Assembly: GCF_020615385.1 (NCBI RefSeq)
Contig: NZ_JAJAVB010000027.1
Location: 62,001 to 126,000, forward strand
Length of the DNA: 64,000 bases
Source: Jiella soli
GTDB taxonomy: Bacteria > Pseudomonadota > Alphaproteobacteria > Rhizobiales > Rhizobiaceae
Direction: 5' to 3'
In this document: one piece after another, positions 1 to 64,000 of the stretch
Numbering within the stretch: the first letter of the stretch is position 1
Layout of the letters: each line of letters begins with the position of its first letter
Notes under the pieces: generated by a model
The model's input: the letters and a program-made list of their open reading frames with translations, nothing else
Databases searched by the model: none
What the model was told of the DNA's origin: nothing
Translations under genes and position numbers: made by a program

Positions 1-552
1 GTCGTCGTGGCGATCAACCACTTCGTCTCCGACACCGAGGCGGAGATCGCGGCGCTGAAGGACGCCGTGGCAAGCCTCGGCGTCGAGGCGGTGCTGTGCA
101 AGCACTGGGCGATGGGCAGCGCCGGGATCGAGGAGCTTGCGGCGCGCGTCGCGGAACTCGCCGATGGCGGCGAGGCCGACTTCCGCCCGCTCTACCCGGC
201 TGAGATGCCGCTCTTCGAAAAGATCGAAACCATCGCCAAGCGCATCTACCGGGCCGGCGAGATCGTCGCCGACGAGAGCATCCGCCGGCAGCTGAAGGAA
301 TGGGAAGAGGCCGGGTACGGCGATCTGCCGATCTGCATGGCGAAGACGCAGTATTCCTTCACCACCGATCCCAATGTGCGCGGCGCGCCGAGCGGCCATT
401 CGCTTCCCGTCCGCGAGGTTCGCCTGTCGGCGGGCGCGGGATTCGTCGTCGCGATCTGCGGAGAGATCATGACCATGCCGGGATTGCCGCGCGTTCCCGC
501 GGCGCAGTCGATCACCCTCAACGAGGACGGCAATATCGAGGGGCTGTTCTGA
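1..552 (+). CDS. fhs: Formate--tetrahydrofolate ligase, C-terminal part (5' end outside window)
   Basis: The reading frame is open from base 1, so only the last ~183 residues are visible. They match the C-terminal part of formyltetrahydrofolate synthetase: a segment with [12 protein letters not shown], then [13 protein letters not shown], and near the end the PGLPRVPAA motif. The enzyme joins formate to tetrahydrofolate using ATP, giving 10-formyl-THF in the cytoplasm. Its stop codon overlaps the folD start (ATGA), so the two are translationally coupled and form a one-carbon pair: Fhs makes the formyl group and FolD interconverts it to methenyl- and methylene-THF. Confidence 0.95.
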
Positions 553-1445
553 TGGCCGCGAAGGTGATCGACGGAAAGGCGCTCGCCGCCAGGCTTCGCG
601 AGCGCGTCAAGGCGCATGTGACGCGCCTCGTGGAGGAACACGCGGTACAGCCGGGTCTTGCCGTCGTGCTCGTCGGGGAGAACCCGGCGAGCGAAGTCTA
701 TGTCCGCTCGAAGGGCAAGGCGACGAAGGAGGCGGGCATGAAGTCCGTCGAGCACAAGCTCGACGCGGCCACGTCCGAAGCCGATCTCCTGGCTCTGATC
801 GACAGGCTCAATCGCGACGCGACGATCCACGGCATCCTGGTCCAGCTGCCGGTGCCCGACCACATCGACGCGGACAAGGTGCTCGCTGCCATCGATCCGG
901 CGAAGGACGTCGACGGCTTCCACATCTCCAATGTCGGCCTGCTCGGAACCGGGCAGAAGGCGATGGTGCCCTGCACGCCGCTCGGATGCCTGATGATGCT
1001 GCGCGAGGAGCTCGGGAGCCTGTCGGGAATGGAAGCCGTGGTGATCGGCCGGTCGAACATCGTGGGCAAGCCGATGGCGCAGCTCCTGCTGAAGGACAGC
1101 TGCACCGTCACCATCGCCCATTCGCGCACCAGAGACCTGCCCGGCGTCGTCCGCCGCGCCGACATCGTGGTCGCCGCAGTCGGGCGGCCGACCATGGTGA
1201 CGGCACAGTGGATCAAGCCCGGCGCGACGGTCATCGACGTCGGCATCAACCGGATCGAGAAGGAAGACGGCGGCACCCGCCTCGTCGGCGATGTCGACTA
1301 TGAGGACGTCGCGAAGATCGCCGGCGCGATCACACCGGTGCCGGGCGGCGTCGGCCCGATGACCATCGCCTGCCTCCTCGCCAACACGGTGACGGCCTGC
1401 TGCCGCACGCACGGCCTCGCCGAGCCCGAAGGCCTCACCGCCTGA
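552..1445 (+). CDS. folD: Bifunctional methylene-THF dehydrogenase / methenyl-THF cyclohydrolase
   Basis: The 297-residue product has the usual FolD length. Visible signatures are the substrate-site lysine region [14 protein letters not shown] near residue 55, the stretch [13 protein letters not shown], the NADP-binding [16 protein letters not shown] and the C-terminal [15 protein letters not shown]. FolD oxidises 5,10-methylene-THF with NADP and hydrolyses the methenyl product to 10-formyl-THF. I chose the ATG at 552 because it overlaps the fhs stop codon; longer in-frame starts would run back through fhs. A hairpin terminator follows 30 bases after the stop. Confidence 0.97.
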
Positions 1446-1474
1446 CCCCGTTCGCCTCCCAAGCGAAGACCGGA

Positions 1475-1511
1475 AGCGGGCCGGGAAGGCGTCGATCCTT
1501 CCCGGCCCGCT
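1475..1511 (+). terminator. Hairpin terminator after folD
   Basis: A perfect 15-base inverted repeat (AGCGGGCCGGGAAGG with its complement) encloses a 7-base loop and is followed by a short T-rich stretch CTTCGTTTCG. It lies just downstream of folD and probably ends the fhs-folD transcript. Confidence 0.7.
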
Positions 1512-1746
1512 CTTCGTTTCGAGACCGGCGGAGCGGCTTTACCTCGCAGCGGCGAAACGCCGGGGATGATCGCGCCCAGTGCGTAGCGAATAACGGGCAG
1601 AAGTCAGCAGCGGCGGCCAACGCCCTGCGTGGCTCACGCACGCATATGCGGATGCCGCGACAAGCCGATGTTTCGCCGGCTCGCTGGCCGAGACACGGCA
1701 AGGCGAGTTCTCGAACTATCGAGTAAGCTGGGAAAATTCGAGGAAG
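1512..1746. other. Intergenic spacer between folD and the island edge
   Basis: I see no coding region that looks real here. It is chromosomal DNA that, before integration, lay downstream of the tRNA-Thr gene. The short ORFs crossing it have no recognisable family features. Confidence 0.5.
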
Positions 1747-1762
1747 TGGTGCCCCAAGCCGG
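1747..1762. repeat. Left attachment site copy (16-bp direct repeat of tRNA-Thr 3' end)
   Basis: The 16 bases TGGTGCCCCAAGCCGG are identical to 22851-22866, the 3' end (CCA, discriminator, acceptor strand and part of the T arm) of the tRNA-Thr gene on the minus strand. Only this piece of the tRNA is present; similarity stops right after it. This is the expected product of site-specific integration into a tRNA 3' end and marks the left edge of a ~21-kb island. Confidence 0.9.
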
Positions 1763-1776
1763 CTCATAGCATCCTG

Positions 1777-1832
1777 TTACGTCATTGATTTCAATGATTT
1801 TTCTCAAAACTCGTTACGTCAACCATACGTCA
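1777..1832. repeat. Candidate integrase arm-type repeats, left end
   Basis: Three copies of a TTACGTCA-type octamer occur at 1777-1784, 1814-1821 and 1825-1832 (the last begins with A). The same octamer, in both orientations, recurs next to the integrase at the other end of the island. Clusters of a short motif at both ends are typical of tyrosine-integrase arm binding sites. The identification is an inference from position and repetition. Confidence 0.55.
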
Positions 1833-1869
1833 GGCTACTTCAACATTCAGGTCCGAATTTTCAAGTGAG

Positions 1870-1899
1870 TGAGACGCCATGCTGTTTCATGGCGTCTCA
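1870..1899. terminator. Perfect 12-bp inverted repeat downstream of the repressor gene
   Basis: TGAGACGCCATG and its exact complement flank a 6-base spacer. It lies 8 bases past the stop of the minus-strand repressor gene and could be its terminator. The core TGAGACG also occurs near the right end of the island (about 22720 and 22785), so it may instead be a binding site for an island protein. Confidence 0.5.
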
Positions 1900-1906
1900 T
1901 GCTGTT

Positions 1907-2593
1907 TCAAAGCATGGCCTTGAGAGACTTGATTTTCGGGCATTCAATCCCGTGGATCGAAAGCCCCTCGCCGATGTCGCCCTTCATCTCGATATGAGCG
2001 CCCCGCTTGTTGCCGAATTTGGCGATGGCGGAGGTCGGGATGAAATGCAGAGTGAAGGCGAACTCGTCGTCGGTAGGCATGACGAGGATGACGTTGACGT
2101 GCTCGAAATCGTTCGGGGCGATGACCGTGGCCGACGAGCCCTTTACGGTGCCGAACGTCGCATAGATGCGAACGTTGAGACCGCCGATCACGACATAGAC
2201 ATTCACGCTGTCGCGCATCGGGTCTTTGTCGTCGGGCGTGGCAACGGTGACGCCCTGCGCGAGGAGCATCCCCGACAAGAGATTGACCGCCGCGTTTTGT
2301 GTCGCACCGACAACCTTGTGCGCGGTCTCAGGCGACGAGCCGAGCATCAGCCAAGCCGGATCGACCTTCAGGATTTCCGCGATCATCTTGTTTTTGTCTG
2401 CACGCGGGCGGCCCTCACCGGCCAGCCAACGCCGAACCCCCTCATTCGAAACGGAGGCGCCATAACGCTTCTGAAGCTGCTCGCTTATCCACGCCAGGCG
2501 GCCGCGATTGAGCGGCGGGCAAAGATCGCTATCGTCACACGCCTGAATCAGCCTCTTGGCGTAATCCGGCGAAATCACGGGGCGCTTGCTCAT
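1907..2593 (-). CDS. Phage-like XRE/HTH repressor
   Basis: The 228-residue protein starts with an N-terminal helix-turn-helix region (residues ~10-70: an acidic helix, then SVSNEGVRRWLAGEGRPRADK, then KMIAEILKVDPAWLMLG), the layout seen in phage CI-like and XRE regulators. The remaining ~150 residues form a hydrophobic, beta-rich domain that I do not recognise; no LexA-type Ser/Lys cleavage site is evident. It is divergently transcribed from the rightward operon beginning at 2783, as expected for the repressor of an integrated satellite element. Family-level assignment is good; the regulon is inferred. Confidence 0.8.
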   Translation of the reverse strand: MSKRPVISPDYAKRLIQACDDSDLCPPLNRGRLAWISEQLQKRYGASVSNEGVRRWLAGEGRPRADKNKMIAEILKVDPAWLMLGSSPETAHKVVGATQNAAVNLLSGMLLAQGVTVATPDDKDPMRDSVNVYVVIGGLNVRIYATFGTVKGSSATVIAPNDFEHVNVILVMPTDDEFAFTLHFIPTSAIAKFGNKRGAHIEMKGDIGEGLSIHGIECPKIKSLKAML

Positions 2594-2782
2594 CCGGTCT
2601 CCTTACGCGTGTCACTCAAAGAAGCTGCGGCACTCACAAGCTCCGGCCCCTCCCAAAGAATCAACCAATACTTGACATGCCACTAATTGGCTGCGATCTC
2701 GATTATCCCAAAAATCCAGTTCAAGGAAGTGTTGAAAGATGAATGACGGGATGCCATCGCGACACAAAATGGCAGCATCGAT
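2594..2782. promoter_or_regulatory. Divergent control region between repressor and replication operon
   Basis: This spacer must hold the promoters of both the leftward repressor and the rightward operon. It contains a consensus -35-like TTGACA at about 2674 inside an interrupted inverted repeat, CCAAT...ATTGG (about 2665-2690), a plausible operator. I could not place a convincing -10 box at ideal spacing, so promoter details are uncertain. Confidence 0.4.
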
Positions 2783-3592
2783 ATGAGCCGTATGGAAATT
2801 CTCGCGGATTGGCTGGCGCGGTCCGAATGGCAGGTCTGGGAAGCTGCAGCGCTGCTCGCCGGAATCTGCCCGGAACGTTCCCGAATGAGTAACGTGCAGG
2901 CTAACGATTGGGCCTGCTTGCCCGGCCGCAAGATCGAACGGCGCTGCGACATCTCAGAGGCTAAGTGGATCGATGCTCAAGTCGAGGACGAAATCGAGCG
3001 CAAACGCGGCCGGTTGATCAACGTCGTACCCGGCGGCGCAGATGCTGCAGAGTCTCCACAACAGATTTTGAAGCGGGCCAAAAGGGGAGACTTCCTGCCG
3101 GCGTGGCTCCAGGCAGCGCAGGACGATCCGGGGTGCCGTCAATTTCTGCCCACCGAACTTCGTCGCTCGCAGAAGCGGCCCTCGGTGAGCGAAGCGAACC
3201 AGGCGAAACGGAGGCAGCAGCTTGCAGACGATCCGAAGCAGCAGCTTCTCAATTTTACCGCTCGGGAGATCTTTGAGCGGATGGCGGCTGAAGATTTCCG
3301 CGACCAGCGAATTGCATTTCATCGGCGCATCAACGTTTCGAAGGTTGCGGAAAAAATACATGGCGAGCTGCAAGCCCGCGATCGCAAAAATGCGCCTAGC
3401 GATATTCGCGCAATAAGCAATCGCGTCAGCAAGTGGCTTAAGGGATTGGAAATGGAATCGGCCGACCGCAAATCGGAATCGACCCAGCCGAGGTCTATTA
3501 TCCCATTCGATTCATCGCGATCCTCTGCGTGTCACCACAGAGGACCAAATGATAATGAAACAAGGACAGACACCCCTACTCAACACTCGTGA
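2783..3592 (+). CDS. Hypothetical protein, first gene of the island's rightward operon
   Basis: The 269-residue product is charged, with an N-terminal MEILADWLARSEWQVWEAAALLAGICP segment that resembles a short helical domain found at the start of many mobile-element proteins. The middle is Lys/Arg/Gln-rich and has no recognisable domain. There is no signal peptide or membrane segment. Its 3' end overlaps the AlpA-like gene by 44 bases in another frame, which suggests coupled expression. The last ~40 residues are low-complexity and could reflect drift. Function unknown. Confidence 0.6.
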   Translation: MSRMEILADWLARSEWQVWEAAALLAGICPERSRMSNVQANDWACLPGRKIERRCDISEAKWIDAQVEDEIERKRGRLINVVPGGADAAESPQQILKRAKRGDFLPAWLQAAQDDPGCRQFLPTELRRSQKRPSVSEANQAKRRQQLADDPKQQLLNFTAREIFERMAAEDFRDQRIAFHRRINVSKVAEKIHGELQARDRKNAPSDIRAISNRVSKWLKGLEMESADRKSESTQPRSIIPFDSSRSSACHHRGPNDNETRTDTPTQHS

Positions 3593-3752
3593 GGCCGCAA
3601 ACTACCTTGGCCTTTCGGCTTCGTTTCTGACGAAGGTCCGCCTCAGGGCACCGGAGGCCAGCCCGCCATTCATCAGGATCGGCCGCGTCGTTCGCTACCC
3701 ACGCACGGGCCTTGAGAGCTTCATCGACTCGCACAAGGAGGGCGGACGATGA
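3549..3752 (+). CDS. AlpA/excisionase-like helix-turn-helix protein
   Basis: The 67-residue protein has the winged-helix layout of the HTH_17/AlpA group: LNTREAANYLGLSASFLTKVR, then a short wing ending IRIGRVVRYPRTGLESFID. Such proteins act as excisionases or as activators of the integrase in P4-like satellites. The start at 3549 is supported by AGAGGA five bases upstream. It overlaps its neighbours at both ends (44 bases upstream, ATGA-type overlap downstream), so it sits within a compact operon. Confidence 0.85.
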   Translation: MIMKQGQTPLLNTREAANYLGLSASFLTKVRLRAPEASPPFIRIGRVVRYPRTGLESFIDSHKEGGR

Positions 3753-4045
3753 ACGCTTCTGACAAGGCATTCTGGCGGATCTGGTGCCGCAAGCGCTCCG
3801 CACAGTTCATCTCCGAAGGCATGAAGCGCGCCGAGGCAAGGCGGCTTGCCCATCGAGAAGCTAAACGCCGGGCGGAACATGCGCGAACCGTGGGCTTGGA
3901 GACGGCTGCCAATGCCGCCGTCTGGGTTCTGAAGGAGGGTAAACGCTACACCATCCGCGTGTTCCAGTACGATAGCTCACTCATGTGCGTCGACTTCGAA
4001 GCGCAATTCTCCGATCCGCAGCGGTACCGCGCCGGAGTTAACTAA
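3749..4045 (+). CDS. Small hypothetical protein of the island replication operon
   Basis: The 98-residue product is basic at its N-terminal half (KRAEARRLAHREAKRRAEHAR) and ends with a beta-rich part. Its start codon overlaps the stop of the AlpA-like gene (ATGA), and the primase gene follows 67 bases later. I do not recognise a family. Position and overlap argue that it is a true gene of the operon. Confidence 0.6.
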   Translation: MNASDKAFWRIWCRKRSAQFISEGMKRAEARRLAHREAKRRAEHARTVGLETAANAAVWVLKEGKRYTIRVFQYDSSLMCVDFEAQFSDPQRYRAGVN

Positions 4046-4112
4046 CCCTCGGCTGATCACGAAGGTGAGTAGCTTCGCTCGCCGCTTATGTCAGCTAAAT
4101 AGAGAAAAAATC

Positions 4113-6521
4113 ATGAATGACCAGAGTAAGCTGGACGGCCTGCTAAAGCCGTCCGGTGAGACGCCTGCGCGCGTCCACATCTCCAAGTTCGGCAACCACA
4201 GGACAACGGCCGCACGGCGCGAGCGGCTTTCGAAAGACGAGATCTGCCAACTTCTGATGAATCATCGCGTCGGCCCGAAGGAAGGGTCGGCATGGTCGCC
4301 CGCCATCTTCACGAATGATCGGCGGGCCAACGGCAATGCCGAGGCGGCGTGCCTGGCCGTGCTTGACCTCGACCATAGCCAACTTTCTCCGAAGCTCGTC
4401 GCCAGAAGACTCCGGGAAAAGCACATTGCGGGAATCATATCCACCACTTGGTCACATTGCCTCGAGGACCCGTGCATGCGCGTTGTCGTATTTCCTAGGA
4501 CACCTTGGAGAGCCGCCGACTACGCGAGCCCGGGAAAGGCTAAAGTAGCTTTCGCCGCGGGTTTGAGGACTCTGGCCAAATGCCTCGGCCTCAAGATCGA
4601 TCTAAACGCCTTGGACCCCGCCCGCCTCTATTTCCTCCCACGCCATCAAGACGGTGCTACAGCAGATGCGATTTGGGTAGACGGAGGCGCTGTTGATGTT
4701 TGGCCGGCGTCTGGCGAATCCGATACTGGGGAACAAGCAGCCGGTGACAGCGAAGACGATGATGATTACGACGATCCTCTCGACCGTCTGTACACCGCCC
4801 CGGAGGAGATCGTTCGTTCCGCCATCACAGCAACGCGCAACGATGCTCGCTTCGACGAGCGCCGACGATGGCTGAAGCAGCTGGCAGCCATACAGAACAC
4901 ATTGGGAGAGGCTGGCCGAGACGCGGCGGAAGAGTGGTCGAAGAAATGGGAAGGCGGCGAGCACGATGATGAGGAGTTCGCACGCACTTGGAATTCGCTG
5001 GACACCAAATATCAAGGCCGCAAGGCCGGTATTGGCACGATCCTCGCCGAGGCAAAAACTGATGGCTGGGTCGATCCAAGAGGCACTAACCAGCATCTTT
5101 CGCAGGCTCGCTGCAGCGCGGACGAACGGGCAGCCGGCGGCGACATCTGGGCTGGTGTGCAGCACGCGAACCGGCTTCGCGGACATCGTCTCTACGAGTC
5201 GGCGTCGAGATGTTGGTGGCGCTGGACGGGGTTTCAATGGACTAGGCAAACGTCCGAGCAGGTGGCGGCCGATGCAAAGGAGACCAGCGCTCAACTCCTC
5301 AACGGCGCGGCCGGGAAGCTTGGCGCCGACGCGAGCGAACGTGAGCAACGACTTTACAAGGATCTGACGAAGCTGCATCGGACAAATGCGCGGCAGCAAG
5401 CTATGGTCGAGGCGGCCAGCTCCGAACCAGGGATGGCGGTAGGATCGCCGGCCGTTTTCGATGTCGATCTGGCCAACTTGGCCCTTCCGAACGGCATTCT
5501 GAATCTTCGTACAGGACAATTGAACGAGTCGCCGGCGTCTAGCAGCCTGGTCTCGAAGCTTGCCGGTACGCGCTTCATACCCGGCGCGGTCGCTCCCTTG
5601 TTTGATAAGTTCCTCCAAACGGCGCTGCCCAATGAGGAAATCCGCTCGTTCGTCCAAAGGACCGTCGGCTACACCCTGACCGGCTACGTGGACGAAGAAT
5701 GCTTCTTCGCCCTGCACGGCACGGGCGCCAACGGGAAATCCGTATTCGGAAACATTCTCCATGCCCTTTTGGGAGATTACGCAACGACGTCCGGGCCGGC
5801 GATGCTCACACGCAGCAAATCGGGCAACGAGGGAGAGCGTCTTGTTGCGGGGTTGCCAGGGAAGCGGATCTCTCTGGTGAATGAAACTGCCGTCGGCGAC
5901 CTGTGGGATTCGGAGCGTATGAAAACGCTAGCCTCACGTGAACCAATGACCGCCCGCTCCCTTTATCGCGAGCCGTTCGTCTTCATGCCGACGGCGAAGA
6001 TCTGGCTTCGGACGAACCACCTTCCCGGCTCACTGGATGCTGGCGATGGCTTTTGGCGGCGGATGATTGCCATTCCGTTTGCGCGGCAGGTACCACCCGA
6101 AGAGCGCATCCCAGATTTGGACCGCAGAATCATCGAGAGCGAGCTGCCTGGCGTTCTGAATTGGGCCCTTGAAGGCGCCCGAAAGTGGTTCGATGCCGGC
6201 CACAAGCTTAATCCACCGAACGAGATTCTTGCAGTCGTAAATGATTATCGTGAAGAAACTGATGTGCTCGGCATGTGGATCGAGGAGCGGACCAAGCCTG
6301 ACATCAACTGCCGCGTGCCCGTCCAAATGGCATGGCAGAATTACAAGGAGTATTGCGAAGAAAAGGGCATCAGCGCGGGATCAGGCTTCATCTTCTCGCG
6401 AGCGATGACCTCTCGCGGTATGGAGAGATCCAAATCACGCAAGAACGGCCGCCAGTACCAAGGCTTTCGCCTCAGATGGAGCTGGCCCAGCACGGATGAT
6501 AACGACGACGAATTCATTTGA
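4113..6521 (+). CDS. P4-family primase-helicase (prim-pol plus D5-like helicase)
   Basis: The 802-residue protein has an N-terminal prim-pol-like region (LAVLDLDHS, then a STTWSH strand, then DPARLYFLPRH, about residues 80-190). After a linker comes a D5-type superfamily 3 helicase with Walker A GTGANGKS (about 535-542), a conserved SLVNET and the IWLRTNHLP sensor-like segment. This architecture starts replication of P4-like satellites, integrative elements and some plasmids. I prefer the ATG at 4113 over the upstream GTG at 4065, which lacks a good ribosome binding site. It is the last gene of the rightward operon. Confidence 0.9.
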   Translation: MNDQSKLDGLLKPSGETPARVHISKFGNHRTTAARRERLSKDEICQLLMNHRVGPKEGSAWSPAIFTNDRRANGNAEAACLAVLDLDHSQLSPKLVARRLREKHIAGIISTTWSHCLEDPCMRVVVFPRTPWRAADYASPGKAKVAFAAGLRTLAKCLGLKIDLNALDPARLYFLPRHQDGATADAIWVDGGAVDVWPASGESDTGEQAAGDSEDDDDYDDPLDRLYTAPEEIVRSAITATRNDARFDERRRWLKQLAAIQNTLGEAGRDAAEEWSKKWEGGEHDDEEFARTWNSLDTKYQGRKAGIGTILAEAKTDGWVDPRGTNQHLSQARCSADERAAGGDIWAGVQHANRLRGHRLYESASRCWWRWTGFQWTRQTSEQVAADAKETSAQLLNGAAGKLGADASEREQRLYKDLTKLHRTNARQQAMVEAASSEPGMAVGSPAVFDVDLANLALPNGILNLRTGQLNESPASSSLVSKLAGTRFIPGAVAPLFDKFLQTALPNEEIRSFVQRTVGYTLTGYVDEECFFALHGTGANGKSVFGNILHALLGDYATTSGPAMLTRSKSGNEGERLVAGLPGKRISLVNETAVGDLWDSERMKTLASREPMTARSLYREPFVFMPTAKIWLRTNHLPGSLDAGDGFWRRMIAIPFARQVPPEERIPDLDRRIIESELPGVLNWALEGARKWFDAGHKLNPPNEILAVVNDYREETDVLGMWIEERTKPDINCRVPVQMAWQNYKEYCEEKGISAGSGFIFSRAMTSRGMERSKSRKNGRQYQGFRLRWSWPSTDDNDDEFI

Positions 6522-6951
6522 GGAGACGCAAGGGGACGCAAATTAGGCTCTCTTCAATTTCTCCTCATGAATCTCTTTGTCTAAGAGGAAATGTTCAACA
6601 AGTCCGAACGCGTCCCCAGGCGTCCCGCTTCTGCTGTTTGATTCTAGAAAAAAATCTCGAAACTGCCACAGACCACGCTCGGCGCTTCCCCCGGCACCAA
6701 CACCGTGAAAAGAAGGACCCGGAGCGACACGGCCAGACTTCAACCGCCCCTTGAGCCGCCACAGAGCCCCACAGACGCGGTTGCCGCAACCTATCAGTAG
6801 CGCCCCGGAAAGTTGTCTAAGTTTGGCGCCTTGCGTGATGTAGCGGAAGGTGGACACCTAAGAGTACCCCCGGCTCTTTCGGACATCGCTGCGGATCGGC
6901 CTGCGGATGTCGGGTAATAATCCTCGGCGGGATATTATTTTTCGGCCCTGT
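6522..6951. other. Spacer after the primase gene
   Basis: I find no credible gene between the primase stop and the IS5 remnant. Short ORFs on both strands have no family features. The first ~250 bases are lower in GC than the flanking chromosome. Confidence 0.45.
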
Positions 6952-7760
6952 CTACCGATCCGCTGTTGAGCACGCCGATTTCGGCGCCTTCTCCACTCGT
7001 GCGGGCGCACTTCGCCCCTGCTGCCAGACAAGGTGCGTGAGGTTGTAGGCCAGATTCGCCATTCCGATTTCCACCTCTGCGCGAACGATGTCGATGGTGC
7101 GGACGAACATCGCCATCGGGGCCGTCTGACGGGCGAAGTCATGTTCGGTCGCCGAGCGGATTCGCGAGCACCGGCCATTCGCCAGTGACGTCCTCTCGCT
7201 CCTCGCTCACACTTTTCAGCTTCAGGCGCTGGATGTCAGAGACGTAGCCGTTCTTCGTTTTTCTCCAGCCATTGCTCGTGCTTGGCCGATCGTTAGGCCG
7301 TATCCGCTTAAACCCGGCCCGGTGGTGGAGTGGTCGAGAACGTGGACGATCTGCGCGCCATCGTTGGCGGCGACGTTCGTGACCGTGAAGCCGCGGAGGA
7401 AGCCGTGCTGCCGACCGATGACCGCATCGTTCTTGTAGCCGAACGCCGGCACCACGATGTCGACTTCCCGCGGCTTGCCATCCGTCGCCGGCTTGGCCTT
7501 GGAGAACTCCACCGTCCACCGAGCATCGCGGTCCTTCTGCCTCAGCTTGGTGGGCTTGTTCTTCCAGCCATCCGGCACCTCACCGGCCTCAATAGCGGCC
7601 TTCTCATCCGCGGCGTTGCGCTGCTTCGGCGCGGTGTCAATTGTGCCGACGACGATTTGACCGCCCATCGCCATAGGTGCTCGCGGAACAGCCAGATCGT
7701 CCTCGCCTCCGGAACCCGGTCAGCCATCCGAGACGAGTATCTTGATCTATTGCTGGATCG
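6952..7760 (-). pseudogene. Decayed IS5-family transposase remnant
   Basis: Pieces of one transposase lie in three minus-strand frames. Near 7690-7730 is VPEARTIWLFREHL. From 7674 down come MAMGGQIVVGTID, KLRQKDRDARWTVEFSKA and FGYKNDAVIGRQHGFLRGF. Near 7240-7290 a shifted frame gives KNGYVSDIQR. Down to the stop at 6952 a further frame gives EHDFARQ, FVRTIDIVRAEVEIGMANLAYNL. This order matches IS5-type DDE transposases. The N-terminal part is missing, about 25 residues between REHL and MAMGG are deleted, and at least two frameshifts are present, so it cannot be active. I did not find intact terminal inverted repeats. Confidence 0.85.
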
Positions 7761-7863
7761 CCATGCTGCTATAAAGATCCCGCTTCCAGAGTTCAGCCGC
7801 CCCGCCTTCGGAATCGAGCAGCCTAGATTTGCGATGAGCGAGTGCATCGAAACTAACGAGCTA

Positions 7864-8706
7864 ATGAACTATCGACACGCATTTCATGCCGGCAACCACA
7901 CCGAAGTCTTCAAACATGCCGTGCTATCGATCGTCCTCGACATGCTGCGGCTCAAACCTCGTCCGTTCGCAGTCATCGACACGCATGCCGGCCTCGGCGT
8001 CTATGATCTGACATCACGCGAGGCGGCTCGGACCAACGAGAGGGCGGAAGGCGTGGAGCGTCTTGGAAACAGGGGCCTTCGGTCGGCGCCTGTCTATACC
8101 TCTTCTCTGGCGTCGACCAGGGCTGGGGCAGAGAACCTGTATCCGGGTTCTCCTGAGATCACACGCCTTGCGCTGCGCGGCTACGACCGGTTGATCCTAT
8201 GCGAGCTTCATCCTGAGGACGGGGAATCGTTGCGCCGGCGATACCGATCCGATCCGCGGGTTTCGGTCCACTTGCGCGACGGCTACGAGGCAATCGGCGC
8301 ACTCCTACCGCCTGCCGAGAGACGAGGACTGGTCTTCGTGGATCCCCCATTCGAGAAGACCGACGAGACGGGGGCGATCGGGAGAGCGCTCGTAAAGGGT
8401 TTTCGTCGCTGGGCGACCGGCATCTATATGGTCTGGTACCCAATCAAAGGATCCGAGAACGGAATGAAGATTGAGGCCGCAGCAATTGAGGCGGGCTTCA
8501 ACGACGTGCTCCGCGCCGAATTCTGCCCCTTCGTGCGAAGCGGACTGGAATTGGCGGGAAGCGGTCTCGTTATCTGCAACCCGCCGTGGACGCTCGACCG
8601 CAAGCTGCGGCAGCTCTGCGAGGAACTGTCGACGATCCTAGGCCACGGCGACGTCACATGGAGCGTCCGTCTCGCCTTTGACGAAGGGCGCGGCGAACAA
8701 TCCTAG
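7864..8706 (+). CDS. rlmJ: 23S rRNA (adenine-N6)-methyltransferase RlmJ homologue carried on the island
   Basis: The 280-residue product aligns along its whole length with RlmJ, which methylates A2030 of 23S rRNA with SAM. Signatures are NYRHAFHAGNHTEVFKHAVL at the N-terminus, the SAM site DTHAGLGVYDL, YPGSPEI, the catalytic DPPFE (DPPY in E. coli) and VICNPPWTLD near the end. The ATG at 7864 matches the family start; an in-frame ATG at 7833 is possible. RlmJ is normally a housekeeping gene, so its place here between an IS remnant and the nucleotide cluster is unusual. All key motifs are intact. Confidence 0.9.
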   Translation: MNYRHAFHAGNHTEVFKHAVLSIVLDMLRLKPRPFAVIDTHAGLGVYDLTSREAARTNERAEGVERLGNRGLRSAPVYTSSLASTRAGAENLYPGSPEITRLALRGYDRLILCELHPEDGESLRRRYRSDPRVSVHLRDGYEAIGALLPPAERRGLVFVDPPFEKTDETGAIGRALVKGFRRWATGIYMVWYPIKGSENGMKIEAAAIEAGFNDVLRAEFCPFVRSGLELAGSGLVICNPPWTLDRKLRQLCEELSTILGHGDVTWSVRLAFDEGRGEQS

Positions 8707-8969
8707 TGGATGCGTTCGCGGCGTTTGGGCTCATCTGCTTCAAAGGCATGGATTGCCAAGATCAGGTCGCGCCATCGCCGACACATTACGTAATCGCCTC
8801 GTTCAAACGCTCGATCCGCCCTGGCGTCCACAACATCAAGTGCGCGCTCGGACCCGAGATGATCGAAGAGCGTCATCGCACGGATCCACGCTGATCGACG
8901 CAGACCATAGTCGTGGGGCTCCGAACTGCAACCGAGACCTCTTACAACTTTTACGCTATATTTCCACAC
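8703..8969 (-). CDS. Small conserved protein, antisense to the cluster
   Basis: The 88-residue ORF, converging on rlmJ with a 4-base overlap, has a pattern I recognise from small alphaproteobacterial proteins: AWIRAMTLFDHLGSERALDVVDARADRAFERGDY followed by CRRWRDLILAIHAFE. That is, two helices with an Asp/Ala-rich middle and a W(R/K)xxxxAI segment. Such proteins are common near genomic islands; their function is unknown to me. The true start may be the internal ATG at 8879. I call it coding because the residue pattern is conserved-looking, not because of length. Confidence 0.55.
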   Translation of the reverse strand: MWKYSVKVVRGLGCSSEPHDYGLRRSAWIRAMTLFDHLGSERALDVVDARADRAFERGDYVMCRRWRDLILAIHAFEADEPKRRERIH

Positions 8970-9088
8970 ATGCCCTCCAGTGCTGCAGGATCGGCACTTT
9001 TCATGTATAACGACGTACCCAGGTCGCCAACTCGACGGCTAGACGTTATCACTTTTTGATAGTGCGAACGTGCGAAAGAGGGAATCGA

Positions 9089-10990
9089 GTGTCGTTTTTC
9101 GGACTGGCGATCGACGATGCGAACCTGGAACGGCCGATCGGCGCGGTCGGACGCCTTGAGCGATCCGCCCCCTCGACGGCTAGAACAGCCCGCCTTCCCT
9201 CGAACCTCACCGCGCTTTTGGCGGCTTGCGCCGAGCAGCCGGAAAGAGTGCTGTTCCTCGACGTCGAGACGACGGGGCTGAGTCACTTTTACGACGAGAT
9301 CACTGTAATCGGCTGGTCCTACAAAGGGCGTGCCTCAACGATCGTGAAAGGCGACTGCCATCGCGCACTTGTTGAGGATGCGCGCGACGCGGTCGCAATC
9401 ATCACGTTCAACGGAATTCGCTTTGATAGTCGGTTCCTGCGCGCGGAATATCCTGACGTCGTACTGCCGCAGCACCATCTGGACCTCATGTATCTCTGCC
9501 GTAGGGCGGGTTTGAAAGGCGGGCAGAAGGCGATCGAGAAGGCATTGGGAATTGAGTTGCGGACGAAGGTCGACGGCATCGATGGACTTGCGGCCGTCAC
9601 TCTGTGGCACCGCTACGTGCGTGGAGACGTCGGGGCTCTTGAGGGCCTAGTCCGTTACAATCGTGCCGATATCGCCGCGATGGGTGCGATCCTCGATCGG
9701 GTACTTGTCTGCTTGGACGTTGCGCCGGACCTATTCGTTGGCGACGTGTGCTTCGAGAAATGGGCAGGCCCTTGTGGGTTGGAGGAACTACCGACGTTCG
9801 AGCCGAGGAAGGCTGACGATTTGCGGCAGCTCGATTTCAAGTCCCTACTTGGCAATGGTCCGGCTTCAAGCGCGCGAATCGTCGGCATCGACCTGACCGG
9901 TTCTGAGGCGCGAGGTTCGGGCTGGTGCCTACTCGACGGCGACAAATGCCAAGTCGCCACAGTCTTTACTGACCGCGACCTGATCGACAGGACGATGTCT
10001 TCCAGACCCGATCTGATCTCAATCGACTCACCGCTTTGCCTTCCATCCGGTCGGACAAGCGTCGACGATGCTGATCCGGGACGCGAGAGGTTCGGCATCA
10101 TGCGGGAGTGCGAGCGTGAGCTGAAGCGGCGCGGTGTGAACGTGTATCCCTGTCTCCTGCCGAGTATGCAGAAGCTGACTGCGCGTGGAATGTTGTTGGC
10201 AGAGGAGTTTCGGCGTCGAGGGGTTCCCGTGATCGAGAGCTATCCTGGAGCCGCACAGGACATCATGCGCATACCTCGCAAAGGTGCCGGCGTGGAGTGG
10301 CTTCGGCTCGGTCTAGAGGAGTTCGGTCTGAAGGGCGATTTCGGAGAGGCGACGCACGACGAACTCGACGCAGCGACATCTGCGCTTGTCGGCTCGTTTC
10401 ACTGGGCGGGATTGTCGGAGTCTTTGGGAACGGCGGACGAGCCCCCGCTGATCATCCCGATGCTATCCGGTGCGCCCCATCGGCTACTGATCGGCATCAG
10501 CGGTCCGATCGCCGCAGGCAAGACGACGCTTGCGCGCGAACTCGAGGCACTGGGCTTTGCCTACGCTCGCTTTAGCGAAGTGATCGACGACGAACTTAGG
10601 GCGAGAGGTCTTCCTCTGGATCGGATCGAGAGGCAGCGTCTCGGCGCCGAGATCCATCGGACGGGCCGGCAGCGCTGGCTCGCCGGACGCACCCTCGCCC
10701 GCGTTGGAGACGCCGAGCGTGTAGTCATCGACGGTCTGCGCTTCGCAGATGACCATGCTTTCTTCGGGGAAATCATGGGCGGCTCGTATTTGCATGTTTT
10801 CGTTGACGCGGACGAGGCTTTGCGTAGAGAGCGGTACGCGTTGCGATCTGACGACGACTTCAGTGTCGCCGCCAGCGCCGATGTGGAAAGTGGGATCGAG
10901 ATCCTGCGGGGCCTCGCGCATCGCAGATTGGTTAACTGCGCGACGCGCGACACCGTTGCCGCCGAGGCCCGCGACCTTGCTGCAATCTAA
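9089..10990 (+). CDS. Three-domain protein: RNase H-like exonuclease, DUF429-like domain, P-loop nucleotide kinase
   Basis: The 633-residue protein joins three domains. Residues ~52-215 are a YprB/DEDD-type exonuclease: FLDVETTGL (Asp58, Glu60), ITFNGIRFDSRF (Asp113) and YNRADI (Asp194). Residues ~263-445 resemble DUF429, a predicted RNase H-fold nuclease: IVGIDLTGSE, LISIDSPLCLP, VIESYPGA and THDELDAATSAL. Residues ~466-633 are a P-loop kinase with GPIAAGKTT, like dephospho-CoA or (deoxy)nucleotide kinases. I chose GTG at 9089 because AGAGGG lies six bases upstream; TTG at 9056 is the longer option. It is the first gene of a four-gene block; the PurZ-like gene follows 14 bases later. Confidence 0.85.
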   Translation: MSFFGLAIDDANLERPIGAVGRLERSAPSTARTARLPSNLTALLAACAEQPERVLFLDVETTGLSHFYDEITVIGWSYKGRASTIVKGDCHRALVEDARDAVAIITFNGIRFDSRFLRAEYPDVVLPQHHLDLMYLCRRAGLKGGQKAIEKALGIELRTKVDGIDGLAAVTLWHRYVRGDVGALEGLVRYNRADIAAMGAILDRVLVCLDVAPDLFVGDVCFEKWAGPCGLEELPTFEPRKADDLRQLDFKSLLGNGPASSARIVGIDLTGSEARGSGWCLLDGDKCQVATVFTDRDLIDRTMSSRPDLISIDSPLCLPSGRTSVDDADPGRERFGIMRECERELKRRGVNVYPCLLPSMQKLTARGMLLAEEFRRRGVPVIESYPGAAQDIMRIPRKGAGVEWLRLGLEEFGLKGDFGEATHDELDAATSALVGSFHWAGLSESLGTADEPPLIIPMLSGAPHRLLIGISGPIAAGKTTLARELEALGFAYARFSEVIDDELRARGLPLDRIERQRLGAEIHRTGRQRWLAGRTLARVGDAERVVIDGLRFADDHAFFGEIMGGSYLHVFVDADEALRRERYALRSDDDFSVAASADVESGIEILRGLAHRRLVNCATRDTVAAEARDLAAI

Positions 10991-11004
10991 ATCAAGGGTG
11001 CGAT

Positions 11005-12057
11005 ATGCCCGTATCGGTAGTCGTCGGAGGACAATTCGGATCGGAGGGCAAAGGCAAGGTTGCGCTTGAGATCGTTCGCCGCAACTTTGGACCGACAACC
11101 GTCGTCCGCGTAGGAGGCCCCAACTCCGGACACACCGCGTACGATAAAGCAGGACGTCGGTGGGCGTTGCGCCAGATGCCTGCCGCCTGCGTGGATCGAA
11201 ACGTGGACGTCGTGTTTCCGCCCGGATCCTATCTCGACGTCGACGTTCTGTTGGAAGAAATATCGGCTCTCGACTACCCGACCGACCGCATCATCGTCAG
11301 CCCGTGGGCACAAGTCGTCACCGACGCGCACAGGCGTTGGGAACAGGAGGCGGGCCTCGTTTCCTCGATCGGTTCCACCGGATCGGGAACCGGTGCCGCC
11401 GTCATGGCAGCAATCGCACGCGACGCGCCAACATTCCCCCTGAAGACGCTTCATGCTGAGCATCATGGTTTACTGGCTCCGTTCGTCCGCTGCGGCGACA
11501 CGGGAGAGCTACTGGCCGATCGTCTCGGCAGCGGCCAGCGGATCGTCGTCGAGGGGTCTCAAGGTTTCGGTCTGTCGCTGCTCGATGGAGGGTACTGGCC
11601 AAAGGCCACCTCGCGATCGACGACAGCCGCTGCGGCGCTAGCGGAGGCCGGACTCGCGCCGCGGTGGGTCGACGACGTCACGATGGTCCTCCGAAGCTAT
11701 CCTATCAGGGTTGCGGGGGTTTCTGGTCCATTGCCTAAGGAAACGACATGGGAGGAAGTCGCACGTAGAGCCGATCTAGCGCTCGACATTCGAGAATACA
11801 CTACAGTGACAGGCAAGCTGCGCCGAGTGGGAGAATTCGACGCATTGCTAGTTCGCCGCGCTCTAGCTGCTAACGCTCCAAATAATTTGGTGCTGAATCA
11901 CCTTGACTACGTCGGACCGGCCGGCGGGATCGGCGATCCAAATAGTGTCGTATCGCAGTTTATCCGCCGAGTGGAAGCCGCCATCGGGCGGCGGATAGAC
12001 TGGTACGGCTTCTCTGCGTTAGACATCATGGCTGGGAGGGAGCAGGCGACTTCGTGA
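11005..12057 (+). CDS. PurZ-like adenylosuccinate synthetase homologue (Asp-to-Ser in the active site)
   Basis: The 350-residue protein is a short PurA-family enzyme, the length of archaeal PurA and phage PurZ rather than bacterial PurA (~430). The N-terminal loop reads GGQFGSEGKGK: the position of the catalytic Asp (E. coli Asp13) is Ser13, as I recall for phage PurZ, which makes N6-succino-2-amino-dAMP from dGMP and aspartate. The second catalytic residue is kept (PNSGHT, His43). Other matches to the family are SIGSTGSGTGAA, EGSQGFGLSLLDGG, PIRVAGVSG and the Asp-binding EYTTVTGKLRRVGEFDA. It follows the exonuclease-kinase gene by 14 bases with AAGGG before the ATG. PurA-fold identity is firm; PurZ activity is inferred. 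Confidence 0.85.
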   Translation: MPVSVVVGGQFGSEGKGKVALEIVRRNFGPTTVVRVGGPNSGHTAYDKAGRRWALRQMPAACVDRNVDVVFPPGSYLDVDVLLEEISALDYPTDRIIVSPWAQVVTDAHRRWEQEAGLVSSIGSTGSGTGAAVMAAIARDAPTFPLKTLHAEHHGLLAPFVRCGDTGELLADRLGSGQRIVVEGSQGFGLSLLDGGYWPKATSRSTTAAAALAEAGLAPRWVDDVTMVLRSYPIRVAGVSGPLPKETTWEEVARRADLALDIREYTTVTGKLRRVGEFDALLVRRALAANAPNNLVLNHLDYVGPAGGIGDPNSVVSQFIRRVEAAIGRRIDWYGFSALDIMAGREQATS

Positions 12058-12359
12058 CATACCACCCACAGATCGACTGCCTGTCGAACATTACCAGTCA
12101 TAATGAGGTAACTACGATTGCTGATCTCTCGAACGAATGGCTGGTAACGCGGCAGATAGTGGCGTCGATTTTTCATGCACACGACAGTGCGCGGGAGCAC
12201 GGGTCGTGATTCCGCAAGCCGGTAATCTTTGGACAAAAACGAAATATTCGGGCCTGATGTCGCCACCATGGGCGGGAGCGCGTTTTCTCTCTGTCTTTCC
12301 TTCTCCACTCTACGGCCTGATCCACCTGCGACGTTCTTTCAACCACACCAGAGGGACAG
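12058..12359. other. Spacer inside the nucleotide cluster
   Basis: No credible gene is visible in these ~300 bases. They are noticeably more A/T-rich than the flanking genes and may hold a promoter for the dCTP-deaminase-like gene. A clear GAGGG ribosome binding site stands at the right end. Confidence 0.45.
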
Positions 12360-13610
12360 GTGAGACGCTTTTTTGCACGTTGGGTCCCAATGTCTGAAGA
12401 TAGCGACGCGCAGGCTGCCGCCGACAGTTCCGTTGAGCAGGAGATTGTAGGTAGACTAGACGCTGCTGGATTGGCCGAGCCTTTGTTGGGCCAGCCCGAC
12501 CCCTTTCCAAGTATTGCCCCGTCCCTTCTCTCCGCTGATCATATAGAAAACTATGTCCGAAAAACTGGGATGATAGCGCCATTCCATCTTGGTGGCGGTA
12601 GAAAGGCGCGTCTTAAAAAAGCTTCCTACGAAGGGCGCATCGGCAGCCGAGCGTATCAATACAATGAGCAAGGAAGTCTAATATCGGTCTCTATGGATGA
12701 TGGTGTCTTGGTCGTACCTGCGAATTCCATCGTCTTCGTGGAATCGGGAATCGATTTCAGACTCCCCGACTACATGGCAATCCGTTTTAACCTGCAGATC
12801 CTTCATGTCCACCGCGGCCTCCTCCTAGGAACGGGTCCGCTTGTCGATCCGGGCTTTTGGGGAAAGCTTTGCATTCCTCTGCACAACCTGACCGATGAGC
12901 CGTACACGATCCCGCTCGACGAGGGACTGATCTGGATCGAGTTCACCAAGACGACGTCAAACCCAAGGCACGGGCGAGATGCGTTGGGAGAGCCGCAGCA
13001 AAAAGCCCAGTTCTGGGACATAGAGAAGTTTATTCGGAAGGCCGCGGCTGCTCCGCGGGGACGCGCTGAGCCCGTCGCGATCAGAAGCTCAATTCCGTCT
13101 ATGGTTACTACGGCGAATGACAAGGCGGATGCCGCATCTAAGGCCAGCGAACAAGCAGCAAAAGACGCTAAGCTGGCGGCGGAAGACGCGAGACACGCAG
13201 CGGAAGACTCGGAGAAGGCAAAAAGCACTCTCCACCGGCTAGGGTTTGGCGCAGCATTAGCAGGCGTAATTGCGATATTTAGCCTATTGCTTTCTCTCGC
13301 CTCTTTATATGCATCATACTACTGGAGTATTAAAAGCGATATCGACGAAATTCAAGTAAAAGTGGACGGGGCGGGAGCGGCGCTTAGCGAACTCAAGAAT
13401 CGTGTCTCATCAATGCGGAACGACGACCGTGCGCAGTTGCTTGAGGACCAGATCCGTTACCTGCGGAATGAGTTACTCCGCCTTCGCAGAGCGGCCCCTG
13501 CCGACGTTGGAGGGGGCGACGTCATCCCAAATCCTGAGACACGGCCCGTTCCTCGCGGTGCGGACGCGGCTGCGCCCCCATCCGCGGCGGACCCGATTGA
13601 TGCAAGATAG
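12360..13610 (+). CDS. Membrane-anchored dCTP deaminase/dUTPase-fold protein
   Basis: Residues ~50-205 resemble the dCTP deaminase/dUTPase fold: YMAIRFNLQILHVHRGLLLG, then GTGPLVDPGFWGKL and IPLHNLTDEPYTIP, ending EGLIWIEFTK. The Glu that activates water in classical Dcd (in the LE-x-x-N strand) appears to be replaced in IPLHN, so deamination is doubtful; nucleotide binding or a dUTPase-like reaction remain possible. An Ala/Lys/Glu-rich helical linker (~245-285), one transmembrane helix (~289-313) and a coiled coil (~318-365) follow. GTG at 12360 is chosen for its GAGGG site; ATG at 12390 is an alternative. Its end overlaps the next gene by 11 bases. Confidence 0.8.
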   Translation: MRRFFARWVPMSEDSDAQAAADSSVEQEIVGRLDAAGLAEPLLGQPDPFPSIAPSLLSADHIENYVRKTGMIAPFHLGGGRKARLKKASYEGRIGSRAYQYNEQGSLISVSMDDGVLVVPANSIVFVESGIDFRLPDYMAIRFNLQILHVHRGLLLGTGPLVDPGFWGKLCIPLHNLTDEPYTIPLDEGLIWIEFTKTTSNPRHGRDALGEPQQKAQFWDIEKFIRKAAAAPRGRAEPVAIRSSIPSMVTTANDKADAASKASEQAAKDAKLAAEDARHAAEDSEKAKSTLHRLGFGAALAGVIAIFSLLLSLASLYASYYWSIKSDIDEIQVKVDGAGAALSELKNRVSSMRNDDRAQLLEDQIRYLRNELLRLRRAAPADVGGGDVIPNPETRPVPRGADAAAPPSAADPIDAR

Positions 13611-14325
13611 ATACGTAGGAGACATTGGCGACTACGCGAAGCTCTCACTAGTGCGTCGTCTGGCGGCAGGCCGGAGGCTAGGGGTGGCTTGGTATCTGCA
13701 CCCGGACGAAGGCCACAACCAGGACGGACGCCACGTTAGCTATCTGCGGGACGTTGATCGCTGGCGTGGACCTGATCCCGAAGTTTTCGACTACATAACA
13801 AGCATCGCTGACGGCCCCAGGCTGGTCAGTGCATTGCAGGATGCGTTCGAGGAGGGGACACTTTTCGCCTCTGAGACTGTTCCGGCGCGGAACCTGCCTA
13901 GACGTCTGCGATGCGCGGAACGGGCGTTGTGGTTTGAGCGGACGCGGACGGCACTGACGGACGCCGAGATCATATTTGCAGACCCGGACAACGGGCTGGT
14001 CTCCGACGATCCCGCCCGACGTCTCGAACCCAACTTCGCAAAGCGAATGCCGATCTCCGAAGTCCTGGCTCTCGCGAACGGACGTCCAACGATTGTCTAC
14101 CACCACAACAGTCGCTTCAAGGGCGGCCACGAGGCCGAGATCGATTTCTGGATGAGGCGCTTGGGCCGCCCGAGCATTGCGGTCCGCTGCAACGCGTATA
14201 GCTGCCGCACCTTTCTCGTTATCAATCCCGACGCGAAGATCAGCGATAGGGTCGTGGGCTTTTGTCGAGACTGGCGCGACCATAAAGTCTCTCTCCACGC
14301 GAACGCGGCTGCCCGGAGCCCATGA
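13600..14325 (+). CDS. Conserved protein of unknown function (MQDRYVGDIGDYAK family)
   Basis: The 241-residue protein begins MQDRYVGDIGDYAKLSLVRR and continues GVAWYLHPDEGHNQDGRHVSYL. I recognise this beginning from a family scattered over bacterial genomes, often in variable regions, but know no function for it. An acidic FADPDNGL motif in the middle and IVYHHNSR further on look like conserved polar sites and could be catalytic or metal-binding; that is inference. The gene overlaps the dCTP-deaminase-like gene by 11 bases, so the two are very likely co-expressed. No signal peptide or membrane segment is seen. Confidence 0.75.
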   Translation: MQDRYVGDIGDYAKLSLVRRLAAGRRLGVAWYLHPDEGHNQDGRHVSYLRDVDRWRGPDPEVFDYITSIADGPRLVSALQDAFEEGTLFASETVPARNLPRRLRCAERALWFERTRTALTDAEIIFADPDNGLVSDDPARRLEPNFAKRMPISEVLALANGRPTIVYHHNSRFKGGHEAEIDFWMRRLGRPSIAVRCNAYSCRTFLVINPDAKISDRVVGFCRDWRDHKVSLHANAAARSP

Positions 14326-14585
14326 GGGCAACCACGCGACAGCCTTGATGCAAAAATCGAGTCGGAAGCGTACTGCGAGTCCTTTCTCCCGATGGAGCAA
14401 AAGGCTGACATTCTGCTTACGGCCTGATGCTCATCTGTGGCAACGGTTCTTATGACTGGAAAGCCGTCGTTCGCAAGGTCGCAATTCAATGGCAGCCAAG
14501 CGGGCGAAAGAGCCGTTCGGATTTGCAACAAGAGGTTCTCTTTGTGCGGCTCGCTACACGAAAAATCAGCCCTGGCTGGAATCCA

Positions 14586-15362
14586 TCAGATTGACTGCAG
14601 ATAACGGTTCAACTTGTTTCGTGCCCAAGCGGCGGAAACAAGCATTACACTGGCGACCAGGATCAAGCCATAGGAAAAGTATCGTCCCAGATCCGTCACG
14701 TTTGAACCCGTAAAATCAAAATACATTATCAGTCCGCCAAATCCAAAGCAGAGAATGATCGTGAACAGGTAGGAGGCCGTCGAAATAATTTTCAATTGTC
14801 GGTCAAGTGGACCTTGTTCAACGCGGCTTCGTGGATGCATGGCCTTTCGAACCTTCATCACTTGGTGTGCCAAGGGCATCAGCAAGAAAAAAGATAATAT
14901 CAGCAGGACAAAGCTTCCTATTTCACCAACAGGTAGAATATCTAGCAATCGTGCTGAAAGCGAGAGGGTTATACTCGCAAAAATGAAATCCAAGAGAATC
15001 AGCAACGGTCCCAAAAATCTCGGATCCGCCAACACTTGAACATTCGAATTCGGAGATTCTCGGATCTGAATTCGAATACCATCTTCTGTATCAGAGTTGA
15101 TAGGGGATGGTGCGCCGATACCGTCCATCAGTTGGCGCGACTCAAGCTCCAATTTTTTAATTTCAACCGAAGTCTTCCGATAAGTCAGGTACACCATCGG
15201 CAGACCTAGCAACGCTGCAATCCCTGAAATGATAGCAACGCCGATCTTGACTAGCAGCTCGAAGTTTTCGACTGCGGATTTCTCACCTTCTGAAGTGCCT
15301 TGCGCGAATACGCAAGTTGCAGTGAAGATGAGTACAACGGTCAGAATTAGTCGGTTTCGCAT
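14586..15362 (-). CDS. Multi-spanning membrane protein of unknown function
   Basis: The 258-residue product starts with a signal-like or first membrane helix (ILTVVLIFTATCVFAQG) and has about five further hydrophobic segments, near residues 38-60, 118-140, 146-166, 193-215 and 226-245. A polar stretch at 75-115 lies between the first and second. Base composition is clearly lower in GC than the chromosome, a sign of foreign origin. It is transcribed against the nucleotide cluster and stands alone. I do not recognise a family; a role in a defence island is only guilt by location. Confidence 0.6.
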   Translation of the reverse strand: MRNRLILTVVLIFTATCVFAQGTSEGEKSAVENFELLVKIGVAIISGIAALLGLPMVYLTYRKTSVEIKKLELESRQLMDGIGAPSPINSDTEDGIRIQIRESPNSNVQVLADPRFLGPLLILLDFIFASITLSLSARLLDILPVGEIGSFVLLILSFFLLMPLAHQVMKVRKAMHPRSRVEQGPLDRQLKIISTASYLFTIILCFGFGGLIMYFDFTGSNVTDLGRYFSYGLILVASVMLVSAAWARNKLNRYLQSI

Positions 15363-15881
15363 GGTTCCCGCTAGCCAGGTAATACTTGGGTATCATCCCA
15401 CCTTAGGGCGCAATCACAAAGGAAGTTAACCCGATTTTCTCTCCCGCGGAAGATGCGTTGAGCCGACGGCATTACCGCAACCATGAGCTGCGGGTCGTCA
15501 TTGCCGACTTATATGTCGGCTTTCGATACAACGACGCCGTTCGACCGTACTGGAGCTAGAGCGCCGTGCGTCCGAATGGACGCACAAAGGGACGCTCTAA
15601 CTCTTTGAATCTCCGCATCATGCTTTCCGAAAATCGAATCCGATTTCCGGGCCGATGCTGTCACGTAATTTTGGTCTCGAAGCGGACATTTGCTGCGAGC
15701 CCCATGAACGACCGCAATGGTCGGAACCCGAATGGCAACTTTCCGCGTGTTACGTCCCAAAGCTGCCAGTCTCCTGGAGACTCAGAGTCAACAATTCCCT
15801 TGTGGCTTGGCCAGCGGCTGACGGACGAGTTCAAATCCGACAGGTCTAGAGGCAAATCGGGCTATTCGTCTCAGTACCCAG
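15363..15881. other. Intergenic region before the restriction-modification operon's 3' end
   Basis: No convincing gene is present. The region carries the palindromic element at 15557-15646 and a small palindrome near 15772 (GTCTCCTGGAGAC). Short plus-strand ORFs read through the palindromes and look spurious. Confidence 0.5.
15557..15646. repeat. Rhizobial-style palindromic intergenic element
   Basis: Outer arms TAGAGCG / CGCTCTA (15557-15563, 15593-15599) enclose a perfect hairpin GTGCGTCC-GAAT-GGACGCAC (15566-15585). A second palindrome AAATCG-AATC-CGATTT follows at 15631-15646. From memory, closely similar hairpin pairs occur many times between genes in rhizobial genomes. Function is unknown; it may simply be a dispersed repeat. 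Confidence 0.6.
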
Positions 15882-17045
15882 TCACGCGGCCTTGGCCTGA
15901 CCGTTGAAGATCTCGTGCAGCATGGCTGGGATCAGGGCCTCTACATCCTGCGCAGTGCTGGCGCGCATGGCGCGGGCTTCGCGGGCCTTCGCATGGAGGC
16001 GGTCAAACCATTGCTGGCGGCTCATCGGTGGCGTAGGAACCGTGAGTGCCTCCAGGGCTCCTTGGCCCAGAGTGCGATTCCGATCGGCACTTCCGCGCGA
16101 TGCGGATTGGACCTTGGCGAGACCTTCAGAGGTCTGGAGGTAGAACCAGATGAAATTGGCGGTCGCGAGCCCTTGAGTGGGAACGCATGTCAGATAGCGG
16201 TGCGACCCGACTCGCCCATGATCATCGGGGCCTGCCACCGCGAACGCCCCCTCCCAAGCTTTGATGTTGCTGAACACGAGGTCGCCCTGCTGAACAAGGA
16301 ATAGCTTTTGCCAGCTCAGCTCCGCGCCCAGCAGATCAGGTTTGTGGAACGTGCCTCGGCCGAACGAACGGACTCCGAGCTCTGGGTAGCGGGCATCAAG
16401 ATCGATTTCGACTGGCCTGCGCACCAAGGGCGCAACCTCGGCCATGGGGAGCAGGGTGGCGCCGTCGATGGCGCGCTGGAAGGCTTTCAGCAGCAGCGCC
16501 TGCGTTTCCCGCTCGGCCGCCTCTAGGGCGCGTCGGCGGTCTTCGACCAATGCAGCGACACTGTCGAGCTGCCGGACGATGCGGCGCTGTTCGTCGAGAG
16601 GCGGCAGTGGGACTTCGATCGCTGCAAGCTTTTCTACACCAAGCGTTCGGTTCCGACCGGCGCCCCCGGGGGAGGCCCATAGCAATTTGTCGCGCCCTCT
16701 GTCGTGCGTGAACCACCAGAAAAGGTACCGGGCCTCTGCGAGTTTCGGATCGACCACACAGGTAAGAAAGCGATGGGAACCGACCTTCCCGTCCTCAGCT
16801 TCAGTAGCGACAGCGACGGCTCCTTCCCATGCGAAAACAATATTGAATAGGAGGTCGCCTGACTTCCATTCAAATAGGCGTTTTTCTCCAAGCTCTGATC
16901 CCGTTTTGGGCTCCTTATGAAAGGCGCCACGCCCAAAGGATCGAATTCCAACTTCGGGATAAAATTGGTCTGGCAAAGTCTCGATCGGACGTCGGACCAG
17001 CGGTGCGATTTCCCTCATCGTCCGTAGAATGAGCTGCCCTTTCAC
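15882..17045 (-). CDS. hsdS: Type I restriction-modification specificity subunit
   Basis: The 387-residue protein has two target-recognition halves separated by a conserved helix (LDEQRRIVRQLDSVAALVEDRRRALE). The halves resemble each other closely: EIAPLVRRPIE...GIRSFGRGAFHK in the first and EVAPLVRRPVE...GVRSFGRGTFHK in the second, and both contain VGSHR(F/Y)LTCV and RNRTLG. HsdS sets the bipartite DNA site for the methylase and nuclease complex. I start it at the GTG at 17045, which overlaps the hsdM stop (GTGA); a longer reading would run into hsdM. Confidence 0.92.
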   Translation of the reverse strand: MKGQLILRTMREIAPLVRRPIETLPDQFYPEVGIRSFGRGAFHKEPKTGSELGEKRLFEWKSGDLLFNIVFAWEGAVAVATEAEDGKVGSHRFLTCVVDPKLAEARYLFWWFTHDRGRDKLLWASPGGAGRNRTLGVEKLAAIEVPLPPLDEQRRIVRQLDSVAALVEDRRRALEAAERETQALLLKAFQRAIDGATLLPMAEVAPLVRRPVEIDLDARYPELGVRSFGRGTFHKPDLLGAELSWQKLFLVQQGDLVFSNIKAWEGAFAVAGPDDHGRVGSHRYLTCVPTQGLATANFIWFYLQTSEGLAKVQSASRGSADRNRTLGQGALEALTVPTPPMSRQQWFDRLHAKAREARAMRASTAQDVEALIPAMLHEIFNGQAKAA

Positions 17046-18607
17046 AGCTTCTCTCCCAATACGGCTTTGATCTCGTCCATGATGCCGAGGATTCGCTGTT
17101 CCTGTGCGATGATCGCATCCACGATCTCGGCCGGCGCGCGATGATCGGCGACCTCGCCGGAATGCGGGTTCTTGATGTCCAGGTTGCACGCGACGACACG
17201 GTCCTGGGCGTCGCGCTGGATCAGGTCAGCAGCGGAGACCTTCCAGGCGCGCTCGTTCGGCTCGCGCTTCTTCCACCAGGCAAGGCAGTCCGCAAATTCC
17301 TCATAGGCCATGGGCGCGGTTTTCGAGTATTTCTTGCGGCCCTCCGGCAGCGGCATCTCGTAGTACCAGATGTCCGTCGTCGGTCCGGTCGTGTCGAAGA
17401 AGATCAGGTTTGCCGGGATGTCCGTGTAGGGCGCGAACACCCCTTCACGCAACCGGACCACCGTGTGCAGGTTGAACTTCTCGAGCAGGTCGGCCTTGAT
17501 CCGCGCTGAAATGCCATCGCCGAACAGCGTGCCGTGCGGAACGACGACCGCGGCCCGCGCGCGCCCGGCGCGCTTCAGCCGACGCATGATCAGTTGCAGG
17601 AACAGCAACGCCGTTTCGGCCGTGCGCCGGTCCTCCGGGAAGTTGTTGAGGATGCCTGCCTCCTCCTCGCCGCCGAATGGCGGATTGGTCAGGATGACAT
17701 TGACCCGCTGATCCTCGCCGATCTCGGCCAGGCGGAAGCGAAGGGCATTGCCGGGGTCGATGCGCGGGGCATGCAGACCGTGCAGCAGTAGGTTGAGCTG
17801 GGACAGCAGGAACGGCAGCGACTTGGCCTCGCCGCCGAAGAAGCTGTCTTCCTGGAGGATGCGCCGCTTCTCGACTGTATCGGCCTCGCGCTCAAGATGG
17901 AGGAACGCCTCGGTCAGAAATCCCCCGGTGCCGCATGCCGGGTCGAGGATGGTTTCGCCCAGCTTGGGATCGGTGACCTCGACCATGAACCGCACGACCG
18001 GCCGGGGCGTGTAGAACTCGCCCGAGTCCCCCGCCGCGTCGCGCATCTCGCGTAGCAACGTCTCATAGAGGCGGCCGAGTGTGTGAACTTCTTCCGAGGA
18101 ATCGAAATGGATGCCGTCGATCAGGTTGACCACGTCGCGCAGCAGGTAGCCGCTTTCCATTCGGTTCGCGAAGCCCTGGAAGACGGTCGCGATCACGTCG
18201 CGCCGTTCGCGACGCCCGTTATCGCCGCGCAAGCCTCGGAGATAGGCGAAGAGCCCTGGGCCGCGCGTGCCGTCCGGACGCTCGGTCATTTCGGAAACGA
18301 GAAACGACAGGAGGTCGGGGCCGGTAATGCCGTCCGCATCCGCCGCCCAGTCGCGCCAGCGATAAGGGGCCTCGATGATCGAGCGATAATCCTTGCCCGC
18401 GAGCTCCGCGCGTCCCTCCTCGATCCGCTCCATGTCGTCGAGGAACTTCAGGAACATGATCCAGGTGAGCATCGGCAAACGATCAAGGTCGCCGTTCAGC
18501 CCCTTGTCCTTCCGCATGATCTTGCGAGCGGATTTGATAATGCTGTCGAGACGCTGGGCAGTAGTCAGTTGCTTCGGCACAGCCTTCTTGCGGGCGGTTG
18601 TAGCCAA
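17042..18607 (-). CDS. hsdM: Type I restriction-modification DNA methyltransferase subunit
   Basis: The 521-residue protein has an N-terminal helical HsdM domain (IIKSARKIMRKDKGLNGD...MFLKFLDDMERIEE) and an N6-adenine methylase domain with SAM motif ILDPACGTGGFL and catalytic NPPFGG. Together with HsdS it methylates adenine in the recognition sequence and protects island and host DNA from HsdR. The start is a TTG with GGGAG eight bases upstream. It lies 17 bases after hsdR and overlaps hsdS, forming an hsdR-hsdM-hsdS operon read leftwards. Confidence 0.95.
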   Translation of the reverse strand: MATTARKKAVPKQLTTAQRLDSIIKSARKIMRKDKGLNGDLDRLPMLTWIMFLKFLDDMERIEEGRAELAGKDYRSIIEAPYRWRDWAADADGITGPDLLSFLVSEMTERPDGTRGPGLFAYLRGLRGDNGRRERRDVIATVFQGFANRMESGYLLRDVVNLIDGIHFDSSEEVHTLGRLYETLLREMRDAAGDSGEFYTPRPVVRFMVEVTDPKLGETILDPACGTGGFLTEAFLHLEREADTVEKRRILQEDSFFGGEAKSLPFLLSQLNLLLHGLHAPRIDPGNALRFRLAEIGEDQRVNVILTNPPFGGEEEAGILNNFPEDRRTAETALLFLQLIMRRLKRAGRARAAVVVPHGTLFGDGISARIKADLLEKFNLHTVVRLREGVFAPYTDIPANLIFFDTTGPTTDIWYYEMPLPEGRKKYSKTAPMAYEEFADCLAWWKKREPNERAWKVSAADLIQRDAQDRVVACNLDIKNPHSGEVADHRAPAEIVDAIIAQEQRILGIMDEIKAVLGEKL

Positions 18608-18624
18608 GATAGAGCTCCCTCAAT

Positions 18625-21003
18625 TCAAGCGGTGTAGAGCAGACGCTGCAGCTCGGTGACGGCGCTGCGCAGCTCCTTGCCCCCGCCGAAGCGGGCGGCG
18701 ATTTCTATGACGTTGCCCCAGTCGTTGAACGGGGGCACTTCCAGGATGTCGGGCAGCTTGAACTGGGCACTGCCGTGTTCGGCATACTTTTCAAGCACCG
18801 CATCCAGAACTTCGCGGGCATCCGGCCCAAAGCGGTCCAGAAACTCGTCCTGCTCCCTCACCAGACGGTCAGCGCGCTCGCGCCGGGTGCGCAGCGGCAT
18901 GTTATAGGCGAGATGGCAAAGGAGATCGAAAGGGTCTGCCTCCGGCTTTCCGACTGCATCAGCCAGGGAATCGAGGTCGATGCCCTTTTCCTCGAGCCGC
19001 TCGACGATTTCCGCCCGGCGTTGGGAGTCGAGCCAGTCCGTGCGCAGTTCCGACGCATTGGGATAGAGAGTGCGAACCTTGTCGCCTGTGTAATCGGTGA
19101 GCTGGCGGCAGGCGAGCTGCCGCCCGTCGGAATCGAGTTCGTAGACGAGGTGCCGGACGATCGCTACCTCGCCGCCGTCAACATAGAACTTGCGAGGGCC
19201 GTTCTCGGCTTCGTTCCCCAGCTCGACGGGTCCATCCGGGATGTCGGGCCCTTCAGGAAAATCGTCGGGATCCGGCGCCCCTTCTTCGATCTCACGCTCC
19301 TCGACGATATCGCCGTCCGCATCGATGACCGCTTCGTCCTCGCGGACGGGATCGCCGTCAAAAGCCGGATCGGCGAACATGCGTGTCGCCGTTCCGGTAT
19401 AATCGATGATGTTGAAGGCGAGCTTGCCGTAGTCGGGCCTGAGACGGGTGCCTCGTCCGATGATCTGCTTGAACTCCGGCATGGAGCCCACGACCCGCGC
19501 AAGCACGACGTTTTTGCAGGTCGGAGCGTCCACGCCGGTCGTGAGAAGCTGCGACGTGGTGAGGATGACCGGCGTCTGGGTCTCGACATCCTGAAACTTC
19601 GCCCTGTGCGCGCTCCCCACATCGCCCTCGTCGGACGTCACACGGCAAACGTAGTCGGAATGGTCCTTTACGAGATCGGTGTTTAGGGCGGCGAGCGCCT
19701 GCCGCATTTCGAGCGCGTGTTCCTGATCGACGCAGAAGACGATGGTCTTTGCGAAGCGGTCGGTCTCGGCCATGAAGCCCGCGAGATGTCTCGCAATGGC
19801 CTGCGTTCTTGCACGCAGTGCTACGACCCGCTCGAAGTCCCGCGTGGAGTACTCGGCGTCGGGGATCTCGCGTCCATAACGATCAAGTTCGCCACGCGTC
19901 GGCCGCCAGCCGGCAGCGTCGTAGTCCGAGATGACGCGATGGACGCGATACGGGGCCAGGAAGCCGTCAGCGATGCCCTGCGCAAGGCTGTACTCATAGA
20001 GCGGATCGCCGAAATAGTTGTAGGTGTCGACGTTGTCCTCTCGCCGCGGCGTCGCTGTCATCCCGATCTGGGTCGCAGGCTCGAACCACTCGAGGATCTC
20101 CCGCCAATTGCTGTCGTCCCGGGCGCTGCCCCGATGGCATTCGTCAATGATGATGAGATCGAAGAAATCGCGCGCATACTCCCGGTAGAGGCCCGGCCGA
20201 TTCTCGTCACGCGCAATGGACTGGTAGATCGCGAAATACATGTCGCGGCTCTTCACCGCCAGCCCACCAGCGATCTTGTGACGGGCGTCGCCAAACGGGC
20301 TGAAATCTTTTGCCATCGGATCGTCGACCAGAACGTTGCGATCTGCGAGAAACAGGATCTTCGGGTTCCATTTGACCCCCTTGGAATTCCAGCGGGCCGA
20401 CCAGAGCTTCCAGCAGATCTGGAAGGCGACGGCAGTCTTGCCCGCTCCGGTGCACAGCGTGATCAGTGCCCGCTTTCTGCCCTGAAGCGCCGCCTGAACG
20501 GCGCGGTTCACGGCGATTTCTTGATAGTAGCGAAGAGGTTTGGCTCGATCTGGAAACGTTGGCGTCAGCAGCCGTTCGGCCACTTGGTCGTCGACAATGC
20601 CCTCGGCGCGGCGGAGCCGAGCCCAAAGGTCATCAGGCGCCGGGAAATTCAAGATCGTTCGCTCGACGCCGGTCGTGTAGTCGAACTCGACAATCTCGAT
20701 CCCGTTGGTCGAGTACGCGAATTGAAGACCAAGGATTTCCGCATATTCCTTGGCTTGTTGGAGCCCCTCCGCAGCATGCCGGTAGCGGGATTTGGCCTCA
20801 ACGACGGCGATCGGGAAATCCGGATTATATCGGAGCAGATAGTCGGAGCGCTTCTGCTTGCCGCGGCGGGCCTTGCCGCCAATGAAGACAACACGACCGT
20901 TGGTGAAGGTTCTCTGTTCGTTTATCGCATGCGGGCGATCATCCCAACCCGCCGCCTGCAGCTTCGGGACGACGAACTTCCTGCAGGTATCGGCTTCGTT
21001 CAT
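18625..21003 (-). CDS. hsdR: Type I restriction endonuclease motor/nuclease subunit
   Basis: The 792-residue protein opens with a PD-(D/E)xK-type nuclease region (SDYLLRYNPDFPIAVVEAK, about residues 57-75). A superfamily 2 helicase motor follows: Walker A TGAGKTAVA, ADRNVL, DECH box, TATP, and the C-terminal motor motif QIIGRGTRLRPD. It cuts unmodified DNA after translocation. I chose the ATG at 21003 rather than the TTG two codons upstream. The length is short for HsdR but within the range of the EcoEI-like subgroup. It is the first gene of the RM operon. Confidence 0.93.
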   Translation of the reverse strand: MNEADTCRKFVVPKLQAAGWDDRPHAINEQRTFTNGRVVFIGGKARRGKQKRSDYLLRYNPDFPIAVVEAKSRYRHAAEGLQQAKEYAEILGLQFAYSTNGIEIVEFDYTTGVERTILNFPAPDDLWARLRRAEGIVDDQVAERLLTPTFPDRAKPLRYYQEIAVNRAVQAALQGRKRALITLCTGAGKTAVAFQICWKLWSARWNSKGVKWNPKILFLADRNVLVDDPMAKDFSPFGDARHKIAGGLAVKSRDMYFAIYQSIARDENRPGLYREYARDFFDLIIIDECHRGSARDDSNWREILEWFEPATQIGMTATPRREDNVDTYNYFGDPLYEYSLAQGIADGFLAPYRVHRVISDYDAAGWRPTRGELDRYGREIPDAEYSTRDFERVVALRARTQAIARHLAGFMAETDRFAKTIVFCVDQEHALEMRQALAALNTDLVKDHSDYVCRVTSDEGDVGSAHRAKFQDVETQTPVILTTSQLLTTGVDAPTCKNVVLARVVGSMPEFKQIIGRGTRLRPDYGKLAFNIIDYTGTATRMFADPAFDGDPVREDEAVIDADGDIVEEREIEEGAPDPDDFPEGPDIPDGPVELGNEAENGPRKFYVDGGEVAIVRHLVYELDSDGRQLACRQLTDYTGDKVRTLYPNASELRTDWLDSQRRAEIVERLEEKGIDLDSLADAVGKPEADPFDLLCHLAYNMPLRTRRERADRLVREQDEFLDRFGPDAREVLDAVLEKYAEHGSAQFKLPDILEVPPFNDWGNVIEIAARFGGGKELRSAVTELQRLLYTA

Positions 21004-21403
21004 GCGCAATCTACTTCGCCCAGCTTCGACATGCCATCGCGCTGCAAACGGCTTGTCAAAGAACTCGGCTCAGACCAACGCGCAATTCTTTGGGTTTGGC
21101 AGCTCTTTTGCCTGACAACGGCTCGGAGAAGCTACAGCGTGGCCGACTGATGCCGCAAGCCTTATTCCGTCCCTGGCAGCAAGGACTCGCGCCGGGCTTT
21201 AATCATTCATCCGGGATCTGCACTCGCAGCGACTGAAGCCTCCGGCCCAAAGATGTTCCCCGTGGAGTGGTACCTCGACCCGATCGGGGGCGAGCTGCGA
21301 CTGTCGGAGCGTCCGCATAAGTCACCTTCTTGATAAGTCGTTCGCGCAATGCCAAATTTCGGCCTGGCACGCTCAAAAGCTGCCGGTCCGCTTTCCTTCG
21401 CGG
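21004..21403. other. Spacer between RM operon and integrase
   Basis: This stretch probably holds the hsdR promoter. A short plus-strand frame around 21250-21340 (MFPVEWYLDP, then GELRLSERPHKS) reads like protein but has no clear start or family, so I leave it as a possible gene fragment. Confidence 0.4.
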
Positions 21404-22621
21404 TCAGATAATAGCCGCGACTTCAACCTGGCGCCGCGCACGCTGTCGCAATTCGTCGCAAAGATCTGCCCATGCCTGTGCCATCTCGACCCGCTCTTTC
21501 CAATAGAGCGCACGATTGTAGACGCGGCGCACGGCATTGGAGTCGACATGCGCGAGGCTCGCTTCGATCACGTCATAGCGCCAACCGCGCTCATTGAGGA
21601 TCGTCGAGGCCGATGACCTGAAGCCGTGGGCGGTGTGAGTGCCCTTCCCATATCCAACCTTATCCAAGGCGTAGTTCATCGCGTTCTCGGAAATCATCGC
21701 GTGCTTGCGGCGATAGCGGTTCGGGAAAATGATCTCCCCGCCGCCGCTGATCTCCCGTTGCGCCTCGAAAATCTCCACGGCCTGCCGCGACAGCGGGACC
21801 AAATGTTCCCGACGCATCTTCGCGACTTCCTTGGGTATCGTCCAAACGCGCTCTTTGAGATCGACATCGCTCCACCGCGCCAAACGAGTTTCGACGGGGC
21901 GGCAATAGCAGAGCGACTGGAGCTTCAGGGCATGTCGGACGCTCCGATCCCCGTAGGTCTCCAGGGCGACGAGAAGCTTGCCGAATGCCTTCTCGTCGGT
22001 GATCGCCGCCGTGCTTTCCACCTCGACCTTCGGCAGAACCTTCTTCAGCGACGTGACGGGATTGATCTCCGCCTCATCGCGAACGATTGCGAAATCAAAG
22101 ACGGCAGCGATCCGGCTCCGAAGTCGAACCGCACTCTCCCGGCGACCGGAGTCAGCGACAGCCTCGATCACAGGCAACACGTCGCGAGCCCGAATGTCCG
22201 CAATCGGCATGTCGTGGAGTGGTGCGGCGAGTGTTTCGAGGAGCCAAACGTTCTTCTGCAAAGTCTGGACGGCCGGGTTCTTCTTCTCCAGCGCAGTCAG
22301 GTAGAGGCTCACCATGTCGCGGAACGTAGCCCGACCCGCCGATATTGCGGCCTCGACGTTTCGCTTCTTCGGCTCCGGGTCCTTCCCACGTGCGAGATCA
22401 CCCTTGAGCCGATCGCGTTCCACCCGAGCCTCGGCAAGGCCCATGTCTGGATAAATCCCGAGGTTCTTCGCACGGCGCTCGCCGTTGATCCGGTAATCGA
22501 TCCGCCACGTCTTTTTTCCCGCAGGCGTGACGAGGAGATGAAGCCCGCCCCCATCGGTCAGTTTTGTGAGCTTTGAGACCGGCTTCAGCTTTTTCAGAAT
22601 CAGAGAATTTAGCGCGTTCAT
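21404..22621 (-). CDS. int: Tyrosine integrase of the P4 type
   Basis: The 405-residue protein has the N-terminal DUF4102-like arm-binding domain (LTDGGGLHLLVTPAGKKTWR...LGIYPDMGLAEAR), a SAM-like core-binding domain and a C-terminal catalytic domain. Catalytic residues I can place are Arg241 (CRPVETR), His332 and Arg335 (HGFR), His358 (SLAH) and Tyr368 (VYNR). It inserts the element into the 3' end of the neighbouring tRNA-Thr gene. It starts 230 bases from the tRNA and points away from it, the usual arrangement for such islands. It appears intact. Confidence 0.96.
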   Translation of the reverse strand: MNALNSLILKKLKPVSKLTKLTDGGGLHLLVTPAGKKTWRIDYRINGERRAKNLGIYPDMGLAEARVERDRLKGDLARGKDPEPKKRNVEAAISAGRATFRDMVSLYLTALEKKNPAVQTLQKNVWLLETLAAPLHDMPIADIRARDVLPVIEAVADSGRRESAVRLRSRIAAVFDFAIVRDEAEINPVTSLKKVLPKVEVESTAAITDEKAFGKLLVALETYGDRSVRHALKLQSLCYCRPVETRLARWSDVDLKERVWTIPKEVAKMRREHLVPLSRQAVEIFEAQREISGGGEIIFPNRYRRKHAMISENAMNYALDKVGYGKGTHTAHGFRSSASTILNERGWRYDVIEASLAHVDSNAVRRVYNRALYWKERVEMAQAWADLCDELRQRARRQVEVAAII

Positions 22622-22645
22622 GGCGTTCCCGTTTTACGCTGGCGA

Positions 22646-22825
22646 TGACGTAATTTACGTCGCTTTACGTCGCGAGGCATGAGATTTCAAGTTTAAGGTT
22701 GAAAATGCCTGAGACAGTATGAGACGCCGAATTTCCGGGACACCAATTCAATAGCCCGTTGAACCACAGAGCCTTAAGCGCAAAATGAGACGTCCTGAGA
22801 CGGGATGATCCCGGTTGATACGTCA
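22646..22825. repeat. Candidate integrase arm-type repeats, right end
   Basis: TGACGTAA (22646-22653), TTACGTCG (22655-22662), TTACGTCG (22665-22672) and ATACGTCA (22818-22825) repeat the motif seen at the left end of the island. They lie between the integrase start and the attachment core, where arm sites are expected. TGAGACG repeats are interspersed near 22710-22730 and 22785-22800. Confidence 0.55.
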
Positions 22826-22850
22826 ACTTTGAACTTGAGATTTTGGGAAA

Positions 22851-22926
<76 letters not shown>

Positions 22927-23135
22927 ACTCCCCGTCGGAACGCGCTACGCTCCGCGGACGGCGCCCTGATAGCGTCAAACGGCTTCGGGTTCAAGTGCGT
23001 GTCGGGGATCAAGACGGACAGTTGACGTGGGGAAGCCGGGATCGACGTCCTCCCCGGTGAGCCTTGCGACAGCTTAGCTCGGGTTTCGCTGCCGGCGCTT
23101 GCGCCGGTGCGCGGAAAACCCGATCTTGAGGGCGC

Positions 23136-23963
23136 ATGAGCGAACTCTTCCCTCCGGCGCAGTCGACGCCCTCCCTCTTTGCCGAGCCGGCTCCCGCTCT
23201 CGTCCGCGTCATCGACACCGAGACCGCCGGCCAGAGGCTGGAGGAGGACGCGGTGATCGAGATCGGCTCTGTCGATCTCGATCTGTCGACGGGCGCGATC
23301 TCCAACCCGATGCAGACCTTCTGCGACCCGGCCGGTGCGGTGATCAACCCGCATGCGCGAAAGGTGCATCAGATCACCGACGCGATGCTCGCCGGGGCGC
23401 CGCCCTTCGCCGAGGCGGTCAAACCCTTCGCCGCCGCGCCGAGTTTCGCCGCCCAGCGCGCGAGCTTCGATCGCTCGCGGCTGCGGCTGACCGGCCGTTG
23501 GCTGTGCACGCACAAGCTCGCCTTGCGCGCCTTTCCGGGCGTGCGGGCACACGGCCTGCAGAGCCTCGTCAAATACGTGCCGCTCGACCTCAAGCCGGTG
23601 GAACCGCTGCTGTCCGGCCTGCATCCCCACCGCGCGCTCTACGATGCCGTCGCGACCGCCGTGCTTCTGCGCCGAATCGCCGAGGCGCTGATGCCGCGGT
23701 GCCACGACCTTGCCGATTTCCTGGAGCGGGCCGAGCGCGTGTCGAACGAACCGGCGCTCCTGGCAAAACTTCGCTTCGGCCGGCACAAGGGGATCGAACT
23801 CGCCAAGGTGCCGGACGACTATCTGGAGTGGCTCGTCCGTGAGCCCGGGATGGACGCCGATGCGGTGTTCACCGCGAAGCATCATCTGAAGCTCCGCCAG
23901 ATCCGCGGCGCCCGGATGCTGCCGCCGGCCTATTCCGGTGCCGCCATCGAGCGCCCGGGCTAG
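23136..23963 (+). CDS. DEDD 3'-5' exonuclease of the DnaQ type
   Basis: The 275-residue protein has an N-terminal exonuclease domain with motif I VIDTETAG (near residue 26), a middle motif AAQRASFDRS and motif III HRALYDAVAT (~168-177). A C-terminal patch LRFGRHKGIELAKVPDDYLEWLV resembles the small domain found in several exodeoxyribonuclease X-like proteins. It probably trims DNA 3' ends in repair. It is the first chromosomal gene beyond the tRNA and lies upstream of a DNA ligase two genes on, which suits a repair role. Confidence 0.88.
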   Translation: MSELFPPAQSTPSLFAEPAPALVRVIDTETAGQRLEEDAVIEIGSVDLDLSTGAISNPMQTFCDPAGAVINPHARKVHQITDAMLAGAPPFAEAVKPFAAAPSFAAQRASFDRSRLRLTGRWLCTHKLALRAFPGVRAHGLQSLVKYVPLDLKPVEPLLSGLHPHRALYDAVATAVLLRRIAEALMPRCHDLADFLERAERVSNEPALLAKLRFGRHKGIELAKVPDDYLEWLVREPGMDADAVFTAKHHLKLRQIRGARMLPPAYSGAAIERPG

Positions 23964-24044
23964 GCGTCCGTCGAGCCGACCTTTCGCCGCAGGCCCTTGC
24001 GGGCGGCCCGTGCCGCCGCAGTTTTGCGCAGCGAGGAGATTGCC

Positions 24045-24398
24045 ATGACACGAAATGTTCCATCCGCCGCGCTCGCATCGATCCTGCTCCTTGCGAGCGC
24101 TTCTTTCGCCATTGCCGAACCGACGCCGGTCGGCCGATGGGTGGCGGAAGACGGAACGCGCATCTCGGTGAAACCATGCCGCGCGGGCTACTGCGCCGAG
24201 ATCGCCTCGGGCGCCTATTCCGGCCAATCCGTCGCACGCGTCGCCGGGCCCGGCCCGGACTTCAAGGGCACCGTCCGCGATCCGCGCAGCGACACCGCCT
24301 ATGACGGGGGCCTGCGCCTCGACGGCGCCGCGCTCGAACTGCGCGGCTGCCTCGCCAAGGTCTTCTGCCGAACCATCCAGACCTGGCGGCGCCAGTGA
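24045..24398 (+). CDS. Exported DUF2147-type small protein
   Basis: The 117-residue protein has a signal peptide (ILLLASASFAIAEP) and then a short domain VGRWVAEDGTRISVKPC...ELRGCLAKVFCRTIQTWRR, typical of DUF2147 proteins, which are exported and lipocalin-like in size. Function is unknown. The ATG at 24045 is preceded by GAGGAGA. It sits between the exonuclease and ligase genes on the same strand. Confidence 0.8.
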   Translation: MTRNVPSAALASILLLASASFAIAEPTPVGRWVAEDGTRISVKPCRAGYCAEIASGAYSGQSVARVAGPGPDFKGTVRDPRSDTAYDGGLRLDGAALELRGCLAKVFCRTIQTWRRQ

Positions 24399-24453
24399 CG
24401 CCTGCCGCCGGGACCGCAGGCGGCCCCAAAGGCGCATGTGCAGGCGATCGGCG

Positions 24454-26157
24454 ATGAAGCCCTTCGCTGACCTTCTCGACCGCCTGGTGCTGACGCCCTC
24501 GCGCAACGGCAAGCTGAAGCTGATGGCCGATTTCTTCGCGGCCGTGCCGGATCCCGAACGCGGCCACGCGCTGGCCGCGATCACCGGCGATCTCGACATT
24601 GCGAGCGTCAAGCCAGCGATGCTGCGCGCCCTCATGGCGGAGCGCATGGACGAGGTGCTGTTCGGCTATTCCTACGATTATGTCGGCGACCTTGCCGAGA
24701 CGATCGCGCTGGTCTGGCCGGAGCGGGCGCAAGATGCGGGACGTCACGCGGAGCGCGCTGCACGCCCAGGCGCGGCCTCCTCTCGCGGGGCGCTCCCCGA
24801 ACCGACGCTCGACGAAATCGTCACCCGGCTGAACGCCGCGACTCGCCAACAGGGGCCGAAATTGGTCGAGGCGTGGCTCGATCGCCTCGACGCCTCCGGC
24901 CGCTATGCCCTCCTGAAGCTCGTCACCGGCGCGATGCGGATCGGCGTCTCCTCGCGCCTCGCCAAACAGGCGCTCGCCGATTTCGGGCAGAAGGACATCG
25001 CCGAGATCGAGGAGCTCTGGCATGGCCTGACGCCGCCCTATGGCGACCTCTTCGCCTGGCTGGAGGACAGGGCCGACAAACCCATCTCGGCGGCCGCGGC
25101 GCCCTTCCGCCCGGTGATGCTGTCGCAGCCGCTGGAAGAACCGGACTATGGCCGGATCGATCCGGAGACTTACGCAGCGGAATGGAAATGGGACGGCATC
25201 CGCGTCCAGGCGAGCGCGGAGCGCGGCGTCAGGCGGCTCTATTCGCGCACCGGCGACGACATCTCCGGCGCCTTTCCCGATCTCCTCGACTTCATGACCT
25301 ATGACGGGGTGCTCGACGGCGAGCTCCTGGTCGCGCGGGCGACGCCGAAAGGCGGCAAGCCGGAGGTAGACACGGCATCGGACTGCGCGGACGACATCGT
25401 CGTCGGCACCTTCTCCGACCTCCAGCAGCGCCTCAACCGCAAGACCGTCTCCGCCGCCGTCCTGAAGACATATCCGGTGTTCCTGCGGGCCTACGACCTT
25501 CTCCAGGACGGCACGGAGGATCTGCGCGCCCTGCCCTTCGCCCAGCGGCGCGAGCGCCTGTCCGCTTTTGTCACGAAGCTCGAGCCGACACGCTTCGACA
25601 TCTCGCCCTTCGTCTCCTTCGAGACCTTCCAGGACCTTGAGCGCCTGAGGGCCGAGCCGCCGCATCCGGTGATCGAGGGGCTGATGCTGAAGCGCTGGGA
25701 TTCGCCCTATGTCCCCGGCCGGCCGAAGGGTCCGTGGTTCAAGTGGAAGCAGGACCCGCATCTGATCGACGCGGTCCTGATGTATGCCCAGCGCGGCCAC
25801 GGCAAGCGCTCGAGCTTTTATTCCGACTATACCTTCGGCGTCTGGACCGGACCCGAGGATGCGCCCGAGCTCGTGCCCGTCGGCAAGGCCTATTTCGGCT
25901 TCACCGACGAGGAACTGAAGCAGCTCGACAAATATATCCGCGACAACACGGTCGAGCGCTTCGGGCCGGTGCGCTCGGTGCGCGCCGAGCCCGACCACGG
26001 CCTCGTCATCGAGGTCGCCTTCGAGGGGCTTGCCCGCTCCTCGCGCCACAAGTCGGGCGTCGCCATGCGGTTTCCCCGGGTATCCCGCCTCAGATGGGAT
26101 AAGCCGGCCTTCGAGGCGGACCGGCTGGAGACGCTGCAGGCCATGCTGCCGGAATGA
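24454..26157 (+). CDS. ATP-dependent DNA ligase (cisplatin-response type)
   Basis: The 567-residue enzyme has an N-terminal DNA-binding domain, a nucleotidyltransferase domain with active-site Lys245 in EWKWDGIR, motif III-like LDGELLVAR, a conserved EGLMLKRWDSPY motif and a C-terminal OB-fold with FGFTDEELKQLD. It seals nicks through an enzyme-AMP intermediate. It resembles the proteobacterial group annotated as cisplatin damage response ligases, usually paired with a metallo-beta-lactamase-fold exonuclease; that partner is not next to it here. I start it at the ATG at 24454, where the N-terminal family sequence MKPFADLLDRLVLTPSRN begins. Confidence 0.93.
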   Translation: MKPFADLLDRLVLTPSRNGKLKLMADFFAAVPDPERGHALAAITGDLDIASVKPAMLRALMAERMDEVLFGYSYDYVGDLAETIALVWPERAQDAGRHAERAARPGAASSRGALPEPTLDEIVTRLNAATRQQGPKLVEAWLDRLDASGRYALLKLVTGAMRIGVSSRLAKQALADFGQKDIAEIEELWHGLTPPYGDLFAWLEDRADKPISAAAAPFRPVMLSQPLEEPDYGRIDPETYAAEWKWDGIRVQASAERGVRRLYSRTGDDISGAFPDLLDFMTYDGVLDGELLVARATPKGGKPEVDTASDCADDIVVGTFSDLQQRLNRKTVSAAVLKTYPVFLRAYDLLQDGTEDLRALPFAQRRERLSAFVTKLEPTRFDISPFVSFETFQDLERLRAEPPHPVIEGLMLKRWDSPYVPGRPKGPWFKWKQDPHLIDAVLMYAQRGHGKRSSFYSDYTFGVWTGPEDAPELVPVGKAYFGFTDEELKQLDKYIRDNTVERFGPVRSVRAEPDHGLVIEVAFEGLARSSRHKSGVAMRFPRVSRLRWDKPAFEADRLETLQAMLPE

Positions 26158-26206
26158 GCGGCCGGCATCGGCCGATGCGCGGGCCGACGCTTCGGGACAT
26201 GGCCCG

Positions 26207-27103
26207 TCAGCGGCGGCGCGGGAATTCAGCGGCGACCATGTCGACGAAGGCCTTCAGCTTCGCCGTCGGGCGGCGATCGGGAGCGGTCAGCACGTGCATC
26301 TCCCAGGACGGCCCCTCCCATTCGGGAAGCAGCCGGTTCAGCCGGCCGTCCACGATCAGCGGCCCCAGAAGCGATTCCGCTCCCATGGCAATGCCGCTGC
26401 CGGCAAGAACCGCGGCCACAATGGCGCGCGCGTCGTTCGTCCGCAGCCGGCCGTTCACGCGGACTTCCTCGCTCTCGCCGCCCTTGGTGAAGACCCAGAC
26501 ATGGCTGCGCGTCTCGCTGGAGCCGATGAAGACGATGCACTCGTGGCCGGCGAGATCGCGGGGATGCTCCGGCTCGCCGCGCCGCGCAAGATAGGATGGG
26601 GCGGCCACCACAACGAGGCGGTATGGCGCGAGCGGTCGGGCGATCAGCGAGGAATCCGCCAGGGCGCCGATGCGGATCACCGCCTCGAATCCCTCCTCGA
26701 TCAGGTCGACCTTGCGGTCCCCGAGAACGAGGTCGACCTCGACCTGCGGATATCGCTCCATGTAGTGGACCACCAGCGGCGTCAGGCTTTCGCTGCCGAA
26801 GGTCACCGGCGCGTTGACCCGCAGACGGCCGCGCGGCGCGGCCGCGATCTCCTCGGCAAGCGCATCGGCGGCTTCGGCTTCGGCGAGCACGATCCGGCAC
26901 TGGTGGTAATAGGCCCGGCCGAGCTCGGTGAGGCTCTGGCGTCGCGTCGTGCGGGCGATCAGCCTTGCGGACAGGCGCGCCTCGAGCGCGGCGACATGCT
27001 TGCCGACCATCTGCTGCGACAGGTCGAGCGCCTTCGCCGCGGCCGAAAAGGAGCCGGCCTCGGCAACCTTCACGAAGACGGCCATGCTGGCGAGCCGATC
27101 CAT
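26207..27103 (-). CDS. LysR-family transcriptional regulator
   Basis: The 298-residue protein starts with a LysR winged helix (MAVFVKVAEAGSFSAAAKALDLSQQMVGKHVAALE) followed by a periplasmic-binding-fold effector domain. The ATG at 27103 is chosen; a TTG lies three codons upstream. It is divergent from the reductase-like gene at 27224 with a 120-base control region, so it most likely regulates that gene. The effector cannot be inferred. Confidence 0.92.
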   Translation of the reverse strand: MDRLASMAVFVKVAEAGSFSAAAKALDLSQQMVGKHVAALEARLSARLIARTTRRQSLTELGRAYYHQCRIVLAEAEAADALAEEIAAAPRGRLRVNAPVTFGSESLTPLVVHYMERYPQVEVDLVLGDRKVDLIEEGFEAVIRIGALADSSLIARPLAPYRLVVVAAPSYLARRGEPEHPRDLAGHECIVFIGSSETRSHVWVFTKGGESEEVRVNGRLRTNDARAIVAAVLAGSGIAMGAESLLGPLIVDGRLNRLLPEWEGPSWEMHVLTAPDRRPTAKLKAFVDMVAAEFPRRR

Positions 27104-27223
27104 GATTTCCAACCGATCGTTTCAGGTCATTGTCTCAGATGCCGATTTATCTCTACTTCATGAACAATCAAAGTCTGTTTCCGAGGCCGCACCGGGCGGC
27201 CGGAAGCAGGGAAGTTTCAAGAG

Positions 27224-27877
27224 ATGAAGATCGCAATGATCGGGGCTGGCTTCGTCAGCCAGGCCGTCGCCAGACTCGCCATCGCCCATGGCCACGAGGT
27301 GATGGTCTCGAATTCGCGCGAGCCGAAGACGCTGTTCAGCCTTGGCTATGGGCTCGGCTGCAGGACCGGGACCGCGGAGGACGCGGCGGTCTTTGGCGAG
27401 GTCGTGCTGGTCGCCGTGCCGCTGAGCGCGATCGGCGATCTACCCGCCGCCGCGCTGGCCGGCAAGATCGTGATGGACGCGAACAACTACTATCCGCAGC
27501 GCGACGGGCAGATCCCGGCGCTCGATGCGCGTGAGACGACGACCAGCCAGATGCTGGCGCGGGAGCTGCCGGACGCGCGCATCGTCAAGGCGTTCAATGC
27601 CATCGAGGCCCGCGATCTCGTCAAGGACGCGCGACCCGCCGGCGCCTCCGACCGACGCGCGCTGCCGGTCGCGGGCGACGACGCCGAGGCCAAGCGGATC
27701 GTGATCGCGCTAATCGAGCAGCTCGGCTACGACGCTGTCGATGCCGGTGCGCTCGAAGACAGCTGGCGTTTCGAGCGCGACAAGCCGGCGTATTGCATCC
27801 CATTCGACCCGGAGGGTCTGCGAAAGGCGCTCGCGGCGGCCGAGCGCGATGTCGAGGTTCCGCGAGAGCGGCGCTGA
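27224..27877 (+). CDS. NADPH-dependent F420 reductase-like / Rossmann oxidoreductase
   Basis: The 217-residue protein begins MKIAMIGAGFVSQAVARLAI, a Rossmann dinucleotide-binding motif, and contains KIVMDANNYYPQRDG and RIVKAFNAIEARDL, typical of the NADP oxidoreductase group related to F420-dependent reductases. In bacteria without F420 these act as NADPH-dependent reductases of unknown substrate. It is divergently transcribed from the LysR regulator. Confidence 0.85.
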   Translation: MKIAMIGAGFVSQAVARLAIAHGHEVMVSNSREPKTLFSLGYGLGCRTGTAEDAAVFGEVVLVAVPLSAIGDLPAAALAGKIVMDANNYYPQRDGQIPALDARETTTSQMLARELPDARIVKAFNAIEARDLVKDARPAGASDRRALPVAGDDAEAKRIVIALIEQLGYDAVDAGALEDSWRFERDKPAYCIPFDPEGLRKALAAAERDVEVPRERR

Positions 27878-28059
27878 ACCGGACGGAACGGAGGTCGCGG
27901 CGGCGGCGCTTCTTTCGGCGCCGCACGACCATGGGCGGCCGATCGATCCGCTCCCTGCGGTTCGCCCGTGTCCTGGTCTTGCCAAGGGCGCGCCGCAAGG
28001 TCCAAGGATCTCCCGCGCCGGTACCCACTGCCGGCGAGGGAGTGAAACGGACCGACACC

Positions 28060-29256
28060 ATGCTGCACACGACCGCCGCCTTCGACCGCATCGGCGAGGA
28101 GAACGCCTTCGCCGTCCTCGCCCGGGCCACCGCGCTCCAGCAGGCCGGCAAGGACGTCATCAATCTCGGCATCGGCCAGCCGGATTTCTCGACGCCGGCG
28201 CATATCGTCGAGGCCGCGGTGAAGGCGCTGCGCGACGGCCATCACGGCTACACGCCGGCGACCGGACTGCTGGCGACGCGCGAGGCGGTGGTGCGCCGGA
28301 CGCTGGCGACGACCGGCGTCGAGGTCTCGCCCGAGCAGGTGATGATCATGCCGGGCGGCAAGCCCACAATGTTCGCGGCGATCGTCATGTTCGGCGAACC
28401 CGGCGCCGAGATCCTCTATCCCGACCCCGGCTTCCCGATCTACCGCTCGATGATCGAATTTACCGGCGCGACGCCCGTGCCGGTGCCGATCCGCGAGGAG
28501 AACGGCTTCGCCTTCTCGGCCGAGGAGACGCTGTCGCTGATCACCGACAAGACGCGGCTCCTGATCCTCAACTCGCCGGCCAATCCGACCGGCGGCGTGA
28601 CTCCGCGCGCCGAGATCGAGAAGCTGGTGAAGGGGCTCGCCGACCATCCGGACGTCGCGATCCTGTCAGACGAGATCTACGACGTCATGACCTATGACGG
28701 CGAAGAGGCGACGTCGCTCCTGACCTTCCCGGAGATCGCCGACCGGCTGATCGTGCTCAACGGCTGGTCGAAGACCTGGGCGATGACCGGCTGGCGGCTG
28801 GGCTGGTCGATCTGGCCGGCGGGCGGAGCGGGCCGCAAGCTCTACGACAATGTCCGCAAGCTGGCGGTCAATTGCTGGTCCTGCGTCAACGCGCCGAGCC
28901 AGTTCGCCGGGATCGCGGCGATCGACGGGCCGCAGGACGACGTGGCGACGATGATGGCGGCCTTCGACCGGCGCCGAAAGGTGGTGGTCGAGGGGCTGAA
29001 CGCGCTGCCGGGGGTCTCCTGCGCGACGCCGAAGGGCGCCTTCTACGCCTTCCCCAACATCGCCGGGACCGGCTGGAAGGCCAAGCCCCTCGCCTCCGCG
29101 CTCCTGGAAGAGGCGAGCGTCGCGCTGATCGGCGGACCGGACTTCGGCATTCTCGGCGAGGGCTATGTCCGCCTGTCCTATGCCAATTCCGAGGAGAACA
29201 TCCGCCGGGCGCTGGAACGGATGGGTGCGTTCCTTTCGGAGCAGCCGGCGCGCTAG
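28060..29256 (+). CDS. Class I/II pyridoxal-phosphate aminotransferase
   Basis: The 398-residue enzyme has the fold-type I layout: NLGIGQPDFSTP near residue 36, GYTPATGLLATREAV, NSPANPTGG for substrate carboxylate and PLP binding, DEIYDVMTY, and the PLP-lysine motif SKTWAMTGWR. It transfers amino groups from an amino acid; the substrate cannot be read from sequence. The ATG at 28060 gives a start consistent with the family; a GTG at 28042 lies slightly upstream. Confidence 0.9.
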   Translation: MLHTTAAFDRIGEENAFAVLARATALQQAGKDVINLGIGQPDFSTPAHIVEAAVKALRDGHHGYTPATGLLATREAVVRRTLATTGVEVSPEQVMIMPGGKPTMFAAIVMFGEPGAEILYPDPGFPIYRSMIEFTGATPVPVPIREENGFAFSAEETLSLITDKTRLLILNSPANPTGGVTPRAEIEKLVKGLADHPDVAILSDEIYDVMTYDGEEATSLLTFPEIADRLIVLNGWSKTWAMTGWRLGWSIWPAGGAGRKLYDNVRKLAVNCWSCVNAPSQFAGIAAIDGPQDDVATMMAAFDRRRKVVVEGLNALPGVSCATPKGAFYAFPNIAGTGWKAKPLASALLEEASVALIGGPDFGILGEGYVRLSYANSEENIRRALERMGAFLSEQPAR

Positions 29257-29311
29257 CCGACCGGGCGATCGGGGGCGAGGATGCCGCCGATGGCCCAGCC
29301 GTGAAGGCGTG

Positions 29312-30061
29312 TCAGACCTGCGCCATGCCGCCGTCGGCGAAGATTTCGCTGCCGGTCATGACCGCGCTGTCCGCCGAGGCGAGGAACAAGGCGACGGCCG
29401 CGATCTCGGCCGGATCGGCGATCCGCCCTGCTGGGGTCTGGGCGATCAGCGCGTCGTAGAGCATGGTGCCTCCGCCCGCCGCCTGCGCGACACCGTCGAG
29501 GCCGGGCGTCGCCGTCGCGCCCGGCGACAGGACGTTGACCCGGATACCGGTCCCCTTCAGGTCGAGCGCCCAGCTGCGTGCGAGGTTTCGGACCGCCGCC
29601 TTGGTTGCACTGTAGATGCTGAAGGCGGGGGTGCCCATCACGCCGGTGGTCGATCCGGTGAGGATGATCGAGCCGCCCGATCGCATCAGCGGCAGCGCCT
29701 TCTGCACCGTGAAGACCACCCCCTTCACATTGGTGCCGAAGGTCAGATCGAACGAGCCCTCTGTGATCTGGCCGAGGGGTTCGACCTGCCCGCCCCCGGC
29801 GTTGGCAAACAGCACGTCGATGTGCCCGTGACCGGTCCGCACGGTCTCGAACAGACGATCGAGATCGGCAAGGCGCGAGACATCGCCTTGGACCGGCGTC
29901 ACCGCGCCGCCGATCTCCGCGGCCGCCTTCTCGAGCTCGGCCTGCCTGCGGCCCGTGATGTAGACATGCGCGCCCTCTGCGACGAACCGCTTTGCGGCCG
30001 CGAGGCCGATGCCGCTGTTCGCGCCGGTGACGACCGCGATCTTTCCGTCCAACCTACCCAT
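29312..30061 (-). CDS. Short-chain dehydrogenase/reductase
   Basis: The 249-residue protein has the classical SDR signatures: TGANSGIG at residues 13-20, NAGG, catalytic YSATK with an upstream Ser, and the C-terminal ADGGMAQV. It reduces or oxidises a small carbonyl or alcohol with NAD(P). It is divergent from the HxlR-type regulator at 30167, a pairing that usually means direct regulation, often by reactive electrophiles. Confidence 0.93.
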
Positions 30062-30166
30062 GACAACTCTCCTGTTCCGGGGTGGAGGCGTTGAGGTATG
30101 GGCGCACTGACATTAGCTCCAGTATGCACCTTTTGGTAAGTGCCAAAGAAAATGCGGAGATCCTGA

Positions 30167-30544
30167 ATGACGAATCCCTTCACCTGCGGTCTCGATGCCG
30201 TGCTGTTCGTCATCGGCGGCAAGTGGAAGCCGCTGATCGTGTTCCATCTTGCGCGCGGCACGCTCCGCTATGGCGAGCTGCGCCGCGCGGTCGGCCGGGC
30301 AAGCGATAAGGTGCTGATCCAGCAGCTGAAGGAATTGCAGGCCGACGGCATCGTCCGCCGCGTCGATCACGGCGAGGTTCCGCCCAAGGTGGACTATTCT
30401 CTGACCCCCTTCGGCATCAGCCTCGCAAGGGCGCTGGAACAGCTCTGCGAATGGGGAACGAGGCACGCGGACGATCTGGCCGCCATTCTGGCCCGCCGGG
30501 AGACCGGCGAAGAGACCGGTCCCTCCGCCGTCGTCGAGGCCTGA
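30167..30544 (+). CDS. HxlR-family winged-helix regulator
   Basis: The 125-residue protein matches HxlR regulators: CGLDAVLFVIGGKWKPLIVFHL, RYGELRRAVGRASDKVLIQQLKEL and the wing VPPKVDYSLTPFG. A Cys at residue 7 is in the place of the redox or electrophile-sensing Cys of several family members. It likely represses the divergent SDR gene; the intergenic gap is about 105 bases. Confidence 0.92.
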   Translation: MTNPFTCGLDAVLFVIGGKWKPLIVFHLARGTLRYGELRRAVGRASDKVLIQQLKELQADGIVRRVDHGEVPPKVDYSLTPFGISLARALEQLCEWGTRHADDLAAILARRETGEETGPSAVVEA

Positions 30545-30852
30545 TAAGGACCGCGGCGCGCATAGTCGACGAAATAGGAGATCAGGATGCCGCTGGTGAT
30601 GCACATCTGGTTGAGCGAAACGACCGCGCCGCGCTTGTCCGCCGGTGCCATCTTGCAGAGATAGAGCGGCGTCAGCATGGACGCAACGCCGATGGCGAGG
30701 CCGAGCACCACCCGCCCCGCGAGAAGGACGATGTAGCCGGGGGCGAAGGCACAGAGGAGCGCGCCGGCGACGAAGAGCGCGGCCGTAGTGATGATGACGC
30801 GGCGGCGGCCGAAGCTGTCGGAGAGGCTGCCGGCGAATGCCGCACCGTTCAC
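30545..30852 (-). pseudogene. Broken MFS sugar-porter gene fragment
   Basis: About 100 residues of a sugar-porter-type MFS transporter survive: GSLSDSFGRRRVIITTAAL (the loop 2-3 motif), GRVVLGLAIGVASMLTPLYL and KRGAVVSLNQMCITSGI. The start helix is missing on one side and everything after the fourth helix is missing on the other, where the frame runs into the HxlR gene. It is the remnant of a transporter of ~450 residues. Confidence 0.8.
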
Positions 30853-30976
30853 TGCTCGGGCGTCTCGCGCGCACGCCCAAACCCTCGATCCGGAGCAGGA
30901 CTCGCCCTTCGCTCTTGCGGCGATGCAGACGGCCGCCTACCTGCGGAACGAAGGGCCAAGGACGAAGGGATTGCGC

Positions 30977-31252
30977 ATGTCGGGTCGCGTGGAACGATTT
31001 CTGGGAGGTTCACCGGTCGGGGTGGCGGTCCGGCTCGTGCTCCTGTCGATCGTCGTCGGACTGATCCTCTCCTGGCTCAGCTGGAACCCGCACGACATCA
31101 TCCGCTGGGCGGTCGACTTCGTCGACTACATCTGGGTCAGCCTGTTCGGATCGATGGAGCGGGCGATCTACTATTTCATTCTCGGCGCCGCGGTCGTCGT
31201 GCCGGTCTTCCTGATCTCGAGGCTGTTGAAGATCGGACGAAGCCGGTATTGA
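30977..31252 (+). CDS. Small two-helix membrane protein (DUF6460-like)
   Basis: The 91-residue protein has two hydrophobic segments (residues ~14-33 and ~63-82) separated by NPHDIIRWAVDFVDYIW. This pattern is common among rhizobial inner-membrane proteins grouped as DUF6460; function is unknown. I chose the ATG at 30977 because upstream sequence is part of the degraded transporter region. Confidence 0.75.
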   Translation: MSGRVERFLGGSPVGVAVRLVLLSIVVGLILSWLSWNPHDIIRWAVDFVDYIWVSLFGSMERAIYYFILGAAVVVPVFLISRLLKIGRSRY

Positions 31253-31297
31253 TGTGCCGACCGCTAAGTTCGTCACGCTTCATTCGACCTAGCGCGG

Positions 31298-31837
31298 CTA
31301 GTTCTTTTCGTCCTGCAGCCTCTTCTCTGCCGCCTTCTTGATAACTTCGGCATTGAGCGAGAGTGCTTCCACTATTTGATGGATCGGGTCGGCTCCACCC
31401 GAAAGCAGGGACGCGACGAGCAGGACGTCGGCAAGGCGTAGCGGCCAGTGCATCGTCGACTGGTCAGCCAGCAGCGCCCCGACCACGCTTACCCCGCAAA
31501 GCCCGAGAAAAGCAGAAAACAGCAGGGAAAACCCCATCGCCCAGCGGCGCCTGACGGCCTCCGTCCGCTCCGTATCCTCCTCCTTAGTTCCCAAGACGAA
31601 CGTAACATAGACTTCGGTCGCGCGCTCGACAAACAAAGCCAGGATCAAAAACGTCCCAAGACGTTCGACCATGCTGAGAAAGATATCGCCATCCTTGAAG
31701 GCGACAAGCGACAGATCCTCCACGCTCTTGGACAATATCCAGATTGCAAAGAGCAGAAGGATAGACGCGACGAAAATCTGGACCTTGCGCGTGCTACTCA
31801 AGCTGGCGCCCCTTTTAAGACAATCGCAGATTGTCAC
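31298..31837 (-). CDS. Hypothetical membrane protein
   Basis: The 179-residue protein has hydrophobic segments near residues 21-38, 57-75, 100-123 and 132-147 and a charged C-terminus. It lacks a signal peptide and I do not recognise a family. Base composition is lower in GC than its neighbours, so it may have been acquired. Confidence 0.55.
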   Translation of the reverse strand: MTICDCLKRGASLSSTRKVQIFVASILLLFAIWILSKSVEDLSLVAFKDGDIFLSMVERLGTFLILALFVERATEVYVTFVLGTKEEDTERTEAVRRRWAMGFSLLFSAFLGLCGVSVVGALLADQSTMHWPLRLADVLLVASLLSGGADPIHQIVEALSLNAEVIKKAAEKRLQDEKN

Positions 31838-31916
31838 CTTAGCAACTGAGGGTCAACAACTTTCCCTAAGGGAATGAAATTGCGCATTCAGACCAGGGTC
31901 CTTTACTCCGCCGGCT

Positions 31917-32819
31917 TCACCCGAACTCCCGGGCCACCCGGTGGATGATCGTGTGGCGCCGCGCCAGACGGTCGATGTCGCGCGAATAGCCGCCGCCGAT
32001 GACTGCCGCCACGGGGATGTCCCTGCCGCGGAAGAAGCCGATGACGCGCCGGTCGCGCTCGAAGAGGCCGGCGTCGGTGAGCGACAGGCGTCCGAGGCGG
32101 TCCTCCGCGTGCGGATCGACGCCGGCATTGTAGAAGACGAGATCCGGCCGGGCGGTGTCGAAGGCTTGCGCGATGGCCGCGCCGAGCGCATCGAGATAGG
32201 CCGCATCGCCGGTGCCGTCCGTTAGCGGCACGTCGAGATCCGAGACCGCCTTCTCGCTCGGATAGTTCTTCTCGCCATGCAGCGACAGGGTGAAGACCCG
32301 CTCGTCCTGCGCGAAGATCTTCGCCGTGCCGTCGCCCTGGTGGACGTCGCAATCGACGACGAGCACCCGTCCCACGTCTCCATCCGCAAGCAGCACCGAG
32401 GCCGTGACAGCGACGTCGTTGAAGACGGAAAAGCCCGCTCCGCCGCCTCTCGCGGCATGGTGGCTGCCGCCGGCCGTGTGGCAGGCGAGCCCTTCGGCGA
32501 GCGCCAGGCGCGCCGTGAGCACCGTGCCGCCCGTCGCGCAGCGCGAGCGCATGGCCACGCGCTCGTCGACCCTAAATCCGATCGCCTTTTCCATTTCCGG
32601 CGGCACCGCCTGATAGAGCACCTGATCGACATAGCGGGCGTCGTGGGCGAGCCGCAGCCATCCGGGCAGCGCCGGGGCCGGCATATGGAAGCGCCCCGCG
32701 CCGACGATCCCGTCCTCGACCAGGATCTCGGCGAGCCGGGTGAACTTCGACATCGGGAAGCGATGATGGGCGTCGAACTGAGCGTCGAAGGCGGGATGGT
32801 GGATGATCGGGACCGGCAT
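31917..32819 (-). CDS. Histone deacetylase-family hydrolase
   Basis: The 300-residue protein belongs to the HDAC/AcuC/acetylpolyamine amidohydrolase superfamily. Zinc-site motifs VVDCDVHQGDGTA and FYNAGVDPHAED are intact, as is GGGYSRD near the C-terminus and a catalytic AGGSHHAARGGG. It should deacetylate a small amide or acetyl-lysine substrate. The start at 32819 (MPVPIIHHPAFD) fits the family; longer frames are non-coding. It is divergent from the MATE gene. Confidence 0.92.
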   Translation of the reverse strand: MPVPIIHHPAFDAQFDAHHRFPMSKFTRLAEILVEDGIVGAGRFHMPAPALPGWLRLAHDARYVDQVLYQAVPPEMEKAIGFRVDERVAMRSRCATGGTVLTARLALAEGLACHTAGGSHHAARGGGAGFSVFNDVAVTASVLLADGDVGRVLVVDCDVHQGDGTAKIFAQDERVFTLSLHGEKNYPSEKAVSDLDVPLTDGTGDAAYLDALGAAIAQAFDTARPDLVFYNAGVDPHAEDRLGRLSLTDAGLFERDRRVIGFFRGRDIPVAAVIGGGYSRDIDRLARRHTIIHRVAREFG

Positions 32820-32898
32820 AACGCCTCTAGATAGGCGCCGGCGGGCGGTGCGCGAGGCGGGCCTTGCGTTCCGCCCGGCGCGGTGCCATCGCAGAGCG

Positions 32899-34317
32899 AT
32901 GCAGCGCATCCCGGAAGAGCCGACCGCGGAAATCGACAGACCCGCGGCCTCCCGGCCGGGGGAGCGGCGCGTGCGTCCCTTCACCGTGACGAATGCCGAC
33001 GTCTGGAAGATCACGCTTCCGATGACGCTCGCCTTCCTGACGACGCCGCTGCTCGGTCTCACCGACACCGCCGTCGTCGGCCGGATCGGCGACGCCGCCG
33101 CGCTCGGCGGCCTCGCCGTCGGCTCGCTGATCTTCGACTTCGCCTTCGCGACCTGCAATTTCCTGCGCTCCGGCACGACCGGCCTTACCGCACAGGCGGT
33201 CGGGGTCGAGGACGACCGCGAGGTGCAGGCCGTCTTCTGGCGCGCGGCGATCCTCGCCGCCGCCATCGGGCTCGCTCTCGTCGTGACCGAGCCTGCGCTG
33301 ACAGCGCTGGGTCTCCTCGCGATCGCGCCGGGGCCGGAAGTGGCCGAGACGGTCCGGACCTATGTCTTCGTGCGCATGTTCTCGGCGCCCTTCGCCCTGT
33401 TCAACTATGCCGTGCTGGGCCATGTGCTCGGGCGCGGGCACTCGACGCTCGGGCTTGCGCTCCAGCTCGTCGTCAACGGCACAAACATCGCCCTCTCGAT
33501 CCTCTTCGGGCTCGTCCTCGACTGGGGCGTCGGCGGCGTCGCGCTCGGCACGGTCTGCGGCGAGGCGGTCGGCGCGCTGGTCGGCCTCCTCGCGGTGCTT
33601 GGGGGCTTCGCACAGGGCGAGCGCCCGTCATGGCAGCAGATCGTCGACAGGACCGGCTTCGTCAGGATGGTGGCGGTCAACCGCGACATCATGATCCGGT
33701 CGCTCTGCCTGCTTTCCGCCTTCGCCCTGTTCACCCGCATCGGCGCGAGCTTCGGCGCGGGGGTGCTCGCGGCGAACGGCCTCCTGATGAATCTCTTCAT
33801 GATCGGCTCGTTCTTCCTCGACGGCATGGCGACCGCCGCCGAACAGCTGATCGGCCGAGCCGTCGGCGCCAGATGGCGTCCCGCCTTCGACCGCGCGACG
33901 CGTCTGACCATCGCGTGGGGGCTGGGTCTCGGCGTCCTGATGGCCGTCGTCTTCGCAGCCGGCGGCCGGGCCGTGATCGCCTTCCTGACCACCGATCAAG
34001 GCGTGCGCGGAACGGCCGGCGACTACCTCTTCTGGGCGGCGGCGACGCCGCTCTCCGGCGCACTCGCCTTCATCATGGACGGTGTCTTCATCGGCGCCAC
34101 CTGGTCGGGGACGATGCGCGACATGATGATCATCTCGCTGGCGCTGTTCGTCGCCGCGGCCTACGCTCTGACGCCGCTGCTGGGCAATCACGGCCTGTGG
34201 CTGGCGATGGTCCTGTTCCTCGGCGTGCGGGGCCTCAGCCTCCTTGCCGCCCTGCCCGCCCGGCGCAGACGGAGCTTTCCCGATCCCGCCGACGCCGGGG
34301 CGGGCCTGCACCAATGA
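32899..34317 (+). CDS. MATE-family efflux transporter (DinF-like)
   Basis: The 472-residue protein has twelve hydrophobic segments in two related halves and starts, after a polar tail, with TNADVWKITLPMTLAFLTTPLLGLTDTAVVGR, the typical DinF/MATE opening. These transporters export cationic or toxic compounds using H+ or Na+. The ATG at 32899 is preferred to the upstream GTG at 32803, which would overlap the divergent HDAC-family gene. Confidence 0.9.
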   Translation: MQRIPEEPTAEIDRPAASRPGERRVRPFTVTNADVWKITLPMTLAFLTTPLLGLTDTAVVGRIGDAAALGGLAVGSLIFDFAFATCNFLRSGTTGLTAQAVGVEDDREVQAVFWRAAILAAAIGLALVVTEPALTALGLLAIAPGPEVAETVRTYVFVRMFSAPFALFNYAVLGHVLGRGHSTLGLALQLVVNGTNIALSILFGLVLDWGVGGVALGTVCGEAVGALVGLLAVLGGFAQGERPSWQQIVDRTGFVRMVAVNRDIMIRSLCLLSAFALFTRIGASFGAGVLAANGLLMNLFMIGSFFLDGMATAAEQLIGRAVGARWRPAFDRATRLTIAWGLGLGVLMAVVFAAGGRAVIAFLTTDQGVRGTAGDYLFWAAATPLSGALAFIMDGVFIGATWSGTMRDMMIISLALFVAAAYALTPLLGNHGLWLAMVLFLGVRGLSLLAALPARRRRSFPDPADAGAGLHQ

Positions 34318-34399
34318 TGTCGGATCGCGCCGGGCCGTCGCTTTCGACCCGTTCAGTGCCGGTTTCCTAAGGTCTCCCCGGCGCTCGGACCGGCACCCG

Positions 34400-35500
34400 T
34401 CAGGCTGCTGGAGGCGGCGCCTCTAGCTCTTCCTCCAGCCGGCGATCACGTAGCTGCGACACATGGTCGATGCCGTGCCGCTCCATGTAGCGCAGCATGC
34501 CGAGGAGGATGCGCGAGGGAAGCTTGGGGCCCCGGTAGACGAGACCGGTGTAGAGCTGGACGAGGTCGGCGCCCGCCTCGATCTTGCGGATCGCGCCCTT
34601 GGCCTCGTCGATGCCGCCGACGCCGATCAGCGGAAAGTCGGGCCCGACGGCGCGGCGGAACTTCGCCAGCACATAGGTCGAGCGATCGAGAAGCGGCGCG
34701 CCGGACAGGCCGCCCGCCTCCTCGGCCAGGGGTTCTCCCGGGACCTCGGCGCGCGACAGCGTCGTGTTGGAGACGATCAGCCCGTCGACCGCCCGCTTCT
34801 TCGCGGCCTCGGCGATCTCCCAAATCTGGTCCTCGGACAGATCCGGCGCGACCTTGACGAAGACCGGCTTGCGCTGGGAGGCCATCAGGGCGGCAAAGCC
34901 GTTGCGCGCCGCAACGACCGACTTCAGGAGACGGTCGAGATCGTCCCCGGACTGAAGGCTCCGCAGGCCCGGCGTGTTCGGCGAAGAGATGTTGATCGTC
35001 AGGTAGCTCGCAAAGCTCTCGAAGGCGTTCACCCCCTCGACATAGTCTGCGATGCGGTCCTCCGAATCCTTGTTCGCCCCGATATTCACGCCGACGATGC
35101 CGGCCTTGCGCGCGCGCGCGGCCATGCGCTCGACGGCCTCGGCATGGCCCTCATTGTTGAAGCCGAGCCGGTTGATGACCGCCCGGCTCTTCTCCAGCCG
35201 GAAGATCCGCGGCTTCGGATTGCCCTCCTGCGGGCGCGGCGTCAGCGTTCCGACCTCCACGAAGCCGAAGCCGAGCCGCAGCGCCGCATCCGGCACCTCG
35301 GCGTTCTTGTCGTAGCCGGCGGCAAGGCCGACGGGATTGGGAAAGGAGATGCCGGCGACGCGGGTGCGCAGCCGGTCGTCCACGGGAATGTCGATGCGCG
35401 GGACGAGGCCGCGCCTCAGCGCGTCGATCGACAGGCCGTGAACGCGTTCGGCGTCGAAGCGGAACAGCACCGGCCGCGCCAGCCGGTACCATTTGCTCAT
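34400..35500 (-). CDS. pyrD: Dihydroorotate dehydrogenase (quinone), class 2
   Basis: The 366-residue protein has the N-terminal amphipathic helix of membrane-associated class 2 enzymes (YRLARPVLFRFDAERVHGLSI), FMN-site motif FPNPVGLAAGYDKNAE, NRLGFNN, the catalytic-Ser region ISSPNTPGLRSLQ and the GGI...GADLVQLYT phosphate-binding end. It oxidises dihydroorotate to orotate and passes electrons to quinone in pyrimidine synthesis. Its ATG overlaps the stop of the DUF952 gene (ATGA), so both form an operon, as in many rhizobia. Confidence 0.97.
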   Translation of the reverse strand: MSKWYRLARPVLFRFDAERVHGLSIDALRRGLVPRIDIPVDDRLRTRVAGISFPNPVGLAAGYDKNAEVPDAALRLGFGFVEVGTLTPRPQEGNPKPRIFRLEKSRAVINRLGFNNEGHAEAVERMAARARKAGIVGVNIGANKDSEDRIADYVEGVNAFESFASYLTINISSPNTPGLRSLQSGDDLDRLLKSVVAARNGFAALMASQRKPVFVKVAPDLSEDQIWEIAEAAKKRAVDGLIVSNTTLSRAEVPGEPLAEEAGGLSGAPLLDRSTYVLAKFRRAVGPDFPLIGVGGIDEAKGAIRKIEAGADLVQLYTGLVYRGPKLPSRILLGMLRYMERHGIDHVSQLRDRRLEEELEAPPPAA

Positions 35501-35844
35501 CGCATCGAGCCCGGGAAGAGGTGGTACCCATCCGGCCCGAGCGGCAGATCCTCCATCCACAGGACGGCATCGAGCGTCAGGCTGCCGTAAAGATGCGGAA
35601 ACAGGGCGCCGCCGCGCGAAGGCTCCCATTTGAGCGCGTCGCCGAGCTTTTCAGGATCGACCGCGACCAGCACCAGGCCGTGCTGGCCGGAAAAATGCTT
35701 CGCCGCCGTCTCGCGCACCTGCGCGCTGGTGGAGAAGTGGATGTAGCCGTCGGCCTCGTCGACCGGCGCGCCGTTAAAGACACCCTCGGCCTCGGCCTTC
35801 TGCCACATGGCGCGCGGGACGATCTTGTAGATGGGCTGTTCCAT
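35497..35844 (-). CDS. DUF952-domain protein
   Basis: The 115-residue protein contains IYKIVPRAMWQKAEAEGVF, DGYIHFSTSAQVRETAAKHF and FPHLYGSL, which together mark the DUF952 family. These are small cytoplasmic proteins of unknown function, frequently upstream of pyrD in rhizobia, as here. The internal ATG at 35844 is chosen over the one at 35880 because the family begins at MEQPIYK. Confidence 0.85.
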   Translation of the reverse strand: MEQPIYKIVPRAMWQKAEAEGVFNGAPVDEADGYIHFSTSAQVRETAAKHFSGQHGLVLVAVDPEKLGDALKWEPSRGGALFPHLYGSLTLDAVLWMEDLPLGPDGYHLFPGSMR

Positions 35845-36010
35845 GGCGAAACCGTTGGCAAACAAAGCGGCAAACGTCAATTCCCGGCTCCGGTTGCCTT
35901 ATGCGCGACACGCCGAGCCGATACGCATCGCCATGACGCGCGGCGACAGCATCGCGCCGGAAGGCCCCGGCCAGCCGCCGCCCTTTCGCATCGCAGACCG
36001 GAGAGACACC

Positions 36011-36541
36011 ATGACCCGCCTTCGCAGCACGAGCCTTCTCGTCAGCCTCGCGGCCGCCTGTTCCACCGGGCTTACCGCCCCGGCCCTCGCGCAGTCCGGC
36101 ATCATCGATCCGCCGACCGGCCGCTACCAGATGATGCCGGTGGACGGCGGCGTCGCGCGCCTCGACACGGCGACGGGCACCGTCGAGCTCTGCCAGGCCA
36201 AGGGCGACCGGATGGTCTGCGGCGACACCTCCGGCCTCGCGCCCCTGCCGTCGGGATCCGCGCCGGCTCCCGATCTCGACGCCGAGGGCGACGCGGACAC
36301 GGAGACCACCGACCTTCAGGGCCGCCTCGACGCCCTCGATGACCGTGTTGCCGAGCTGGAAGCCGCCCAGCGGGACACCCTCAAGCTGCCCGACACCGAC
36401 GAGGCGATCACCCAGATGCACAAGCTGTTCCGCGGCTTTGCCGACATCGCCAAGGAACTCGACCGCGAGTTCAACGACGACCGCCGCGGCCCGCATGACG
36501 ACCGCCGGATGCTGCCGCAATACAAGGGCCCGACGCTGTAG
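36011..36541 (+). CDS. Exported hypothetical protein with short coiled coil
   Basis: The 176-residue protein has a signal peptide ending ...PALAQS, then a small domain TGRYQMMPVDGGVARLDTATGTVELC with two cysteines (near residues 64 and 74) that could pair. An acidic linker and a helical or coiled-coil region (LQGRLDALDDRVAELEAAQ) follow. The first part resembles small periplasmic proteins widespread in rhizobia. Function unknown. The ATG at 36011 gives a clean signal peptide. Confidence 0.7.
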   Translation: MTRLRSTSLLVSLAAACSTGLTAPALAQSGIIDPPTGRYQMMPVDGGVARLDTATGTVELCQAKGDRMVCGDTSGLAPLPSGSAPAPDLDAEGDADTETTDLQGRLDALDDRVAELEAAQRDTLKLPDTDEAITQMHKLFRGFADIAKELDREFNDDRRGPHDDRRMLPQYKGPTL

Positions 36542-36547
36542 GTCGCT

Positions 36548-37528
36548 TCACCCCAGCCCGGCCATCCGGTTCCGCAGGAAGGCTTCCTGGTCGTCCAGCG
36601 TCCTTTCGCCCGCCTTGCTCGGGAAGGCCTGGAAAACATGCGCGCCGCCGTTCGTGAGCGAGAGTTCGGCGCGGCTGCCGGATGTGGCCCAGCGCGTCGC
36701 CATGAACAGCGTGTCGTCGATCAGAAGGTCCGCCGTGCCGCAGGAGAACAGCGCCGCCGGCAGGCCGGAAAGGTCGGCATAGAGCGGCGAGACGGCCGGA
36801 TCCTTGAGACTGTAGCTGTCCGGCACGAAGCGCAGGACGAACTCCTTGATGTCGTCGGCATTCAGGACGAGCCGCTCTTCGCCGCAGCGGCGCACGCTCG
36901 GCGTGAGCGACAGGTCATAGCAGCCGGCGACGAGGTTCGCCGCCTTGAACGGCATCATCGCGTAGTCGTCGCGCAGCCGGATCAGCGTCAGGACGGACAG
37001 ATGCGCCCCCGCCGATTCGCCACCGATCGCCAGAAATCCGCGCGGCAGGTCGAGATGGCCGTTCGCCAACGCGACCGCCACGCTTGCGCAGTCATCCGGC
37101 GCGGCCGGAAAGGGATGCTCCGGCGCCAGGCGATACTCGACCGAGGCGACCGTCAGGCCGGTATGGTCGGCGAGCCGCCGCAGGCGTGGATCGCTTTCCT
37201 CTGCGCCGCCCCAGACCCAGCCGCCGCCATGAATGTGCAGAAAGGTGCCTCGTGTCTGCCCGTCGGAGGGTCTCAAGACCCGGATCTGGATGGCCCGGCC
37301 GGCCGGGCCGAAATGGGTGATCGTCTCGGCCGCCCGGTCTTTCGGCGCGGCGGGAAACGTCCCCTTCCCCTCCTTGCGCATCCGGCGCACCTGGTCGATC
37401 GGCATCGCCCACGGATCGGGCCGCGTCTTCTGATCGGCCACGATCTTCCGGTTGAGCGCGGCGAGTTCCGGATCGACCTCTTCCGGATCAAAGGCCGCCG
37501 GATCGATCGAAAGTCGCTGCGTTGCCAT
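36548..37528 (-). CDS. Alpha/beta-hydrolase of the hormone-sensitive lipase family
   Basis: The 326-residue enzyme has the oxyanion motif HIHGGGWVWG, the nucleophile GGESAGAHL and a C-terminal GGAHVFQ with the catalytic His. This is the HSL/family IV esterase group, which hydrolyses short-chain esters. The start MATQRLS at 37528 is used; an ATG one codon earlier is equivalent. Confidence 0.9.
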   Translation of the reverse strand: MATQRLSIDPAAFDPEEVDPELAALNRKIVADQKTRPDPWAMPIDQVRRMRKEGKGTFPAAPKDRAAETITHFGPAGRAIQIRVLRPSDGQTRGTFLHIHGGGWVWGGAEESDPRLRRLADHTGLTVASVEYRLAPEHPFPAAPDDCASVAVALANGHLDLPRGFLAIGGESAGAHLSVLTLIRLRDDYAMMPFKAANLVAGCYDLSLTPSVRRCGEERLVLNADDIKEFVLRFVPDSYSLKDPAVSPLYADLSGLPAALFSCGTADLLIDDTLFMATRWATSGSRAELSLTNGGAHVFQAFPSKAGERTLDDQEAFLRNRMAGLG

Positions 37529-39947
<2,419 letters not shown>

Positions 39948-39952
39948 CAGCC

Positions 39953-40957
39953 ATGCGGGTGACCGTTTTCGGCGCGGGGGTGTTGGGGCTCACCTGCGCC
40001 GTGGCGCTCGCCGAGCGCGGCTTTTCAGTCGTGCTCGGCGAGCGCTCCGAGCCCCTCGGCAGCGGGGCCGCCTCCTGGCTCGCCGGCGGCATGCTCGCGC
40101 CCTTCTGCGAGGGCGAGACGGCCGAGGAGCCGGTCGTCCGACTTGGACAGCAGGCGGCGAACTGGTGGGAGAAGCGCGTGCCGGGCGTTGCCCGGCGCGG
40201 CACGCTGGTCGTGGCGCCAGCCCGCGACGCGGCGGAGCTTCGCCGTCTCGCCGGGCAGACGGAGCACCACCGATGGCTGGACGAAGCCGCGCTCGCGGCC
40301 CTGGAGCCGGATCTTGCCGGCCGCTTCCGCCGCGGCCTCTTCTTCGCCGAGGAGGCGCATCTCGATCCGCGCCAGGCGATGGCAGCGCTGGCCGACCGGC
40401 TGAGGAACCTTGGCGGCACGATCGTCTTCGGCGCCGACCATCTGGACGTCTCGCCGCACGGCCTGATCGTCGACTGCCGGGGCTTTGCAGCAAGGGACGC
40501 CCTGCCGGATCTGAGGCCGGTCAAGGGCGAGATGCTGCTCCTGCGCACGGGCGACATCACGCTCTCGCGCCCGGTCCGGCTCGCCCATCCGCGCACGCCG
40601 GCCTATGTGGTGCCGCGGGGTGGCGGGCTGTTCATGATCGGCGCGACCATGGTCGAGGCGGGGGACCGGCGGGTTACCGCGCGCGGCGTCGCCTCGCTGC
40701 TCAATGCCGCCTATGCGCTGCACCCCGCCTTCGCCGAGGCGGAGCTGGTCGAGACCGGGGCGGACCTGCGCCCGGCCTTTCCCGACAATATGCCGCGCCT
40801 TCGCCGGCGCGGGTGCACCCTCTTCGTCAACGGCGTCTATCGCCACGGCTTCCTGCTCGCGCCGGCGCTTGCCGAGATGGTGGCCGAGGCCGTCGCCGAC
40901 CCCGATTCCAGACCGGAGCTGATGGATGAAGATCATCGTGAACGGCGAACGGCGTGA
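39953..40957 (+). CDS. thiO: Glycine oxidase ThiO
   Basis: The 334-residue FAD enzyme has the dinucleotide motif VFGAGVLGLTCAVALAERG and, further on, CRGFAARDALPDLRPVKGEM and the C-terminal VNGVYRHGFLLAPALAE, as in ThiO. It oxidises glycine to dehydroglycine, the nitrogen donor for the thiazole ring. It starts 5 bases after thiC and overlaps thiS by 32 bases. Confidence 0.93.
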   Translation: MRVTVFGAGVLGLTCAVALAERGFSVVLGERSEPLGSGAASWLAGGMLAPFCEGETAEEPVVRLGQQAANWWEKRVPGVARRGTLVVAPARDAAELRRLAGQTEHHRWLDEAALAALEPDLAGRFRRGLFFAEEAHLDPRQAMAALADRLRNLGGTIVFGADHLDVSPHGLIVDCRGFAARDALPDLRPVKGEMLLLRTGDITLSRPVRLAHPRTPAYVVPRGGGLFMIGATMVEAGDRRVTARGVASLLNAAYALHPAFAEAELVETGADLRPAFPDNMPRLRRRGCTLFVNGVYRHGFLLAPALAEMVAEAVADPDSRPELMDEDHRERRTA

Positions 40958-41123
40958 GGCCGAAGCCGTGACGCTCGCCGCCCTCCTTCTCGACCTCGGA
41001 TATGAGGGCGCGATCGTCGCGACCGCGATCAATGGCGACTTCGTGCCGGCGAGCGACCGCGAGGCGCAGCCGCTCGGCGACGGCGACAGGGTCGAGATCC
41101 TCGCGCCGATGCAGGGGGGCTGA
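40926..41123 (+). CDS. thiS: Sulfur carrier protein ThiS
   Basis: The 65-residue protein has the beta-grasp pattern [21 protein letters not shown]...[16 protein letters not shown] and ends in the essential Gly-Gly (PMQGG), which is adenylated and converted to a thiocarboxylate. It donates sulfur to ThiG. It overlaps the 3' end of thiO by 32 bases in another frame and precedes thiG by four bases. Confidence 0.95.
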
Positions 41124-41127
41124 GCCG

Positions 41128-41901
41128 ATGCCGACCCTCTACGGCACCGAACTTACCTCGCGCCTCTTCCTCGGCACCGCGCAGTATCCCTCGCCAAAGA
41201 TCCTCGCCGACGCCGTCGAGGCCTCCGGCGCCGAGGTGGTAACAGTCTCGGTGCGCCGCGAGACGGGCGGTCACCTCGCCGGGCAGGAATTCTGGAGACT
41301 GATCCGGCAGCTCGGCGTGCGCGTCCTGCCGAACACCGCCGGCTGCTTCAGCGTCAAGGAGGCGGTGACGACGGCCAGGATGGCGCGCGAACTCTTCGGG
41401 ACCGACTGGATCAAGCTCGAGGTCGTCGCCGACGAGGACACGCTCGCGCCCGATGTCTTCGGCCTCGTCGATGCGGCGGATAAGCTCGTCGCGGAGGGCT
41501 TCAAGGTCTTCCCCTATACGACCGAGGACGTCGGCGTCGCAGAGCGGCTGGTCGAGGCCGGCTGCGAGGTCCTGATGCCCTGGGGCGCGCCGATCGGGAC
41601 GGGGCGCGGCCTTGCCAATCCCGCTGGGTTGAAGACCCTGCGCGCGCGCTTTCCCGACCTTCCCCTCGTCGTCGACGCCGGCATCGGACTGTCGTCCCAT
41701 GCAGCCGAGGCGATGGAGCTCGGCTATGATGCGGTCCTCCTCAACACCGCCGTCGCCAAGGCCGGCGATCCCGTCAAGATGGCCCGGGCCTTCGCGCGGA
41801 GCATCGAAGCCGGGCGCCTCGCCTATGAAGCGGAGCCGATGGAGCCGCGCGACATGGCCGCGCCCTCGACGCCGATGCTCGGCCGGGCGGTGTTCGAATG
41901 A
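41128..41901 (+). CDS. thiG: Thiazole synthase ThiG
   Basis: The 257-residue enzyme has a TIM-barrel with [33 protein letters not shown] (active-site Lys), [16 protein letters not shown] and [19 protein letters not shown], all typical of ThiG. It joins deoxyxylulose phosphate, the ThiO product and ThiS sulfur into the thiazole phosphate. Its stop overlaps the thiE start (ATGA). Confidence 0.97.
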
Positions 41902-42533
41902 GGCTCGCCGGAAGCCGGGAGCAGATCGATCCGTTCTATCCGATCGTCCCGTCGGCCGACTGGGTGGCGCGTCTGGTACCGCTCGGGGTCAGGCTGATCC
42001 AGCTCCGTGTCAAGGACGGGACCGAGGCCGAGATCCGGGCCGAGATCCGCCGCGCCCGCGGCGACTGCGCGGCGCAAGACTGCGTTCTCGTCGTCAATGA
42101 TCACTGGCGCCTCGCCATCGAGGAAGGCTGCGGCTTCGTCCATCTCGGCCAGGAAGACCTCGACACCGCCGACGTTCCGGCGATCCGCGCCGCCGGGCTC
42201 TCGCTCGGCCTCTCGACCCACGACCATGAGGAACTCGCCCGCGCCCTCGCCTTCGCGCCCGATTACGTCGCGCTGGGGCCGGTCTATCCGACGACCCTGA
42301 AGGCGATGCGCTTCGCGCCGCAGGGGCTGGAGCGTGTCACCGAATGGAAGCACCGGATCGGCCCGATCCCGCTGGTGGCGATCGGCGGCTTCACGCTGGA
42401 ACGGACGGAAGCGGCGTTCGCGGCCGGCGCGGACATCGTCTCCGTCGTGTCGGACATCGTCGGTGCGGACGATCCGGAGGCGCGGACGCGGGAATGGCTC
42501 GCTGCGACGCGGGCGGATGCGGCCTGTGGTTGA
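41898..42533 (+). CDS. thiE: Thiamine-phosphate synthase ThiE
   Basis: The 211-residue TIM-barrel enzyme couples HMP-PP with the thiazole phosphate. Visible motifs are [51 protein letters not shown] and [10 protein letters not shown]. It overlaps thiG by four bases. The inverted-repeat element that follows separates it from thiD. Confidence 0.95.
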
Positions 42534-42576
42534 CATTGGGTCGAAACCGGCGAACGTGATGCCTGACGCGAGCGTT

Positions 42577-42752
42577 CCACCCCCCTCTGCCTGCCGGTAT
42601 CTCCCCCACAAGGGGGGAGATCATTTCGCACGAGCGGTATCGGCTATTCGCAGCAGGTCTTGTTCGCCTGAGCATTGGCGGAAGCGATCGGACGCAGAAG
42701 TTGCCGATCTCTCCCCTTGTGGGGGAGATGCCGGCAGGCAGAGGGGGGTATA
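42577..42752. repeat. Large inverted-repeat element between thiE and thiD
   Basis: The arms, about 45 bases each (42578-42622 and 42706-42751), are nearly perfect complements. Both contain CCCCTCTGCCTGCCGG and CTCCCCCACAAGGGG on one strand or the other, and they flank ~83 bases. Such CTCCCCC/GGGGGAG units recur between genes in many rhizobial genomes (from memory). The transcript would fold into a long hairpin and could weaken read-through from thiE to thiD. Confidence 0.8.
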
Positions 42753-42794
42753 CGACCGGCGTGTCGGACGACGTGTCTCCTACGAGAGGCATCA

Positions 42795-43556
42795 TTGCTA
42801 GCGACCGATCGCCCGAACGTCCTCGTCATCGCCGGCTCCGACTCCAGCGGCGGCGCCGGCATCGTGCGCGACGTCGCGACGCTCGCGGAGATGGGCGCCT
42901 CTGCCGCACTCGCCGTCACGGCTGTGACTGCACAGACCGATGCCGGCGTGAGCGCCGTTCACATGATACCGCCCGGCGTGGTCGCGGAGCAGGTTGCCGC
43001 CGCGCTCACCAGCGGCGAAGTTGGTGCCGTGAAGATCGGCATGCTCGGCTCGGCGGAGATCGTTCGGGCGGTCGCGGCCGCGCTCGGCGAGCATGCCGCC
43101 GGCATCCTCGTTGTTCTCGACCCGGTCCTTGCCTCTTCGTCTGGCCGCACCCTGCTCGACGACGCCGGTCGGGAGGAACTGACGAAGGCGCTCCTGCCAC
43201 TGACGACACTGCTAACCCCGAACCTGCCGGAGGCCGCGATCCTGACCGGCATGCCGCCTGCAGCAGACGAGGACGAGATGATCGCGCAGGCGCACCGGCT
43301 CCTCGATCTGGGGCTGCGCGCGGTCCTCATGAAGGGCGGCCATGGCGGCGGAGCGGAGGCGGTCGACATTCTCGTTCGCCGGGGGAAGCCCCCGCTGCGC
43401 CTCGCCTCGCCTCGCCTCACGGGGACGCTGCGCGGGACCGGCTGCCTCCTCGCCTCGGCGATCGCCGGCGGGCTGGCGAGAGGCCTGCCGCTCACGGAGG
43501 CCTGCCGCTCCGCCAAACAGAGGCTGGACATCGCCTTCGCTTCCGCTGCGACTTGA
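42795..43556 (+). CDS. thiD: Hydroxymethylpyrimidine / phosphomethylpyrimidine kinase
   Basis: The 253-residue ribokinase-fold enzyme has VLVIAGSDSSGGAGI at the N-terminus, VTAVTAQ, VLDPVLASSSG, TPNLPEAAILTG, LMKGGHGGG and GTLRGTGCLLASAIA, typical of ThiD. It phosphorylates HMP twice to supply ThiE. The likely start is the TTG at 42795 with GAGAGG before it; longer frames run into the inverted repeat. Confidence 0.94.
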   Translation: MLATDRPNVLVIAGSDSSGGAGIVRDVATLAEMGASAALAVTAVTAQTDAGVSAVHMIPPGVVAEQVAAALTSGEVGAVKIGMLGSAEIVRAVAAALGEHAAGILVVLDPVLASSSGRTLLDDAGREELTKALLPLTTLLTPNLPEAAILTGMPPAADEDEMIAQAHRLLDLGLRAVLMKGGHGGGAEAVDILVRRGKPPLRLASPRLTGTLRGTGCLLASAIAGGLARGLPLTEACRSAKQRLDIAFASAAT

Positions 43557-43631
43557 CGCCGAAACGGCGGACGGGCCGCACTCGCGCCCGTCCTTGAAAT
43601 TTCAGCCAGGAAAGTCCTGCTGCGGCTTGGG

Positions 43632-46484
43632 TCAGCTATCGCCCTTCGCCTTGCGCCATGCGGCGATCGCCCCTTGCGTGCCCGGCCCGAGCACGCCGTC
43701 CACACCGCCCTGGTAGAAGCCCTCGTTCTTGAGATAGCTCTGGATCGCCTGGCGGATCGAAAGGTCGAAGGACTGCCCTGCCCCCGTCACGATGAAGGAT
43801 TCGGCATCGGCGTCGCCGAAGAGAAGTCCCTTCATCATGTCGGCCACGGCGGCGGGCGGGTTCGGCGTCTCGCCGCCGAGGGCCAGTGCGTTCATGAAGC
43901 CGACATAGAAGTGGCCGCTCGGCACGTCCTTGGCAGCCGCCTGCCGGAAGTAGTCGAGCGCTCGGGCATAGTCGACCTCGCCGCCCTGGCCGCGATAGGC
44001 CATCTTCCCGAGCTCGGTCAGCGCCTCCGGCACGCCGAAATCGGCCGCCTCGGAGAACATCTGCGAGGCGCCGGGGTAGTCGACAGGGATCACCGTGCCG
44101 TTCACCTTCTCGACGCCGAGCCAGTATTTGGCGAAGCCGTTGCCCTGCGCAGCCGAGGCCTGCAGGAGCTTGACCGCCTCCTTCTCGTCGGCCTGAACGC
44201 CGCGGCCGTCGTAATAGGCGAGAGCGAGTTCGTATTGCGCCACCGCCTGGCCGGCATCGGCGGCCTCGCGATAAAGACGCGCGGCATCGTCGTTGCGGCC
44301 GGCTGCCTGATAGGCCCGGCCGAGTTCGAAGGTGATGCGCGGCTCGTTCGGCGCAGCCGCATGGGCGGCCTCGCAGGCGGGGATCGCCTGGGCGTGGTCG
44401 ATATCTGTCGGCGATTTGACGCCTTCGATTCCCGCAGGCTTGCTCGGATCGTCGGTATCCGCGGCCAGGGTGTCGCATGCGGAGACCACCGCGGCGACAC
44501 CGCCGCCTGGCGCTTCGGGCGCTTCGGGCGCAGCCGGCAAGGCCGGAGCGACGGGACCGCCGGGCGCGGCGGGCAATTGCGGCTCGCTCGGCGCGGCACC
44601 GCCCGGATCGCGCAGCAGCGCCAACTGCAGCGGGATCGGCGGGGCGCCGTTGACGGAGAGGCTGGGATTGAGCGCGCCCAGGGCGTCCATCGGATCGCTC
44701 CCACCGAATAGGCTCGCGGCGAACACGGTCATCGCCAGGGGCTGGGCCGGTTCGAGGCTGATCGCGATCGACTGCGGCTGGGCGAGGAAATTGCGGATCG
44801 CCTCGGAGACGGTCGTCGCCAGCGCCTCGCTTCCGGTGGCCTCCTGCACGCTCTGCTTGACGACGGTCGGAATGGCCGCGGCGAAGAGTTGCGGATCGAT
44901 GTTCTGGGTGGCGGCAGCCATGGCCAGCGCCCGTCCCGTCAGGGACTGATCGACATATTCGAGCCTGGCGCTGCGCAGCGCGGTGGCGAGCGATTCCAGC
45001 CCGGCGGTCTCGTCGCCGCTTGCCAGGGCGCTTCTCATCGCGGACGTATCGACATTGTCGAAGACGGCCTGGAGGCGGAACTGGCCGCCATCCTTCAGAC
45101 CGAACTGCTGGCGCAGATCCAGGGCCTTGGTCTCGCGATTGTGGTCGAGCACGAGATCGAAGTCGAAGCCGAAGGGATCGTAGCCGAGCCTCTGGACGTC
45201 GGCGAGGTTGGTTTCGCTCGCCGCGGCGATCTGCGCGGCCGAGAAGGACAGGTTCGAGATCGTCGCCACCAGCGAGGCCGGAACATTGTCGCTGGTTCCG
45301 GATACGCTGAGGGCTGCCGAAGCCATGGTGAACAGCGGACCTGCCGGATCATAGCCGGTGACGCCGGACACAGTGACGCCGTCGGCGGAGACCGAGCCCA
45401 GCCGATCGCCTGCGATCGTCCCGCCCGTTGCGGCGAGATAGGGCTTGTCGAAGACCATCATGTCGATTGTGGCGACCCTGTCGTCGGGTCCGAGCGCACC
45501 GACTTCGCGGATGCTGCCGTTTCGAAGCAGCAGCGCCGAGGCCTGCAGGCTCCCGTCGGGAAGCGTCACCGGCGCAACGAGGCGGCCCTCCGCGAAGGTG
45601 ATCCCGCTCCAGCTCGGCTGCCCATCGTCCTTGGTCATGCGCAGATTGGTCATCACCACGTCCGTGCCGGACATGGTGGCGCCGTCATAACGGACCTTCG
45701 GCGAGAACTGGCTCTGCATCGGCGGCAGCTCGTTGATGCGCGAGACGAAAGTCTCGGCGAGCATCTGCGCCTGCTCGATGACGGGCGCACCCGGCGCCGG
45801 CGACGCGCCGAACGGGTCGTCGGCCGTCGGTCCGGTATCGGCGCCGGTCTGCGCACCCGGTTCGGGCGCGAACGGATCGGGCGCGCGGCTGCCGGAGCCG
45901 ATGTCCGTTGTGGCGCGCGGAGCCGGCGTTGCGCCGAACGGATTGTCGGCGGTCCCGGAGTCGGGTGCTGCCGGCGCAGCCGGCGGCGGCGTGCCGACCG
46001 GATTTTCCGAGGCGGTGCCGCTGTCGGACGTCGCAGGCGGCGTTCCCAAGGGGTTTCCGGCGGTTCCGGTGCCCGGCTCGGCCGGGGCGGCCGGCGGCGA
46101 ACCGAACGGGTTCTGCGAGACCGAGCCGAGCCCCTCGTCGGGGATCGGTTGGAGGGTCGGCGCGGCATCGACTGCCGGGGCCGGGGCTGCCGTAGCGGCG
46201 GGCGCTGCCGGCGCGGCCGGCGCGGCCGCGACGCCGCCGAGCTTGTCCCTCAGGATCCTGGCGAAGGACGCATAGGGACAATTGGCAAACTCGTCGATAT
46301 GCGCCTGATAGGCGTCCGGCGTGTTGATTTCCCGGGCGATCTCGAAATGCGCCTTGGCTTCACCGCAATCCGTGGGCTGGGCCAGTCTCGGCCCGTTCTG
46401 AGCCACGGCGCCCCCCGGCAGAACGAGGGCAGAAGCGGCGGCCGACAGAAGGGCGGCGAACCCGATGCGTCTCACGGCGGTCAT
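43632..46484 (-). CDS. Exported Sel1-repeat and peptidoglycan-binding protein
   Basis: The 950-residue protein has a signal peptide (LLSAAASALVLPGGAVAQ). A low-complexity Pro/Gly/Ala region (~residues 90-235) follows with repeated NPFG-x-PPA units. A ~450-residue middle part looks beta-rich with no family I know. Sel1-like TPR repeats (~695-870; for example AQYELALAYYDGRGVQADEKEAVKLLQ) come next, and a C-terminal peptidoglycan-binding domain GFYQGGVDGVLGPGTQGAIAAW. It is probably a periplasmic scaffold anchored to the wall. It shares strand with the WD40 gene upstream but is 406 bases away. Confidence 0.85.
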   Translation of the reverse strand: MTAVRRIGFAALLSAAASALVLPGGAVAQNGPRLAQPTDCGEAKAHFEIAREINTPDAYQAHIDEFANCPYASFARILRDKLGGVAAAPAAPAAPAATAAPAPAVDAAPTLQPIPDEGLGSVSQNPFGSPPAAPAEPGTGTAGNPLGTPPATSDSGTASENPVGTPPPAAPAAPDSGTADNPFGATPAPRATTDIGSGSRAPDPFAPEPGAQTGADTGPTADDPFGASPAPGAPVIEQAQMLAETFVSRINELPPMQSQFSPKVRYDGATMSGTDVVMTNLRMTKDDGQPSWSGITFAEGRLVAPVTLPDGSLQASALLLRNGSIREVGALGPDDRVATIDMMVFDKPYLAATGGTIAGDRLGSVSADGVTVSGVTGYDPAGPLFTMASAALSVSGTSDNVPASLVATISNLSFSAAQIAAASETNLADVQRLGYDPFGFDFDLVLDHNRETKALDLRQQFGLKDGGQFRLQAVFDNVDTSAMRSALASGDETAGLESLATALRSARLEYVDQSLTGRALAMAAATQNIDPQLFAAAIPTVVKQSVQEATGSEALATTVSEAIRNFLAQPQSIAISLEPAQPLAMTVFAASLFGGSDPMDALGALNPSLSVNGAPPIPLQLALLRDPGGAAPSEPQLPAAPGGPVAPALPAAPEAPEAPGGGVAAVVSACDTLAADTDDPSKPAGIEGVKSPTDIDHAQAIPACEAAHAAAPNEPRITFELGRAYQAAGRNDDAARLYREAADAGQAVAQYELALAYYDGRGVQADEKEAVKLLQASAAQGNGFAKYWLGVEKVNGTVIPVDYPGASQMFSEAADFGVPEALTELGKMAYRGQGGEVDYARALDYFRQAAAKDVPSGHFYVGFMNALALGGETPNPPAAVADMMKGLLFGDADAESFIVTGAGQSFDLSIRQAIQSYLKNEGFYQGGVDGVLGPGTQGAIAAWRKAKGDS

Positions 46485-46890
46485 CGATCGAATTCCACGC
46501 TGTTGTCTGGAAAAGGCGAGCCGGTCGGTCGGAAGCGGGCTGAGACGATCGCCATCGGGGGCTCGTACGGCCGACCGGGGCCGATCTGACGTCTGGCGAA
46601 GATCATCCTTCGGGAAGTAGAAATGCGGGTACTGTCCCCCACCCTCCGCCGGATGGCGGCGTCATGTTCAGCATCGACACCACGCACCTCCTTCCCGACC
46701 TTGCGGCACCACGCAACGGCGCCCCGTGTCGATCGGCAACGCCTCGAATGGAGCAGAACATTCATAACTTGCTTTACTCCATCCCACAATAGCTTGCCGA
46801 AAGACAGTATTATCACGAGTTGACGCTACGGCCCATGAAGCGTCCTGATTGACGATGGGACCACGGCTTCGGCCATGGATACCGGGCCGG
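46485..46890. other. Spacer upstream of the Sel1-repeat gene
   Basis: No gene is evident. It carries an A/T-richer part at about 46750-46830, a likely promoter area for the leftward Sel1 gene. No clear regulatory motif was identified. Confidence 0.4.
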
Positions 46891-49116
46891 TCAGTGCGGG
46901 TCGGTCTTGCCGGGAACGGTCCGCTGCGCCTTCAGGATATCGGGAAGCGGCGCCTGGGAGCCGGTCGGCGCGCGGGCCGAAATGTCGGCCTCGACCGAAG
47001 GAGCCGACAGCCAGAGCCGTGCGGCCCTGACCGAAGCGGCGCCGCTTGCGGCAGCGCTGCTGTCATAGGTGACGAGCGCCGCGATCTCGGCTCCGCTCTC
47101 GATGTCCCATAGCTTCACCAAGTGGTCGTGGGAGCCGCTGGCAAGCACAAGGCCATCGGCGCTGAAGGCAAGGCTCGCGATCGTATCGGCATGGTCCGCG
47201 AGCCGCGTCACGAGATGGCCGCTTGCAGCGTCGAGGATCGCGACCGTGCGCACGCCTCCTTGGGCGACCGCGATCCGCCTGCCGTCCGGGCTGAAGGCGA
47301 GCGCCAGAACGGTGCTCGACAGGCCCTCGCCGCTCCTGACGCTGCGGCCGGAAGCCACGTCCCAGAGCGTCACCTCCGAATAGCTTCCGCCGGCCAGCGT
47401 CCTCCCGTCCGGGCTGAAGGCGAGCCGGCTCGCACCGAAGCGACCCGGCCCAAGGCTTGCTACCTGCGCACCGGTCCCGGCGTTCCAGATCCTGATCGTC
47501 TTGTCGGCCAGAGAGGCGGCCACGAGGCTCCCGTCCGGGCTGAACACCGCCGACGACACGTCGCCACCCTTGCCGTCCAGGCTGAGGATCGGGGCGCCGG
47601 TGCGGCTACTCCAAAGGCCGACGATCGCGCCTGTCGCGGCGGCGAGTATCTCGCCGTCGGGAGAGAACGCCACCGCCGGGATCGTGTAGACATCCGTCGG
47701 GATCCGGGCGACCTGCTCGCCGCTCGCGGCGTCGAAGATCTCGATCAGCCGCGAGGAGGCAGCGGCAAGGAGGTCGCCGCGCGGGCTGAAGGCGGCGGAC
47801 AGGACGTAGCCGGCGGTCGGAACCGTCTTCGACAGGGTCGCGGATTGGCTGTCCCAGAGCGCGACGCCGCCGCCGAGCGCCCCGCCGACCGCCAGCGTTC
47901 CGTCCGGCGCGAAGGCGACGGCGTTGACGTCGTCGGCATGGATCTCGATCTGATGCGAGAGGGCGAGCGCGGGAAGGCGCCAGAGGTCGATCTCCGCCCC
48001 ACCCGAGCCGGTCGCAAGGCTCGCCCCGTCGGGAGAGAAGGCGACGCGGTCGGAGCTGTAGACGCTTTCCTGGAGGCTCGGACCGGCCGCGCCGGTCGCC
48101 ACGTTCCAGAACCGGACGATCCTTTCCGGGCCGCCGACGCTCGCCAGCGTCGCCCCGTCCGGCGAAACGGCGACATCGTAGACACCGTATTTGTGTCCGT
48201 TCAGCTGGTGCAGCATCGCGCCGGTGGCCGCGTCGAACAGCGAAAGGCCCGATGTGCTGGCGGTCGCCACGTTCCGCCCCGACGCGGCAAATTTCGCGGC
48301 ATTGACGTTGCCGTCTGCGGTGATGGTGAGGAGGCTCTTCCCCGATCCGGCGTCCCAGATATTGACCGCGGGCTCGTAGCCGGCGGTGAGCAGCCTGCTG
48401 CCATCGGGCGAAAACCGCACGCTGCGGACCATGCCCTTCTGAGCGTTGTCGATCCTGCGGACCAGCGACGCGGAGGCAACGTCCCAGATCTCGACGCCCT
48501 GATAGACCCCCGCCGCCAGGAGCGCGCCGTTCGGGCTGAAATCGAGTGCTCCAACGCCGGTCGACCCGCCGGATCCGAGCGTGCGGGTGGCGTCGGGCCC
48601 CCTGTCGAAGAGGCGGATGACCCCGGTATCGTCGGCGGTCGCAAGGAGGCCCGTCCCCGGCTGGACGGCGACGGCGTTGACCGGCTCGCCCGAGCCGTTG
48701 ACGGTTCCCATCAGGGCGCCGGTCGCGGTGTTCCAGACCTTGGCCGTCCCGTCCTTCGAGGCTGAGGCGAACCAGGATCCGTCCGGACCGAAGGCGATCG
48801 AGGTGACCGCCTGCGAATGGCCCTGGGTAAGGTCGAAGCGCCATCCCTCGCCGAGCTCGATGCGTGAAGGCTCCGGCGGGGCCGCGGCGGCGAGGGCGGG
48901 GCTGGTCGTGCCGACAAGCGGCGTGGTCGATGCCGGCCGGGCCCCGTCCGCGAGGCGGATGGCCGGGCTTCGATCATCGTGCCGGGCACCGGCGACACCG
49001 AAAGTCGAGGATGGGCCGACAAGGCCTGGTCGCGACGCCGGAAGATCCTTCGCCGAAGCCGCCTCTGCAACCAGGACAAGACCGAACGCTGACAGACAAA
49101 GCACGAAGCCACGCAT
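46891..49116 (-). CDS. Exported WD40 protein with 14 repeats
   Basis: The 741-residue protein has a signal peptide (LCLSAFGLVLVAEAASAKD). From about residue 95 to 700 I count fourteen WD40 repeats, each with a FSPDG-type turn and a closing (I/L/V)W(D/N) or variant (KVWN, RLFD, EIWD, NIWD, SLFD, RFWN, DLWR, ALWD, EIFD, GLWS, RIWN, TLWD, AILD, KLWD). Fourteen blades would make two seven-bladed propellers. It is likely a periplasmic or surface interaction scaffold; the partner is unknown. Confidence 0.9.
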   Translation of the reverse strand: MRGFVLCLSAFGLVLVAEAASAKDLPASRPGLVGPSSTFGVAGARHDDRSPAIRLADGARPASTTPLVGTTSPALAAAAPPEPSRIELGEGWRFDLTQGHSQAVTSIAFGPDGSWFASASKDGTAKVWNTATGALMGTVNGSGEPVNAVAVQPGTGLLATADDTGVIRLFDRGPDATRTLGSGGSTGVGALDFSPNGALLAAGVYQGVEIWDVASASLVRRIDNAQKGMVRSVRFSPDGSRLLTAGYEPAVNIWDAGSGKSLLTITADGNVNAAKFAASGRNVATASTSGLSLFDAATGAMLHQLNGHKYGVYDVAVSPDGATLASVGGPERIVRFWNVATGAAGPSLQESVYSSDRVAFSPDGASLATGSGGAEIDLWRLPALALSHQIEIHADDVNAVAFAPDGTLAVGGALGGGVALWDSQSATLSKTVPTAGYVLSAAFSPRGDLLAAASSRLIEIFDAASGEQVARIPTDVYTIPAVAFSPDGEILAAATGAIVGLWSSRTGAPILSLDGKGGDVSSAVFSPDGSLVAASLADKTIRIWNAGTGAQVASLGPGRFGASRLAFSPDGRTLAGGSYSEVTLWDVASGRSVRSGEGLSSTVLALAFSPDGRRIAVAQGGVRTVAILDAASGHLVTRLADHADTIASLAFSADGLVLASGSHDHLVKLWDIESGAEIAALVTYDSSAAASGAASVRAARLWLSAPSVEADISARAPTGSQAPLPDILKAQRTVPGKTDPH

Positions 49117-49266
49117 GGAATGCCCTTGCCCGATATTTCCTTACGGAAGGGCTAGCAGCTTTCTCAACGGCAGCAAAGGGCCGGTGGAGAATTCTCTTTA
49201 TGAAACAATGGGGCGGCACCGGATCGGCGCCGCCCCACAAGACATGGCAGTCGGATCGCGCTGGCG

Positions 49267-49440
49267 TCAGATCGACCGGCGACCGCGGAATCCGCCGAAG
49301 ATCAGCGACAGGACGAAGAGGACGATCGCTACGAAGAAGATGATCTTCGCGATCCCGACCGCTGCGCCGGCGATTCCACCGAAGCCGAGAACGGCAGCAA
49401 TCAGCGCGACGACGAGAAACGTAATGGCCCAACCGATCAT
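49267..49440 (-). CDS. DUF1328-family small membrane protein
   Basis: The 57-residue protein is two hydrophobic helices ([21 protein letters not shown], shown in part, and [18 protein letters not shown]) with a short basic tail, the standard DUF1328/YtjA pattern. Function unknown; often linked with envelope stress. The ATG at 49440 has AAGGAG eight bases upstream; a GTG three codons earlier is less likely. Confidence 0.9.
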
Positions 49441-49744
49441 GATCGGCACTCCTTCAACTGGTTTGGTTGAGCAAATAACGTGGCAACGGCCGAAAAGTTC
49501 TGTTGGCTGACGTTTTATGTTTAACGACCGGCAGCATCATCCGCGGTCGCCAGCATCAGAGAAACGCCGGCTCGCTCCTTCGGCAAGGCGCCGCGCCGGT
49601 CTCTTCGATGTCCAGCGCTGCCTCGCCGTCCGATCGGTCCCGGCAAGGAAAGGTCGCGAGCGAGCCCCACGGCGCTCCGGCCGAGACCGGCGGCGATGCG
49701 ACGACCTCCCCGAGCGATTGCGAGGCCCGCCGGGACGCCATGCA
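49441..49744. other. Spacer between DUF1328 gene and monooxygenase gene
   Basis: It includes the promoter side of the DUF1328 gene and the 3' flank of the monooxygenase gene. Short ORFs on both strands lack any family feature. Confidence 0.4.
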
Positions 49745-51574
49745 TCAGCGGCCGGTGTGGTGGACCTCCTGCTGCCCATAGACCGGCGTCGGGATGCCTT
49801 CCTGCCGGGCCTTCAGTTGCAGGGCGAGATAGAGCGAATAATGCCGCGACTGGTGGAGGTTGCCGCCATGGAACCATAGATGCTCGATCTGTGTCGGCTT
49901 CCACATGTTGCGCTGCTCGCCTTCCCAGGGGCCTGGGTCCTTCGGCGTGTCGGAGCCGAGCCCCCAGACCTTGCCGACCTTGTCGGCCGCCTCCTGGCCG
50001 ACGAGGTCGGCGACCCAGCCATTCATCGAGCCGTAGCCGGTGGCGTAGACGATGAGATCGGCCGGAAGCTCCGTGCCGTCCGCGAGCTTGACGCCGGTCT
50101 CGGTGATCGCCTCGACCTGTCCCGCCTTCAGCTTGATCTTGCCGTCGATGACGAGCTGAGAGGCGCCGACATCGATGTAATAGCCGGAGCCGCGCCGCAG
50201 ATACTTCATGAATAGGCCCGAATTGTCCGGCCCCCAGTCGAGCTGGAAGCCGGCCTTCTCGAGCCCTTCGTAGAAGGCGGCGTCCACTTCCCTGATCTTG
50301 TCGTAGATCGGGATCTGGAACTCGTGCAGGATCCGGTAGGGCAGCGAGGCGAAGATCATGTCCGCCTTGTGGGTGGTGATCCCGTTGGCCAGTGCCTTTT
50401 CGGAATAGAGCGCGCCGAGCCCATATTCCATCAGCGGGTCGGAGCGCACGATATGCGTGGTCGAGCGCTGCACCATGGTGACGTCCGCCCCGGCCTCCCA
50501 GAGCGCGGCGCAGATGTCGTGGGCCGAATTGTTGGAGCCGATGACGACCGCCTTCTTCCCCTTGTAGGCGTCCGGTCCCGGATGCTGCGAGGAATGGTGC
50601 TGGTCGCCCTTGAACCTGTCCATGCCGGGAAAGTTCGGGATGTTCGGCTTGGCCGACATGCCGGTCGCAAAGACCAGTTCCTTCGGCCTCAGCGTGATCT
50701 CCTCGCCGTCCCGGTCGACGACGACCTCCCACTCGCCCTTCGCGTCGTCCCAGCGCGCACTCTTGGCGGTGGTCTTCGCCCAATAGTTGAGCTCCATCAC
50801 CCGCGTGTACATTTCGAGCCAGTCGCCGATCTTGTCCTTCGGCGAGAAGACCGGCCAGTTCGGCGGGAAGGGCAGATAGGGCAGATGGTCGTACCAGACC
50901 GGATCGTGCAGGCAGAGCGACTTGTAGCGCTTGCGCCAGGAATCGCCCGGGCGCTCGTTCTTCTCGACGATGATCGTCGGCACGCCCAGCTGGCGCAGCC
51001 GGGCGCCGAGCGCGATACCGCCCTGGCCGCCGCCGATGATCAGGACCTGGGGCTGGGTCTCGATCCCCAGCGTTGCCGCCTCCTCGGCACGCTTTTCGGC
51101 CCAGCTCTTGCGACCCGGATCCTGGCCGTGCTCGGCGCCCATCGGCCGGCGATCGCGCATCGGCTCCTCGAAGCCCTTGAGTTCGGTCATTGCTGTCAGC
51201 AGCGTCCACGCCTTGCCCTCGGCATTGATCCGCACGAGGCCTTCGCCCCGCGCAACGCCCGTCTCGAATGTGAACCAGGCGGTGACGATGCCGCCCTCCT
51301 CGGTCGGCTCCTCCGACAGGGTGAAGCCCTTCGGCGCCACGTGCGACAGCACGCTCTCCAGCATGTCCTTGACGCCCGCCGGGTTCTCGACGGTCTTGAG
51401 GTTCCAGGTGAAGGCGACGAGATCGCGCCAGAAGCTCGTGGGGGCGAAGAGGTCCGCCACGGCCTGTGGATTGCCCGAGGCGAGCGCCGCCTCGAAATCC
51501 CCGAGCCACCGTTCTGCCGTCGCACGCGCCGCATTCGCCGGCACTTCGGCCGGCCGTTCCATTGTCTCGCTCAT
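49745..51574 (-). CDS. Flavin-containing monooxygenase with N-terminal NTF2-like domain
   Basis: The 609-residue protein has an N-terminal NTF2/SnoaL-like region (~20-140). Then comes a class B FAD monooxygenase core: FAD motif VLIIGGGQGGIALGARLRQLG, CLHDPVWYDHLPYLPFP, an ATG-type VFATGMSAKPN, the NADPH motif VVIGSNNSAHDICAALWEAG and the C-terminal IVYATGYGSMN. It inserts oxygen in a small organic substrate. The start at 51574 has GGAGG four bases upstream. Confidence 0.9.
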   Translation of the reverse strand: MSETMERPAEVPANAARATAERWLGDFEAALASGNPQAVADLFAPTSFWRDLVAFTWNLKTVENPAGVKDMLESVLSHVAPKGFTLSEEPTEEGGIVTAWFTFETGVARGEGLVRINAEGKAWTLLTAMTELKGFEEPMRDRRPMGAEHGQDPGRKSWAEKRAEEAATLGIETQPQVLIIGGGQGGIALGARLRQLGVPTIIVEKNERPGDSWRKRYKSLCLHDPVWYDHLPYLPFPPNWPVFSPKDKIGDWLEMYTRVMELNYWAKTTAKSARWDDAKGEWEVVVDRDGEEITLRPKELVFATGMSAKPNIPNFPGMDRFKGDQHHSSQHPGPDAYKGKKAVVIGSNNSAHDICAALWEAGADVTMVQRSTTHIVRSDPLMEYGLGALYSEKALANGITTHKADMIFASLPYRILHEFQIPIYDKIREVDAAFYEGLEKAGFQLDWGPDNSGLFMKYLRRGSGYYIDVGASQLVIDGKIKLKAGQVEAITETGVKLADGTELPADLIVYATGYGSMNGWVADLVGQEAADKVGKVWGLGSDTPKDPGPWEGEQRNMWKPTQIEHLWFHGGNLHQSRHYSLYLALQLKARQEGIPTPVYGQQEVHHTGR

Positions 51575-51804
51575 GGTTCCTCCCAGAGACCGATCCAGAC
51601 CCGCGGGGGTGGACACGCTTCTCTTCGGCCGGACCCCGCGGTTCCACCGCCCGCCCGGGAGCGCCTTGTCTCTGCGCCTTGCCCGGTCGGCCGGTCTCCG
51701 GCCGCATGCCGGGAGGAGTGTGGCGCGCGGTTTGGCGCCGCGCAAGCGGTAGGACGCCGCGCCAGCCTCCTCCTTCGACCAATAGAGGAAGGGGCGGCCA
51801 ATAG

Positions 51805-51841
51805 AGAAAGGGCGGGCGACCGCGCGGCCGCCCGCCCTTCG
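51805..51841 (-). terminator. Hairpin terminator of the small exported-protein gene
   Basis: An 11-base stem (AAGGGCGGGCG with its complement) around a ~10-base loop is followed, on the minus strand, by TTTCTCT. It lies 30 bases past the stop of the gene at 51871-52116. Confidence 0.7.
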
Positions 51842-51870
51842 GCGGATGTCTATCGATTGAATGGGGTCGG

Positions 51871-52116
51871 TCAGTGATCGGGGAAGAAGACCGGGCCGAC
51901 GATCCGGATGCCGCTGTCGGTCCGGCGGATCGGCTTCTGCGTGGCGGTATCCGCATGGGCGGTGGCCACGGGCCGCTCGCTCGGCACCGGGATGATCGAC
52001 GGGCGTAGTTCCGAAACCTGGTAGCTTTTCTGATCGTCGTTGCTTTGCGCCACTGCGGGGATGGCTTGCGCGGTCAACAAAGAGGCCGCCGCAATCAGAA
52101 GAAATGCACGATACAT
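51871..52116 (-). CDS. Small exported hypothetical protein
   Basis: The 81-residue product has a signal peptide (FLLIAAASLLTAQAIPAVAQS) and a short, polar mature part with PSIIPVPSERP and ends IVGPVFFPDH. Similar small periplasmic proteins occur in rhizobia. It is a single-gene unit with its own terminator. Function unknown. Confidence 0.7.
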   Translation of the reverse strand: MYRAFLLIAAASLLTAQAIPAVAQSNDDQKSYQVSELRPSIIPVPSERPVATAHADTATQKPIRRTDSGIRIVGPVFFPDH

Positions 52117-52379
52117 GGAAGCTGCTCCGAGCCTATCTCAAATGTCGACTTGCGCCGACTTGTTGAAGGCTAAAGGCGCGAAGGCTGTGAGGAGTTCCCG
52201 ATCGTTCTGATTTTAAAGGAAGAAGGTTCGGGGAGAGTGGCTCGCCGGTGGGTGCGGTACGAACGTCAGGAAGATCGTTCTGGCTGCGTCAACATGCGGC
52301 CGGTCGCAAGGCGCGCGAGAGCCACCGCGGCCGTGTGCAGCCGCGGGAAACGGACCCACTGGCGCCGTTGTTCGCGGCG

Positions 52380-53381
52380 TCAGTTCATGCCGGGCAGGAT
52401 GCGGTCCGGCGGGCGGTGGCCGTCCATCAGCGTGCGGATATTGATGATGACCTTCTCGCCCATGTCGAGCCGCGCCTCGATCGTCGCCGAGCCCATGTGC
52501 GGCAGAAGGACCACGCGGTTCTCCTCGGCGAGGCGCAGGAGCTTGCGGTCGATCGCCGGCTCCTCCTCGAAGACGTCGAGCCCCGCGCCGGCGATGCGGC
52601 CCGCCTCGATCGCGGCTACCAGCGCCTTTTCGTCGATCACCTCGCCGCGCGCGGTGTTGACGATGAAGGCGTGCGGCTGAACCAGCGCCAGCCGCCGCGC
52701 GGACAGAAGGTGGAAGGTCGCCGGGGTGTAGGGACAGTTGACCGAGATGATGTCCATACGGGCGAGCATCTGGTCGAGGCTCTCCCAATAGGCCGCGCCG
52801 AGTTCGGCCTCGGTCTTCGGGCTCACGCGCCGGCGGTTGTGATAGTGGATCTCCAGTCCGAAGGCCTTGGCCCGCCGCGCCACGGCGGTGCCGATCCGGC
52901 CCATGCCGAGAATGCCGAGCTTCTTGCCCCAGATCCTGCGGCCGAGCATCCAGGTCGGCGACCAGCCCGGCCAGCCACCGCCCTCGACGAGACGCGTGCC
53001 GCCCTCGACGAGGCGCCGAGGCACTGCGAGGATCAGCGCCATGGTCATGTCGGCGGTGTCCTCGTTGAGGACGTTGGGCGTGTTGGTCACGAACAGATTG
53101 CGGGCGAAGGCGGCCTCGACGTCGATGTTGTCGGTGCCATTGCCGTAATTGGCGATCAGCTTCAGCCGTTCGCCCGCCTGCTCGATCACCGCCCGGTCGA
53201 TCCGGTCGGTCACGGTCGGCACGAGGACGTCGGCTTCGCGAACGGCGGCCACGAGTTCCGGCTGGCCCATCGGCCGGTCGTCCGCATTGACCCGGGTCTC
53301 GAAGAGCTCGCGCATGCGCGCCTCGACCGGCTCCGGCAGCTTGCGCGTCAGGATCACGAGCGGCTTCTCGCGCTTCGTCAT
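52380..53381 (-). CDS. D-2-hydroxyacid dehydrogenase (glyoxylate/hydroxypyruvate reductase type)
   Basis: The 333-residue enzyme has YGNGTDNIDVEAA, the NAD(P) motif LGILGMGRIGTAVARRA followed by HNRRR (two Arg favour NADPH), NTARGEVIDE, LDVFEEEP and catalytic HMGSAT. It reduces glyoxylate or a related 2-oxoacid. The start at 53381 (MTKREKPLV) is taken because GGGGAA precedes it; a longer frame adds eight residues. Confidence 0.92.
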   Translation of the reverse strand: MTKREKPLVILTRKLPEPVEARMRELFETRVNADDRPMGQPELVAAVREADVLVPTVTDRIDRAVIEQAGERLKLIANYGNGTDNIDVEAAFARNLFVTNTPNVLNEDTADMTMALILAVPRRLVEGGTRLVEGGGWPGWSPTWMLGRRIWGKKLGILGMGRIGTAVARRAKAFGLEIHYHNRRRVSPKTEAELGAAYWESLDQMLARMDIISVNCPYTPATFHLLSARRLALVQPHAFIVNTARGEVIDEKALVAAIEAGRIAGAGLDVFEEEPAIDRKLLRLAEENRVVLLPHMGSATIEARLDMGEKVIINIRTLMDGHRPPDRILPGMN

Positions 53382-53584
53382 CGACCGCTTCCCCTTGCAA
53401 CTCAAGACGTTGTTAACCGAGATCGACGATCATGCGTCATCGAGGGCCGGCCCACTCTCCTAACAAGCGGACGCGGTGAAAACAAAGGTTTTCCCGAGTG
53501 CCCGCGGGCGCCGGCGGCCGTTGCCGCCGTGCAGGGGTGAGACGGGCAGCCGGCCTGAAGCGATATGTACGGAGTACGCCGACC

Positions 53585-54133
53585 ATGAGTTTCGCTGCCT
53601 TCGCTCGCCGATTTGCCGCCGCCGCCGCAATGGTGCTGTGCCCCACTGTCCTGTCGTTCTCGGTCATGCCGACGGCCGGTGCCGTTGAGGTCGGCCCGGT
53701 CTCGAAGCTGCCGCTTCCGCGCTATGTGAGCCTGAAGGCCGCGCGGGTGAACGCCCGGATCGGACCGGGGCGCGACTATCCCGTCACCTGGCTCTATCTG
53801 AAGCCGGGCCTGCCGGTGGAAGTGGTTCAGGAATACGAGCTCTGGCGACGCATCCGCGACTCGGAGGGCTCCGAGGGCTGGGTCTATCACTCGCTCCTGT
53901 CCGGCGACCGCACGGCCATCGCAGCGCCCTGGCTGAAGGGCAAGGCAACGATGATCGACGTTCACGCAAGCCCGGCGGTCGACGCGCCGCTGGTCGCCCG
54001 GCTGGAGCCCGGCGTCGTCTCGATGGTCCGGGAATGCGGCTCGCAATGGTGCGAGATCAAGATCTCGGACCGCCAGGGCTATGTCCGCCAGCAGGACATC
54101 TGGGGCGTCTATCCGGACGAGAAATTCGACTGA
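53585..54133 (+). CDS. Exported bacterial SH3-domain protein
   Basis: The 182-residue protein has a signal peptide (MVLCPTVLSFSVMPTAGAVE) and two SH3-type modules. The first is YVSLKAARVNARIGPGRDYPVTWLYLKPGLPVEVV...SEGWVYHSLL; the second covers ATMIDVHASPAVDAPLVARLEPGVV...GYVRQQDIWGVYP. It matches the SH3 proteins common in alphaproteobacteria, thought to bind cell-wall material. A strong terminator follows. Confidence 0.88.
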   Translation: MSFAAFARRFAAAAAMVLCPTVLSFSVMPTAGAVEVGPVSKLPLPRYVSLKAARVNARIGPGRDYPVTWLYLKPGLPVEVVQEYELWRRIRDSEGSEGWVYHSLLSGDRTAIAAPWLKGKATMIDVHASPAVDAPLVARLEPGVVSMVRECGSQWCEIKISDRQGYVRQQDIWGVYPDEKFD

Positions 54134-54192
54134 TCGGCAAAACGGTGTCGAAGCGGCACCGGCATCCGCGATAGTCGACGGCCGATCCTCCA

Positions 54193-54235
54193 CGGTCCGT
54201 CGCAGCCATGGCGGCTGTGACGGGCCGGCTTTTTG
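54193..54235 (+). terminator. Rho-independent terminator after the SH3 gene
   Basis: CGGTCCGTCGCAGCC pairs along all 15 positions (with G-T wobbles) with GGCTGTGACGGGCCG around a short loop, followed by GCTTTTTG. It is one of the clearest intrinsic terminators in the window. Confidence 0.85.
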
Positions 54236-54480
54236 TGGACCCGGCTAAGAGTCGATCAGGGGCCGCAGGCTCGTCGCACCGCCCCATTCTCCGGGGTCTG
54301 AGCCTACCCCACGCAGCGAGGACGAACCGGGAACGTCGCGCGATCGTGATGCGGCGCATTTCTCACACCGTTGAAAGCTAAGTCCGCCGGTCCAGCTTGG
54401 CTTCGGCCGGACCATTGCGCCGGCCTTCGCCCGCCGGCTTGAGGCCGGCACAGAACGTTTCGTGCTGCGAACGGTGACCC

Positions 54481-55761
54481 ATGCCCGCCCTGCCCCTTTC
54501 CGATTCTCGCCCGTCCCCCGCGATCGCGGACCTCTTCCGGCGCGTCCGGCAGGACAGCGTCAGCCTCGGCAAGCCGCTGTCGGACGCCGACGCGACGGTC
54601 CAGTCGATGCCCGATGCCAGCCCCGCCAAATGGCATCTCGCCCATACGACATGGTTCTTCGAGACGATGGTGCTGGCCCCGAACGTTTCGGACTACCGGC
54701 CCTTCGACCAGAGCTTCAACTACCTCTTCAACTCCTATTACGAGACCGTGGGCGAGCGGCATCCGCGGCCGAAGCGCGGGATGATCACGCGGCCGGATCT
54801 CGCGACCATCTTCGCCTATCGCGAACATGTCGACGCGGCGGTCGAAGCGCTGCTCGAGCAGGGTGCGGGTGAGGAGATCTCGACGCTCGTCGAACTCGGC
54901 TGCCATCACGAGCAGCAGCATCAGGAGCTGCTCCTGACCGACATCCTCCACCTCTTTGCCCAGAACCCGCTGAGGCCCGCCTACAAGGATCCGCAGCCGC
55001 TTGCCGTCGGCGCGAGCGAGGCTGATCCCGTGCAGTACAAGTCCTTCGAGGGCGGCATCGTCGAGATCGGTCATGACGGCCAGGGCTTCGCCTTCGACAG
55101 CGAAGGCCCGCGCCATCGCACGCTGATCGAGCCGTTCAGGCTCGCCGACCGGCTGGTCACCAATGGCGAGTGGATGGAGTTCATGGCCGACGGCGGCTAC
55201 CGGGATCCGCTGCTCTGGCTTTCGGCCGGCTGGGCCACAATCCTCACCGAAGGCTGGGACCGGCCGTTCTACTGGGAAGAGCGGGACGGCGAGCACTTCA
55301 CCATGACGCTGCGCGGCGCCCAGCCCGTCGATCCTGCCGCGCCCGTCACCCATGTCAGCTATTTCGAGGCCGACGCCTTCGCGACCTGGGCCGGTCGCCG
55401 TCTGCCGAGCGAGGCGGAATGGGAGCATGTCGCGGCCTCCTGCCCGATGGCCGGAAACTTCGCCGACAGCGGCCATCTGCGTCCGCGGCCGGCGCAGAAC
55501 GCCGCGGGCGCCGGCGAGATCCGGCAGATGTTCGGCGACGTCTGGGAATGGACGCGCAGCCCGTTCGCGCCCTATCCCCGCTTCAAGCCGGTCGAGGGCG
55601 CGGTCGGCGAATACAATGGCAAGTTCATGTGCGGCCAGTTCGTCCTGCGCGGCGGCTCCTGCGCGACGCCCGGCGGTCACATCCGCCCGACCTATCGCAA
55701 CTTCTTCCCGCCCGACGCGCGCTGGCAGTTCTCGGGCCTGCGCCTGGCGGAGGATGCGTGA
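54481..55761 (+). CDS. egtB: Ergothioneine biosynthesis sulfoxide synthase EgtB
   Basis: The 426-residue protein has an N-terminal DinB-like domain with the iron ligands in HLAHTTWFFE and CHHEQQHQE, then a C-terminal formylglycine-enzyme-like domain (VTNGEWMEF, RLPSEAEWEHVA, FGDVWEWTRSPF, RGGSCATP). It joins hercynine to a thiol donor with O2. Its stop overlaps egtD by one base (TGATG), giving the usual two-gene ergothioneine operon. Confidence 0.96.
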   Translation: MPALPLSDSRPSPAIADLFRRVRQDSVSLGKPLSDADATVQSMPDASPAKWHLAHTTWFFETMVLAPNVSDYRPFDQSFNYLFNSYYETVGERHPRPKRGMITRPDLATIFAYREHVDAAVEALLEQGAGEEISTLVELGCHHEQQHQELLLTDILHLFAQNPLRPAYKDPQPLAVGASEADPVQYKSFEGGIVEIGHDGQGFAFDSEGPRHRTLIEPFRLADRLVTNGEWMEFMADGGYRDPLLWLSAGWATILTEGWDRPFYWEERDGEHFTMTLRGAQPVDPAAPVTHVSYFEADAFATWAGRRLPSEAEWEHVAASCPMAGNFADSGHLRPRPAQNAAGAGEIRQMFGDVWEWTRSPFAPYPRFKPVEGAVGEYNGKFMCGQFVLRGGSCATPGGHIRPTYRNFFPPDARWQFSGLRLAEDA

Positions 55762-56720
55762 TGCTGGACAGGGCAGACGCCAAGGCGGTGCAGCGCGAAG
55801 CGTTCCGCGCCGACGTGCTTGCAGGCTTGTCGCAGACGCCGAAGCGTCTGCCGGCGCGCTGGCTCTACGACGACCGCGGCTCCGAGCTCTTCGAGGAGAT
55901 CACCCGGGTCGACGACTATTATCCGACGCGCACGGAAACGGGGATTCTCGAGGGCAATGCCGCCGCCATGGCCGGGTTTTGCGGGACCGGCGCCGTGATC
56001 ATCGAGTACGGGGCCGGCGCCGGGGTGAAGACCGAGATCCTTCTCGGCGCGCTGGAGGACCCCGCGCTCTACGTGCCGGTCGACATCGCCGGCGACTTCC
56101 TCAAGGCCTCCGCCGAGCGGATCGAAAGCCGATTCCCGGACCTCACCGTCCAGCCGGTGGTCGCGGACTTCACCGACGACTTCGACCTGCCGGAGGACCT
56201 GCCGCGCGGCGCAAGGCGCGTCGGATTCTTTCCAGGCTCCACGATCGGCAATCTTGATGCGGATGAGGCGGCCGATTTCCTGAAGCGCATGCGCGGACAC
56301 GTTCAGGCGGGCGGCCGCGCCATCCTCGGCACCGACCTCAAGAAGGACGTGGCGACGCTCGTGCGGGCCTATGACGACAGCGAGGGCGTCACCGCCGAAT
56401 TCGACCGCAACATCCTCAAAAGGATCAATCGCGAACTCGGCGGAACCTTCCCGGTCGACCGTTTCGTCCATGAGGCCCGCTGGAACGAGACGGCCTCGGC
56501 GGTCGAGATGCATCTCAAGAGCCTCGATGCCCAGACGGTCGAGGTCGCCGGGCGGCCGTTCCGCTTTGCGCCCGGCGAGACGATCCATACGGAAAGCTCG
56601 CGCAAATATTCTGTCGAGGGCTTTTCGCGACTTGCCTCTGCCTGCGGCTGGGCGGTCGAGGCGGTCTGGACCGACCGCGGGCGGAAATTCGCCGTCCTCG
56701 GTCTCGTGGCGCAGGCGTAG
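55761..56720 (+). CDS. egtD: L-histidine N-alpha-methyltransferase EgtD
   Basis: The 319-residue enzyme trimethylates histidine to hercynine. It shows RWLYDDRGSELFEEIT, DDYYPTRTE, the SAM site IEYGAGAGVKTE, FFPGSTIGN, LGTDLKKD and the C-terminal ESSRKYS...FSRLASACGW, all EgtD signatures. It is coupled to egtB. A GC-rich hairpin without T-run follows near 56740. Confidence 0.97.
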   Translation: MLDRADAKAVQREAFRADVLAGLSQTPKRLPARWLYDDRGSELFEEITRVDDYYPTRTETGILEGNAAAMAGFCGTGAVIIEYGAGAGVKTEILLGALEDPALYVPVDIAGDFLKASAERIESRFPDLTVQPVVADFTDDFDLPEDLPRGARRVGFFPGSTIGNLDADEAADFLKRMRGHVQAGGRAILGTDLKKDVATLVRAYDDSEGVTAEFDRNILKRINRELGGTFPVDRFVHEARWNETASAVEMHLKSLDAQTVEVAGRPFRFAPGETIHTESSRKYSVEGFSRLASACGWAVEAVWTDRGRKFAVLGLVAQA

Positions 56721-57025
56721 AGGCAGCACTTATTCCTGCGGGCGGGTCGGCGACGGCCCGCCGCTCACGGTCCTCACCCCGTCGGGCGCCGCAACCGGCG
56801 TGCGGGCGTCAGCCCGTGCCGCATGTGCTCTCTTGCGCGAGGCCAAAGGCCCGATACCCGACCGACTGAGACCTCGAGAATGCTGCGACCGCTCGGATTT
56901 CTCTCCGCGTGCGCATAGGCATGACTATCTTGTGTTAGTTGAATTGCCGTAAGGCCACTTGCTGTTCATCTCTATTGGCTGTTCAATGCCGGTAGTGTTT
57001 CACAGTTTTGTTGAGCTGCCGATCG
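56721..57025. other. Spacer between egtD and the DUF4384-like gene
   Basis: It has an 8-bp hairpin (GGCGGGTC...GGCCCGCC) near 56740 and an A/T-richer stretch at 56915-57010 that probably holds the promoter of the caspase-like cluster. No gene is visible. Confidence 0.45.
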
Positions 57026-58690
57026 ATGATGGACGGATCTATTGTCGACGTCATCACTGGCCTGCGTCGCTGGGCTCTTGGCTGCCAGCTGAGAATCGTC
57101 GGGGCCAGCCTGATCGCCGCTTGCCTGGCGCTCGCCGCCCCACCTCCGGCTCTGGCGGCCGGGGGCGCTCACGATTGGGCAGACGACGTCGCCACCTGGC
57201 TGAAGGATCTGCCTGACGAGGCCGGCGCCGCGGCCTGCCTCGAGAAGATCCGCAACTCCGGCAATCCCTTTACGCTCACCGTCCTCGGCATTCCCGCAAC
57301 GGACGCGCGGCTGAACGCTGCCGAGCGCGAGACGCTGAACCGCCGGATCGAGAACGCCGTTCCGCCGCGCTACCAGCTGCTCACCGGCAGCGGATCGAAC
57401 ACGCAGGTGACGGCCATCCTGCCGGGCCGGGGTGCGGCGGCGAATGCCGATCGGGCGGCCCGCGAGTTCTACCGCTCGAACCTGTTTCTCCAGGCCGAGA
57501 TCGACCGCTGGCATGCCGATCGGGTGACGCTGCGGCTCTCGGCGCGCATCCTCGATCCGGACGATGGCAGCATCTGCGCCAATCGCGGCATGTCGGGCGG
57601 GCTGGATCTCACCCTCCCCGATCTGCAGTTCGCCGAAGCGCCGGCCGCATGGCGCAGCGGCGAGCCGGTCCTCGATCTCTTCGAGGGGCTGAAATCCCTG
57701 ATCCGCGACGAGGTGATCGCGGCAAGCGATCTGGAGGGCAAGGTCCCCGAGCGGGCGGGCCTCGCCGTCACCACGGAATGGGCCAATCCCGATTGCGTGC
57801 TCGGCCGGCAGATGACCGACGCGGTGGCCTCAGCGGCCAACGCGGCCCGCAAGGACAGCAGCGTCAACGGGCGAATCGGCGGCAAGGTCTGGCCGGTCTT
57901 CTATCCGTTGCCTCCCGCCCCGCAGCGCAGTGGCTCATCGCCGGACGGTCAGGGCGAGGACGGCGACCAGCCCGTCCTCCTCGTCACCGCCAAGCTCGCC
58001 GATCCCGGCATGCGGCTCTCCTACGGCGAGACGCCGGGGCCGGACCCGTGGCCGATCTCCATCACGCTCTCGCTCGGCACCGGCAACAATCCGGGCTTTC
58101 CCCAGCACGCCATCGCCGCCGTTCCCGGCACCTGGCTCGCCGGCTGCGTCGGCAGTGGCGCGGACCAGGGCGACTGGCTGACCGAGATCAAGGGCGAGGC
58201 GGAACAGGTCGCCTCGATCCACGACTACCGGATCGTCCCCGCCAAGGCCGCGTTCGAGCCGGGACGCGACAATCTCGAGGTGGACATAAGCCTCGACGAT
58301 ACGCTGTTCCTCTATTGCTGGATGCTGGCCGACGACCGCAGCGGCGTCGCGCTGTTCCCCAATCCGTCGGTCGCCGCCGGGGCCGTCCGCCCGTCACGCC
58401 GGCCCTATCGCTTTCCGGAGCGGTTTTTTCCGGTGCCGCTCGGCGCAGAGCCCGCCCGCCTGCCGATCATCGGCGCCGGCCGCTCGCTGTTCGGCTGCTT
58501 TTCCAGCCGCAACGACGTCGACCCGGCGCTGCGCCGCCGCTGGCTCGATGCCGCGCGAAGCGTCTCTGCCCTTTCCACTGCCGAGGTGGCCGAATTCCGC
58601 AAGGCCTTCCGTGCCGATCCCACGGTGACCGAACGCTATGTCTGGATCGACCATCTGGGGACCCGAAAGGCGGCGAGCCGCGATGAATGA
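57026..58690 (+). CDS. Exported DUF4384-like protein, first gene of the caspase-like cluster
   Basis: The 554-residue product has a signal or anchor segment (IVGASLIAACLALAAPPPALAA). The C-terminal part looks like DUF4384: DTLFLYCWMLADDRSGVALFPNPS and RFFPVPLGAEPARL, with GCFSS further on. The N-terminal 300 residues contain a conserved NLFLQAEIDRW region but no other family I know. DUF4384 proteins commonly accompany caspase-like proteases. The start is uncertain: ATG at 57026, 57029 or TTG at 57008. The caspase gene begins 42 bases after its stop. Confidence 0.75.
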   Translation: MMDGSIVDVITGLRRWALGCQLRIVGASLIAACLALAAPPPALAAGGAHDWADDVATWLKDLPDEAGAAACLEKIRNSGNPFTLTVLGIPATDARLNAAERETLNRRIENAVPPRYQLLTGSGSNTQVTAILPGRGAAANADRAAREFYRSNLFLQAEIDRWHADRVTLRLSARILDPDDGSICANRGMSGGLDLTLPDLQFAEAPAAWRSGEPVLDLFEGLKSLIRDEVIAASDLEGKVPERAGLAVTTEWANPDCVLGRQMTDAVASAANAARKDSSVNGRIGGKVWPVFYPLPPAPQRSGSSPDGQGEDGDQPVLLVTAKLADPGMRLSYGETPGPDPWPISITLSLGTGNNPGFPQHAIAAVPGTWLAGCVGSGADQGDWLTEIKGEAEQVASIHDYRIVPAKAAFEPGRDNLEVDISLDDTLFLYCWMLADDRSGVALFPNPSVAAGAVRPSRRPYRFPERFFPVPLGAEPARLPIIGAGRSLFGCFSSRNDVDPALRRRWLDAARSVSALSTAEVAEFRKAFRADPTVTERYVWIDHLGTRKAASRDE

Positions 58691-58732
58691 TCTTCTCGCC
58701 CCATGTCCTCGTCCACAGGGAGGCCGACCGTC

Positions 58733-61540
58733 ATGACGTCTCGCCTCGCAGCCGCATCGCTGCTTGCTCCGCACGGGTTTCGCGCCATGGCGGCGTCACT
58801 TTGGCGCCACCGCATCGCTGCCGGCGCCTGGCCGCGGCTTGGCCTCCTGACGGGGCTCCTCCTGGCGCTCGCCGCCGTCCTGCTTACCGCCAGCCTGGTG
58901 AAGGCCGACACCGACCCGCGCAAGCGCTACGGCCTGATCGTCTACGCGCAAGACTACAAATATACCGCCCGGCTGGACTACGCGAAGAAGGACGCGAATC
59001 TGGCGATGGAGATGTTTCTCAACGCCTTCCAGATCCCGCCGGCCAACATCACCCGGAAGGAGAACCCCAGCGCCGGCGAAATGCGCCGCATTCTCGGCGG
59101 CACCGACGCGGTTGGCGAGGCAGCGCGCGCGATCACCGCCGAAGATGCCGAGTTCTACGTCTATGTCATCGCTCACGGCTCCAAGGAGCGCGATCCGGTC
59201 AACCAGGCGATGCGGCCCTACCTTCTCGGCATCGAAAGCGATCCGCAGAACCTTGCGGATAGCGGCTACGGGCTCGACGAGCTGATGGCCGGTCTGAAGG
59301 CGGCACACGACCAGATCTTTCCACGGGGCAAAGTCCGCATCTTCCTCGAAAGCTGCTTTTCCGGCGGCTTCAGCGAGGGCGAGCTGGTGACGGGCACCTC
59401 GTCGCCGGCCCTGTCGGGTCCGATCCAGGAGATCCGCGCCACCTCCGACTGGCTTTCCGTCGTCGGCGCCTCCGGCCCGGACGAAGTCGCCTACTGGGAC
59501 ATCAACCGCAATGACAGCGTGTTCACCTCCATGTTGGCCCAGGGCCTATCCGGACGCGCCGACGGCAGCGTCAACGGCCAGGCGGACGGCCGCATCACCT
59601 ATGCTGAGCTGAAGAGTTTCCTCCACACCAAGGTGCCGACGCGCGTATCGCAGCTGCGCGAGGGCAAGACGCAGACGCCGAGCGTCGTCGTCGCAGATCT
59701 CGGCGAAGTCCTTCTCGACTTCGGCGCAACGCCGCCGGTGCTGCCGACCGTGCGCGCCTGGGAAAAGAGCGACGAGAAGCGGATCACCTACATCACCCGG
59801 CAGCCGATCGAGGGGCTCGCGCCGCCGGCTCGACGCACGCTTCTCGACCGCATCAGGCGCGAGCAGCGCAACTGCCTCTATGGCTGCGAGCCGCTTTCGG
59901 TGAAGGTCAGCCAGATCGAGGAGAGCCTGGCAGAATGCAAGTCGGAGCTCCTCAACTATCGCGCCGCGCTTGCCGAAAAGGACATCGGCCTCGTCGCCTT
60001 CACCAACGATACCTGCGTGTGCTGCGAGTTGAAGGCCGAGGCCAAGGCCTGCACGGACAGCGGCGACATCGGCTCCAGCGCGTGCCAGTGCCTCGGCTCC
60101 GACCAGTGCCTGGCGAGCTTCGCCGCGAAGGCGGCGCCCGTCGATGACGGCTGCGACAAGCTGTTCACGGAGGCCGTCGATGCCGCGCGCAAGAGCCAGA
60201 AGCTGAAGCCGCTCGAGGACTTCGAACGCGACAATGCCGCCTGCGCCAAGGGACGGCCGGTCGCCGAAGCGCGCCAGCAGCTGTGCAGCAGCGCGGCATC
60301 CCAGGCGGACGGAGATCTTGCCGCCATGCGCCGCTTCGTCGAAGGCATGGGCGGCTGCGACGAGGCTGCGGGGCTTCAGCGCAGGATCGCCGCGCTCGAT
60401 TCGACCAAGACCTGCAGCCAGGCCTGGGCCGCCGTCGGCGAGATCGACGACGATGGGCTCGACCAGTTCCTGCGCGAGCATGGCGACTGCCGGGACGAGA
60501 TCGCCGCCGCCAAGGCGCGTCTTTCCGACCGGCTGAAGGCGACGATCGCGATCTCCGAACAGAGCCAGGCCCTCTCCGAATACGAACAGTCGGCAACCGT
60601 CCTCACCCGGTTCCTCGACCGCTTCAAGAACGCCCTTGCCTATGAGGACCGGCGCGACCTCGAAGACCGGATTACCCGGATCGAGGACAAGCGACAGCTA
60701 CAGGCCTGCACGCAGGGCTTCACCGCCGCCAGGCTCGGCCGCACGAGTTCCGCCCTCAGGGCTTTCGCGGAGAAGAACTCCGGCTGCGCCGAGGCGGCCG
60801 AGGCACGCAGCCTCGCAGCGGAAGCCGAGAAGTCCGAGGTTTGCGCATCGGCCTGGGAGGTGGTCGGGAAGTCGAACAGCGTCCGCAATTTCGTACGATT
60901 CCGCAGCGAGCATGGCGACTGCACCCGCGAGATCGCCCTGGCCGAGAGCAAGATGAACGACGTCGCCGCCTCCTGCACGCGATTTGCCGACGAGCAGGCG
61001 GCGCGCGGCAACATCATGGGCGCCGCGATCTATGTGCGCGGCTGTCTTGCCGACTTCCAGGACGTCGAGCCTTACTCCGGCACGCTGCGGCAGCGCCTCG
61101 CCACCTTCGAGAGCGTCCAGGAACAGCAGTCGGCGTCGGCCCCTCCCGCGCCGGCTCCCGCGCCGGCGACCTACCAGCAGGCCACCGCCGCCTATCCCAA
61201 CCCTTCGCCGCCGGCCGCGGGCGATCCCTGCGGCGATCAGAGCGCCATCGCCGCGGTCGCCGCCTATTACGACGATCTCGACCATGGGAACGCCAACAGC
61301 GCCTATCAGCGCTGGTCCCGGTCCAATCGCTCCAGCCGGCTGCTCCGGGCGATCCGCCAGGTCGGCGACGCGCGGATCAGCAATGTCAGCCAGCCCTACT
61401 GCAATGGCGGGTCGGCGACCGTCAATTTCGACGCTCAGGTGCGGGGTGCCGGCAGCCGTCGATGGGAGCCCTATGCCATGGAGGCGCAGCTTGTCCTCGG
61501 GGATGGAACATGGTGGATCGAGAAGCTGAAGTCGCGATGA
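58733..61540 (+). CDS. Membrane-anchored caspase-like (C14) protease with helical repeats
   Basis: The 935-residue protein has one N-terminal membrane segment (~36-55), then a caspase-type domain RYGLIVYAQDYKY...YVYVIAHGSKER (catalytic His148) and RIFLESCFSGGF (catalytic Cys208) followed by a GASGPDE loop. Residues ~380-800 are Cys-containing helical repeats such as CSQAWAAVGEIDD...REHGDCRDEIAAAKARL and CASAWEVVGKSNS...RSEHGDCTREIALAESKM. A Pro/Ala linker (~810-840) leads to a small SnoaL/NTF2-like C-terminal domain. ATG at 58733 is chosen because GGGAGG precedes it; ATG at 58703 has none. Its stop overlaps the next start. Confidence 0.85.
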   Translation: MTSRLAAASLLAPHGFRAMAASLWRHRIAAGAWPRLGLLTGLLLALAAVLLTASLVKADTDPRKRYGLIVYAQDYKYTARLDYAKKDANLAMEMFLNAFQIPPANITRKENPSAGEMRRILGGTDAVGEAARAITAEDAEFYVYVIAHGSKERDPVNQAMRPYLLGIESDPQNLADSGYGLDELMAGLKAAHDQIFPRGKVRIFLESCFSGGFSEGELVTGTSSPALSGPIQEIRATSDWLSVVGASGPDEVAYWDINRNDSVFTSMLAQGLSGRADGSVNGQADGRITYAELKSFLHTKVPTRVSQLREGKTQTPSVVVADLGEVLLDFGATPPVLPTVRAWEKSDEKRITYITRQPIEGLAPPARRTLLDRIRREQRNCLYGCEPLSVKVSQIEESLAECKSELLNYRAALAEKDIGLVAFTNDTCVCCELKAEAKACTDSGDIGSSACQCLGSDQCLASFAAKAAPVDDGCDKLFTEAVDAARKSQKLKPLEDFERDNAACAKGRPVAEARQQLCSSAASQADGDLAAMRRFVEGMGGCDEAAGLQRRIAALDSTKTCSQAWAAVGEIDDDGLDQFLREHGDCRDEIAAAKARLSDRLKATIAISEQSQALSEYEQSATVLTRFLDRFKNALAYEDRRDLEDRITRIEDKRQLQACTQGFTAARLGRTSSALRAFAEKNSGCAEAAEARSLAAEAEKSEVCASAWEVVGKSNSVRNFVRFRSEHGDCTREIALAESKMNDVAASCTRFADEQAARGNIMGAAIYVRGCLADFQDVEPYSGTLRQRLATFESVQEQQSASAPPAPAPAPATYQQATAAYPNPSPPAAGDPCGDQSAIAAVAAYYDDLDHGNANSAYQRWSRSNRSSRLLRAIRQVGDARISNVSQPYCNGGSATVNFDAQVRGAGSRRWEPYAMEAQLVLGDGTWWIEKLKSR

Positions 61541-63252
61541 TCGACCGGTTCGCTTCCTCGATGCGCGCGTCGCGCTGCCGGACGGCGGTGACTGCCGTCT
61601 GCGGCGCTCTCGCCGGCCTGATCTTGGCGTCCGCTCCCGTCTCGGCCGCGGCTCCGGGCGGCGACACGCCGGAGGCCGCCGTGCGCGCCTATTACGAAGC
61701 GCTCCAGGCAGGGGCGTGCGAGACCGCCGCGACCCTGCGGCCCGGCTACCCGCAGAAGTCCTGCAAGGAGGTGACCGCGGTCAACCTGCAGAATGTCGAG
61801 CCGAAGGACGTCGTCGGAGACAGTGCCGTCGTGCTCCTGTCGGTCGAAGTGGTGAAGGGCGAGAACCGCGACCTGTTCACCGGCTTCGTCGGTCTGAAGA
61901 AGGGCGCGTCCGGCTGGACCATCGACGGCAGCACCTATCACAGCAAGATCACGCTCGGGGATTTCCGCGCTTGGCTGAGCAAGAAGCCGGGTTTTGGCAG
62001 CCGTGCCGTGCCTGCCGAGCCGGCCGCCGCCCCCGCGCCGGTGCCCTCGCCCGCCCCCGCGGAAGCACTCGCCGCCACGCATCCGCCGATCCCGCAGCCT
62101 TCGCCGGAACCGGCAAATCCAGCGATCGACGACGGCCGGCCGGGCGCCCCCGACCAACAGGCAACGCCGGCGCCGCCTCCTTCCGAGCTTGTGCCCGCGC
62201 CGAGTTCGCGCCCGCAGGGCGTCCCGCAGCATCTCGCCCTCGCCGCTGCGATCCCCGGACGCGACGAGATGCTCGACCGCCTCTACAGCGTGGCCAGCCG
62301 GGAGAGCGGCCCGCTCACCTTCGGCTCGCAACGCATCCTCGACGCCTGCTGGAGCAGGGCCGACCTCGCCTATCGGGGTCCGTCCGAAAAGGCCGTGCAC
62401 AAGAGCGGACCGGACATAAGGCGCGGCCCCCCCGATCGGCTGCGCCCGCAACTCCAGGCCCCGCAGCTCAGCGCCGCGAACCGGAACTCGATCCGCAGCG
62501 TCAACACAGGCGGTCGCAAGCTCGTCGCGCTGACCTTCGACGTCTGCGAGCAGAACAACGAGAAGGCCGGCTATGACGGCGAAATCGTCGATTACCTCAG
62601 GAAGCACGGGATCAAGGCGACGTTCTATCTCGGCGGAAAATGGATGGCGACGCATCAGGAGCGGGCCATGCAGATCATCGCCGACCCGCTCTTCGAGGCC
62701 GGCAATCACGGCTGGACGCATGGCAATATGCGCGTCCTGAAGGGCCGGGAAATGCAGGACCAGATCGACTTCACCCAGGCCGAATACGAGCTGACGCTCG
62801 GCCGGCTCCTGTCGCGGGACTGCGCGAAGACCGCCGGCGATACCGAGAGGTCGCGCATGCCCTGGCGACTGCGCACCTTCCGCTATCCCTATGGCACCTG
62901 CAGCCCGGAGGCGATGCAGGCCGTCAACGCCGCCGGCCTCGCCGCCGTGCAATGGGACGTCGTCACCGGCGACCCCTGGCGCGGCGCCTCCGCCGCAGCG
63001 ATCGCCCGGACGGTCGAGACGCGGGTCAGGCCCGGCTCGATCGTGGTCATGCACGCCAACGGCCGCGGCTGGCACACCGGCGAGGCCGTGCCGACCTTCA
63101 TCGGCGCGCTGGCAAGGGCAGGTTATGAGTTCGTGACGGTGAGCGAGCTCCTCAGCGCCGGCAGGCCCGTCGCCGTCGCCGCCTGCTACGAGAACAAGCC
63201 AGGCGACAATGTGCGCTACGACAAGCTGTTCGGCAAAGGGACCGGCGATTGA
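61537..63252 (+). CDS. Exported polysaccharide deacetylase with N-terminal SnoaL-like domain
   Basis: The 571-residue protein has a signal peptide (LAGLILASAPVSAAA), a SnoaL-like domain (~45-150) related to the C-terminal one of the upstream protease, a Pro-rich linker (~155-240) and a NodB-type deacetylase domain (~325-560). Motifs are ALTFDVCEQNN (general base/metal Asp), HGWTHGNM (two metal His), RTFRYPYGTCS and IVVMHANGR. It probably removes acetyl groups from cell-wall or surface glycans. ATGA overlap with the protease gene shows co-translation. Confidence 0.88.
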   Translation: MIDRFASSMRASRCRTAVTAVCGALAGLILASAPVSAAAPGGDTPEAAVRAYYEALQAGACETAATLRPGYPQKSCKEVTAVNLQNVEPKDVVGDSAVVLLSVEVVKGENRDLFTGFVGLKKGASGWTIDGSTYHSKITLGDFRAWLSKKPGFGSRAVPAEPAAAPAPVPSPAPAEALAATHPPIPQPSPEPANPAIDDGRPGAPDQQATPAPPPSELVPAPSSRPQGVPQHLALAAAIPGRDEMLDRLYSVASRESGPLTFGSQRILDACWSRADLAYRGPSEKAVHKSGPDIRRGPPDRLRPQLQAPQLSAANRNSIRSVNTGGRKLVALTFDVCEQNNEKAGYDGEIVDYLRKHGIKATFYLGGKWMATHQERAMQIIADPLFEAGNHGWTHGNMRVLKGREMQDQIDFTQAEYELTLGRLLSRDCAKTAGDTERSRMPWRLRTFRYPYGTCSPEAMQAVNAAGLAAVQWDVVTGDPWRGASAAAIARTVETRVRPGSIVVMHANGRGWHTGEAVPTFIGALARAGYEFVTVSELLSAGRPVAVAACYENKPGDNVRYDKLFGKGTGD

Positions 63253-63776
63253 GCACGTCCGGCGCCTTCGGCGGGCGGGAGTACGAAAGCCGGGACCATC
63301 TCCTTCGCCCGCTGTCGGCCGCCGAGGCGGCGGCGCTCGGTGCCGAGATGGCCGCGACGGATCCGTGGGCGCGCCTCGGCTTCTCGGCCGATGGACTTGC
63401 CGGCGCGCTCGCCCCCCGAGAGCGGATTGCGCCGGAATCCCCCGTCACCTTCGGCCTTGAGGGCCTGGGCGGCGCACTGGCCGGCGCCGTCAGCGTTCGC
63501 CCCGTCTGGCTGCGCGGACCCTATCTCGCGCTCTTGTTCGTGCGTCCCCAGAGCCAGTCGCGCGGTACCGGCCTTGCCGCGCTCGAATGGATGGAAGCCG
63601 AGGCCGGGAGGGCCGGCGCCAACAGCCTGTGGACCGCCGTCTCGGCCTTCAACGACCGCGCCTTTTCCTTCTATCGTCGCTTCGGCTTCGAAGAAGTCGC
63701 CCTTCTGCCCGACCTCGTCATGCCCGGCGAAGACGAGCGCCTGTTGCGCAAGCCGCTGCGGGTCGCCGTCCCGTAG
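63249..63776 (+). CDS. GNAT-family N-acetyltransferase
   Basis: The 175-residue protein has the acetyl-CoA-binding signature LALLFVRPQSQSRGTGLAALEWMEAEA and AFNDRAFSFYRRFGFEEV near the C-terminus. It starts at a TTG overlapping the stop of the deacetylase gene (TTGA), so it is the last gene of the four-gene cluster. Substrate unknown; a small amine or protein N-terminus is possible. Confidence 0.88.
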   Translation: MSTSGAFGGREYESRDHLLRPLSAAEAAALGAEMAATDPWARLGFSADGLAGALAPRERIAPESPVTFGLEGLGGALAGAVSVRPVWLRGPYLALLFVRPQSQSRGTGLAALEWMEAEAGRAGANSLWTAVSAFNDRAFSFYRRFGFEEVALLPDLVMPGEDERLLRKPLRVAVP

Positions 63777-64000
63777 AAGGCGGCGACAGGGTGGCAGCCG
63801 CTCTCCGGCGGCCGGGGGCGTTTCCGGGGATTGTGCCGCACCAGGCGAGCGGATTTCCGCTCAGTCCCTTCGGCCCCGCCGGCTGGTTCAGCCATCCCAC
63901 GCGGCCGTTTCGTCTCGTGGGAAAACACGCGGAAAATATTGACTCTTAAAGTCATGTTTCCATAAAGAGCTGCGACGAAGCGCGAATGTCGCCGAACCGG

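Follow-up and report, generated by a model that had tools for sequence, protein, structure and literature searches.

A conserved cellular operon of a PurZ-like enzyme, a nuclease-kinase fusion and a membrane-anchored dCTP deaminase fold as a candidate anti-phage system

The window, i.e. the entire stretch of 64,000 nucleotides from Jiella soli that was analysed, contains an island flanked on both sides, at 1747 and 22851, by the same 16-bp repeat, which is the 3' end of tRNA-Thr. A first-pass annotation had proposed that four same-strand ORFs of this island (hereafter genes A to D) form a single system. All four are present on the plus strand at the positions claimed, including the 11-base overlap between C and D (13600-13610). 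The locus further comprises a nearby RlmJ-like gene and a small ORF, both of which recur alongside the operon. The features are:

1747-1762: left att-like repeat, TGGTGCCCCAAGCCGG
7864-8706, plus strand: extra RlmJ-like gene, assigned by sequence, operon-associated (12 loci)
8703-8969, minus strand: small conserved ORF, convergent with the RlmJ-like gene and found in ten other operon loci
9089-10990, plus strand: gene A (P0001, 633 aa), fusion of a DEDDy 3'-5' exonuclease, DUF429 (RNase H-like) and an AdkA/CoaE-like nucleotide kinase, by profile and structure matches
9251-9700, plus strand: DEDDy exonuclease domain, residues 55-204, with invariant D58, E60, D113, Y190 and D194
9884-10396, plus strand: DUF429 domain, approximately residues 266-436, with invariant D268, D313, E342, D424, E425 and D427
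10481-10936, plus strand: P-loop nucleotide kinase domain, approximately residues 465-616, with invariant G472, G477 and K478
11005-12057, plus strand: gene B (P0002, 350 aa), PurZ-like 2-aminoadenylosuccinate synthetase with Ser13, by profile matches and residue scoring
12360-13610, plus strand: gene C (P0003, 416 aa), dCTP deaminase/dUTPase-fold domain with transmembrane segment and coiled coil (hereafter DCD-TM), by fold comparison; a later ATG start at 12390 is possible
12522-12965, plus strand: DCD-fold domain, residues 55-202, with Asp163 kept, Pro173 at the deaminase Glu position and RFN at the RSS motif
13251-13307, plus strand: transmembrane segment, residues 298-316, AALAGVIAIFSLLLSLASL
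13600-14325, plus strand: gene D (P0004, 241 aa), an accessory whose fold resembles the RlmJ methyltransferase, with DPDNG for DPPF, by fold comparison
15882-21009, minus strand: type I restriction-modification operon (S, M, R), also part of the island, by PADLOC
21404-22621, minus strand: island integrase of the tyrosine recombinase type, assigned from reading its sequence and without a match in PADLOC
22851-22866: right att-like repeat, the tRNA-Thr 3' end

Scanning 84,980 species genomes with a PurZ profile identified 385 relatives. Operon counts cover the best 80 of these, i.e. the most similar, plus the window, making 81 loci. In 71 of the 81 loci the fusion gene immediately precedes PurZ on the same strand (median gap -1 bp), and in 66 a DCD-like/TM gene immediately follows PurZ (median -4 bp); intergenic gaps in the operon are mostly within some 25 bp and often are overlaps. 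Since these three genes are conserved as an operon across about a dozen bacterial phyla, their grouping is not due to chance, and the three-gene operon certainly exists as a conserved unit. Rare co-occurrence in other genomes had been named beforehand as the outcome that would count against a single system, and for three of the four genes the result is decisively the opposite. The proposed unit of four families hence stands for the fusion, PurZ and DCD-TM but not for gene D, which occurs in 26 of the 81 loci at variable place and strand and is an accessory. Similarly, the reported lack of DatZ, MazZ and DpoZ holds near the core operon in the window but not in six loci, all minor variants, that have a DatZ/YfbR-like HD protein. 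Other loci have an extra deoxynucleoside kinase gene, or a kinase fused directly to PurZ, which suggests the kinase is tied to the product or substrate of PurZ. A reciprocal search anchored on the fusion gene retrieved PurZ and DCD in L216 and a kinase-PurZ fusion in L217. These are the only two reciprocal cases, and searches at class, phylum and family level added few matches, which shows that the distribution is patchy; in the family, one of 298 genomes has the operon. Haloarchaeal and Dyadobacter plasmid matches to gene A were rejected as single-domain homologues without PurZ.

Gene A matches Pfam's RNase_H_2 (E 2.3e-27) and AAA_18 kinase (1.9e-8) as well as the structures of the MrfB exonuclease (8un9, E 1.8e-6) and an AdkA-like kinase (3lw7, E 3.1e-13), which bears out the annotated fusion of a nuclease to a nucleotide kinase. 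The DUF429 match is weak (1.7e-4) and slightly below the Pfam cut-off. The DEDDy motifs DxE, D and YxxxD are all present, and active-site residues of the exonuclease, DUF429 and kinase domains are invariant in the alignment of operon loci. The DEDDy exonuclease has given way to a PHP domain of the PolX type in four loci, and since the position is kept, exonuclease activity appears to matter. PADLOC models give only weak matches to gene A (best E 2.1e-4, DEDDh), its dCTPase model matching the kinase region only (E 0.0037).

PurZ is the enzyme of phages that replace adenine by 2-aminoadenine in their DNA. A recent survey lists, beside phage PurZ, only four archaeal sequences (PMC12884076, 2026). 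Gene B scores 243.7 bits with PurZ model NF038379, below its cut-off of 300 bits, albeit as the top NCBIfam match by E-value, and matches phrog_1211 with an E-value of 2e-74. The PurZ-type Ser noted in this PurA-fold enzyme is Ser13, and Ser occupies this position in all 84 cellular PurZ rows scored, whereas PurA rows and a deazapurine paralogue have Asp. A distinct housekeeping PurA was present in 26 of the 26 genomes checked. In a tree made by a quick method, the operon PurZs form a clade of their own outside the characterised phage PurZ and PurZ0 clades (SH-aLRT 96-99). The one serine and family membership suggest that the substrate is dGMP, which would be used with aspartate and ATP; the score under the NF038379 cut-off counts against this.

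The dCTP deaminase/dUTPase fold and transmembrane helix described for gene C were both recovered (Foldseek E 8.6e-11; VIA Z 17.1). In the alignment of DCD-TM proteins the deaminase Glu is replaced by Pro173 in 99% and Asp163 is retained in 99%, while the phosphate-binding motif RSS is altered to R142-F-N144. What we take to be the catalytic Glu of dCTP deaminase agrees with the E138/E145 mutants among the structure matches. DCD-TM has neither the Glu after the DPGF motif nor the RSS motif that mark a catalytic dCTP deaminase, and the transmembrane segment follows the DCD domain in 81 of 83 proteins. The replaced Glu and the retained transmembrane and coiled-coil tail point to a sensor. Asp163 is the dUTPase-type catalytic residue, so DCD-TM may still hydrolyse a dNTP, which would count against signalling. 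Within the operon, divergence or replacement is fastest in DCD-TM, and an exchange of a cassette comprising the PurZ 3' half and DCD-TM is seen between the window and L021.

Gene D has no family match in profile searches. Its fold resembles RlmJ, the 23S rRNA m6A2030 methyltransferase (Z 11.8), but DPDNG is found where RlmJ has the catalytic DPPF. The gene at 7864-8706 resembles RlmJ in sequence, and the genome has a second RlmJ copy, 42% identical to it; both gene D and the 7864-8706 gene are additional to this more distant copy.

The deoxynucleotide theme noted for these genes holds, and so does their link to defence genes: the type I restriction-modification operon lies on the same island, and PADLOC families number 230 among 121 genes neighbouring the operons, compared with 23 among 120 controls taken from these genomes. 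Genes B, C and D match no PADLOC protein model. An anti-phage role is likely, with the enrichment as indirect evidence.

Several known systems share parts of this arrangement. The phage Z-genome pathway (PurZ/PurZ0 with DatZ, MazZ, DutZ, DmtZ and DpoZ) shares the replacement of PurA's Asp13 by Ser and, in some viruses, a dCTP deaminase/dUTPase-superfamily gene directly 3' of PurZ. The operon, in contrast, is cellular, its core has no Z polymerase and no DatZ/MazZ/DpoZ or DutZ/DmtZ companions, and it combines a separate PurZ clade with a nuclease-kinase fusion and a membrane-anchored DCD with changed catalytic positions. Defences that deplete nucleotides by dCTP deaminase or dGTPase are likewise directed at deoxynucleotides and include the DCD fold, but the operon's DCD has Pro for the deaminase Glu and a transmembrane tail. 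MrfB/YprB DEDDy and PolX PHP exonucleases resemble the nuclease domains found in gene A and, in four loci, in the gene that takes its place; in the operon these domains share a chain with DUF429 and a nucleotide kinase, next to PurZ. In Kongming (KomABC), KomA is adenosine-deaminase-like, KomB HAM1-like and KomC SIR2-like; profile searches found none of these domains among the operon genes. The likeness lies in the proposed logic, a host enzyme and a dNMP kinase making a non-canonical dNTP to switch on an effector, although the operon would use PurZ instead of KomA, DCD-TM instead of KomB/KomC and its own instead of a phage-encoded kinase. The Kongming signal, dITP, is a precedent for nucleotide signalling (PMC12948488). 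The operon appears to be of an undescribed type. A literature search for PurZ/adenylosuccinate synthetase or DUF429 with such an operon found no paper, and since it covered few subscription papers or preprints, priority is not proven.

We consider the chances about even that the operon is a mobile defence against phages, probably acting by abortive infection, with a non-canonical purine deoxynucleotide as its signal. A more specific version, held tentatively and with somewhat less confidence, is bacterial immunity by way of a 2-aminoadenine deoxynucleotide alarm (dZTP or a relative), which a cellular PurZ would produce with its dedicated kinase and a membrane-anchored, non-catalytic DCD-fold receptor would read. 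We infer the signal chemistry, a 2-aminoadenine-type purine deoxynucleotide. Infection or DNA damage would supply DNA 3' ends to the exonuclease, raising dNMPs including the normally scarce dGMP. PurZ would convert dGMP and aspartate to dSMP, host PurB would form dZMP, and the fused kinase and host Ndk would yield dZDP and dZTP, respectively. The pocket of DCD-TM, whose fold is trimeric in known relatives, would bind the unusual dNTP without deaminating it, and the protein could then disrupt the inner membrane or arrest the cell. The pathway may be tuned or supplied by accessories, namely the RlmJ-like proteins and, in other loci, the deoxynucleoside kinase. Counting against signalling, the need for an exonuclease and DUF429 is not obvious.

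Sabotage of nucleotide pools or replication is a less likely rival. PurZ, the kinase and an active DCD-TM would consume dGMP, dGTP or dATP, or poison phage DNA with 2-aminoadenine for editing or degradation by the fused exonuclease, i.e. the substrate would change rather than a membrane be signalled to. It agrees with the exonuclease being conserved or exchanged for another, with the retained Asp163, with DCD-like genes directly 3' of PurZ on several viral contigs and with phage DutZ, a dUTPase-superfamily enzyme that hydrolyses dATP and dGTP and is encoded in every PurZ0 phage genome (PMC12884076). The missing deaminase Glu and RSS motif and the absence of a Z-specific polymerase argue against it, and the conserved transmembrane tail would be superfluous for a dNTP-pool enzyme. 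That tail, like the rapid replacement of DCD-TM, is also unexpected for a stress or salvage operon that would use an MrfB-like repair exonuclease, kinases and PurZ to recycle deoxynucleotides after their damage or release. The relation to a DNA-repair nuclease and the occasional deoxynucleoside kinase would fit, yet the very patchy spread and a mobile island with att repeats in a defence-island setting make this improbable.

It is even less probable that dZTP is built into island, plasmid or host DNA as protection or mark. PurZ has its Ser, minor variants contain the DatZ/YfbR-like protein, and three phage S-2L genes are reported to be enough for 2-aminoadenine in bacterial DNA (PMC8342488); on the other hand, the core operon has no DpoZ, MazZ or DatZ homologues, nucleases and a membrane protein fit poorly, and its PurZ clade is separate. 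A Z-genome prophage remnant, or chance cargo neighbours, can practically be discarded, even though these genes are part of an integrated island, phages are known to have PurZ and a kinase-PurZ/DUF7002 variant was found on viral contigs. Scans of viral contigs with genes D, B and A singly, and tblastn of gene A against phages, found nothing; for gene A this indicates that phages do not have the fusion gene. No copy of it occurs in 50,697 phage records, in IMG/VR scans or in any of the 80 viral PurZ loci, yet it is conserved with PurZ across phyla. For the main operon type the prophage reading is refuted by this cross-phyla operon, the viral loci without fusion and the separate PurZ clade.

PurZ relatives on their own branch are present in hundreds of bacterial genomes of a dozen phyla, in the cases examined tightly clustered in one operon with genes for nucleases, kinases and a membrane protein. 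If the signalling reading is true, Z-phage chemistry would have been repurposed as a second messenger; if the operon is defensive, bacterial immunity would gain a new signalling nucleotide and, in the dCTP deaminase/dUTPase fold, a new receptor fold. A defensive operon would also bear on the origin of phage PurZ and provide an enzyme source for non-canonical DNA building blocks.

PurA-like genes of R. leguminosarum (L013), near folE, purB, queE, queC and nitrile hydratase, were rejected as relatives because they keep the Asp and group with PurA; they belong to a toyocamycin-like deazapurine cluster.

All four genes that the first-pass annotation had placed side by side are present as it described them:

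9089-10990, gene A: DEDDy exonuclease domain, DUF429 domain and P-loop nucleotide kinase, fused in one chain
11005-12057, gene B: PurZ-like enzyme with the diagnostic Ser13
12360-13610, gene C (DCD-TM): predicted dCTP-deaminase/dUTPase (DCD) fold, then a long helix, one transmembrane segment and a coiled coil
13600-14325, gene D: protein with an RlmJ-like fold, overlapping gene C by 11 bases

The exonuclease domain of gene A matches Pfam RNase_H_2 (E 2.3e-27) and has MrfB (8un9) as PDB relative, the DUF429 domain has a weak Pfam match but strong conservation, and the kinase is closest to AdkA-like/UPF0200 proteins (E 3e-13), with dephospho-CoA kinases next. Gene B matches phrog_1211 (E 2e-74); its best NCBIfam match, NF038379, scores 243.7 bits, under the 300-bit cut-off of that model. 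The predicted fold of gene C resembles dCTP deaminase-dUTPases (Z 17.1). Gene D resembles RlmJ (Foldseek E 7.6e-5, Z 11.8) but has DPDNG where RlmJ has its catalytic DPPF motif. A membrane protein of no known family (14586-15362, minus strand) adjoins the operon and converges on it.

A five-row PurZ alignment was scanned against 84,980 species genomes, and the best 80 of 385 relatives were retrieved for locus study; operon counts cover 81 loci, i.e. the window and these most similar relatives. PurZ is preceded on its own strand, at a distance of up to 300 bp, by gene A or a separate kinase in 71 loci (median gap -1 bp); in 66 it is followed within 400 bp by a DCD gene (median gap -4 bp). Both are directly adjacent to PurZ in 58 of the 81, while the remaining loci mostly have a gene D homologue inserted or a rearranged gene order. 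Hosts include Alpha-, Beta- and Gammaproteobacteria, Mariprofundus, Bacillota, Bacteroidota, Cyanobacteriota, Actinomycetota, Verrucomicrobiota, Fibrobacterota, Chloroflexota, Latescibacterota and others. A reciprocal search with gene A in 398 genomes of the phylum yielded one new full example, with PurZ and DCD downstream, as well as a kinase-PurZ fusion with DUF7002. Of the four families proposed as one system, those of genes A, B and C thus co-occur; gene D is accessory, since the 85 loci compared (80 from genomes, four from plasmids, and the window) include 26 with a homologue, which varies in place and lies on either strand. An RlmJ-like gene distinct from gene D accompanies 12 loci including the window, mostly together with a small convergent ORF, and the host genome of the window encodes another RlmJ, 42% identical to that of the island.

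The operon is modular. A PHP domain takes the place of the DEDDy domain in four loci (L060, L067, L089 and L090, from Bacillota, Bacteroidota and Fibrobacterota), accompanied by HHH_8 in both PHP-type proteins scanned, a make-up matching the exonuclease part of PolX. Judged by sequence, one operon position is occupied by two unrelated types of 3'-5' exonuclease, DEDDy and PHP. The kinase is a separate gene in L045 and L056, and in many non-alphaproteobacterial loci a deoxynucleoside kinase is the next gene. Two minor variants combine an HD protein (YfbR/DatZ-like) with PurZ and DCD-TM (L011, L059, L063), or HD with a kinase-PurZ fusion and DUF7002 (L012, L014, L015). The latter adjoins AbiE, SIR2, DUF87 ATPase and SbcCD-like genes on a Rhizobium sp. 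CB3171 plasmid (L014:1-6694).

A 29-row alignment shows no variation at exonuclease residues D58, E60, D113, Y190 and D194, at the acidic residues of DUF429 or at kinase G477-K478; the PurZ Ser occurs in 84 of 84 cellular rows scored. In the DCD domain the deaminase Glu is replaced by Pro (99%) and the R-S-S of dUTPases and deaminases by R-F-N, but the DPGF Asp is retained (99%); the domain is followed C-terminally by a hydrophobic segment in 81 of 83 DCD proteins. From these features we read it as more a binding domain than an enzyme, with residual hydrolysis possible.

A separate full-length PurA was present in 26 of 26 genomes checked. In a tree of 180 sequences, built by a quick method that left many forks open, operon PurZ forms its own clade (SH-aLRT 96-99), outside which fall phage PurZ (Vibrio VP2, Acinetobacter, Alteromonas) and PurZ0 (Arthrobacter Wayne and relatives); a few orphan viral PurZ nest within it. 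Gene A was found neither in 50,697 phage records nor in IMG/VR scans, and exonuclease-DUF429 in none of 80 viral PurZ loci. For the main operon type, an origin as prophage remnant was rejected on these results and on the conservation of the operon across phyla. The orphan PurZ, carried without gene A by viral contigs, some of them large (L116, L117, L118, L119, L120, L121, L123), were possibly captured and possibly serve counter-defence. Some viruses have a short DCD/Dut-like gene immediately 3' of PurZ, which agrees with the DutZ of PurZ0 phages, enzymes that hydrolyse dATP and dGTP (PMC12884076). Another viral contig (L183:2881-5776) resembles the plasmid variant (L012, L014, L015) in having a kinase, a kinase-PurZ fusion and DUF7002 as successive genes.

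A 16-bp repeat of the tRNA-Thr 3' end (at 1747 and 22851) flanks the window's island, which also holds a type I RM operon, a P4-like primase and an integrase-like gene. Of 298 genomes from the host's family, one has gene A. Among 121 operon neighbours 230 PADLOC defence families were matched, with six type I methyltransferases, as against 23, once each and mostly HerA/MotB-type models, among 120 genes at arbitrary places in the same genomes; redundant type I models inflate these counts and related loci are not independent, yet the direction is clear. Between flanks of 84% DNA identity to Jiella pacifica (L021; 7723-11656 and 13601-14332), the 3' half of PurZ and DCD-TM have been replaced. Since they were exchanged together, the sequences suggest that PurZ and its partner DCD-TM travel as a pair. 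When close pairs are compared, the greatest divergence often lies in DCD-TM (in L036/L039, for instance, DUF429 92%, DCD 47%). Genes in conflict with parasites typically show exchange of this kind. The 302-bp stretch without recognisable gene between PurZ and DCD-TM in the window (12058-12359), where elsewhere the two overlap or nearly touch, may be a scar left by cassette exchange.

The simplest reading of the operon is a signal system. The exonuclease, together with infection, would supply dNMPs; PurZ would convert dGMP to dSMP, host PurB dSMP to dZMP, and the kinase with host Ndk dZMP to dZTP, which DCD-TM would sense and then act on the membrane. In one variant the kinase is fused to PurZ itself. 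The conversion of dGMP to dZTP by PurZ together with enzymes of the host is an established phage pathway (PMC12884076), and Kongming offers a precedent in which a non-canonical dNTP serves as the alarm (PMC12948488). The rivals to a signal are sabotage of the nucleotide pool, or Z-poisoning with editing by the exonuclease; a role in salvage or repair; and Z-DNA made for the element.

No paper linking genes of this operon was found among the open-access papers searched, and PADLOC models gave no convincing match to them; we take the operon to be new as a gene system, whose principle would place it within nucleotide-signal immunity. On a Dyadobacter plasmid (L005:3298-6594) the gene of a stand-alone DUF429 protein, which shares 54% identity with the gene A domain, directly follows that of a diadenylate cyclase (DACNG-DACNH-DAC); the pair is perhaps a further nucleotide-signal system. 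A Rhizobium beringeri plasmid (L016:3307-8789) has, without PurZ, a DCD-domain protein with transmembrane segments after an AAA ATPase/UvrD-helicase pair in a Gabija-like arrangement. The R. leguminosarum plasmid pCC283b_4 (L013:9375-17723) holds a toyocamycin/sangivamycin-like deazapurine cluster in a rhizobium (FolE, PurA-like with Asp, PurB, QueE, IMP dehydrogenase-like, nitrile hydratase, QueC, HAD, PRTase and 6-carboxytetrahydropterin synthase). Many haloarchaeal plasmids (L006, L007 and others) encode stand-alone relatives of the gene A exonuclease domain, with 38-44% identity.

Follow-up and report, generated by a model that had tools for sequence, protein, structure and literature searches.

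The window, the whole stretch of 64,000 nucleotides of Jiella soli DNA that we analyzed, carries an island with a 16-bp att repeat on its left side and a second copy at the end of a tRNA gene on its right. The features needed for this analysis are as follows, with counts out of 80 referring to the related loci described below.

1747..1762, plus strand: left 16-bp att repeat, TGGTGCCCCAAGCCGG
4065..6521, plus strand: P4-type primase/helicase of the island, from model matches
7864..8706, plus strand: RlmJ-like methyltransferase, inside the open reading frame 7330-8706; a neighbor in 11/80 loci
8703..8969, minus strand: small conserved ORF of a family of 97-121 aa present in 6/80 loci; the match in the window was made by eye
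9056..10990, plus strand: fusion protein of 644 aa, identified from Pfam, an AF2 model, a fold match and conserved residues
11005..12057, plus strand: PurZ-like synthetase, 350 aa with an ATG start, with Ser13 at the position of the PurA catalytic Asp
12360..13610, plus strand: DCD-TM protein, with a dCTP-deaminase/dUTPase-fold domain, a long helix and one predicted transmembrane (TM) helix (about 13251-13307)
13591..14325, plus strand: W307-family gene, called as 13402-14325 with homology from about 13591; a frequent fourth gene
15882..21009, minus strand: type I restriction-modification system found by PADLOC (S, 15882-17189; M, 17042-18607; R, 18625-21009)
21404..22621, minus strand: tyrosine-recombinase-type integrase beside the tRNA-Thr, recognized by eye in the translation; homologs in 8/80 loci
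22851..22926, minus strand: tRNA-Thr, the last 16 bases of which (22851-22866) are the right att repeat

We used sequence models, alignment and comparison with solved structures to classify the synthetase. The protein matches the Pfam family Adenylsucc_synt (6.6e-44), and its residues 8-18 read GGQFGSEGKGK, with Ser13 aligned to Asp13 of PurA. A preliminary description of this DNA had remarked on this loss of the catalytic Asp, and the ORF translation bears it out. In an alignment of 180 rows that combines cassette, viral-contig, kinase-fused, named phage PurZ/PurZ0 and Asp-type sequences, Ser13 is found in 80/80 cassette rows, 80/80 viral-contig rows, 6/6 kinase-fused rows and 9/9 named phage PurZ or PurZ0 rows, and in 0/3 Asp-type rows. 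One of our two search patterns demanded Ser; the Ser-independent pattern was matched by 28 of the 80 bacterial loci, and Ser is present in all 28. An additional check by way of the fusion gene yielded a single added genome (G758), which is probably the same as locus L071, and the Ser-independent subset was taken instead. Because Ser stands at the same position throughout the related bacterial and viral loci, a chance substitution is ruled out. Also as described earlier, His43 (PurA His41) and the aspartate loop are kept: the alignment retains His43 together with Lys16, Asn40, Gln186, Arg235, Arg273 and Arg274, and the aspartate-loop arginines are present.

The remaining active-site residues point towards the PurZ side of the family. 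The base pocket of S-2L PurZ is given as G22, S23, N49, A50, T132, Q190 and V241 in an excerpt of PMC8342488, and in our own alignment mapping the window equivalents are G12, S13, N40, S41, T125, Q186 and V236. Ser240 is present in 78/80 cassette rows and 9/9 named phage rows, and in 0/3 Asp-type rows. The position of D301, which aligns with the GTP contact D333 of PurA, is Asp in 79/80 cassette rows and 4/4 PurZ0 rows and Asn in 5/5 PurZ rows. An Asp here suggests that the synthetase uses GTP, a prediction of our own based on this one residue. According to the excerpt of PMC12884076, PurZ0 prefers ATP and PurZ prefers GTP; however, the introduction of that paper gives ATP for PurZ. The signature of a preference for deoxynucleotides is mixed, because the position of PurA R303 (K271 in the window) is Lys in 40/80 and Arg in 23/80 cassette rows. 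dGMP is a plausible substrate.

Among NCBIfam models the top match is PurZ (NF038379), at 243.7 bits and under its cut-off of 300 bits, and three PurA models score 211.3, 167.9 and 140.5 bits, all far under their respective cut-offs of 368, 395.55 and 402. The closest solved structures are 7vf6 (1.5e-46), phiVC8 PurZ (8.4e-41) and the archaeal PurA 2d7u (3.9e-40); we took the phage identities of 7vf6 (a PurZ0) and of the phiVC8 PurZ structure from the excerpt of PMC12884076.

We built a tree of 79 rows, comprising 12 Asp-type rows (11 PurA and one from a deazapurine cluster) and 67 Ser-type rows, in which the two types are split at 100/99 support. Of the 11 PurA loci added from other cassette genomes (see below), L208 and L217 are absent from this tree, having given no row by the motif used. 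The preliminary description had named clustering with true PurA, together with robust IMP-dependent activity, as the outcome that would speak against a PurZ-like role, and no such clustering appears. A canonical full-length PurA is encoded elsewhere in the host genome, on another contig (581.5 bits), and 11 of 12 other cassette genomes also have a full canonical PurA, the exception being a metagenome-assembled genome (MAG). An ordinary PurA paralog acting on IMP would share the fold and most active-site residues of archaeal-type PurA (2d7u, above), and His43, Lys16, D301 and the aspartate-loop arginines are common to archaeal and bacterial PurA; however, Ser in place of the catalytic Asp, the PurA model scores, the tree and the PurA of the host all argue against this reading, which we regard as extremely unlikely.

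Within the Ser-type side of the tree, 26 cassette rows and 6 rows from viral contigs form a single clade (100/99) that lies outside the phage PurZ and PurZ0 clades. The bacterial rows by themselves are not strictly monophyletic (p 7e-6 against monophyly), and PurZ-like genes on the viral contigs L092, L093, L095, L096, L099 and L109 are nested in the bacterial cassette clade. These contigs, some of them longer than 100 kb, are without the fusion gene. The annotated purA of Bacillus phage vB_BpsS-140 (L180:2950-4071) is Ser-type and is sister to phage PurZ.

The synthetase resembles phage PurZ (phiVC8 and S-2L; 6fm1, 7odx) in the Ser for Asp, the base-pocket residues, the compact length and its position on the Ser side of the tree. 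Unlike PurZ it belongs to a separate clade, has E14 and D301 where 5/5 named PurZ rows have Thr and Asn, and lies in a bacterial operon. With PurZ0 (Arthrobacter phage Wayne and Gordonia phage; 7vf6) it has its best PDB match (7vf6) and the residues E14 and D301 in common, and the PurZ0-type gene of several viral loci has a gene of the dUTPase fold next to it. PurZ0 is nevertheless a separate clade, and the neighboring phage dUTPases that we read keep the GRSS motif and are without a TM helix, whereas the bacterial DCD proteins have lost GRSS and have a TM helix. Identity with PurZ or PurZ0 is therefore not supported, because the score is under the PurZ cut-off, the clade is separate, E14 and D301 are unlike PurZ and the context is a defense-associated operon of bacteria and not a phage with a Z genome. 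Judged from its sequence, the synthetase is best classified as a PurZ-like, Ser-type enzyme of its own bacterial clade that is neither PurZ proper nor PurZ0. The earlier assignment as PurZ-like thus stands as far as Ser13, S240, the pocket residues and the host PurA are concerned, and falls short where PurZ or PurZ0 itself is meant. Recent capture of a phage PurZ was also considered and is rejected: no counterpart of the fusion partner occurs in the phage collection, none was recovered from viral contigs, and the clade is separate.

We next asked how widely the gene arrangement is conserved. Pattern searches across 84,980 species genomes yielded 408 matches, 371 of them relatives, and we kept the 80 that rank highest in similarity to the window. 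The operon order is a fusion of a 3'-5' exonuclease, DUF429 and an NMP kinase, followed by the PurZ-like synthetase and then by the dCTP-deaminase-fold domain with a TM helix. Neither these two partner genes nor the 16-bp repeats that bound the island figure in the preliminary description. Among these best 80 of 371 relatives, the DUF429 fusion is present in 73, the DCD gene in 78 and all three genes in 72; the fusion lies on the same strand no more than 300 bp upstream in 67/80, the DCD gene no more than 300 bp downstream in 63/80, and both hold in 54/80. By record title the loci come from Pseudomonadota, Cyanobacteriota, Bacillota, Bacteroidota, Actinomycetota, Verrucomicrobia, Fibrobacteria and others, and the source genomes include several isolates and many MAGs; the cassette proteins of L086 and L088 are identical, and one of the two is possibly mis-binned. 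In the window, positions 12058-12390 leave about 300 bp between the synthetase and DCD genes, which are adjacent or overlapping in most relatives, and the two are only putatively co-transcribed across this gap.

The cassette is sparse within lineages. The fusion is found at a convincing score in 1 of 199 genomes of the family (its own genome only, with weak partial matches in 2 others), in 1 of 385 genomes of the class and in 2 of 398 of the phylum. Among 50,697 phage records the fusion has no match; 72,556 plasmids gave a single partial one, and in the viral contigs no relative could be confirmed. Ser-type (PurZ) enzymes have been described from phages and a few archaea, and a survey of the PurZ group (PMC12884076) lists 147 phage and 4 archaeal sequences. 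Our 371 relatives place Ser-type synthetases in bacterial genomes at scale. No paper describing the operon was found in the open-access literature, where most matching papers were judged by title alone, and the cassette is apparently both widespread and not described before.

The fusion protein begins with a DEDD-type 3'-5' exonuclease-like RNase_H_2 domain (residues 66-215) and ends with an adenylate-kinase-like NMP kinase (AAA_18, residues 473-644). Between them, at about residues 277-470, the window protein matches DUF429 at 21.7 bits, slightly under the Pfam cut-off of 23. The AF2 model of the fusion has a pLDDT of 87.3, and its kinase part superimposes on AMP-bound 3lw7 (Z 20.3, rmsd 2.4, 164 residues); the matches listed in this fold search were filled by the kinase part. 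L055 and L062 have HHH_8 plus PHP, of the PolX type, at the N terminus in place of the unrelated RNase_H_2 domain. Since the exchange is between non-homologous exonucleases, we infer that 3'-5' exonuclease action itself is required in the operon. In L001, L054 and L058 the whole fusion is replaced by a YfbR-like HD gene. A gene of the deoxynucleoside-kinase-like dNK family follows or adjoins the operon in 18/80 loci, with the Pfam identification made in two scanned examples. On a Dyadobacter plasmid (L186:6432-8594), a sub-threshold DUF429 gene lies directly 3' of a diadenylate cyclase gene.

The third gene combines a familiar fold with the loss of its catalytic motifs. The DCD-TM protein, the true start of which is possibly at about 12390-12402, matches a dCTP deaminase model of NCBIfam (2.1e-6), and its structural model aligns with 8y1w over 146 residues (Z 16.6, rmsd 1.9). 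In the alignment to 4xjc, a Pro stands where that protein has a Glu that we take to be the catalytic residue of dCTP deaminase, and the presence of E138 mutants among the listed structures fits this assignment. The Pro is invariant in 46/46 aligned proteins, and the GRSS motif is found in 0/83 DCD proteins. A hydropathy scan predicts a single TM segment near the C terminus of almost all DCD proteins and three segments in a few. The protein therefore shares the fold of dCTP deaminase and dUTPase (4xjc, 8y1w) but differs in the Glu to Pro change, the loss of GRSS, and the added long helix and TM segment. The domain looks catalytically dead, and a role as a dCTP deaminase or a DutZ-like hydrolase is not favored given the loss of the catalytic Glu and GRSS, though these losses could also reflect catalysis of another kind instead of a sensing role.

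The DCD gene also appears to change faster than its neighbors. Compared with L016 from Jiella pacifica, the window has 84% DNA identity over 7723-11656 and 13601-14332; in the intervening part, which runs from the middle of the synthetase gene across the DCD gene, a single 183-bp stretch of the DCD gene aligns (70%), and identity is 65% for the synthetase and 54% for DCD. Across 67 loci, pairs with fusions 72-91% identical often, but not always, have DCD proteins of 20-50% identity. Two DCD genes each are present in L012, L037, L041, L044 and L083. The partial correlation of distances is 0.31 for synthetase and DCD and 0.56 for fusion and synthetase, where the nearest DCD was used and non-equivalent paralogs were paired for L041 and L044. 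A tightly matched pair of synthase and sensor is not supported, because the first of these values is the weaker. The pattern would fit an exchangeable receptor-effector, and ordinary fast divergence is possible too.

The surroundings of the operon are rich in defense genes. Among 111 cassette-neighbor proteins, 63 PADLOC families are matched at 1e-10 versus 3 for 111 random ORFs, where the counts are of families and not of proteins, the 111 remain from 120 sampled neighbors after 9 dNK-type genes were dropped, and the control ORFs come from chosen positions in 11 genomes of one order while the neighbors come from many phyla. The families include SoFic, AbiEi, TIR-pAgo and LmuA. HsdM-like genes are found in 10/80 loci (1.42 Mb), including the near relatives L019, L020, L026 and L027, versus 79 HsdM_N matches in 150 genomes, or about 0.1 per Mb with genome sizes estimated. 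The W307 family is present in 25/80 loci (23 by clustering), and its proposed relationship to RlmJ reached an hhalign probability of 15.7. PADLOC 2.0 returned no family for the synthetase or for DCD-TM and a single weak DEDDh match (2.1e-4) for the fusion. The island setting may instead reflect hitch-hiking.

The operon could alternatively serve the metabolism or salvage of unusual purines, with for example a 7-deazapurine or a nucleoside as product, and travel on islands without a part in defense. A Rhizobium leguminosarum plasmid (L003:8375-16721) offers a relative in such surroundings, with folE, an Asp-type PurA-like gene, purB, queE, an IMP-dehydrogenase-like gene (guaB), a nitrile hydratase subunit and queC, and the content of this cluster is suggestive of a 7-deazapurine product. 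However, this relative has the Asp and groups with PurA, and the cassette in question has nuclease and TM parts in a defense-rich setting; we consider a salvage role very unlikely.

What we observe is that the three genes stay together, that the synthetase has Ser in its active site and lies apart from PurA in the tree, that the deaminase motifs are gone, that a TM helix is predicted and that the setting is that of defense islands. On this basis we propose that the three-gene operon most likely acts against phage by way of a base-modified purine deoxynucleotide, with the synthetase as its modifying enzyme. This is our leading reading, and we hold it at slightly less than an even chance; the substrate, the signal and the effector action are those we infer for the operon. 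The exonuclease domain of the fusion, perhaps with DUF429, would free or sample deoxynucleoside monophosphates during infection. As the active site suggests, the Ser-type synthetase would then join aspartate to dGMP or a related 2-aminopurine nucleotide, probably with GTP, giving an N6-succino product that host PurB could convert to dZMP. From its fold, the fused NMP kinase, aided in some lineages by the deoxynucleoside kinase, may raise the product towards the triphosphate. Finally, the catalytically dead DCD fold would bind the modified nucleotide and the TM segment would act on the membrane, the two forming an exchangeable sensor-effector. A broader form of the proposal, in which an immune system of many phyla uses a cellular PurZ-type synthetase to make a Z (2-amino-adenine-type) deoxynucleotide alarm that is read by an exchangeable, dead dCTP-deaminase-fold and membrane-acting receptor, is possible and is put forward with considerable reserve.

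If this reading holds, the operon resembles the Kongming system (KomABC, with a dITP signal) in its base-modified deoxynucleotide, its kinase steps and its receptor from a nucleotide-enzyme fold, which is what we take KomB to be. It differs in using amination-type (PurZ) rather than deamination chemistry, in having a kinase domain of its own, and in a DCD fold with a TM segment rather than an NAD-depleting effector; among the operon proteins scanned with Pfam no SIR2-type NAD-depleting effector was seen, and DCD-TM occupies that place. According to PMC12948488, Kongming makes dITP from dAMP with kinases and thereby activates an NAD-depleting effector, which is a precedent for a modified nucleotide as an immune signal. 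Among the predicted, untested defense genes of DefensePredictor (PMC13092281) are other nucleotide-modifying domains. If true, our proposal would add a second base-modified-nucleotide immune pathway, and phage Z-genome synthesis and bacterial defense would share one enzyme family, raising the question of whether they exchanged it. The operon would also be directly testable.

The same parts could work by poisoning rather than signaling. In that case dZTP or its succino form, made by the operon, would enter phage DNA or block phage polymerases, the exonuclease would edit or protect host DNA, and DCD-TM would be a membrane-anchored nucleotide hydrolase or scaffold. Expression of a Z cluster is toxic to E. 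coli and places Z into its DNA (excerpt of PMC8342488), and with the kinase domain and dNK there may be a route to the triphosphate. On the other hand, hydrolysis is doubtful for a DCD domain without GRSS and the catalytic Glu, the conserved TM helix would be left without a clear role, and the island genes covered by the scan include no Z-specific polymerase. We judge poisoning unlikely. In the subset of island ORFs scanned, none of DatZ, MazZ, DutZ or DpoZ was found near the synthetase. Depletion is a further alternative, in which dGMP/dGTP or other dNTPs are drained and phage replication is starved. Defenses based on dGTPase and dCTP deaminase are depletion-type parallels, every part of the operon acts on deoxynucleotides by family, and the YfbR-like HD genes that replace the fusion in three loci belong to a 5'-nucleotidase type. 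However, a synthetase and kinases build nucleotides, which is odd for draining pools, and the deaminase-fold domain looks dead; we find depletion decidedly unlikely.

A second cassette is present on Rhizobium, Agrobacterium and Methylobacterium plasmids (L002, L004-L008), where a kinase-PurZ(Ser) fusion is accompanied by DUF7002, a 453-aa unknown protein and a YfbR-like HD gene. DUF7002 has no relatives in the PDB by sequence, and its likeness to an ART-like toxin is an impression only. In the tree the kinase-PurZ(Ser) fusions form a separate clade (100/98), and therefore the link between kinase and synthetase recurs with other candidate effectors.
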